Assembly (NCBI GenBank): GCA_017540905.1
Contig: JAFYAC010000019.1
Span: 1-33,189, forward strand
From: Kiritimatiellia bacterium
Lineage (GTDB): Bacteria > Verrucomicrobiota > Kiritimatiellia > CAIQIC01 > Lenti-01
DNA length: 33,189 nt
Direction of reading: 5' to 3'
A model generated the notes under the pieces. That model had not been told where the DNA came from and did no database searches. It saw only the letters and a list, made by a program, of their open reading frames with translations. Positions within the stretch are counted from its first letter, which is position 1. Each line of letters begins with the position of its first letter. This document shows positions 1 to 33,189 of the stretch, piece by piece. A program made the translations under genes and the position numbers.

Positions 1-1236
1 GACGCGCTGGAGAAGCCTGCACGTGCCGTTCGTGTCCACATGCATCATGACGCTCATCTTCAGCGTTCCGCCGGCCTTCACGGGGATGGAATTGGTATCG
101 TCGATCCAGGTGACCTGCGTAAGCGCGATTTCGCCGATCCAGAGTCCGGTCGGATAGGCGACGACGCGCTGCGACACGGGCGCCACGTAGATCGGAAGCC
201 GCACACGCATCTTGCTGCCTGCGGGATCCTCGATCGTCAGAATCGCCCCGCGTTCCATTCCAGGCCCGAGCTGCGAACGGTCGAGGCTGAAAATCTGCTC
301 CGAAATCTCGTCCGGCTCAAGCGAAACGCTCCAAGCCACGTTCTCTTCGACGTTCGTGTAGCCTATCTCGCTGAGCGCATCGACGCGCGGCAGACGGCGG
401 GAGATCGGCGGCGGCTCCAGCGCCCCGTACGGTTCAGACCTCTCCATCTTGATGGTGAACGTGTGGTTCGTCGTGCCGCAGTTCTGGATCTTGATCGACG
501 CATAGCTCGCATTGGGCCCGAAATAGACGGCGTTGCCCTGCACGCCGATCACGCCCGGCCATTCGCCGTCGCAGGTTGACGTAAGCGCGTACGCCTTGCC
601 GCTGGCAACCGGCGTCTGACGGCCAAAGGAGCCCTCCGCGCTCTTCAGGACGGGCCGGGTCTCGTCCATTCCGCTGATGGCGCAGATCGACCGACCGGAC
701 TTCGTCAGCCCGAACGGACCCTCGCCGAAATAGGCGTCGATCGGAACCGCTGCCTCGGCGGACGACACGCCGACAAGGTTGAAGTACTCGTTGGTTTCGG
801 CGGACGACACCTTGCGCCACGTCATCTTCGGCGCCGACGGCACGCCGTAGATGTCTTTCGTTGCCGTGTTCGTGGCGAAGAGCAGATACGTGCCGCCGCC
901 GGCAATCGACTGGAGTGTAGAGCCGGTCTTGCCGCGGACCCACTGCAGATAAACGACCGGTGCCTGGACAATCTCGTTGCCGCTCGCGTCATACTGCGCT
1001 GTCGAGGCGTCCGCGTCGCTGCGGTAGGCCGCCGCAGAGATGACAGGCGTATTGGCGAAGAACTCGTCGCACAGCGCATTTGTCGGCGTACACTCGATGT
1101 AAACCGCATTCCACCCGTTCGTCAGGTTCAGCGTCTCATGCACATACGGCATCGCGTAGAGTGTAAAGTGTAAAATGTAAAATGTAAAACATAACAGGTA
1201 AGGTATAAGTTTCCTTGTTTGATTTCGTGTTCTCAT
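1..1236 (-). CDS. Exported protein of unknown function, C-terminus beyond the window
   Basis: The minus frame stays open for 412 codons from ATG at 1236 to base 1, with no stop, so the C-terminus lies outside. AAAGGAG sits 9 nt before the ATG. The first 28 residues form a signal peptide: basic start MRTRNQTRK, a hydrophobic core and an LYA cleavage site before MPYVHETLNLTNGWN. The core codons (plus 1159-1190) are a simple TTTTACA-type repeat, so this hydrophobic stretch is repeat-derived. The mature part is beta-rich looking, with an LxxGWNAVYIE segment near its start that resembles the GWN-type opening of other PVC surface proteins; that is a memory-based impression. It follows the gene ending at 1295 by 58 bp on the same strand, probably in one operon. 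No enzymatic motif was seen. Confidence 0.75.
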   Translation of the reverse strand, partial: MRTRNQTRKLIPYLLCFTFYILHFTLYAMPYVHETLNLTNGWNAVYIECTPTNALCDEFFANTPVISAAAYRSDADASTAQYDASGNEIVQAPVVYLQWVRGKTGSTLQSIAGGGTYLLFATNTATKDIYGVPSAPKMTWRKVSSAETNEYFNLVGVSSAEAAVPIDAYFGEGPFGLTKSGRSICAISGMDETRPVLKSAEGSFGRQTPVASGKAYALTSTCDGEWPGVIGVQGNAVYFGPNASYASIKIQNCGTTNHTFTIKMERSEPYGALEPPPISRRLPRVDALSEIGYTNVEENVAWSVSLEPDEISEQIFSLDRSQLGPGMERGAILTIEDPAGSKMRVRLPIYVAPVSQRVVAYPTGLWIGEIALTQVTWIDDTNSIPVKAGGTLKMSVMMHVDTNGTCRLLQRV

Positions 1237-1296
1237 TTCTCAAATCTCCTTTTCTTTCACTTCCACTTTACACTTTCCATTTTACACTTTACACTC
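1159..1296. repeat. Inverted simple-repeat arms flanking the start of the 1236 gene
   Basis: GAGTGTAAAGTGTAAAATG at 1159-1177 is the exact reverse complement of 1278-1296, a 19-bp perfect inverted repeat; both arms belong to GTGTAAA(A)-type arrays of 7-8 bp units. In the minus-strand transcript one arm lies between the upstream stop and the ribosome binding site, and the other encodes the signal-peptide core. The loop holds the SD and the ATG at 1236. Confidence 0.8.
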
Positions 1297-2167
1297 ACTT
1301 GGCTTCCAGCCTGAAGAACTCGCTCTTCGCGCCGCCGACGGGCGTGATGAAGATCTCCGTCTCGCCCACGTCTCCTTCGGTGCCATCGGCCAGAACCTGG
1401 TCGAGCTCCGCGCCGTCGGCGGTCTTGCGCACGCGCTTCGCCGCCCATTCGGGCTGCGCGAGCGTGTTCGCCGAGGAAATGGCGTAAACGTGGCCGCCCA
1501 CGTGCTCGAACTTGAGCGCGAGCTTGCCGCCTTTCGGGCGGAAATCCTTCACGCGAAGGTAGTCCGTTTCGTCGAACGGAATCGTTCCGGCCAGGAACTC
1601 GGCGTAGTTGCAGATGCCGTCGTGGTCGTAGTCGGCCCACGGATCGTAGGTGCCGCCGCCCATGTAATCGTCGAGAAACGCCTGCGCCTCGGCGATGTAG
1701 GCCGTCGGAATCTCGACAACCGTACCATCTTTGGGATTGGTGTAGCTCTTCACCTCCGTGCAGTTGAACGTGACGCTGCCCATCTTGACCGGCGTGTCGA
1801 CCGTAAGAGAATTCGGCACGTCTATCGCGCCCTGCGGCGTGGTGAGCACGCAGTCGAGCGACTCGCCGACCGTGCAAGACTTCGGCGTGGCGGCGGAGGC
1901 GACGGGAATCGAGAGCAGGAAGTTGGCGCCCTCTTCGTTCGCGGACACGACAGAGGACTCGGCGATCACCGTGCCGTCCGCACGCTGCGCCCGCACCGTC
2001 GCGGTGCCGTAATCGCGCAGCACCGTGTTGTAGTCGCCCCGGAACGCGCCCTTGACGAGATATGTGCCGTACGGCATCACCGGCGCGGCGAAGGCCGAAA
2101 AGGACAGAAGGGACAGGAAGGACAGGATGTGCAATTCGCATCCTTTTCCCCGTATTCCATTTTTCAT
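1295..2167 (-). CDS. Exported protein with DxDxDG calcium-type motif
   Basis: The start is placed at ATG 2167 because GGAG lies 9 nt upstream; an in-frame ATG at 2182 has no comparable SD. Signal peptide: MKNGIRGKG, core ILSFLSLLSF, then SAFAA before PVMPYGTYLVKG. Most of the core is encoded by three 9-bp CTGTCCTTC-like repeats (plus 2099-2126). The mature part has a beta-like N-terminal domain (about residues 30-130), then a linker with DYDHDGICNYAEF, the DxDxDG loop of thrombospondin-type-3 or dockerin-like calcium sites common in PVC exported proteins. The C-terminus ends FFRLEAK. The protein is about 290 residues and its function is unknown. It lies between two similar genes on the same strand, so an envelope or extracellular role for the set is inferred. 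Confidence 0.8.
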   Translation of the reverse strand: MKNGIRGKGCELHILSFLSLLSFSAFAAPVMPYGTYLVKGAFRGDYNTVLRDYGTATVRAQRADGTVIAESSVVSANEEGANFLLSIPVASAATPKSCTVGESLDCVLTTPQGAIDVPNSLTVDTPVKMGSVTFNCTEVKSYTNPKDGTVVEIPTAYIAEAQAFLDDYMGGGTYDPWADYDHDGICNYAEFLAGTIPFDETDYLRVKDFRPKGGKLALKFEHVGGHVYAISSANTLAQPEWAAKRVRKTADGAELDQVLADGTEGDVGETEIFITPVGGAKSEFFRLEAK

Positions 2168-2243
2168 TTTTTCATTCTCCATTCTACGCTTTGCGTTCTG
2201 CTTTTGCTCTGTTTACACATTCACCTCAAATAGGTTACAACAT

Positions 2244-3677
2244 TCACCTTAAATTGATTACAACCTTGAAGAAGCCGGTGTCCGTGCCTGGCTTCTTCAC
2301 CATCGGAAACTCCACTACGCCGTCCGCACCGCAGAGGACGCCGAGATTCTCCGCTTCCGCATCCGCCGCGATGTTTGTGACCGACGTGCCGGAGTTGAGC
2401 GAATAGTAGAAGCCGGGCGTGCAGCCCGTGAGCACGACGTTCGTCGTCGCTTCCATCGGAAGCACGGCAATCTCGGCAACGGGGATCTGCCGTACCGCAG
2501 CGGTTGCGTTATCCATAAGATTCGTCAACGCCTCGGGCGTCAGTTCGGCCGCGAGAAGCCATTTGTCGTCCTGCTGCCGGACTTCCGTCGTGAACTTCGC
2601 CTTGTAGGCGTCCGCCGCACCTTCGCCCGTAAGTACGCCTTGCACCGCTTCGCTCGGCGCGACCTCGGCAACCGCCTTCGCCGCCAGCGCCGCCTCCTCC
2701 GTACCGTACTCGATCGGATATCCCGGCGTGACCGTCAACGACACCGATCCAACCTGAATGTACTCCAAAAGACATCCGTCCACCGCAAGGCCGATCACGA
2801 ATACTTCGGATTCCGGCTTCTTTACGTAGAATTCCTTCTTTCCGGTAGTGTAGTCAAAATCGTAGAAATACGTCCCATACGCCGTGCCGGCGGTGAGACT
2901 TTCGATGCTCTCGTACAACCCAAGGTCCTGGCCGGCCCGGCCGACGGCTTCGGTGCCTTCTATGACGCGAACCGAGTAAACGTGGTTCCAGCCGTAGTTG
3001 AAGCTCACCTTGTAAACGCCATCCGTCTCGACAACGCTGCATTCGGGCGTGTTCGCCAGCCCCAACGCCCCGCCGGCCGGATCGGTTCCGAACTGGTATT
3101 CGCGCAGGTTGGAGAGACCGTCGCCGTCATAGTCCGCATCAGGTCCGCCAAGGGAAATGGCGGTGGCATCCGCAAGGCTCCGTTCAATCTGAAGCCGCCA
3201 GACGTCCCATCCGCTATCCGTATCCGTGGAATCCGACCAGAACGCGCCGACCGGCGCATCCGCAATGCCGAACATGCCACCGACCGGCGGCAGAACCTTC
3301 GAGGAACGGAACTTTTCGGAGCCGGAATACTTTTCCGTGACGACTAGCGTCAGCTGTTCGCCGATCTTCGCGTAGCCGGAACCCTCGCCGACGGGCACGG
3401 AGACCGTGCAGTTGTGACCCATGGTTCGTCCGCCGTCGAACGACGCGTCGTCAAGCTGGGCATTCAGTTTCACGCCGTCGGAAGTGAACACCTCAATCTT
3501 GTAGTTGGAGGACACGGCAGACTCGTCCGTCCCATTCAAGGCGAGCCCCCAGTCGTCGCGCAGGATCAGTTTATAGGTATAGACGCCGTTGAACCCCGCC
3601 ACAGCCGCAAATGAATGCACGCTAAGGACAAGCCCGGCTCCTGCGGTCATCATCAGTTTTTTTATGCTCGTACGCAC
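2244..3677 (-). CDS. Exported protein with DxDxDG calcium-type motif, 477 aa
   Basis: It starts with GTG at 3677. MRTSIKKLMMTAG leads into a hydrophobic core and a FAAVA-like cleavage site before GFNGVYTYKL. The N-terminal domain (about 27-170) looks beta-rich. DADYDGDGLSNLREY followed by FGTDP at about 180-200 is a textbook bacterial thrombospondin-type-3/dockerin-like Ca2+ loop, followed by a further beta-rich region up to the C-terminal FFKVVINLR. It shares layout with the gene ending at 1295 (signal peptide, beta domain, DxDxDG, FF-containing tail), suggesting paralogous surface proteins. The upstream region is a long 8-bp repeat array shared with the divergent gene at 3825. The SD is weak (GAGAAAGAA before GTG). 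Substrate or partner is unknown. Confidence 0.82.
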   Translation of the reverse strand: MRTSIKKLMMTAGAGLVLSVHSFAAVAGFNGVYTYKLILRDDWGLALNGTDESAVSSNYKIEVFTSDGVKLNAQLDDASFDGGRTMGHNCTVSVPVGEGSGYAKIGEQLTLVVTEKYSGSEKFRSSKVLPPVGGMFGIADAPVGAFWSDSTDTDSGWDVWRLQIERSLADATAISLGGPDADYDGDGLSNLREYQFGTDPAGGALGLANTPECSVVETDGVYKVSFNYGWNHVYSVRVIEGTEAVGRAGQDLGLYESIESLTAGTAYGTYFYDFDYTTGKKEFYVKKPESEVFVIGLAVDGCLLEYIQVGSVSLTVTPGYPIEYGTEEAALAAKAVAEVAPSEAVQGVLTGEGAADAYKAKFTTEVRQQDDKWLLAAELTPEALTNLMDNATAAVRQIPVAEIAVLPMEATTNVVLTGCTPGFYYSLNSGTSVTNIAADAEAENLGVLCGADGVVEFPMVKKPGTDTGFFKVVINLR

Positions 3678-3680
3678 TTC

Positions 3681-3797
3681 TTTCTCAACCTTTCAACTTT
3701 TCAACCCTTCAACTCTTCAACCCTCAAACCTTTCAACCTTTCAACTTTTCAACTGTTCACTCCTTCAACCTTTCAACCTTTCAACCTTTCAACCCTC
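3681..3797. repeat. Tandem array of 8-bp YTTTCAAC units between divergent genes
   Basis: About fourteen units in strict 8-bp register (CTTTCAAC, TTTTCAAC, CCTTCAAC and variants) fill the region between the divergent starts at 3677 and 3825. The same unit recurs at 4210-4302, 6728-6804, 12436-12500 and 12548-12583. Units abut with no spacers, so this is not CRISPR. Confidence 0.9.
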
Positions 3798-3824
3798 AGA
3801 GTGAAGACGTGAAAGGGTAGCGAA

Positions 3825-4208
3825 ATGGGCGTATTCAAGACATTTGAAGAGATCAATGCGTGGCAGAGGGCCAGGGTTCTCGTCAAAGAGGTCTATGCGA
3901 TGACGGGATGCGGGGAGTTCAGCAGGGACTACGGGTTGAAGGAGCAGATCCAACGCGCGGCCGTTTCGATTTGTTCAAACATCGCCGAGGGGTTCGAGCG
4001 GCGCGGCAACAAGGAGTTCATCCATTTCCTTTGGATCGCCAAGGGGTCTGCCGCCGAGGTCTGCTCGCAATTGCACAACGCAAAGGATATTGGCTACATC
4101 ACGGACGAACAGTTCAAATCCATCTACGATTCCGCAAGGCAAGTCGGAGGGATGCTGTTCAATCTCATAACCGTTCTTTCTTCCGACGAAAGGAGGACCA
4201 AGCAATGA
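3825..4208 (+). CDS. Four-helix bundle protein (S23/TIGR02436 family)
   Basis: The 127 residues match the family from end to end: an N-terminal FEEINAWQRARVLVKEVY helix, the YGLKEQIQRAAVSICSNIAEG signature (here C replaces the usual P in SIPSNIAEG), then EFIHFLWIAKGSAAEV and a fourth helix. The family was named from 23S rRNA intervening sequences and also resembles the DGR accessory protein Avd; its general role is unknown. There is no rRNA, reverse transcriptase or template/variable repeat pair here, so neither context applies. TGAAAGGG sits 7 nt before the ATG. The stop overlaps the start of the giant gene (ATGA at 4205-4208), so the two are translationally coupled. Very high confidence in family, none in function. 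Confidence 0.93.
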   Translation: MGVFKTFEEINAWQRARVLVKEVYAMTGCGEFSRDYGLKEQIQRAAVSICSNIAEGFERRGNKEFIHFLWIAKGSAAEVCSQLHNAKDIGYITDEQFKSIYDSARQVGGMLFNLITVLSSDERRTKQ

Positions 4209-4269
4209 ACCGTTCAACTTTTCAACCCTTCAACCTTTCCACCCGCCATCCGTTGAAGACCCTCCTTTC
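4188..4269 (+). promoter_or_regulatory. Strong SD of the giant gene with a 9-nt complement in its early codons
   Basis: AGGAGG at 4191-4196 lies 8 nt before ATG 4205 and decides the start although the frame is open further upstream. GAAAGGAGG (4188-4196) is exactly complementary to CCTCCTTTC (4261-4269), within the repeat-rich signal-peptide codons, so the mRNA can fold over its own ribosome binding site. Confidence 0.6.
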
Positions 4270-7200
4270 AACTTTTCGACTTTTCAACCTTTCAACCCTC
4301 GCCGGGGTCGTCGTGGCGGCGCTATGCGCGGCGACGGCCGCCGCTGCCGCGGTCCCCGCTGATACGGAATTGACCCTCGGCGAGGTGGGGTTGCCCGTGT
4401 GGATGCCGGCGTACGGGGCGGCGTACCGGCAGCCGTCGTCGGTCTATCCGATTTCGGCCGCGCGGGCGCCGGTGGAGGACGGGCAGCGGGTCACGTCCGT
4501 CTCGGACAAGAACGCGGCCGTGAAGTGGGAACTTGCGGCGTGGACGGCCGGCCGCACGCTCTCGGAGCAGCCGCCGGACCTCAAGCTCGGCGACACCTGC
4601 ACCGCCATTCCGATGGACCCGGAAAGCGTGGACTGGGACCGGACCATCGCCGCGAACGCCGCCGCCGTCGCCGCCGGGCGCCTGCTGTTCGACATGGGCG
4701 CGGCGGACCCGGCCGAACGCCTCATCTTCACCGCCAGCGGCGCGACGGAGGTGGCGTGGGTGTCGGCGTCGGGCGAGACGGTCAAGCAGGTCTATTCGGT
4801 CGGCAGCTTCTCGTCGGCCCGCCCGTACCGCATTTTCGCGACGCGCGTGGACGAGGCGAATTCGGCCGCGTTCATCGACCTCAGCGGAAAGTTCGTCTCG
4901 TTCTTCGGAGACCCGAACCTGCTGCGGCGCGAGTACAGCGTGCGCACGGGGGGCGTCTCCAACGTGGTGTACGGCATCGACTACGATCCGTCGAACACGA
5001 AGCTCCTGACCGTCCGCTACACGGTGGACGAGCAGACGGGCAAGATCCACTGCCCGCAGGGGCAGCTCGTGATGGCCTACTACGACACGGAGACGAAGGA
5101 CCACATGGTCGCCCACGTCGTCGTGGAAATCTGCCCGCCGAACGTCACGACGCTCAGCGCCGACGTCGGCCAGTGCCTGCGGCCCGCCGGCGGCGGCTAC
5201 AGCGCGACGGAGAAGCTCTACTGCGTCGCGGCCGCCGGGCTCTCGGCCGACGACAACGACCCCTACTCGCCCTACCTCGAGCAGTACAGCGCCCCCGGGG
5301 GCGAGGAGTCGACCGACCCCGACCACGGCAAGATGTTCGCCATCGTCCCGACCGACGTCACCACCAGCCAGTCCGGCATGGCCATGCCCTGGAAGGCCGA
5401 CATCTACTGGCAGACCGAGGACCCGATGAAGACGCGCTGGACCTTCGAACACGACTGGTACCTCGTCAGCTGGCCCGCCGACCCGCTGCGCGTCGTGGTC
5501 GCCCCCGCGGGCGCCCAGGCCGGGTGCCCCGTCATCGTGCCGACGAACTACGTGGTCAAGACCGGCTTCAAGATGCCGGCGGACGTCTCGGCGGTCCCCG
5601 ACGACAACACCGGCGAGCTCGCGCTCAACGGCGCCGACCGCGGCAAGGTCCTCGTCAAGCTCCTCAACGCGAACGGGAAGGGCTGCCCCTCCTACCTGCC
5701 GATCGAGCTGACGGACTACCGCCGCGAGGAGGTGGCCTCGCCGCGCGCGTTCGAGTGGGCGGTCGGCGTCGAGCTCTCGCCGCGCATCGGCCCCGAGGCC
5801 GGGCCGGCGGCGCGGGCGATGTCCGAGCGGGTGGACGACAAGCTGCCCGGCTACATCTACGAGCCGGAATCCCCCGCCCGCAACTGGAACCCGCGCCTCT
5901 ACCACAAGCCCGCCGGCACCCCCGCCCTCGGCGCCGTCGACGTCCCCACCGCGGACGAGCTGGCGGACGAGGCGGTGAACGGCGCGGACGACGACCCCTT
6001 CGCCTCGCTCCAGTCCGCCATCTACCCCGTCAACGAGGTCCGCAACGCCAAGATCCAGGTGTGGTGGCGCGCGAACTTCCGGACGCCCCAGATGCCCACC
6101 CCCGTCACGTACCCCGCCCTCGTGCAGAACTACAACGCGACGTGGGACATGACGATGGCGGACGGCTTCCTGCCGACCATCGCGCTCTCCTCCCAGCTCG
6201 GTTCGGCCGACCCGGAGATGACCGCCTGGACCGGGCGCTCGCTGCTGCTCGTCGAGTCGAATTCGACGGCGGCCGTGGACCTCGGCGGCCGGCGGCTCGG
6301 GACGAACGCGCCCTCGGCGGCCGTCGCCTTCGCGTGCTACGTCTCGCCGGACGGCGACGCGACGCCCGGCCGCCTCGCCGGGTGGCGCTTCGGCGGGAAC
6401 GGGGTGGATGACGCCGCCTCGATCGAGGCCGTGCTCGAGCAAGGGGCGGACGACGCCTTCCGGATCGTGTTCACGGCGAAGGACGGGGACGCGGTGACCA
6501 ACGAGACCTACGCAGTCGAGCCCGGCCGGTGGACCGAAGTCTCGATGGAGGTCCCCGCGGGCGCCTTCGGGCAGGACGCCACGGTCACCTACGGCGCGAC
6601 GGACGCCTCGGCCGGCGATTCCGCGACCTTCGTGGCCCTCGACGACCTCGGCCTCTTCTACTGCGACGCGACCAACGTCATCGGCACTTTCTATTCCTTT
6701 GACTTCACCTCCGACGACTTGCACACGGTTGAAAAGTTGAGTGTTGAAAGCTTGAATGGCGACGAAGAGAAGCTTTCAACCTCCCAACTTTCCAACCTTT
6801 CAACTGGCGGCGAAGCCGCTGCGTCCGTCAGGACCGCCTCCGACGACGAGGGCAACATCCTCACCTGCCGCAACTGCTCCGTCGCCGCCGCGGGCGCGTC
6901 CCGCGACTTCGAGCTGGTGCTCCCGCCCGGCAGCCAGCCGGCGCCCGAAATCTACTACCAGAACGACCCCGCCGAAACCGGCTACAACCCGAACGAAGAG
7001 CACGCCTTCGTCGATTCCGGCCCCGGCGGCTACGTCGTCTGGGCGCTCCGCAACGACCTCAACACCGAAACCTCCTCCAAGCCGGTGGTGATGGTGATGT
7101 ACGGCGAAAACGGCAAGGGCCGCATGCAGGCCTTCGCCGTGGAGACGAACTCCATCGCCCATTCCAGGATGGAGAGCGAAGCCGTCGTCGGCAACATGCT

Positions 7201-10200
7201 CCTGCCGCCCGCCCCCGTCGGGCGCCTGGCGGGGAGCCAGACGGCCATCGACGCCACGTCGTCGGCCTTCGGCTTCGAAGACAACGCCGTCGCCTACCGC
7301 GACCGCAAGAACGGCCTCTGGGCGCGGCGCGACGGCATCGCCTACGCCAAGTACGGCTACCCGATGCAGAGCGGCTTCTTCTTCCCCTCCCTCGACGAGC
7401 AGCCCGCCCCCGGCACCCCCATCGCCTGGCTCGCCTGCCGCGGCATCCCGAATCCCACCCTTGCCCAGATCACCAACACCGCCAACGCCGTCAACTGGAA
7501 GTGGACCGCCAACTGGCCCGAAAACGTCCCCGAACTCAAGATCGGCCAGGTCCTCACCAAGGCCGCGCAGGGGCTCCCCGAGATGTGGAACGCCGCCTCG
7601 ATGGCCGTCTGCTACCCGAACCCCTCGCCCTCCAACGTCGCGGCCGGGGCCTCCAGCGGCGCGACGGTGGTCGAGCTCATCGATCCGACCGTCAAGCAGA
7701 CCTCCGCGACGCCGCTGCCCGTCAAGGCGAGCTTCCCCGACGAGTACGGCTTCATCCTCGGCCCCTCCGGCACCACCTTCCTCCGCAAGGGCAAGTACTA
7801 CTTCACCGGCCTGCCCCCCTCCATCTCCGACCGTTTTTATGTCACCGTCGAGGACGGCGGCCTCCTCGCCCCCGGCCTGAACGCGCGGATGAACCTGATT
7901 GGCCAGTACGTCGAAAAGGAATCCGGCGGCTCCTACCTCGAACTCAACGTCCTCACCGCCGAGGAGCGCGACGCCATCAAGAAGCTCTGCAAGCTCGACC
8001 CCGCGCAGCGCAAGGCCGACGTCGACAACTGGAACGCCGCCGCCGACGCGCTCGCCGTCACCGAAGTCAAGCCCTCCCCGCGCACGAACCCCGGCGAACC
8101 GGTCCAGACCACGAACAGCAAGGAGATGATCCTCGCCTTCCCGAGCTGGAGCCTCTACGAGCAGTGGCTCGACAAGGTCGCGAACGACGAATCGCCGCTC
8201 GCCACGGACCGTTTTGTTGTCGACAAGTACGCCTTCAGCGAGCTCGGCACCCAGTGGACCGTCGTCGCCGGCAAGCCGGTCAAGGGCGACAACCTCGTCT
8301 TTGCGACCTGGACGAACACCTCGACCAGCCAGCACCTCGTGGGCACGACGCGCCGCGCCGCCGCCAAGAAGCTCTACGAGGAGCTCGGCCTGAACACCTA
8401 CCTCGGCAAGGAATGGGACGACGTCAGCCCCAGCAAGTACACCTGCTGGATCACCTACGTGCGGGGCACCTTCACCTGGACCGGCGAGGAAAAACCCGCC
8501 GCCAACACCTACCTGCCGCGCGACCACTATGCCCTCGTCGCCGACGGCACCGGCACCGGCTACGTCACCCTCATCGAAAACGACAACCCCGACCCCACGC
8601 AGGTCTCCGAAGGCCTCCCCGTGCGGATGCACGTCATCAAGGTCGTCCCCGAGCTCTACGCCGACGGCATCGCCGTCCTGAACGATCCCCTCAACAAGCT
8701 CTCCGAAAAACTCACCCTCCTCTACCGCACCCCCCTCGGCTCCTCCGCCGACAAGTACGAATTCCAGTGGTGCTACACCACCCCCGCCACCGACGGCACC
8801 GTCCCCGGCAAGGGCACCGACGCCTGGAAGGACAAGGCCATGGACACCGGCCTCGTCTCCGTCCAGCTCGGCCTCAACGGCGCCAACCTCCAGGACTACG
8901 TCAACACCTACTACACCCTCCGCTACCGCCCCGTCCGCGACTCCGCCACCTGGAACCTCCTCGCCGCCGCCCACCCCGACTGGACCGACGCCGACTTCTG
9001 GAGCCCGTGGGCCGACGAGCAGCTCGCCGAAGGCTGGCTCCAGCGCGTCCTCAACTCCCTCACCCCCTTCGCCCAGCGCGTCGAGGACTTCTACAACGAG
9101 CGGAGCGACATGGGCTTCTCCATGCTCGAGCAGATCGGCGGCCCCTACCAGGGCGACGTCGCCCTCAACAACGACAACCTCTCCGAGGTCGGCCTCCTCG
9201 AGCTCTACCAGACCGTCTTCAACCGCGCCGAGTCCCTCCTCGTCGCCGCCGGCGGCAACAACATCGACATGTCCAAGCAACTCATCCTCGCGCAGACCCG
9301 CATGGGCGAGTTCTACACCCTCCTCGGCTCCGAGGCCTATTCCGACGCCAAGAACCCGCTCATCCCCGCGGGCGCCGGCGGGGAACCCTTCGCCTCCGGC
9401 ACCTTCTCCTTCGCCAACCAGGTCCCCTCGCTCCTCGACGAGGAACTCGCCCTCCTGCGCGGCCGCACCAAGGCCACCGCCTTCCCGCGCATGACCGAGG
9501 CGCCCCTCTACAACCGCCTCGCCTGGAACCTCACCAAGGGCATCACCGAGGGCGAGCCCGCCTACGTCGCCAACTACGGCATCCGCGCGCGCGGCGGCGT
9601 CCTCGACGTCAACTGCGCCGCCGCCCAGTACCCCCAGGGCCACGGCGACGCCTGGGGCCACTACCTCTCCGCCCTCTCCGGCTACTACCGCCTCCTGAGG
9701 AACCCCTACTTCGACTGGGCCGCCGCCATGGGCGAGATGCTCATGGACCAGAAGCTCGTCAACGTCGACTACCAGGACGAACAGAAATTCGCCGACGCCG
9801 CCGTCCGCCTCGTCCAGACCGGCGAGGACGCCATGGACCTCACCCTCCGCAAGGCCTGGAAGGAAAACGGCGGGGACATCGCCGCCGCCTACTTCGACGC
9901 CGACCCCGAGCAGGCATTCGGCTACGGCGAATGGGCCACCCGCACCGGCCTCGCCGCCGCCTACAACTGGATGGCCGCCAACGCCCTCCTGCCCACCAAC
10001 GGCGAACCCTACGCCGCCTTCACCGACAAGGGCGTCTCCAAGATCACCCGCGAGACCGCCACCCAGCTGCCCGTCCTCGCCTCCGCCGTCCGCTCCGTCC
10101 AGCGCAAGCTCCAGGGCGTCCAGGCCGGGGCCAACCCCCTCGGGCTCTCCGCCAACGCCATCCCCTTCGACATCGACCCCGACCAGCTCGCCGCCAAGAA

Positions 10201-12433
10201 CTCCCACTTCGAGCAGATCCTCGCGCGCGCCGAAAAGGCCCTCGCCAACTGCCGCACCGTCCTCGCCTACGCCAACGAATACGGCTCCCGCCTCGCCCAG
10301 GTCGCCAAGGACGAAGAAGACGCCCTCGCCGACGCCGCGACCCAGGAGCAGGCCTTCAACAACCAGCTCATCGCCATCTACGGCACCCCCTACGCCGGCG
10401 ACATCGGCCCCGGCGGCACCTATCCACAGGGCTACGACGGACCCGACCTCTACAACTACACCTACATGGACCTCGCCCCCTACGGCCTCCTCGAAGCCCC
10501 CGAAACCCGCTTCACCAACTCCTACAAGCTCGTCCAGGCCGGCCTCTACGGCTGGGAGTACCAGCACGGACGCGACTGGGAAGGCGACATCGAAACCAAC
10601 AAGTACGAAGAAATCCCCGTCAACTACATCGTCAACGAAGGCGGCATCCGCCTCAAGCCCGCCACCCTCGCCGGCGCCCGCCGCTCCGAGGGCACCATCC
10701 AGGCCGCCTACCGCAACTACCTCAAGGCCTACCTCAAGGTCCAGGAGACCATCGGCGACTACGACACCAAGATGACCATCCTCAAGGAGACCTGGAAAGC
10801 CGTCCGCGAGCAGATGATCCGTTTCTCCGTCAACACCCCCGTCACCCTCGGCGCCCAGATCTTCAAGGAAGTCATCTGCTGGACCGGCACCGAAGACCTC
10901 CTCGTCGACGGCGGCAAATTCGTCATCGACGCCATGAAATTCGACAAGGACATGCTCGCCTACTGCGTCCCCGCCGTCCAGGGCACCGGCCTCACCGTCA
11001 CCGTCGACCCCCGCGCCATGGCGCAGGCCGTGAGCGCCTCCCCGCAGGGAACCGCGTTCCACACCCTGATGGGCCAGGTCTACACCGCCCTGGCCACGCG
11101 CTACGCCAAGAAACTGAAAGCCTCCTACGCCGACCTCGTGACCGGCTTGAGCGAGGCCGTCCAGGGCGCCCTCGACCTCTTCCGCAAACTCGAGACCACC
11201 ATGGAGACCGCCGCCATGGACGTCAACCTCGCCGCCGCGGCCATCCAGCCCTCCTTCGCCGACCTCGCGGCGGCCGAGGCCGCCTACCGCGCCGAAGTCG
11301 AGAAGGGCGAACAGCTCCAGGAACAGCGCGCCCTCTGGCGCCAGCAAGTCTCCAACCGCGCCACCGCCCAACGCTACCTCGACATGTACAACCGCGTCCA
11401 GCGCAACCTCGCCCTCACCAAGTACTCCACCGCCTTCGACACCGCCCAGCGCTACGTCTGGGAGCTCGCCAAGGTCTACGACTACGAAACCGGCCTCCTC
11501 TCCTCCGACCCCCAGGCCGGCAAGCAATTCCTCGCCGACATCGTCGCCACCCGCTCCCTCGGCCAGGAAGGCGTCTCCATCGCTTCCGCCACCACCGACG
11601 GCGGATTGTACGACGTCGTCAACCGCATGAAGGCCAACTGGGACGTCCTCAAGCCCCGCCTCGGCATCAACAACCCCGACAAGCCCGCCAAATGGTTCTC
11701 CCTCCGCCGCGAACTCTTCCGCATCAAGGAAGGCGCCGCCGGCGACGAAGCCTGGAAGAAGGAACTCGCCAAGTACCGCGTCGACAACATCCTCGCCGAC
11801 GCCGAATTCGCGCGCCACTGCCAGCCCCCCGCGAGCGAAAACACCCTCGTCTTCCGCGAGCCGGGCTACATCATCCCCTTCTCCACCTCCATCAACAGCG
11901 CCGAGAACTACTTCGGCAAGACCCTCCAGTTCGGCGACCACCAGTTCTCCAGCTCCGACTACGCCACCAAGATCGACGCCGTCGGCGTCGACCTCGTCGG
12001 CCTCGACGGCCTCGAAGGCGGCGCCGGTGTCGAACCCAACATCTACCTCGTCCCCGTCGGTACCGACTACATGCGCTCGCCGGCGGGCACCGAACGCGCC
12101 CTCCTCGGCTGGAACGTCGTCGACCAGGTCCTCCCGCTGCCCTACACCGTCGGCTCCGCCGAACTCGACGCCCGCGACTGGATCTCCACCTTCTCTGGCC
12201 TCGACGGCACCACCGACGCCACCGCAACCATCCGCCGCCATTCCACCCTGCGCGCCGGCCCGGACTTCAAGTCCACGCGCCTCGTCGGCCGCAGCGCCTG
12301 GAACGACCGCTGGCTCCTGGTCATCCCCGCCTCCGCCATCGACGCCGACACCGACAAGGCCATGAACCTCATCGAATCCGCCGTCACCGACATCCGCCTC
12401 GGCATCCGCGCCTACGCCCGCAGCGGCAACTGA
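4205..12433 (+). CDS. Giant exported protein, 2,742 aa, unknown function
   Basis: Start ATG 4205 follows a perfect SD and overlaps the upstream stop. The N-terminus is unusually long: about 35 residues encoded by YTTTCAAC repeats (4210-4302), then a core GVVVAALCAATAAAAA before VPADTELTLGE, probably a signal peptide. Residues about 50-830 look beta-rich, including a possible LamG-like sandwich (about 700-830). A repeat-derived, Ser/Glu-rich linker occupies about 842-868. The second half is mostly helical with distinctive blocks: GEFYTLLGSEAYSDAKNP (about 1700), YPQGHGDAWGHYL (about 1810) and DIGPGGTYPQGYDGPDLY (about 2066). The region after 2,330 is Ala/Glu-rich and coiled-coil-like; the last 200 residues are again beta-like. 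Cysteines are few and no catalytic motif is evident. GC is very high with strong C-ending codons, and there is no frameshift in 8.2 kb. It is probably a very large surface or secreted protein; I do not recognise a named family. Confidence 0.88.
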   Translation: MNRSTFQPFNLSTRHPLKTLLSTFRLFNLSTLAGVVVAALCAATAAAAAVPADTELTLGEVGLPVWMPAYGAAYRQPSSVYPISAARAPVEDGQRVTSVSDKNAAVKWELAAWTAGRTLSEQPPDLKLGDTCTAIPMDPESVDWDRTIAANAAAVAAGRLLFDMGAADPAERLIFTASGATEVAWVSASGETVKQVYSVGSFSSARPYRIFATRVDEANSAAFIDLSGKFVSFFGDPNLLRREYSVRTGGVSNVVYGIDYDPSNTKLLTVRYTVDEQTGKIHCPQGQLVMAYYDTETKDHMVAHVVVEICPPNVTTLSADVGQCLRPAGGGYSATEKLYCVAAAGLSADDNDPYSPYLEQYSAPGGEESTDPDHGKMFAIVPTDVTTSQSGMAMPWKADIYWQTEDPMKTRWTFEHDWYLVSWPADPLRVVVAPAGAQAGCPVIVPTNYVVKTGFKMPADVSAVPDDNTGELALNGADRGKVLVKLLNANGKGCPSYLPIELTDYRREEVASPRAFEWAVGVELSPRIGPEAGPAARAMSERVDDKLPGYIYEPESPARNWNPRLYHKPAGTPALGAVDVPTADELADEAVNGADDDPFASLQSAIYPVNEVRNAKIQVWWRANFRTPQMPTPVTYPALVQNYNATWDMTMADGFLPTIALSSQLGSADPEMTAWTGRSLLLVESNSTAAVDLGGRRLGTNAPSAAVAFACYVSPDGDATPGRLAGWRFGGNGVDDAASIEAVLEQGADDAFRIVFTAKDGDAVTNETYAVEPGRWTEVSMEVPAGAFGQDATVTYGATDASAGDSATFVALDDLGLFYCDATNVIGTFYSFDFTSDDLHTVEKLSVESLNGDEEKLSTSQLSNLSTGGEAAASVRTASDDEGNILTCRNCSVAAAGASRDFELVLPPGSQPAPEIYYQNDPAETGYNPNEEHAFVDSGPGGYVVWALRNDLNTETSSKPVVMVMYGENGKGRMQAFAVETNSIAHSRMESEAVVGNMLLPPAPVGRLAGSQTAIDATSSAFGFEDNAVAYRDRKNGLWARRDGIAYAKYGYPMQSGFFFPSLDEQPAPGTPIAWLACRGIPNPTLAQITNTANAVNWKWTANWPENVPELKIGQVLTKAAQGLPEMWNAASMAVCYPNPSPSNVAAGASSGATVVELIDPTVKQTSATPLPVKASFPDEYGFILGPSGTTFLRKGKYYFTGLPPSISDRFYVTVEDGGLLAPGLNARMNLIGQYVEKESGGSYLELNVLTAEERDAIKKLCKLDPAQRKADVDNWNAAADALAVTEVKPSPRTNPGEPVQTTNSKEMILAFPSWSLYEQWLDKVANDESPLATDRFVVDKYAFSELGTQWTVVAGKPVKGDNLVFATWTNTSTSQHLVGTTRRAAAKKLYEELGLNTYLGKEWDDVSPSKYTCWITYVRGTFTWTGEEKPAANTYLPRDHYALVADGTGTGYVTLIENDNPDPTQVSEGLPVRMHVIKVVPELYADGIAVLNDPLNKLSEKLTLLYRTPLGSSADKYEFQWCYTTPATDGTVPGKGTDAWKDKAMDTGLVSVQLGLNGANLQDYVNTYYTLRYRPVRDSATWNLLAAAHPDWTDADFWSPWADEQLAEGWLQRVLNSLTPFAQRVEDFYNERSDMGFSMLEQIGGPYQGDVALNNDNLSEVGLLELYQTVFNRAESLLVAAGGNNIDMSKQLILAQTRMGEFYTLLGSEAYSDAKNPLIPAGAGGEPFASGTFSFANQVPSLLDEELALLRGRTKATAFPRMTEAPLYNRLAWNLTKGITEGEPAYVANYGIRARGGVLDVNCAAAQYPQGHGDAWGHYLSALSGYYRLLRNPYFDWAAAMGEMLMDQKLVNVDYQDEQKFADAAVRLVQTGEDAMDLTLRKAWKENGGDIAAAYFDADPEQAFGYGEWATRTGLAAAYNWMAANALLPTNGEPYAAFTDKGVSKITRETATQLPVLASAVRSVQRKLQGVQAGANPLGLSANAIPFDIDPDQLAAKNSHFEQILARAEKALANCRTVLAYANEYGSRLAQVAKDEEDALADAATQEQAFNNQLIAIYGTPYAGDIGPGGTYPQGYDGPDLYNYTYMDLAPYGLLEAPETRFTNSYKLVQAGLYGWEYQHGRDWEGDIETNKYEEIPVNYIVNEGGIRLKPATLAGARRSEGTIQAAYRNYLKAYLKVQETIGDYDTKMTILKETWKAVREQMIRFSVNTPVTLGAQIFKEVICWTGTEDLLVDGGKFVIDAMKFDKDMLAYCVPAVQGTGLTVTVDPRAMAQAVSASPQGTAFHTLMGQVYTALATRYAKKLKASYADLVTGLSEAVQGALDLFRKLETTMETAAMDVNLAAAAIQPSFADLAAAEAAYRAEVEKGEQLQEQRALWRQQVSNRATAQRYLDMYNRVQRNLALTKYSTAFDTAQRYVWELAKVYDYETGLLSSDPQAGKQFLADIVATRSLGQEGVSIASATTDGGLYDVVNRMKANWDVLKPRLGINNPDKPAKWFSLRRELFRIKEGAAGDEAWKKELAKYRVDNILADAEFARHCQPPASENTLVFREPGYIIPFSTSINSAENYFGKTLQFGDHQFSSSDYATKIDAVGVDLVGLDGLEGGAGVEPNIYLVPVGTDYMRSPAGTERALLGWNVVDQVLPLPYTVGSAELDARDWISTFSGLDGTTDATATIRRHSTLRAGPDFKSTRLVGRSAWNDRWLLVIPASAIDADTDKAMNLIESAVTDIRLGIRAYARSGN
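6728..6804 (+). repeat. Octamer-repeat cassette inserted in frame inside the giant gene
   Basis: GTTGAAA units (6728-6752) are followed by CTTTCAAC units (6772-6804) in the opposite orientation, with GTTGAAAGC at 6743-6751 exactly complementary to GCTTTCAAC at 6772-6780. The reading frame passes through and yields a Ser/Leu/Glu-rich stretch with no resemblance to the flanking protein. Base composition drops sharply from the surrounding GC-rich codons. Confidence 0.8.
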
Positions 12434-12435
12434 GA

Positions 12436-12583
12436 TTGAAAGGTTGAGAAGTTGAAAGGTTGAGAAGTTGAAAGGTTGAAAGGTTGAAAAGTTGAAAGGT
12501 CATTTTTTGATTGCCGTTTTGCTCTCCGTCCTCATTGTGGCTGCGGAACCTTTCAACCCTTCAACCTTTCAACCTTTCAACTC
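12436..12583. repeat. Two inverted octamer arrays around the start of the 12492 gene
   Basis: GTTGAAAGG-type units at 12436-12500 face CCTTTCAAC-type units at 12548-12583. Bases 12467-12500 and 12548-12581 are complementary at 32 of 34 positions, leaving a 47-nt loop. The left arm carries the SD-like GAAAGG and the TTG start; the right arm encodes the residues just after the signal peptide. Confidence 0.85.
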
Positions 12584-12947
12584 TTACACCAACCACGCTG
12601 GCAACGCGGTGTCCGGCACCGTCATCGCCCTCGACGCCCACACCGCGACCTTCTCCAACGCCGGGGAGGTCGTGGTGTTGCCCCTGAGCATCTTCCCCGA
12701 ATCCGAACAACGCCGCCTCGCCGCCGACTACGGCACCCCCATCCTTCCCGCCCCCATCCGCCGCGCCATCGACGGCGCCAACCGCGCCATCGCCCGCTCC
12801 CGCCAACGCGCCGCCAAAGGCCTCTGTACCCCCGAAGACAGCGCCTCCTTCATCGCCCGCACCCAATCCGCCCTCACCGCCTACCTCGACGCCCAACTCG
12901 CCTCCGGCGTCCTCACCCCCGCCGAACGCGCCGCCCTCCCCCCCTGA
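12492..12947 (+). CDS. Small exported SHD1-like protein
   Basis: The frame begins after an in-frame TGA at 12477; the best start is TTG 12492 with GAAAGG 8 nt upstream, giving MKGHFLIAVLLSVLIVAA as signal peptide (TTG 12507 is an alternative lacking the Lys). Residues about 20-32 (EPFNPSTFQPFN) are repeat-derived. The next segment, SYTNHAGNAVSGTVIALD through VVVLPLSIFPESEQRRL, fits the SLA1-homology (SHD1, SH3-like) pattern common in exported Planctomycetes and Verrucomicrobia proteins: W/Y-T-N/D start, beta strands, then a 'LPLS.L...D/EQ' ending. The C-terminal 80 residues are helical and Arg/Ala-rich. It begins 58 bp after the giant gene and probably shares its transcript. Role unknown. Confidence 0.75.
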   Translation: MKGHFLIAVLLSVLIVAAEPFNPSTFQPFNSYTNHAGNAVSGTVIALDAHTATFSNAGEVVVLPLSIFPESEQRRLAADYGTPILPAPIRRAIDGANRAIARSRQRAAKGLCTPEDSASFIARTQSALTAYLDAQLASGVLTPAERAALPP

Positions 12948-13076
12948 CCCTCCCCCTGTCCCCGTCCTGCCGGGCGGCCCCCGTGCCGCCCCCGCCCGCT
13001 CCCCCTTCCACTCCCCCCCTGACCCTCCCCCTGTCCCTGTCTTGCCGGGCGGCCCCCGTGCCGCCCCCTCCCGCTT
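12945..13076. repeat. 75-bp tandem duplication with C-rich tract and GC hairpins
   Basis: The sequence from 12945 (the stop of the previous gene) recurs from 13020 with a 75-bp period and few changes over about 56 bases. Each unit has a perfect hairpin, GGGCGGC / GCCGCCC with a 6-nt loop (12972-12991 and 13047-13066). No T-tract follows, so a classical intrinsic terminator is not shown, though the position after the operon end would suit termination. Confidence 0.8.
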
Positions 13077-13449
13077 TCCCTCACGCTTTCCCTCCCGCCC
13101 CCCTCCCTCTCTCCTCCCGTTTTCCCCCCTTTCCCCCTCCCACTTTCCGCCCACAGGGCTCATCCGCTCATTCCGGTGGCGCATCTCTGCAGAATAAGGA
13201 CATCCGCCTGGCCGCCCGCGACGCCTCCTGGTGCCCTTGACCGGCCCCCCCCCTCATCTCCCGAGCATCGCGCGGCGTTTGTCGCGGCCATGGAGGACTC
13301 CCATGGAAAAGAGGCCGATAGAAAAGGGGCCAGACCACGGCACCCTGGAGAGCGGAAGAATGTCTCACGCAAAGTCCGCAACGTCCGCAAAGTGAGCGGG
13401 ATGGAAGCGGATGGGATGGACCGACTTGGCGCCGCGGCGGGGCACTACC
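13077..13449. other. Intergenic, extremely pyrimidine-rich then plain
   Basis: Bases 13077-13160 are almost pure C/T on the plus strand (CCCTCC and CTTTCCC runs). The rest shows no gene, RNA or clear promoter that I can support. Confidence 0.5.
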
Positions 13450-13875
13450 TCATCCAAGGGATCCGGAGGAGGCAAGGTAATCGGCGGGGGAGAGTACGGG
13501 GAGCACGCCCGGAGGATAATGGGCGCGGTCGCGCGAGAGAATGCACGTGGCACCGCAGCGCAGGGCGGAGGCCAGCTGGATGTCGTCCTCGAAGTCCTTG
13601 TGCGGAATGTCGGCCGCTTCGCGGAGGATGGGGGCGTCGAGGGGAACGACGGAGAAGATGCCGAGAATCAGGCGGACGGCCGAGAGCGCGTTTTCGCGGC
13701 CGATGAACTTCGCCGCAACGTAGTGGACGTTGTTGAGGGAGATGGCCGAGACATAGCCGCGGGCGGCACCCGTCTCGCACAGGGCCCACGCCGAGGCGGC
13801 GGGCGCAAAGAATTCCGGCCGGCGCAACACGACGTCGAGGAGGACGTTCGTGTCGAAGAACAGTTTCGGCTTCAC
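13450..13875 (-). CDS. PIN-domain ribonuclease toxin (PIN_3/VapC-like)
   Basis: The 141 residues begin with FFDTNVLLDVVL, the first PIN acidic motif, and have FEDDIQLASALRCGATCILSRD, the second acidic cluster typical of PIN_3 toxins. The middle position usually held by Glu reads ISLNNVHYV, an Asn variant seen in this subfamily. PIN toxins are Mg2+-dependent RNases cutting tRNA, rRNA or mRNA. The start GTG at 13875 overlaps the antitoxin stop (GTGA, 13872-13875), so the two are translationally coupled. Length is normal. Activity is inferred. Confidence 0.85.
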   Translation of the reverse strand: MKPKLFFDTNVLLDVVLRRPEFFAPAASAWALCETGAARGYVSAISLNNVHYVAAKFIGRENALSAVRLILGIFSVVPLDAPILREAADIPHKDFEDDIQLASALRCGATCILSRDRAHYPPGVLPVLSPADYLASSGSLG

Positions 13876-14135
13876 GGGGCGAACCTTTCCGCCAGGCGTT
13901 CATCGCGGATGGCACGCCAGTCCAGGTCACCCGGGACGGAACGGGCCCCGCAGGCCAATGACAAGGCCCGGAGCGTTTTCGGTGGATAACCCGGTTCAGC
14001 CGGCAGTTCACGCCCCGCAGCCTCGACAAAGCGGGAAAACATCGACGAAATGCTTTCCCGGCGCCTTTTCGAAAGCCGCCGGGCATTCTCCAGGACAGGA
14101 CGGGGGATGCTGAGGGTGAGCTTCGTGGTGTTCAT
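13872..14135 (-). CDS. Ribbon-helix-helix type antitoxin (DUF6364-like)
   Basis: The 87 residues start MNTTKLTLSIPRPVLENARRL followed by a basic Ser-rich helix (RRRESISSMFSRFVE). This is the strand-helix-helix layout of RHH antitoxins such as DUF6364, which pair with PIN toxins. GGAG lies 9 nt before the ATG. The C-terminal half (PGYPPKTLRALSL and beyond) would wrap the toxin. It overlaps the PIN gene by 4 nt, and two ATACGTAT palindromes just upstream are the likely autoregulatory operator. Confidence 0.75.
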   Translation of the reverse strand: MNTTKLTLSIPRPVLENARRLSKRRRESISSMFSRFVEAAGRELPAEPGYPPKTLRALSLACGARSVPGDLDWRAIRDERLAERFAP

Positions 14136-14151
14136 GGATCAAGGCTCCGTT

Positions 14152-14183
14152 ATACGTATTTTCTTCTGTCATTCTATACGTAT
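14152..14183 (-). promoter_or_regulatory. Twin ATACGTAT palindromes, likely antitoxin operator
   Basis: Perfect 8-bp palindromes ATACGTAT at 14152-14159 and 14176-14183 are 24 bp apart, just over two helical turns, and start 17 bp upstream of the antitoxin ATG. The region is markedly AT-richer than its surroundings, as expected for a promoter. Binding by the RHH antitoxin is inferred. Confidence 0.6.
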
Positions 14184-14269
14184 GAAAGGTGGCTTCAAGC
14201 CTAAACGGACAGATGACCGGCATCCGCCAAGGCCGCAAAGGGAGCGGGAGGAGAGCGGGAGGGGAAAAA

Positions 14270-14696
14270 GGGATCTGCTCCTCGGTTTTCGCCACCCGCC
14301 GTTCCAGCCGCTCGATCCGCTCGTTCACCGCGTACCCGCGCAACAACACCTCCTTCAGAACCCCGGTGGCCCAAATCCTGAAATGCGTGGCCTGCGGGGA
14401 GTTGACGCGATAGCCGACGGCGATGATGACATCGAGGTTGTAGTATGGCTGGATGCGGTTGACCATCCTTCCACCCTCTTTTGAACCTGTGCAATTTTTG
14501 CACAGGTTGCCCCTTCAAGGAGTTCGGCCGTGGCATAGATGTTCCTGATGTGGCGGTTGATGACGCTGCGGTCCACCCCGAACAGTTCCCCCATGCGGAC
14601 CTGCGTCAGCCATACCGTCTCGTTTTCGAGCCGGACATCAATGCGCAGGGTTTCATCGGGCTGGTAGATGACAATCTGGTTCTGCGGCTGGCTCAT
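14270..14696 (-). pseudogene. rhuM: RhuM-family gene remnant, frameshifted and 3'-truncated
   Basis: From ATG 14696 the frame reads IVIYQPDETLRIDVRLENE, TVWLTQVRMGELFGVDRSV, then CAKIAQVQ, the well-conserved N-terminus of the virulence RhuM family. At about 14474-14483 the frame shifts: one G appears missing, after which the other frame continues EGGRMVNRIQPYYNLDVII, GYRVNSPQATHFRIWATGVL and GYAVNERIERLE. Homology ends near 14270, so roughly the last half of a usual 300-350 aa protein is gone, and unrelated sequence and the PIN/antitoxin module follow. RhuM proteins look like DNA-binding regulators of uncertain role. Two independent lesions support a true pseudogene. Confidence 0.8.
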
Positions 14697-14826
14697 GCCC
14701 GTACCCTGCCACGATGCCCTCGCCACATCAAATAAAAAGGAACCAATGTACAATAACCAATCTGCGGCGGGACTGGGGGACGGGCGCCCTCGTCCGTCCA
14801 AAGTGGAAAGGACACGGAAGGGATGC

Positions 14827-14875
14827 CAACATTGAAACCCATGAAAACCGCTCCGCGGACATGGAAACGCGGGAG
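14827..14875 (+). repeat. Dispersed hairpin repeat, copy 1
   Basis: A CAACATTGAAA core is followed by a nested hairpin: outer arms CCATG / CATGG, inner arms CCGC / GCGG with a 3-nt loop. The same element is at 15958-16008 and, reversed, at 25218-25262. Confidence 0.75.
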
Positions 14876-14921
14876 AATGGCAGCGCTCGGTGTTGCGTTC
14901 CGGCGGTCTCGTGCTATATTG

Positions 14922-14930
14922 CAGACGAAA
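14922..14930 (+). promoter_or_regulatory. Extended -10 element before the GNAT module
   Basis: TGCTATATT has the TGn plus TATATT form of an extended -10 and lies 13 bp before the ATG at 14944. No good -35 is seen at 17 bp, as is usual for extended -10 promoters. A modest-confidence call. Confidence 0.4.
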
Positions 14931-14943
14931 CGAGGAAGAAGAC

Positions 14944-15126
14944 ATGGCAACATCCAGCATAACCGCGAATTTTGCGATTCGTGACGGGAAAGAGGCGAAG
15001 GCCTTCATCGCCGCCTTGTTGTCGGATACCCGTCCCACGCCCCCACCTGCCAGAAAACGCACGTGGGGATTTGCCGGAAGCGTTGCGGAAATCGAGCGTC
15101 GCCGTCCGCGAAAACGCGCGAAATGA
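14944..15126 (+). CDS. Small antitoxin-like partner of the GNAT gene, 60 aa
   Basis: The ATG at 14944 is preceded by GAGGAAG. The peptide starts MATSSITANFAIRDGKEAKA, a pattern I recall from short genes next to this type of GNAT protein, and ends in a basic tail (ERRRPRKRAK). The stop overlaps the next start (ATGA at 15123-15126), giving translational coupling. No RHH motif of the DUF1778 type, the usual GNAT antitoxin, is present, so the antitoxin role is inferred from gene order, size and overlap. Confidence 0.6.
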   Translation: MATSSITANFAIRDGKEAKAFIAALLSDTRPTPPPARKRTWGFAGSVAEIERRRPRKRAK

Positions 15127-15725
15127 GCGGCTTCCAGGTCATCAAGCTCACCGACTTCATACGCGATGTCGGGGAGGATGAGGCACGCAGGCGTCTTTCG
15201 TCTTTTTCGAGCGGCGGTTTGAACAACGAAGTCGAGGAATATCTCCGCGATGCCGCTTTCCGCCATTCAAGGAAGAAAACCTCGATTACCTATCTTGTCA
15301 TGGCGAACGGCGACACGCACAACTGCCTTGCCTACTACACACTGGCGGTCAAGCCGTTCTCGATTCGGTTGACACGCCTGACGGCCCGGCAGAAGAACGC
15401 CATGAAAGACCTTGCAAGAATCAGCATTTCCAAGGAAGAAAAACACTATGGGATTTCGTCCTACCTGATTGCCCAGCTGGCCAAAAACTATGCCCTCGAG
15501 GACGGCAAACTGATTTCGGGAAGGGATCTCGTTGGATTCATCCTCGACCAGATACGCGGCATCCGCGACCAGGTGGGCGGCAAGGTGGTGTTTCTCGAAT
15601 ACGAGAAAGACAGGCCGAAGCTCAGGGATTTCTACAAATCGTGCGCCTTCGAGGAATTCAAGATGCCTTCCGACGCGGATGACGGCGCCTCCTTCGGCCA
15701 GATGTTCTGCTTCCTCAATGATTGA
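15123..15725 (+). CDS. GNAT-family N-acetyltransferase, probable toxin
   Basis: ATG 15123 is chosen because it overlaps the upstream stop; the frame is open a little further upstream. The 200 residues show an N-terminal LSSFSSGGLNNEVEEYLRD segment, a TYLVMANGDTHNCLAYYTLA strand pair, a YLIAQLAKNYAL acetyl-CoA loop region, ISGRDLVGFILDQI, then VVFLEYEKDRPKLRDFYKSC and a final FEEFK, the usual GNAT C-terminus. Related GNATs of this size are often found beside a very short coupled gene and are suspected toxins that acetylate aminoacyl-tRNA or other targets. Target and toxicity are inferred here. Confidence 0.8.
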   Translation: MSGFQVIKLTDFIRDVGEDEARRRLSSFSSGGLNNEVEEYLRDAAFRHSRKKTSITYLVMANGDTHNCLAYYTLAVKPFSIRLTRLTARQKNAMKDLARISISKEEKHYGISSYLIAQLAKNYALEDGKLISGRDLVGFILDQIRGIRDQVGGKVVFLEYEKDRPKLRDFYKSCAFEEFKMPSDADDGASFGQMFCFLND

Positions 15726-16330
15726 CCTCCCCGCACAGGGGAAAGCGGGAGGGAAGCGAAAAGGGGGCGCCTGGGCTGCTGGCACTGGCTCCCCGCCCGT
15801 CCGAAGCGGAAGGGATGAGGGAGGAGAACGGGAGGGAATCTACAAGAAAGGGAGAAAACCGCTTCGCGGACAGGAAAGACTTGGATGGGGTGATTTCTAC
15901 TCGAATGTCTCGGATGCCGCTTCGCGGACTCGAATGGCTTGGAGGGGGGTGGAAGCTCAACATTGAAAACCATGAAAACCGCTTCGCGGACATGGAAAGG
16001 CGGGAGGGAAGCGGATGTGCAGTCGGGGGAGGGGCGCCCCGCCCGCGGAGCGTCAGGAAAGCGGGAAACAAGCGGAATGACTCCCTCCCCACTCCAGAAA
16101 AGGGGGGGGCCGGTGGAAGGGAAAGCCCTGGGCGGGTGCTTGTGGTGTGGACGGCCCGGGCGGCGGGGTCGCCAGCGCAGGAGCCTTCGCAAAAGCCCGA
16201 GAGGTTCTTCCTGGTCCCCGTGCGCGGGAAAGAATCGACTCCCACCCGGTTTTGTGTAGGATGCCAAGCAACACAATGGTGTGGTCTTGCCGCAGTCCGG
16301 CGGACGTGCCACGTGGATTGCGTCTTGCAG
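15726..16330. other. Gene-free spacer with repeated CCGCTTCGCGGA hairpins
   Basis: No convincing coding sequence. The CCGC-TTC-GCGG mini-hairpin occurs at about 15864, 15920 and 15979, the last within a full copy of the dispersed repeat. Near the end is a CCACGTGG palindrome (16309-16316), 14 bp before the methyltransferase start, which could be a regulator site. Purine-rich GGGAGG-type sequence fills much of the rest. Confidence 0.55.
15958..16008 (+). repeat. Dispersed hairpin repeat, copy 2
   Basis: The same CAACATTGAAAACC core and nested hairpin (CCATG / CATGG outside, CCGC-TTC-GCGG inside) as copy 1, followed by the same GGCGGGAGG-like tail. Confidence 0.75.
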
Positions 16331-17440
16331 ATGAACAACGAGGTAATCATTGCTGATTTCACCAGGGATGTCCGCGAATCGGAAATCCCGGGGGACGTTT
16401 TGCAAATTCTTCTCGCCGACCGCACCACCGGCAAGAATATCCTCTGGATGACCGACGGCTACGCCGCCCTCGAATCCATCTTCGACCGACCGATGTCCCC
16501 CCGCGACGAAATCGTTGCCGACGTGATCTCCCGTCCCGGCAGCCGCGTCATCCGCCCCCGCGTGGACAAGAGCAAGGCCGAGCAGCGCGAGCGTGTCCAG
16601 AAGAAAGCGGAGGTGTTCACTCCGTCGTGGATTTGCAACAACATGCTCAACGACGCGGATGCCGCCTGGTTCGACCTCAAATCATCCCCTTTCACCACCC
16701 AGGGGAGCCGCGCCGAGCGCTGGACGCGTCTGCCCGGCAAAATCGCCTTCCCGGACGCGCCGGAGCGCTCTTGGCTGGATTACGTCAACGACCGGCGCCT
16801 CGAAATGTGCTGCGGCGAGGCTCCGTTTCTCGCAAGCCGCTACGACACGACCACGGGCGAGGTCATTCCCGTCCCGGAGCGCATCGGCATCCTCGACCGC
16901 AAGCTACGCGTCGTCACGGAGAATGCCGGCACGGATCCCTCCGAATGGCTGAAACACGCCATTCTGGCCCTCAAGGCGACCCTGGGCTTCGAGTGGCAGG
17001 GCGACAACCTCCTCATCGCCCGCGAAAACATCCTCTACACGATGCTGGAATACTACAAGTTCTACTGCACGGCCGAGCCGCTTCCCCACGCGACGCTGCT
17101 GGAACTGGCCGACATCATCAGTTGGAACATCTGGCAGATGGACGGCCTCAAGTGCGTTGTTCCCATGACCTGCCATGACGAGGTGTTCGCCCCCCCGAAA
17201 CCCAAGGCCGTGCAAATGGATTTGTTTGCGGCTCCCGAGCGGGAAAAGGCAGGGAAAGAACTGCCGTTGACCACGCCGTGCCCCGGGTGTGCGTGCAAGA
17301 AACCCCTCGACGGCATTTTCCTCCACAACGGCCTCTACTGCAACGTGATGGACTGGAAGCACAACCGCCCGTACCGCTACGCGGACATCATCCGCGACAA
17401 CATGGAACGACAACGCCAACGGAAGAACGCAAAACCATGA
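16331..17440 (+). CDS. Restriction-modification methyltransferase-like subunit M
   Basis: The 369 residues start MNNEVIIADFTRDVRESEIP. Recognisable blocks are KAEVFTPSWICNNM (about 92-105), the lead-in seen in N6-adenine methylases; LEMCCGEAPFLASRYD (about 157-172), which occupies the SAM-binding motif I position; and FEWQGDNLLIARENILY (about 220). No NPPY catalytic motif is visible, unlike the next gene, so it may bind SAM or DNA or assist rather than methylate alone. CPGCACKK plus a later Cys near the C-terminus could bind zinc. I recognise it as the protein usually labelled restriction endonuclease subunit M. The SD is poor. Its stop overlaps the next start (ATGA, 17437-17440), indicating coupled synthesis of a two-part enzyme. 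Confidence 0.8.
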   Translation: MNNEVIIADFTRDVRESEIPGDVLQILLADRTTGKNILWMTDGYAALESIFDRPMSPRDEIVADVISRPGSRVIRPRVDKSKAEQRERVQKKAEVFTPSWICNNMLNDADAAWFDLKSSPFTTQGSRAERWTRLPGKIAFPDAPERSWLDYVNDRRLEMCCGEAPFLASRYDTTTGEVIPVPERIGILDRKLRVVTENAGTDPSEWLKHAILALKATLGFEWQGDNLLIARENILYTMLEYYKFYCTAEPLPHATLLELADIISWNIWQMDGLKCVVPMTCHDEVFAPPKPKAVQMDLFAAPEREKAGKELPLTTPCPGCACKKPLDGIFLHNGLYCNVMDWKHNRPYRYADIIRDNMERQRQRKNAKP

Positions 17441-20400
17441 GCCCGCTTCCCGACACCAAGTCCTTGGACGAGATCATCGTCGGCCGCGTCGAACCCCACA
17501 TCTACGCGTTTCTCACGACCTCCGTCCCCCGCTACCTCAAGGTCGGCGACACCTACCGCCCCGTCCCCGTGCGCATCGCCGAATGGCAGAAACACTTTTC
17601 CATCGACGCGCAACGCGATGTCTGGGATTGGCCGGCCGTGCTCGATGACGAGGTCTTCTTCCGTGACTACTCGGTCCACCAGTTCCTGCAAGACAGCCGC
17701 CACCTGGTCCGCCTGGACAAAACGGCACTGACCCGTCTCCGCCAGGGCAAGGACCTGTATTTTTCCAACGAGTTCTTCCTCGACGCCCGCAAGGAACACG
17801 TGGAAGAGGCATTGGCGGACATCAAGGACGACCACGACCATTCCACGGGCAAGTATTCGTTTTACAGCGTCAAGAACGCCGGCCGCCCCGCGGACGAAGA
17901 AGAGTTGCCGCCCCCCGTCCCCCTGACGCTCCGCCCGAACCAGCGGGAAGCGGTCGAGCGCTTCAAGGAAGCCGTTGGCGCGGGGCGCACGAACCTCCTG
18001 ATGTATGCCGTCATGCGCTTCGGCAAGACCGTCGCCGCACTGCAATGCGCGAAGGAACTGGCGGCCCGCTTCGTGGTGGTCGTTTCCGGCAAGGCGGACG
18101 TCGCGCGCGAATGGCGGAACACGGTCCTGGGCTTCACGGACTTCAAGAACCACTTCGTTTTCCTTTCGCGCAAGGACCTCGACGCCAAATACTCCCGCGT
18201 CACGGAAGAGCTGGCCGCCGGGCACAAGGTTGTCCTCTTCGCCACGCTCCAGGACCTGCAGGGCGACGCCATCAAGCCGCGCCACGAACAGATTTTCGCC
18301 AATCCCATCGACTTGCTCGTCATCGACGAAACCCACTTCGCCGCCCGCGCCGCGGAATACGGCAAGCCCCTCCGCGTTCCGCCGCAATACGCGAAAGCGG
18401 ATGCTTCGGAAGAAGCGAGCGCCGAAGACGCGGCCCAAGCCGTCAAGGCGCTCGACGCGAAAGTCCGCCTCCACCTTTCCGGCACCCCGTACCGCATCCT
18501 CATGGGCAGCGAGTTCCAAAAGGAGGACATCGTTTCCTTCTGCCAGTTCACCGACATCGCGAACGAGCAGCGGAAGTGGGACGAAGAACATCTGGGGCAG
18601 GACGAATGGGACAACCCGTATTACGGCTTCCCGCAGATGGTCCGCTTCGCCTTCAACCTCAACGAGTCCGCCCGCAAGAAGCTCCAAGAGCTGGAAGCGG
18701 ACGGCCAAACCAGCCACTTCCGCGAGTTGTTCCGCCCGGTGCGCATGGAAAAGGACGCCAGCTCCAAACAACTCCACAAGAAATTCGTCCACGAAAAGGA
18801 AGTCGCCGACCTCCTCCGGGCCATCGGCGGCTCCGCCCCCGACCCGGGAATCCTTCCCTTCCTGGACTACGACAAAATCGTGCAGGGCCAGATGTGCCAC
18901 CACATCGTCTGCGTCCTGCCCTGGTGCGCCTCCTGCGACGCCCTCGAGGCGTTGCTTTCCTCCCGCAAGCACAAGCGCAACCGCACCTTCGGCAAACTCC
19001 ACGACTACAAAATCCTCAACATTTCCGGCAAGGAGGTCAAACGGGGCTTCGTCAAGATCGCCGATGTGGCGAAGACGATCGCCGACTGCGAAACGCGGAA
19101 AGAAAAGACCCTCACCCTCACCGTCAACCGCATGCTCACCGGCAGCACCGTCCCCGAATGGGACACCATGCTCTTCCTGAAGGACACCTCCTCCCCGCAG
19201 GAATACGACCAGGCCGTCTTCCGCCTGCAAAGCAGCTTTGTCCGTTCCATGCCCGACGGCCGGGGCCGGGAAATCAAATACAACATGAAGCCCCAGACCC
19301 TGCTCGTGGACTTCGACCCGGCCCGCATGTTCCGCCTCCAGGAAGCCCGCGCGCAGGCCTACAACGTCAACACCGAGCGGAACGGCAACGCGGAACTGGA
19401 AAACCTCGTCAGACGGGAACTGGAGGTCTCCCCCATCATCCTGTTCAACAAGGACCGCATCCACCGCGTCGAGGCATCGGACGTGATGGCCGTCATCAGC
19501 CAGTATTCCGCGAAGCGCGGCGTCGCGGAAGAAGTCGAGGACATTCCCGTCGACCGCTCGGTGCTCGCCGATTCGCAGCTAAGCGCCTTCATCGACAGGC
19601 TCCCCGCCCTCGGCAGCCGGGAGGGATTGACCATCAAGCCCCACACGGGCGATGAAACGGACATCGATGCCGGGGAGGCTTCGGAAAACGGCGGCACGGA
19701 CGACGATGGCGGCACGGCACCGCCCCCCGGCGAGGACAAGGACCGGGAGGACCGCGACCGGAACATCAAGACCCTCCACGCCCTCGTCGTCTTCTATTCC
19801 TTCCTCGTGCCCGAGCGCGTCCATTCCCTCGACGAAATCCTCCAAGTCATCGACCAGGACGACAACAACCGCCGCATCGCCCGCCATCTCGGACTCACGA
19901 AAGACATCCTCGGACGCTACCGTGACAAGGTCGGCTGGCAGACTCTCCAGAAACTGGACTACAAAATCCAGAACCTCGACCGCCTCGCCAACGAGACCCA
20001 GGACATCGACCTCGGCGAAGAATACAAGGACACCCCGGAACCGGTGAAAAAAGCCGTCGTCGCCATGCGCAAGTTCGGCCGCCTCGGCGAAGCGAAGGTC
20101 GTCACGCCCCCGAACATCGCCTACGACATGGTGCGGCAGATTCCCGCCGCCGAACTGAAAACGCTGGTCGAATCCGGCGAAAAGATCCTCGACCCCGCCG
20201 CCAAGATGGGCGAATTCGCCATCGCCATTGTCCGCCGCTGCGCCGAACCCGACATCGGCCTCGCCCCCGACGCCTTGAAAACGTCGATTCTTTCCATCCC
20301 CATGTGCGGCGTCACCTACGAATTCACCCGCAAGGTCTACCAACTCCTCGGTCTCGCCCCCAAATGCATCGCCCAGCCCGAGAACATGACGACCTACGAC

Positions 20401-21546
20401 CTGCTCACGCTCCGCAAGCCCGGGACGGGACGCCCTTCGTCGCGCCCTCTCGACTTCGCCAAAATCAAACGCCTGCTCACGCAGAACAAGGACTTCGACA
20501 CCATTTCAATCGGCGACGACCTCGCCGGAGAGGATGACACCATGTGCAACAAGATTGGCCTCGTGATTTCCAATCCGCCGTATCAGGAAGACGATGGAGG
20601 GTTTGCATCCTCCGCCAGTCCTGTTTACAACCATTTCGTCGAAGCCGCCACCTCCTTCGAGCCCCGGTGTGTGACTCTCATCACGCCCTCGCGCTGGTTT
20701 GCAGGCGGCAAGGGACTTGACGATTTCAGGGCGCATTTGTTGTCCGACCATCGCATGCGCACCCTGGTCGATTTCCCGATGCTCTACGAGCCCTTCAGCA
20801 ATGTGAAGATTCGCGGAGGAATCTCCTATTTCCTCTGGGATGGCAAGCACGACGGCCCCTGCCATGTCATGACAATGGAAGGCGGAAAGCCTATTGGCGA
20901 ATCCGCTGAACGTTATCTTGACGAATTCGACATTCTCGTGCGGCGTAACGAAGCGGTTCCAATACTTCGCAAAGTTCGCGCCCTGAACGAAAAGACGCTT
21001 GATGCTAAAGTGTCCAGCCGAAAGCCTTTTGGATTTCCAACCAATTTTTTGGGAACAGAATCTGCCGAAGGAATTTCCCACCCAGTCAAGCTGTATGGCA
21101 ACCAAAAGGTGACATGGGTTGATCGTTCGGCCATCACGACAAACCCGGAATGGATCCAGGAGTGGAAAGTCTTGATGACGGCCGTGCAAGGGACCAGCGC
21201 GGCCGTGGAAACGAAGTTTCTCTCCAATCCCATTGTCGCAGGGCCGGGAACGGCCTGCACGGAAACATATCTTGTGGCCGGCCATTTCCGTTCCAAATCC
21301 CACGCCCAGAATCTCGCCAACTATTTGCGGACGCGCTTCGTGCGTTTTCTGGTTTCCCTCCGCAAATCGACACAGCACGCCACGCGCGATGTCTACGCCT
21401 TCGTCCCCCTCCAAGACTTCTCCTCATCATCCGACATCGACTGGACCCGTCCGCTTCCCGAAATCGACCGCCAACTCTACGACAAATACTCCCTCACCGC
21501 CCCCGAGCGCGCCTTCATCGAATCCATGATCAAGCCGATGGGGTGA
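17437..21546 (+). CDS. Single-chain nuclease-helicase-adenine methyltransferase (restriction enzyme)
   Basis: The protein has 1,369 residues. Residues 19-50 (PHIYAFLTTSVPRYLKVGDT then RPVPVRIAEW) look like a GIY-YIG/T5orf172 nuclease core. A superfamily-2 helicase follows: Walker A MRFGKT (193-198), DETH (297-300), SGTP (348-351) and QAVFRLQ (592-598). After an acidic linker (about 745-770) comes an N6-adenine methylase: DPAAKMGEF (about 919, motif I) and NPPY (1046-1049, motif IV). The C-terminal third is a probable target-recognition domain. The layout recalls Type ISP enzymes (LlaBIII, LlaGI), which carry an Mrr-type nuclease instead. It should methylate self DNA and translocate on and cut unmodified phage DNA. 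Codon use becomes AT-richer around 20,900-21,150, consistent with an exchanged recognition domain. Confidence 0.88.
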   Translation: MSPLPDTKSLDEIIVGRVEPHIYAFLTTSVPRYLKVGDTYRPVPVRIAEWQKHFSIDAQRDVWDWPAVLDDEVFFRDYSVHQFLQDSRHLVRLDKTALTRLRQGKDLYFSNEFFLDARKEHVEEALADIKDDHDHSTGKYSFYSVKNAGRPADEEELPPPVPLTLRPNQREAVERFKEAVGAGRTNLLMYAVMRFGKTVAALQCAKELAARFVVVVSGKADVAREWRNTVLGFTDFKNHFVFLSRKDLDAKYSRVTEELAAGHKVVLFATLQDLQGDAIKPRHEQIFANPIDLLVIDETHFAARAAEYGKPLRVPPQYAKADASEEASAEDAAQAVKALDAKVRLHLSGTPYRILMGSEFQKEDIVSFCQFTDIANEQRKWDEEHLGQDEWDNPYYGFPQMVRFAFNLNESARKKLQELEADGQTSHFRELFRPVRMEKDASSKQLHKKFVHEKEVADLLRAIGGSAPDPGILPFLDYDKIVQGQMCHHIVCVLPWCASCDALEALLSSRKHKRNRTFGKLHDYKILNISGKEVKRGFVKIADVAKTIADCETRKEKTLTLTVNRMLTGSTVPEWDTMLFLKDTSSPQEYDQAVFRLQSSFVRSMPDGRGREIKYNMKPQTLLVDFDPARMFRLQEARAQAYNVNTERNGNAELENLVRRELEVSPIILFNKDRIHRVEASDVMAVISQYSAKRGVAEEVEDIPVDRSVLADSQLSAFIDRLPALGSREGLTIKPHTGDETDIDAGEASENGGTDDDGGTAPPPGEDKDREDRDRNIKTLHALVVFYSFLVPERVHSLDEILQVIDQDDNNRRIARHLGLTKDILGRYRDKVGWQTLQKLDYKIQNLDRLANETQDIDLGEEYKDTPEPVKKAVVAMRKFGRLGEAKVVTPPNIAYDMVRQIPAAELKTLVESGEKILDPAAKMGEFAIAIVRRCAEPDIGLAPDALKTSILSIPMCGVTYEFTRKVYQLLGLAPKCIAQPENMTTYDLLTLRKPGTGRPSSRPLDFAKIKRLLTQNKDFDTISIGDDLAGEDDTMCNKIGLVISNPPYQEDDGGFASSASPVYNHFVEAATSFEPRCVTLITPSRWFAGGKGLDDFRAHLLSDHRMRTLVDFPMLYEPFSNVKIRGGISYFLWDGKHDGPCHVMTMEGGKPIGESAERYLDEFDILVRRNEAVPILRKVRALNEKTLDAKVSSRKPFGFPTNFLGTESAEGISHPVKLYGNQKVTWVDRSAITTNPEWIQEWKVLMTAVQGTSAAVETKFLSNPIVAGPGTACTETYLVAGHFRSKSHAQNLANYLRTRFVRFLVSLRKSTQHATRDVYAFVPLQDFSSSSDIDWTRPLPEIDRQLYDKYSLTAPERAFIESMIKPMG

Positions 21547-21550
21547 TGCA

Positions 21551-22942
21551 ATGTTTCACAAACCACATTTTTTCAAGAAAATGAAAACCCCGGAAACACC
21601 ACAACCCCAAAATCCTGAACCAGAGGGACCGTGTGCAGCTGCCAACCCCTTGGATCATGAGGCATATGTAAAAGCCTTTTGCGATGTGAAGGCTTTGTTT
21701 GATGCCAGTCTGCAAATTGACCAAAAAATGTCCGCAGGCATCAAGCAAGTTCACAAGCTCTGGGGGTGGTATATTGGAGTCTGTTCAACTATTGTCGCTA
21801 TTATTTCGTTTTTTGGTGCAAAACAAATAATTAGAATAGAAACAGAGGAACAGATCAAACAGTTTACGGACACAAAAGTGTCGAATATGATTGTGGCGAG
21901 TGTATCGAATGCCGAAGAACGCGTGAAGACAGATTTTTCGCAATACATGGATGAGCAGGTAAAATCATTTGAACACCGATCTGAGGAGTTGGATGAACGA
22001 ATCAAAGAAGCAGAAGAGATAATCAATGTTTACGAGAAATGTGCTTCTGCAAGAGCTTGGGACCGTGCAGATTATGAATTCCTTGTTGGACTTTCCGAGG
22101 GTACGGGGCGTGTTGCACGAGTCGCGAGTTCGACAGTTGAAGAAATCAGGAAATCTTTTGAGCAGAGGAAAAACTCTGTCTTTGCAAGACGACCGATTAT
22201 AAGTTACTCAGACAATCGGGATAAAAAGGTTCCCGAAGATGAAATGATTCTTTCTATTTACCACGATTCTGTCGGTCGATCTGATGGCGCTATCAATAGT
22301 CTGGTGGATAAAAATGAAAAGAAGTATGTTGCAATCCTGGTCCACACTATCAAATCTTCTCGGCATTTGGATTTCGTGTTTGCGGCCATTCGAGGGGTTG
22401 AGCAACTGACGGGGGAGTCATTCCCTGTCCTAGGCATACAGGAGGCTCTCGATTGGTGGAAAACAAACGAAGATAATCCCATTTTCCATTGTGCATTTGA
22501 GCGATACGCCGAGGCTACGCAGTTGCCAAACGAATCCATGGATGATTGTATTTGGCGCAAGATAGACTTTCTTCTCGAATGGATTAGTGAAAAGCCAAAT
22601 CAATATCCTTCTGCCGAACTTCTTGCGCCCATGCTTCTTTTTGCAAAAGGGAATGAGGAAAAAGATCAAACACGGCAGGAGTCTTTGGAGAAAGTGTTTG
22701 ATTACTGGGCCACCGAAAATCCGAAGGCGGAGAACTGGTATATTTTCAAGGCTGTGTACCTAGCTCGCTATTCGCCTGATAAGCTTATTGCTTTTGTGAA
22801 TGAACGCCTGAAGGAGCATCCAGCATTTGAAGATGAACTCAAACGGTGGTTCCCTCCAGAGTTTTTTGAGATTCCTGCTATCCATTGGCCGAGCAAGAAT
22901 ATCGATAAACCCCAAGTCGAAAAGGATGCCGAACAAGAATAG
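21551..22942 (+). CDS. Low-GC membrane-anchored coiled-coil protein, unrecognised
   Basis: The 463-residue protein starts 4 nt after the restriction gene. A Pro-rich N-terminus (residues 11-30) is followed by a helix, one transmembrane segment (about 70-90, WGWYIGVCSTIVAIISFFG), then a long charged coiled coil (about 95-165, rich in E, K and Q). The C-terminal 280 residues are helical with many Trp and resemble a repeat-type helical domain (EALDWWKTNED, WRKIDFLLEWISEKP, FDYWATENPKAENWY). No catalytic motif was found. GC is visibly much lower than in either neighbour, suggesting separate acquisition. Tight spacing on both sides argues for a role with the restriction system, perhaps a membrane-localised sensor or effector; that is inference. 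Confidence 0.85.
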   Translation: MFHKPHFFKKMKTPETPQPQNPEPEGPCAAANPLDHEAYVKAFCDVKALFDASLQIDQKMSAGIKQVHKLWGWYIGVCSTIVAIISFFGAKQIIRIETEEQIKQFTDTKVSNMIVASVSNAEERVKTDFSQYMDEQVKSFEHRSEELDERIKEAEEIINVYEKCASARAWDRADYEFLVGLSEGTGRVARVASSTVEEIRKSFEQRKNSVFARRPIISYSDNRDKKVPEDEMILSIYHDSVGRSDGAINSLVDKNEKKYVAILVHTIKSSRHLDFVFAAIRGVEQLTGESFPVLGIQEALDWWKTNEDNPIFHCAFERYAEATQLPNESMDDCIWRKIDFLLEWISEKPNQYPSAELLAPMLLFAKGNEEKDQTRQESLEKVFDYWATENPKAENWYIFKAVYLARYSPDKLIAFVNERLKEHPAFEDELKRWFPPEFFEIPAIHWPSKNIDKPQVEKDAEQE

Positions 22943-22945
22943 ACT

Positions 22946-23560
22946 ATGCCCCGACGAACGAAAAAGCCCGAAGACGAGCAATCCATTCCCGAGATGGTGG
23001 ACGACCTGTCGCGCGAGGAAGCACGGCGGATGTACAAGGGCGGCAAGCTGACGGCGTATGGGCGGAGCATGGAGAAGATTTTAGACGAGGCCCTGCCGCC
23101 GGAGAAGGTGGACGAATGGGGATTCCTCCTTTCGCGCAAGGAGCGGGAGGCCATCAAGCGGGAAGCGGCTGAAAAGAAGCGCATCGCGGCCGAAAAGCGT
23201 GCCAAGGCGGCGGCAATCAGGAGAATCCGCCGGAAGGCGAAGGAAGGCGGATTCGGGCCGGACGACGAGCTGGACGACTTCGCGCGCGTCAACTGGGCGT
23301 TCATGTCGGCCCGCGACGAGTTGGCGGTCCGCGGGTTTACGATCGACCTCATGAACGAGCTGCGGCGGAAGGTGTCCGCGAGGATTTCCCCGTGGATCAA
23401 GCAGAACCACATGGACTACGTGAACTACTTCATCTATCAGTATTACCGCTCGTGCAGCGAAGTGCAAATCGGGACGCTTCCCGCATCCCGGCAGGCGGCG
23501 GCGAGGCGGAAATGGGAGGAAATCCTCCGTCCCATCAAGCGCCGGGAACCGTGGCTTTGA
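22946..23560 (+). CDS. Basic helical protein of unknown function, last gene of the restriction operon
   Basis: The 204-residue protein starts 3 nt after the previous stop. The N-terminus MPRRTKKPEDEQSIPEMVDD is charged, a strongly basic Lys/Ala/Glu-rich helix spans about 68-97, and the C-terminal half holds helices with aromatic residues (HMDYVNYFIYQYYRSC) and ends KRREPWL. It has no membrane segment, no recognised domain and no catalytic motif. GC returns to the high local level, unlike the gene before it. DNA or RNA binding is a guess from charge. The following 130 bp lead into a MITE-like element, so the operon ends here. Confidence 0.8.
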   Translation: MPRRTKKPEDEQSIPEMVDDLSREEARRMYKGGKLTAYGRSMEKILDEALPPEKVDEWGFLLSRKEREAIKREAAEKKRIAAEKRAKAAAIRRIRRKAKEGGFGPDDELDDFARVNWAFMSARDELAVRGFTIDLMNELRRKVSARISPWIKQNHMDYVNYFIYQYYRSCSEVQIGTLPASRQAAARRKWEEILRPIKRREPWL

Positions 23561-23691
23561 GGGGGCACCAAGACATGGTCGGGAACGCGAAAATGACGAG
23601 AAAAAGGAACACGCCGGAAATCCATGATGGTTCTGCGGCAGGATTGCGGAAGGATTGGGCGGAATGGAGCGCGGGATGAAGCGGCGCTGGC

Positions 23692-24030
23692 GGGGTCTGG
23701 CCCGAATGCCGATCAGTTAAGGATGATTCTTTGGAAAACCAGCTCGCGGCGCGAAACACGGAGGGGACGGAGGAAGGAGGCACGGAGGGTTTTTGGAGGT
23801 GGAGTTTGCCAGAGGGGGCTACGCTCCGAAAACACATCCCAAACACTTTTCCGGAGGCCAAGACAGAGAAAGAAAAGATGCCGTCGGAGCGAAGCCCCCT
23901 CCCGGCAACCTCCGTGTCTCCTTCCTCCGCGCGCTCCGTGTTTGCGCCGCAGGCAGAGGAGAAAGGAGAGCGAGCGGGCTTGTCCCATGGGTGGGCGGAG
24001 CTTATCTGATCAGCATTCGGGTCTGGCCCC
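23692..24030. mobile_element. MITE-like fold-back element, 339 bp
   Basis: The ends 23692-23721 and 24001-24030 are inverted repeats matching at 25 of 30 bases; both contain CCCGAATGC and GATCAG, and the outermost GGGTCTGGCCC motifs are near-palindromic. Inside are a 35-bp inverted pair (23754-23788 / 23909-23943, 29 of 35 matching, AAACACGGAG and GGAGGAAGGAG blocks) and a 17-bp pair (23812-23828 / 23884-23900, 16 of 17). No transposase is encoded. No clear target duplication was found. The GGGTCTGGCCC ends resemble REP elements moved by RAYT transposases. Confidence 0.75.
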
Positions 24031-24087
24031 TTTTCTCTAGATGCAGCCCAATTTTCTGGGGTTCGGCCCCCAGTCGCGCCCCCAGTC

Positions 24088-24378
24088 ATGACCCCAGTCG
24101 CGACCCCAGTCGAAAAGCCGAGCGATACGTTGATTGACGATGTCCAACGGAAAGTTCTCGCCGTCCTTTTTGACTCTGTCATGTCCACCTCCGAACTGGC
24201 CAGGGCCGTTGGCATCAGTCAGGCAAAGAACATGCGCCGACGCTATCTCCGGCTTTTGCTGGACATGCGCTTCGTCGAATACACGGTGCCCCAAAAACCC
24301 AATTCGCGCCTTCAGAAATACCGCTTGCCGGAAAAGGGCGGACGTGGGTCGGGCAAAATGGTGGAAAAGGATGAATGA
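24088..24378 (+). pseudogene. C-terminal winged-helix remnant of an AlbA_2-type ATP-binding regulator
   Basis: A repeated PPVAPPV-MTPVATPV linker is followed by DDVQRKVLAVLFDS, STSELARAVGIS, then RRRYLRLLLDMRFVEYTVPQ and KPNSRLQKYRLPEKG. This is the winged-helix tail typical of AlbA_2/HATPase_c_4 proteins, down to the KPxSRLQKYRLTxKG ending. The AlbA_2 and ATPase parts are missing; the frame stays open upstream only to the edge of the MITE-like element, which ends 58 bp before the ATG. It could be translated as a 96-residue DNA-binding peptide, but decay after truncation is more likely. Confidence 0.65.
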
Positions 24379-24399
24379 CCTTTTGCGGGGTGCACGACG

Positions 24400-25126
24400 A
24401 TGCCACGGAAAACGAAAAAGACCGGGCGCGTCTTCAAACCCACCTGGTTCGTCTCCACGGGGCTTTCCACGAAAGACGGCGTGTTGACGAACGCCGGCGC
24501 CTTGTTCGCCGACGATTGCCCGATCCCCCAGTCCCGCCTGTTCTGCACGGTGTGGAACGGCCTCACGAAGTCCAAGGACTCGGGAAACGACAAGGAGTTT
24601 TCCGGGAATCTCATCGAACTGCTCGACACGGCTCGACTTGAGGAATGTCGCCTCGGACCGCCGCAACCCGATACTCGCGGACCTCTTCGCCCAGATGGAC
24701 TACATGGAGCGCAAAGGCAGCGGTTTCGGGCTGATTCTCGACGCCTACGAGAAAGAAGCGCCCAATCCCCGCGGGCTCAAGCCGGAGTTCTTCTCGTCGA
24801 GCGGCTCCTTCCGGGTGGTGTTGCCGAATCTGAACCATGACGCGGGAGAAGTGTCCGTTGAAAACGCCGGTAAGGAACGGGAGGAGTCTCGTGGGACAAT
24901 AAGCGAGACAATGAATGAGACTGTAAATGAGACTGCAAATGAGACTGTAAAGGCCGTGGAAGAAGTCATTGTTGCGAATCCCGGGGTCAAAATCATGGCC
25001 ATTGCCGAGAAGATATGCAAAAGCCGGGCAACCGTTACCCGGGCCTTGGCCACTCTCAAGGAGAGAGGCAGAATCATCTATCGCGGGAGCGACAAAACGG
25101 GCGGCTATTTTGCAAAAGACACTTGA
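24400..25126 (+). pseudogene. AlbA_2/ATP-binding regulator, N-terminus lost, internal deletion
   Basis: The first part reads STGLSTKDGVLTNAGALFAD, DCPIPQSRLFCTVWNGL, then DKEFSGNLIELLD, the middle of AlbA_2 family ATP-binding proteins. At about 24627-24637, between two GCTCGAC copies, the sequence jumps into another frame: LRNVASDRRNPILADLFAQM, DYMERKGSGFGLILDAYEKE and LKPEFFSSSGSFRVVL. The roughly 100 residues that normally lie between (including the ATPase core ALVNAxxHRDY) are absent. A repeated NETVNETANETV linker and an intact winged helix (MAIAEKICKSRATVTRALA) end the remnant. The N-terminal AlbA_2 domain is also missing. Confidence 0.75.
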
Positions 25127-25217
25127 GCGGCGATGCGGCTGTATCCGTTTCCGCCCGGTTGGGGCGGCGCACCTTGCAAGAGTTGTCCAAGTTGTCTCCC
25201 CCCATCCGCACCCCAAG

Positions 25218-25262
25218 CGCGTTCCTGTCCGCGGAGCGGTTTTCTTGGTTTTCAATGTAGAC
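25218..25262 (-). repeat. Dispersed hairpin repeat, copy 3 (reverse orientation)
   Basis: On the minus strand it has the ACATTGAAAACC core and the CCGC-TCC-GCGG inner hairpin of copies 1 and 2; the outer CCATG/CATGG arms have changed to CCAAG/CAGGA and no longer pair perfectly. Confidence 0.65.
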
Positions 25263-25475
25263 ATCCCTCCCGTCTTTCCCAAGCTTCCGAGGCCGCACAG
25301 CGGCATTCGGGTATTCCCCTCACGCCTCCCTCCCGCGCGCCAGACGTTGGGGCGCGACTGGAAAGTCGCACCTCCCGGACGGGGGGGATCCTTTCGCTTG
25401 TTTTCCGATCTCTCTTTGTGCCCTTGGTGTCCTTTGTGACTGAAATCCCTCCCTCAATCCCATTCGCTATCTGCC

Positions 25476-25616
25476 GCCGGGCGGAGTTGTCCGCCCGGCA
25501 CCTCGAAAGAGTTGTCCCGGGTTGTCCAAGTTGTCTCCTCAAACAATTGCCGGGGATTGTCTGACGGTTTTATTCGCCGGTTGTTTTGTTGTCCGTTTTG
25601 TCCTTTTTGTTTCCAT
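25476..25616 (+). repeat. GTTGTCC long repeat, copy A
   Basis: It opens with a perfect 10-bp hairpin (arms GCCGGGCGGA and TCCGCCCGGC, loop GTTG, 25476-25499), then GTTGTCCCGGGTTGTCC and GTTGTCTCC, an ACAATTG block, and a T/G-rich tail ending near TTTGTTTCC. About 140 bp recur at 27850-27997. Confidence 0.8.
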
Positions 25617-25694
25617 AAACGGTGCCCCTGCGGGCGGAAAGTGAAAAGGGAGGCGTGCGGGCCGCCCGCGCTCCCAGTCGCCGCTCCGAGGAGG

Positions 25695-25748
25695 GCATGG
25701 ATAGCTTGGATGGCGGGAATTGCAGGGATGGCACGAGTGGCACAAATC
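25695..25748 (+). repeat. Degenerate 9-bp array (GCNNGGATG)
   Basis: Six consecutive 9-bp units: GCATGGATA, GCTTGGATG, GCGGGAATT, GCAGGGATG, GCACGAGTG, GCACAAATC. The period is exact while the sequence drifts. It does not lie in a supported gene. Confidence 0.65.
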
Positions 25749-25837
25749 AAAATCTGGCTGGAATTCATTGTGTTGCAAATAGTTGTACATCCGGTCCAGT
25801 CTGCTTGGCACGGTTTGGCATGAATTGGCACGAATCA

Positions 25838-27258
25838 TCACGTCCGGACATACCAACCGCCGGAACGGTTGTTGCCCCGGTACTCGACGGGGCCGTCCGC
25901 CGCACCCAATTCCTTGAGGACGCGGGCCAAGGTCCTAAGAGGGATTTTCAGTTCCATGGATAGTTCGTCCCGCTTCACCCCAGGATGCCTTCCGATGTAT
26001 TCGACCAATCGCGTGCGGTCCCCGGAAGTGTCACGCCTAGAGGGGTGGGCCTTCTCCGTTCCGGAAAAGGATGCCAGCACCGTGGCCCGGAATTCCGTCC
26101 GGTGGTTCAGGTCGAAGGTGGCCTTCGGGTTGCCGTTGGTGGCGAGTTCTTCCTGGACTTTGGTGACGCCGCGGCTGAATTTGTTCACGAAGCCCAGCAC
26201 TTTCATGGCTTCGGCCAGCATCGGATTGCGGTAGTCGTTGACCCGCGGGAAGTTGTCGGGCCGGGCCCGACCGAAAAGGCCGCCCGGATTGACGATTTCG
26301 ATGCGGCCCGAGGAGTATTCGTAGAATTTAGTCGGGGCGTTGCCAAGGAAGTAGTCGCGGTGGACGATGGCGTTCAGCAGCAGCTCTCGGAGCGCCCAGG
26401 CCGGATATCGCGAGCGCTGTTCCTCGCGCATCGCGGAAACGGGCACCGGCCGTGACGCTCCGGGCCCCGTCTTCACGAACACGTCGAGTTCCTGCACTAC
26501 CCCCGCACGAGCGGACCGCGGAACGCCGTCTCCTGGAGCACGTCCCCCGCCACGTCATCCCCTTCGAAGCGCGCGTACTGCACGTAGTCCGACGGAATGA
26601 ACCGCTCGGGATGGCGCGCGAACAGCAGTACGCCCAGATTCGTCGGACAGCCCCGCTCTTCGCTGTAGAACTTCAGCGCCGCCATCTGTTCCTGCACCGG
26701 GCGGTCGTCTTCCTCGGCAATCCGGGCATCGACGGCCTTGGGCAGGTAGACCAGACGGAACAGGTCCGTGTCCAAATCCTTCAGCTTCGCCGTTTCGCAG
26801 GGCAGTTCCTCGTCCCGGATGCCGTACCGCGCCCGCCGTTCGAGCAGGATGCGGACATCTTCTTCCGTCGCGACGGCCTTGCGCGGCCCCACACGGACCC
26901 ACACCTGTCCGGCATAGCGGATGGGCGGATAGCGGGACGGCCACACCGTCACCACCACCACGTCCCCTTCGGGCAGCTCGACTTTGTCAATGGCCATCGA
27001 CGGTGGCGGCAACAGGTTGCCGTCCGTCTTGAGGCCGCCCAGCGACGCCATGGCCCGGTCCTCCACCCGCTTGCCCGAAATGCGCCCGTCGTTCTCCACC
27101 CCCATCAGCAGATACCCCGGCTCGCCCGTGCCCGACAAATCGTTCGCGAACGCGCATACCGCCTGGCCGATCTTGTCCGCCCGTTCGAACGCCCGCGTCC
27201 GCTCCACCCGTTCCCCTTCGGGGCGCGCCAGCAGTTCCAACAGTTCTTCCCGGTTCAT
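25838..27258 (-). pseudogene. AlbA_2 (Schlafen-like) ATP-binding regulator split by a frameshift
   Basis: Start ATG 27258. The first frame gives an AlbA_2 domain (about 15-130: GQAVCAFANDLSG, YLLMGVENDGRISG, VWVRVGPRKAVAT), a linker and LGVLLFARHPERFIPSDYVQ, then a TAG just after a run of five G on the coding strand (plus 26499-26503). The other frame continues without gap: VQELDVFVKTG, WALRELLLNAIVHRDYF (HATPase_c_4 core), IEIVNPGGLFG, RNPMLAEAMKVLGFVNKFSRG, and a C-terminal winged helix. One extra G would restore a 473-residue protein. Such proteins are thought to be transcription regulators, and AlbA_2/Schlafen domains also occur in RNA-cutting defence proteins. The gene may be phase-variable, broken, or intact with an assembly error. 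Confidence 0.8.
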
Positions 27259-27430
27259 TGTGCCATGCCTTTCACGATGCAGTTTCCACCCTACCTCCGA
27301 CTCTCCGCCGGTTCAAGCGATTTGAAGGTTTCCCACGGGTTTCGGGGAAACAAGGCGATTTCGGGATTTGGAACGCGCACGTTCCCAATCTGACATCTTC
27401 GTTTGTACGTTTGGATGCACGAGGAGCTGA

Positions 27431-27754
27431 GGGGCAATTGCCGTTCGACATGCCGATGGTGCCGTTGATGAGACAGACGGGAGAACTACCCAGACAACTA
27501 CCCAGACAGGCCCCCGAACTCCCCAGACAGCTACCCAGACGGGATGGAACATTTCGGAAGTCCAGAGGAACATCCTGGACTACCTTGCCGGGAATCCGGC
27601 AACGTCCCGCCGGGGCATCGCGGAACAACTGCGGAACATCACGTAGGCCGGGGTGAAGTACCATTTCGCGCGTTTGCAGGCGATGGGCGCGTTGCGGCGC
27701 AAAGGGCCGGATTTCGGCGGGCGCCGGGAGGTCGTACTCCCGGAGGGCGAGTGA
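27431..27754 (+). pseudogene. C-terminal winged-helix remnant with internal stop
   Basis: The frame reads a TTQTTTQT-type repeated linker (12-bp DNA repeats with the ACTACCCAGACA core, from 27485), NISEVQRNILDYLAGNPATS, RRGIAEQLRNIT, then TAG at 27644-27646, then AGVKYHFARLQAMGALRRKG and GGRREVVLPEGE. This is the Thr/Gln-linker plus winged-helix tail of AlbA_2 family regulators. The TAG falls between recognition helix parts and breaks the domain. The rest of the gene is absent upstream. Confidence 0.7.
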
Positions 27755-27849
27755 AAGAGCGATAAGTGGGCGGGACATGGATGGGCATTCCGCTTCCCTT
27801 GTCCCCTCTTGTCTTTTTCTCATCTTCCGCTTTCCATTCGCACCTTCCA

Positions 27850-27997
27850 GCCGGGCGGAGTTGTCCGCCCGGCACCTTGAAAGAGTTGTCCCGGGTTGTC
27901 CAAGTTGTCTCCAAAACAATTGTCGGGAATTGTCGGAATTGTCGGACGGTTTTGTGCGTCGGGTGGTTTGTCGTCTTTTTGTTCTATTTGTTTCCAG
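27850..27997 (+). repeat. GTTGTCC long repeat, copy B
   Basis: The same 10-bp perfect hairpin (27850-27873) and following blocks as copy A at 25476, in the same orientation, about 2.4 kb apart. The two copies flank the frameshifted AlbA_2 gene and the 27431 remnant. Confidence 0.8.
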
Positions 27998-28012
27998 AAA
28001 ATGGGCCGAAAA

Positions 28013-28085
28013 TTTTTTCCAATCATTGGAAAAATCGGGCCGTTTTTTCCAACCATTGGAAAAGTTTTTTCCAATCATTGGAAAA
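28013..28085. repeat. Three TTTTCCAAYCATTGGAAAA palindromes
   Basis: Palindromes at 28013-28034, 28043-28063 and 28065-28085 share TTCCAAYCATTGGAA with T-run and A-run ends; copies 1 and 3 are perfect with 9-bp arms around one central base. They stand out as AT-rich in GC-rich DNA. Possible roles are bidirectional terminator or binding site; neither is shown. Confidence 0.75.
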
Positions 28086-28268
28086 CCGGCGTTTTCCCGG
28101 AGAGCTACCAGATTGGCCAAAACCTGGGCGCTTCAGGCAGGGTGGGGGAGCGCGGGCGGAATACGGCGCTGTAACCTTCCGGGGCGGGGTGTGTAGGCAA
28201 GTTGACAGGGCGAAGCCGACAAAGGAGAAGATCCCCCGACCGCATCCGGTTGGTCTGTAGGCTGTGTG

Positions 28269-28733
28269 ATGGAAGACATCTTGTACGAGAAACGCTTGGA
28301 AGCGCTCGCCGCGCTCGAGGACGCGCTGGAGGAAATCGAGGGCGGCGATGGGCTTTCGACCTTCGTGGAGGGGCACGGGCTGCAGAGCCGGCGCTTCCGC
28401 TTCGAGTGGCACGAACCGGTGCTCCACATCTCGTACGACCTGCCCACGGGGCGCGTACTGACTCCCGAAGAGGCGCAGAAGGCGGACGACGAGGAGGCCG
28501 CGGCCGCGATACGGCTCGCCATCCTGGTTTTCCGCGCCATGCTCGACGGGCGGACGGAGGAGCTCGAGGATGGTTCGGTGTGGCTGTGGTGGGACGAGGA
28601 CGGGGCGCGCTACGCGATCTACGGTCCCGACGGGAGCCTGGAGGACAAAGGGGAGGGATGGGCGGTGCTGATGCCGCCCCTCGAAACGCTTTTCCGGGAT
28701 GTGTCGAAGACGCTGGCCGTCTTCTGGGCATGA
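28269..28733 (+). CDS. Small acidic protein of unknown function, possible chaperone-like partner
   Basis: The 154 residues from ATG 28269 (an in-frame GTG precedes it directly) are highly acidic: EALAALEDALEEIEGGDG near the N-terminus, then beta-like FRFEWHEPVLHISYDLP, an acidic helix (EEAQKADDEEAAAAIRL), GSVWLWWDEDGARYAIYG, and a final helix PPLETLFRDVSKTLAVFW. No SD is obvious. It lies 61 bp before the broken kinase-like gene on the same strand. Acidic proteins of this size beside an effector-like gene are often secretion chaperones, but the sequence match is not strong and this is inference. Confidence 0.65.
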   Translation: MEDILYEKRLEALAALEDALEEIEGGDGLSTFVEGHGLQSRRFRFEWHEPVLHISYDLPTGRVLTPEEAQKADDEEAAAAIRLAILVFRAMLDGRTEELEDGSVWLWWDEDGARYAIYGPDGSLEDKGEGWAVLMPPLETLFRDVSKTLAVFWA

Positions 28734-28794
28734 CGCGGAACGGGAAATTTCCGGAAGTCGAAAACAACGGCAACGCAGAAAGTGGAGGCAGTTC

Positions 28795-30899
28795 ATGGCA
28801 GGACCCCAAGGCATCGGACCCGGCAGCAACCCGCAGCAAATCATCAACCAGCCCGGCGCGGGCAACGTCGGGAACGTCGGCGGCGTGCAACCGGGCGGCG
28901 CCCGTCCGGACGCCGCGCCGCAGTCCGGCGGGGCGCCGCAGGCGCCGCCGCGGCGGGAGCCGGTGCGCGCGGCGGATGTCGCGGGGCAGCTCGACATCCT
29001 TCTGCTGAAGGCGGTGCAGGGCTCGACGGGCGGGGTCACCGAGAAGGCCGTGGCGGAGGCCGCGAAGAGCGCGAAGCTGCCCAAGGAGACGAGGACCCGC
29101 CTCAAGGAGCTCGCCGGAGAGGCCCGGGAATGCCTGGCCGCGCTCGCCGCGCTCCGGGACGATCTCCGGCCGCTGCTGGACCGGCTGGCCGCGTACGGGC
29201 GGGAGGGATCGCAGGCGCTCCGGCAGGCCGACATCGACGCGTGCCTCCGGGAACTCGACGCGGTCAAGGCCAGGTTCTCCGCCGTCGCGGCCGCCGGCGA
29301 AATCCAGGTCGGCGAAAGGACCGTGGCCGTGGACCGCTCGCTCCTCGCCGAGGCGTCGAAGCTCCTCGACGGCGTCGGCAAAAAAACAACGCCCTCCACC
29401 GCGAGGTCCTGCACGCGGCGATGGTGGATTTCGTCGAGCGCGAGATCCCGTTCATCGAAGAAGAAATCTTCCCCGAGCGGTTCGCCGGCGAACTCCACAA
29501 GCTGTCGAACAAGTCGAAGAACGACACCCGGCACCTGGAAGCCTTCGCCAAGCAGCACAACGCCTTCCGGGCCGCGGCGTGCGCCTACGCCGGGTTGCCG
29601 ACCCAAAAGAACGAAAGGAATCTCAAGAGGGCCACAATGGCTCTCGAGGCGATGGCGACGGAAGATGTCGAGAAGTGCTTGTCCTTGACGGCCATCACGA
29701 CCTTCAAAGTCGCCGCCGCCGCCTCGGCGGAGTTCAAGGAGGCCTACAAGAACTTCATGGTGAAAGTGATGCTTGCCGTGAAAGACCCGTCGGCCATCCA
29801 GCAGATGATCGACTCCGTGTTCGACGTGATCGGGATTGCCGCCGAAAAGCTCCTCTCTTTCGGCAAGGAGTTCAACGCGGGGAAGGCCGGCAAGTACTAC
29901 GTCTCCGGCGCGGTCCTGGACGCGTTCAGGGGGCGGACGTCGCTCTCGCCGCTCCTCGAGTCCCGCGTCCACGGATATGCCGACAGCGACGTCAACACCG
30001 CCCTCGACGACAAGAACGTCGCGTAGTCCGGGACGCTCGGCGCCGGCAAGTTCAACACCGTCACCCTCGTCAAGGTCGCCGGACGCCTCATGCGCCAGTT
30101 CAACCGCCTGCAATGGTTCGACACGATCACCGGCCAGGGCGACCGCCATGCCGACAACTACATGGTCGACATCGACAAGACCGACCTGTCCGTCACCCTC
30201 AAGGCGATCGACAACGATGCCAGCTACGGCGTCATCCGCCAGGGCCTCCACAAATTCACCATCCCGCCGAACTCCGGGATGCAACGGGCCTTCGACCGGG
30301 CGTTGGACACCATTTCGATGGAACTCGACCAACTCAAGCGGGAGATGCTCGCCGACCCGGGCATCAAGAAAAAGGGCGGCGCCATCGAGATCGACCTCTC
30401 GAAATCGCGGGCCCCCCTGCTCCTGGCCGGACTGCTCAAGCGTTGCGGCCTCAGAAGCATCGTCCCCCCCGCGGAAATCGACCGGGAACTCTACGACAAC
30501 CTGATGCGCCTGGCCCAGGACGCGCCGGACGGCGGCGCGGCGCGCCGTACCCACCTGGCCTCGCTCGAGGAACGCCTCGGGAAGGGCAGCGCCCAGTACA
30601 AGGCCGCGGTGCGGCGGCTCGGCGAATCCATCGAACACGCCCGCAGGCTCGCCGCCGAAGGGAAGGTCTATTCCGCCGAACAGTGGGAAGACCACGACAT
30701 CCAGCGCCGGATCGCCGCCCCGAACCTTGCCAACATGGAAACGAAAATCGGCTCGTACAACATCCTCGGCCCCAATGCGGTGCAGGAGTATTCCGACGAT
30801 GCCCGCTATGTGACCTTTTCCAACAACTTCTTCCGCGACTTCTTCGTTCCGCTCGTCCAGAACTCGACCTGCCCGGACTGGTTCAAGCCCGCCGGGTGA
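28795..30899 (+). pseudogene. Kinase-like, effector-type large gene with frameshift, stop and internal deletion
   Basis: Start ATG 28795 has GGAGG 6 nt upstream. A Gly/Pro/Gln-rich N-terminus is followed by helical domains. At the A7 run 29380-29386 the frame shifts (one more A restores it: KKNNALHREVLHAAMVDF). The second frame runs through long helices to ADSDVNTALDDKNVA, then TAG (30024-30026), then in the same frame GTLGAGKFNTVTLVK, like a kinase Gly-rich loop. It passes directly into RLQWFDTITGQGDRHADNYM and LKAIDNDASYG, a DRHxxN catalytic loop and metal-binding Asp as in PI3/PI4-kinase-like folds. The usual lobe between them is missing. The corrected length is 701 residues. An effector role is inferred from domain style and the acidic neighbour. 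Confidence 0.65.
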
Positions 30900-30946
30900 C
30901 CGGTGGCGGGAGGCCGCGTTGCGGTCCGCACCCCGCGCGCGGGAAG

Positions 30947-30995
30947 GCGGGGCTGAAGCCCCGCGGGCCGATATGGGGGCGGGGGATGCTCCCGC
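30947..30995. repeat. REP-like hairpins downstream of the kinase-like gene
   Basis: GCGGGGC-TGAA-GCCCCGC (30947-30964) is a perfect 7-bp stem with a tetraloop, followed by a second hairpin GCGGG / CCCGC (30979-30995). A related CGGGGGC-TTCA-GCCCCG hairpin lies at about 31128-31144, inside the start of the transposase remnant. Confidence 0.65.
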
Positions 30996-31074
30996 TGGCC
31001 TTGTTCTCCTTGGCGTTTTGGCCCGCCCGAAAAACGGGATTGAAGAAAGGGGGTTCCCTGTGTTTCATGGCGGC

Positions 31075-31347
31075 ATGGAAACACACGGCGAATGCGCCCC
31101 CGACGGCGGCGGAAAAGACATCGGGGGCGGGGGCTTCAGCCCCGCATCCCGGCGGCCGCACTGGCGCAAGTCGTTGCGGAACCCCAACATCAACTACCGC
31201 AACGGCTGGTTTTTCGTGACCACGCAAGTCGCGCACAACAAGTGCATCCTGGGGGCCCTTTCGGACGCCGACGAAATCTGGACGGGCGACCTTTCCGATG
31301 GCGGAATGCTCCGCGCCATGCTACAACTTTTCCCAACCGGCGGATAG
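31075..31347 (+). pseudogene. Truncated REP-associated (Y1/RAYT-type) transposase
   Basis: From ATG 31075 a Gly-rich start is followed by WRKSLRNPNINYRNGWFFVTTQ and VAHNKCILGALSDADE, the first strand and loop of Y1/RAYT transposases (usually NPNxDYxxxGWYFVTxxVxxNKxxFG). Homology stops near 31275, before the HUH motif and the catalytic Tyr, and an unrelated tail runs to TGA at 31347. Only about 45 of the usual 150-250 residues remain. REP-like hairpins lie beside it and inside its first codons, the expected substrates of this family. Confidence 0.6.
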
Positions 31348-31471
31348 CGGATCGGCGGGCCGGCGGATTGTGCAGGGGGCGGGGCGCGGCGGCGTTTTTG
31401 CGTTGCCAATGTTCGGGCGCATCGTGTAACCAGGCACAAGGATTTCGGGGCAACAAAAGGAGCGGAACACC

Positions 31472-32957
31472 ATGGCTCTTGAACTGGTCAATGCGAAATT
31501 CGATGCGTTCGTGGACTTTGCGCGGGCCCAGGCGGCGGCCGGCAGGCAGAAGGCGGTCGCCCGCGCCGATGTGGTCGATTTGGGGAGAATCGTCACGCGC
31601 TCCATAAAGCCCGCCTCCGGCGACACTGGGTCGGCGTCGGCGCGAGGCGCCTTGCCAGCCTCAAGCGGGCCAACAACATCACCCGCGACGCGTTCAGGAC
31701 GGCGGTCGCCAACATGTTCGGCGGCGAAAACCACATCCCCGACAGCGTGAAGGCGGCCATGAAGCTGGAGGATTACGGCAAGGGCAAGCCCCTCACCGCC
31801 CGCCGCATCCTCGCCGTGAAGGCTGCCATCGACGCGGACGGCACGTACGACCGGCTGCTCGCCACGTTCGGCAACGCAAATTCGGAGAATTTCGCGAAAA
31901 ACAAGGGCTGGTCCGCCGCCGAGCTGCCGAAGCTCGCGCGCGCGGCGCACATCCTTTCCTCCATCACCGGGAGGAACGAGCTGGAGGCGATCGCCATGCT
32001 TTCGACGCCCGACTCCATGGAGAACCGCCTGCTGAATTACGGCGGCCGCTTCCTGGAGAATGCCGCGAGCTTCCGGGACGGCCTGCAGCTCCTCAACGCG
32101 TTCTCGGTGTGGTTCACCGGCGTGAACGAGGCGCTGGCGGAGAACGGCGGCGCCCAGGGCGAGCGCAAGGAGGGGATGAGCCCGACGCTCCTCAATGCGT
32201 CGTGCAGCAGTTTCACGGCCGGCATGCTCCGCGGTATGGAGAAGTTCGTGTTCGAGTGCATCGCGCACGACCCGTCCTTCGACCTGTCGGGGCCGGACCA
32301 CGAGAAGCTGTTCGGCATGGAGAACAACGTCGTGACCCACTTTTTTGGGCGCCAGCTCCATGATGCCTGCACGCAGACGATCGCGCAGGTCCCGCCGGAA
32401 AAGCGCAAAACGTTCTTTTCCGCCGTCACCATGTTTTTCCCCCTCGTCGACAATGCCGCGGACGCCAACATCCCGGGCAAGAAACGCGGCGAACCGATGG
32501 ACGTCAAGATGGCCATCGCCCGGGTCCTCAAGCATCTGGACAAGATCGCCGGACTGGAGGCCAGGGGGGAGCTCACGTTCGAGAACGTCGCCAGGCTCGT
32601 CGTCCCCGAGCTGCCGCCGGACAGCGAGTGCGGATTCGCCGAAGTGGGGAAGGCGCTCTCCGACGTCGTGCTCAAGGTGGCCCCGACCTTCGCCAAAAAG
32701 GGCTCAACATAGAGCTCCTGACGTCCGTGTACATCACCATCCAGGAGACGGGCTGCTCCATGGACGAGGCGATCGAGGCCGCCACTGGCGGCACGCGGCC
32801 GCCGCTGGTCCCGTACATGGCGACCGGCACGTTCGGCCTCGAGGCGTTCGACGGCACCACCAAGGTGGGGTATGGGGTCAGGGATTGGCGTTGCCACGCG
32901 GAAGCGCGACGGCCCCCCCCAACGGAAAGTTTCACCCGGCACCAAAAACAGGCTTGA
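31472..32957 (+). pseudogene. Large helical protein gene with two frameshifts
   Basis: ATG 31472 follows AAAAGGAG at 9 nt. The first frame (MALELVNAKFDAFVDFARAQ to VDLGRIVTRSIKPASGDT) is interrupted at GGG 31628-31630; the next continues VGVGARRLASLKRANNITRD, FGGENHIPDSVKAAM and a long helical region including WSAAELPKLARAAHILSSIT and FRDGLQLLNAFSVWFTGVNE, to 32694. A second shift at A5 (32695-32699) leads to GLNIELLTSVYITIQETGC, SMDEAIEAATGG and FGLEAFDGTTKVGYG. Adding one base at each site gives 495 residues. The last 25 residues look foreign. No family is recognised; its style resembles the helical parts of the kinase-like gene upstream. Confidence 0.65.
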
Positions 32958-32983
32958 CTTATCGTATGTATTGTGAAATACAT
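32954..32983 (+). promoter_or_regulatory. Possible -35 and inverted repeat before the last gene
   Basis: TTGACT (32954-32959) resembles a -35. It is followed by ATGTATT-GTGA-AATACAT (32966-32983), a perfect 7-bp inverted repeat ending 6 bp before the ATG. The -10 is not clear. The inverted repeat could be an operator or lie near an insertion-sequence end. Confidence 0.4.
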
Positions 32984-32989
32984 GCCACC

Positions 32990-33189
32990 ATGAAACGAAA
33001 ACCTTCCCCCGCAGATCCCCGGCGCGATGCGTTCCGGGAACGGATCGAAGCCCTCTGGCCGCTCGCCAAAGGCTCCGTCAGCGAGGTTCGCAAGCCCTGC
33101 ACCCGTCCCGGATGCAAGGCCTGCGCATCCGGCCAGAAGCACCCCGCCCTCATCTTCACCTACCGCAAGGACGGCAAGCTCCGCTGCCG
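32990..33189 (+). CDS. DUF6788-like, insertion-sequence-associated protein, partial
   Basis: The frame MKRKPSPADPRRDAFRERIE, LWPLAKGSVSEVRKPCTRPG, CKACASGQKHPALIFTYRK, DGKLRCR runs off the window. The pattern G-S-V/L...V-R-K-x-C-x-R-P-x-C-x-x-C-x-x-G-x-K-H-P-A is that of the small Cys-containing proteins (DUF6788) that often precede or accompany IS4/IS1634-type transposases; a transposase would be expected just downstream. Three Cys in CTRPGCKAC may bind zinc. No SD is evident. Confidence 0.65.
   Translation, partial: MKRKPSPADPRRDAFRERIEALWPLAKGSVSEVRKPCTRPGCKACASGQKHPALIFTYRKDGKLRC

What the first reader, a model, noticed from the sequence alone, without database searches (positions are those of the whole stretch)
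12467..12581. Inverted octamer arrays could lock a start codon inside a 34-bp mRNA hairpin
Seen: GTTGAAAGG units at 12467-12500 and CCTTTCAAC units at 12548-12581 pair at 32 of 34 positions. The left arm contains the only SD-like sequence (GAAAGG) and the TTG start; the loop encodes the signal-peptide core; the right arm encodes residues after it. Translation should depend on opening this structure. Since copy number in such arrays changes by slippage, it could act as a tunable or phase-variable switch for an exported protein.
Basis: partly seen in the sequence, partly recalled or inferred. Interest (0 to 1): 0.72.

Follow-up and report, generated by a model that had tools for sequence, protein, structure and literature searches.

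The report
Self-pairing octamer repeats around gene start
Two opposite-facing stretches of an eight-letter repeat really do pair around the start of a small exported-protein gene, but they belong to a repeat family scattered through this gut bacterium's genome, and the related genes examined lack the pairing, so it looks like a repeat-made hairpin and not a conserved on/off switch.

Summary
The arms are real: 12467-12500 and 12548-12581 pair at 32 of 34 positions and the region folds far better than shuffles (z -6.9). That the hairpin "locks" the TTG start is only half right. The 8-unit left array offers two near-equal registers 16 nt apart; in the minimum-energy fold of 12430-12600 TTG is outside the main stem (probability of pairing with the right arm 0.04; 0.68 with longer flanks). 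The pairing is not conserved: none of the 13 other matches to the 151-aa protein has a left array, and a paralogue behind the same upstream gene has a plain gap and ATG. Octamers on the right side occur in 2 of 13. The octamer is a dispersed repeat: 34-109 approximate 24-mer hits in five genomes of three genera, none in the 13 others of the family. Two observations go further: inverted octamer pairs have one polarity in 42 of 43 cases; and the layout [array - start - inverse array written into the signal peptide] recurs at another locus, kept in two species with different left-arm unit numbers, and in this window with an unrelated heptamer.

The parts
12436..12500 (+). left array, about 8 units of TTGAAAGG/TTGARAAG, in the gap between two co-directional genes; includes the start codon
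12450..12485 (+). left arm in the alternative register, 16 nt upstream (TTG outside the main stem); minimum-energy choice for 12430-12600
12492..12494 (+). TTG start codon = last octamer unit; aligns with the ATG of the paralogue (window TTG AAA GGT CAT, paralogue ATG AAA GCC ATC)
12501..12545 (+). loop; encodes the signal-peptide core HFLIAVLLSVLIVAA
12547..12582 (+). right arm, about 4 CAACCTTT units, coding (EPFNPSTFQPFNS), after the signal peptide; octamers also in the coding sequence of the G001 and G004 orthologues
12492..12947 (+). 151-aa predicted exported protein, no Pfam match up to E 10
4205..12433 (+). large upstream gene (probably exported) whose own signal-peptide region (4207-4300) is written in octamers
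3686..3797 (+). CAACCTTT array; left edge of the block syntenic with G001:C282
1267..1296 (-). heptamer array (GTGTAAA on the minus strand) upstream of the SD and ATG of the gene on the minus strand
1159..1188 (-). inverse heptamer array (TTTTACA on the minus strand) encoding the signal-peptide core FTFYILHFTLY
1..1236 (-). second exported-protein gene with paired arrays at its start (runs off the window)

Best explanation
The hairpin is made by a lineage-specific, dispersed octamer repeat (GTTGAAAG / CTTTCAAC) whose arrays grow and shrink in whole units and probably serve as joints for recombination. A C-rich array came first at this locus, inside the coding sequence just after the signal peptide, where it does little harm because CAACCTTT reads without stops in all three frames. 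A G-rich array then grew, or was copied in inverted orientation, into the gap after the upstream gene and overran the start codon, so that ATG AAA became TTG AAA of the last unit. The shared mRNA should fold into a long hairpin with two sliding registers, one covering and one freeing TTG. This probably lowers initiation in this lineage, but it is better read as a by-product of the repeat family than as a conserved switch. Shown: the arrays, both registers in silico, dispersal, absence of the left array in the homologues found, octamers in two orthologues. Inferred: order of events, recombination, co-transcription, slippage, any effect on translation.
For: Repeat family: 18 exact 16-mers in G000 with 0 in the reversed control; 24-mer with up to 3 mismatches 68+41 hits (overlapping hits counted) versus 2+1 controls; 34-109 hits in each of G000-G004, 0 in the other 13 family genomes, 1 hit in the remaining 79 of 97 genomes. 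No left array in any of the 13 non-self matches, at a threshold of 3 units with up to 4 mismatches; octamers on the coding side in 2 of 13, G001 and G004. The paralogue pair in the same genome has an ordinary gap and an ATG that aligns with TTG. Window 3682-12431 matches G001:C282 5304-14066 at 95%, and as BLAST draws them both block edges fall at octamer arrays in the window; G001 shows no octamers after the upstream gene's stop. Unit-number differences at orthologous arrays. Two registers.
Against: The same layout recurs at the gene start of G000:C4 and its orthologue G001:C145, with a related copy at G001:C282 that opens only a short orphan frame, and once with an unrelated heptamer in this window. 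That is more than a pure by-product would lead one to expect and leaves room for selection. In G001 a segment of about 6 kb lies between the upstream gene and the small gene, so absence of the left array there may be a loss. The window's start region is the most paired of those folded; thermodynamically the hairpin should matter for initiation.
Confidence: 0.6

Rival explanations
1. A true cis-acting translational switch: the hairpin hides the start, and unit number or register sliding tunes expression.
For: Strong fold; two registers that cover or free TTG, with the balance set by flanking sequence; mean pairing around this start 0.71, the highest of eight folded; both arms kept with different left-arm unit numbers at the C4/C145 locus.
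Against: No left array in 13 of 13 other matches to this protein; in the other three gene-start cases the start lies between the arms and is about as paired (0.37-0.55) as in homologues without a left arm (0.49-0.51).
Confidence: 0.15
2. The inverted pair is itself a DNA element: two outward-facing arrays around a core, copied as a unit or bounding exchangeable cassettes, including a start-codon/signal-peptide cassette; RNA folding is secondary.
For: 42 of 43 inverted octamer pairs in the fetched loci have the order GTTGAAAGG-core-CCTTTCAAC; the single exception is the seam between two tandem elements. Ten pairs from a Lentisphaera-labelled MAG and from G157 (possibly the same organism) share one core of 97-108 nt. 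A start-codon loop sequence is shared by C4, C145 and C282 (3 places in 2 of 20 genomes). One pair lies, by eye, between a terminator-like hairpin and the next gene.
Against: The window pair shares no 13-mer of its core with others; cores differ widely; no transposase, target duplication or empty site was tested.
Confidence: 0.17
3. A recent accident: the left array destroyed the normal start, the gene is poorly translated or decaying, or the pair is a metagenome assembly artefact.
For: TTG in place of ATG; 7 of 12 codon differences to G001 over 120 codons are nonsynonymous, and 31 of 55 to G004; the genome is an unnamed draft in 178 contigs.
Against: Reading frame intact to the C-terminus and signal peptide kept; the same layout is found in two genomes at C4/C145.
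Confidence: 0.08

Closest known systems
TAACTGA heptamer arrays of Beggiatoaceae, some Cyanobacteria and Bacteroidetes (PMC4679880; abstract and sections 3, 9, 10, 24 read)
   Same: One short unit tandemly repeated at many intergenic sites, often just before start codons, scattered over unrelated phyla, less often inside ORFs; proposed post-transcriptional role, unproven.
   Different: Unit length and sequence; that paper reports one indirect repeat in its main genome and predicts no particular RNA structure, whereas here inverted pairs are common, have one polarity and fold strongly, and arms enter signal-peptide codons.
Short/long simple sequence repeats (STRR, LSSR) and phase-variable contingency loci (recalled; LSSR as summarised in PMC4679880 section 3; H. 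influenzae SSR paper PMC2651432 seen only in a search listing)
   Same: Unit-wise length change; 8 nt is not a multiple of 3, so right-arm changes would shift the frame.
   Different: No switching shown; arrays are imperfect (units vary), which is expected to slow slippage (recalled); pairing between two arrays.
Start-codon-hiding mRNA hairpins such as RNA thermometers (recalled)
   Same: Start region inside a predicted stem in one register.
   Different: Not conserved here; long stem of repeat units with sliding registers; the partner strand is coding sequence.
REP/MITE-type dispersed inverted-repeat elements (recalled)
   Same: Dispersed, mostly intergenic, outward-facing arms around a core.
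   Different: Arms are tandem arrays of 7-9-nt units; no transposase or target duplication shown.

Membership tests
Dispersed short-unit tandem arrays (TAACTGA/STRR type) | one short unit in tandem at many genomic sites, well above a control | tested here: met
   109 versus 3 control hits in G000; 5 of 97 genomes with 34 or more hits
Dispersed short-unit tandem arrays (TAACTGA/STRR type) | mostly intergenic, often near start codons | tested here: met
   56 of 57 array groups are not wholly inside a called gene (selected stretches of G000-G003, duplicates and groups within 150 nt of a stretch end dropped; home-made gene caller that under-calls array-coded N-termini); at least four of the 56, this one included, reach into coding sequence
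Phase-variable contingency locus | unit number varies between orthologous arrays | tested here: met
   about 8, 16 and 9 units before one orthologous gene, and different left arms at C4/C145; between species, not within a population
Phase-variable contingency locus | reversible switching of expression within one population | not testable with these tools
   no reads or expression data
Start-codon-sequestering regulatory hairpin | start codon paired in the stable structure | tested here: inconclusive
   probability of pairing with the right arm is 0.04 to 1.00 depending on the stretch folded
Start-codon-sequestering regulatory hairpin | pairing conserved among orthologues | tested here: not met
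   0 of 13 other matches have both arrays
MITE/REP-type element | repeated element with fixed outward-facing ends | tested here: inconclusive
   fixed polarity 42 of 43; 25 core clusters at a 13-mer criterion, 24 of the usual order; several short cores look related by eye
MITE/REP-type element | target duplication or empty site, partner transposase | not tested
   not attempted

The most novel reading that the evidence does not exclude
There is a so far unnamed class of bacterial element: two short-unit tandem arrays facing away from each other with one fixed polarity (purine-rich first), whose unit can be swapped (octamer, heptamer, nonamer) while the layout stays. In Kiritimatiellia it has been laid more than once over the starts of exported-protein genes, so that the pyrimidine-rich arm rewrites signal-peptide codons and the start codon sits in or beside the loop of a sliding-register hairpin that sets translation.
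Probability: 0.25. Interest if true: 0.75.

Novelty: new variant of a known kind. Interest (0 to 1): 0.5.

Why it matters
If the fixed polarity and the recurring gene-start layout hold up, they point to a mutational or selective process that makes inverted tandem arrays in many bacteria, and to a route by which non-coding repeats become signal-peptide coding sequence. The unit is the same in several phyla, as was found for TAACTGA, so the question of how such units spread becomes testable with complete genomes. At the level of this one gene the matter is modest: an uncharacterised small exported protein whose start was overrun by a repeat.

Tried and rejected
Terminator: no terminator-like site in 12200-13200; one intergenic pair (G000:C140) lies, by eye, downstream of a separate terminator-like hairpin; 4 of the 22 pair groups lie between divergently called genes. 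Rejected as a general role.

Known RNA family: in 11500-13500 Rfam gave three matches up to E 1, let-7 twice and mir-1781 once, all below their gathering scores, as a long hairpin might. Rejected.

Protein identity: the 151-aa protein had no Pfam family up to E 10, and two distant homologues only matches below the curated cut-offs. Left unnamed.

Integron-like cassettes on G000:C149, where octamers recur roughly every 1 kb: considered from the spacing, not tested.

Literature: no paper in the held library contains any of four array strings (0 papers). One search (20 of 30,204 listed) gave PMC4679880, which I opened. Searches (20 of 106 listed; 20 of 2,612; 12 of 44; 12 of 69) listed no other paper that, by title and abstract start, describes these arrays; I opened none of those, and the unlisted ones were not seen.

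First gene-calling script had training genes out of frame and was discarded; one search replaced it. First core clustering with 9-mers over-merged; 13-mers were used instead.

Polarity by exact pattern in 288 genomes of the phylum was a weak test: one genome with a hit for each polarity; the opposite-polarity hit proved to be a seam between two tandem elements.

Heptamer family: at 3 mismatches the heptamer hits in relatives are not far above the reversed-pattern control (G000 14 against 4, G001 12 against 6, G002 16 against 6), so I do not claim a dispersed heptamer family.

Full report
What is there. The window is contig C170 of a 3.5-Mb draft genome. Two contigs of G004 and two of G002 have the same lengths as named contigs of Kiritimatiellae MAGs RGIG3636 (goat rumen) and RGIG6649 (sheep rumen), so the window's genome is taken to be a ruminant-gut relative; this is an inference from contig lengths. 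Between the stop of a large gene (12433) and a 151-aa gene lies an array of about eight TTGAAAGG-like units (12436-12500). About four CAACCTTT-like units follow at 12547-12582 inside the small gene.

Two registers. Because the left array is about twice as long as the right, the right arm can pair with 12467-12500 or with 12450-12485. In 12430-12600 the second wins (31.6 expected pairs against 1.1) and TTG is paired with the right arm with probability only 0.04, though two of its bases are in local pairs. With flanks to 12350-12700 the first wins (0.68); with the stretch cut to 12446-12600 it is 0.99.

The start. TTG 12492 is the last array unit. The seven earlier array TTGs open only 3-codon frames; this one opens 151 codons. 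A paralogue in the same genome (C99, L026) lies directly behind a paralogue of the same upstream gene, with a plain gap and ATG AAA GCC ATC where the window has TTG AAA GGT CAT. This supports TTG as the true start and suggests that the array overran an ATG.

Homologues. A search of 57 genomes gave 11 with a match and 14 places, 13 besides the window itself. A scan of these 13 loci for octamer arrays (3 units, up to 4 mismatches) found none with two arms; only G001 (L016) and G004 (L017) have an array, on the coding side. G001 has ATG MRFPENALCFLFALCVLAVSLSAFVASAEPFNPST..., G004 has AAGGAG and ATG MRSSNHSLRFLFALCVLPFVLSALAQTTATPNLSTFQPFN..., G002 and the paralogue have neither arm. So the coding-side octamers are shared, and the left array is special to this lineage or was lost in G001, where about 6 kb lies between the two genes (window 3682-12431 matches 5304-14066 at 95%, window 12543-13195 matches 20137-20809 at 92%). 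In the window both edges of the large syntenic block fall at octamer arrays. After the array 12 of 120 codons differ from G001, 7 nonsynonymous; from G004, 24 synonymous and 31 nonsynonymous.

A repeat family. With up to three mismatches a 24-mer of the array has 109, 86, 53, 34 and 77 hits in G000-G004 (overlapping hits counted; reversed-pattern controls 3, 1, 0, 3, 2), none in the other 13 genomes of the family and one hit in the remaining 79 of 97. In selected stretches of G000-G003 (duplicates and groups within 150 nt of a stretch end dropped) 56 of 57 array groups are not wholly inside a called gene; the gene caller trims array-coded N-termini, as it did here. Single arrays between co-directional genes are C-rich in the sense direction in 15 of 18 groups (two of the 15 are really inside coding sequence, 4207-4300 and its G001 counterpart). 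Some end directly at the start codon (TTTCAACCATG at L234, L048, L250, L051). One orthologous gene has about 8, 16 and 9 units before the same SD in three species (L235, L249, L252).

Inverted pairs and polarity. In 260 partly overlapping loci (1.36 Mb, chosen by octamer, heptamer and homology hits) 43 inverted octamer pairs with distinct cores of up to 250 bp were found; 42 have the order GTTGAAAGG-core-CCTTTCAAC. The one exception (G157, L256) is the seam between two tandem elements of the usual order. Cores fall into 25 clusters at a 13-mer criterion, 24 of the usual order, but several short cores look related by eye and ten pairs share one long core, so independent origins are fewer. A wider search for inverted pairs with tandem arms of any unit, on the loci then held, found 29 octamer pairs, all purine-left, and nine others, eight purine-left; two of the nine are octamer variants and the ninth (L107) is slightly pyrimidine-left. 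I cannot explain the polarity.

The same layout elsewhere. At G000:C4 (L011) and its orthologue G001:C145 (L244) a G-rich array, by eye about 8 and 11 units, ends just before ATG; a C-rich array of about 4 units in both encodes part of the signal peptide (in L011 MKNLQNMSCHKDKTMKTTHGHFSTFQPFNLSTLSALLAAALCAATSSA), with the start between the arms. The loop sequence recurs once more, at G001:C282, where it opens only a short orphan frame before another gene. In this window, heptamer arms 1159-1188 and 1267-1296 (93% complementary) do the same for a minus-strand gene starting at 1236: one arm lies before AAGGAG and ATG, the other encodes the signal-peptide core FTFYILHFTLY. The 11 homologues whose starts I printed, of 22 non-self places, show by eye other signal peptides and no heptamer pair; some have other short repeats in the gap. 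In a search of 30 genomes the heptamer pattern with up to 2 mismatches was found only here, while 3-mismatch hits are not far above the control, so these two arms probably derive from each other. Around the start the mean pairing probability is 0.71 at 12492; 0.38 (heptamer), 0.37 (C145) and 0.55 (C4) in the other gene-start cases; 0.51 at the orphan copy; and 0.49, 0.51, 0.51 in three homologues without a left arm. Hiding the start is therefore not a shared feature, though this gene's start is the most paired.

Verdict. The regulatory reading is possible for this lineage but not supported by conservation at this locus. The better account is a dispersed octamer family that has made a hairpin here, with two wider regularities, polarity and gene-start layout, that deserve a proper census. 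I read PMC4679880 (abstract and sections 3, 9, 10, 24) as the closest described case; other papers were seen only in listings.

Noticed in passing
1159-1188 and 1267-1296: Second inverted short-tandem pair, heptamer TTTTACA, around the ATG at 1236 on the minus strand; one arm encodes the signal-peptide core.
   Followed up: yes
4207-4300 and 6777-6800: Octamer arrays inside the large gene: in its signal-peptide region (MNRSTFQPFNLSTRHPLKTLLSTFRLFNLSTLAG) and in mid-protein.
   Followed up: partly
28009-28085; also L026 near 1340-1460 and L014 near 7660-7800: Clusters of the palindrome TTTTCCAATCATTGGAAAA, another dispersed repeat.
   Followed up: no
12936-13148: Nearly two copies of a 75-bp unit and a long pyrimidine-rich stretch just after the 151-aa gene; 12936-13195 is matched in G001:C282.
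   Followed up: no
L014 (G000:C149) 600-7700: A block of about 150 bp with octamers, a GCGCC hairpin and a promoter-like CTTCTGCTAGAC recurs before several small genes, some apparently exported.
   Followed up: partly
G001:C282 14066-20137 (L253/L254): About 6 kb between the large gene and the 151-aa gene in G001, absent from the window; by recalled motifs it looks like a DUF262/DUF1016-type segment (not tested).
   Followed up: no
3825-4208: Free-standing 23S rRNA-intervening-sequence protein (PF05635, E 8.4e-36) next to the large exported-protein gene.
   Followed up: no
23754-23943: 49-nt imperfect inverted repeat rich in CGGAGG around 92 nt.
   Followed up: no
L256 (G157:C154): Octamer-bounded elements with shared 108-nt cores standing in tandem, like those of the Lentisphaera-labelled MAG.
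   Followed up: partly
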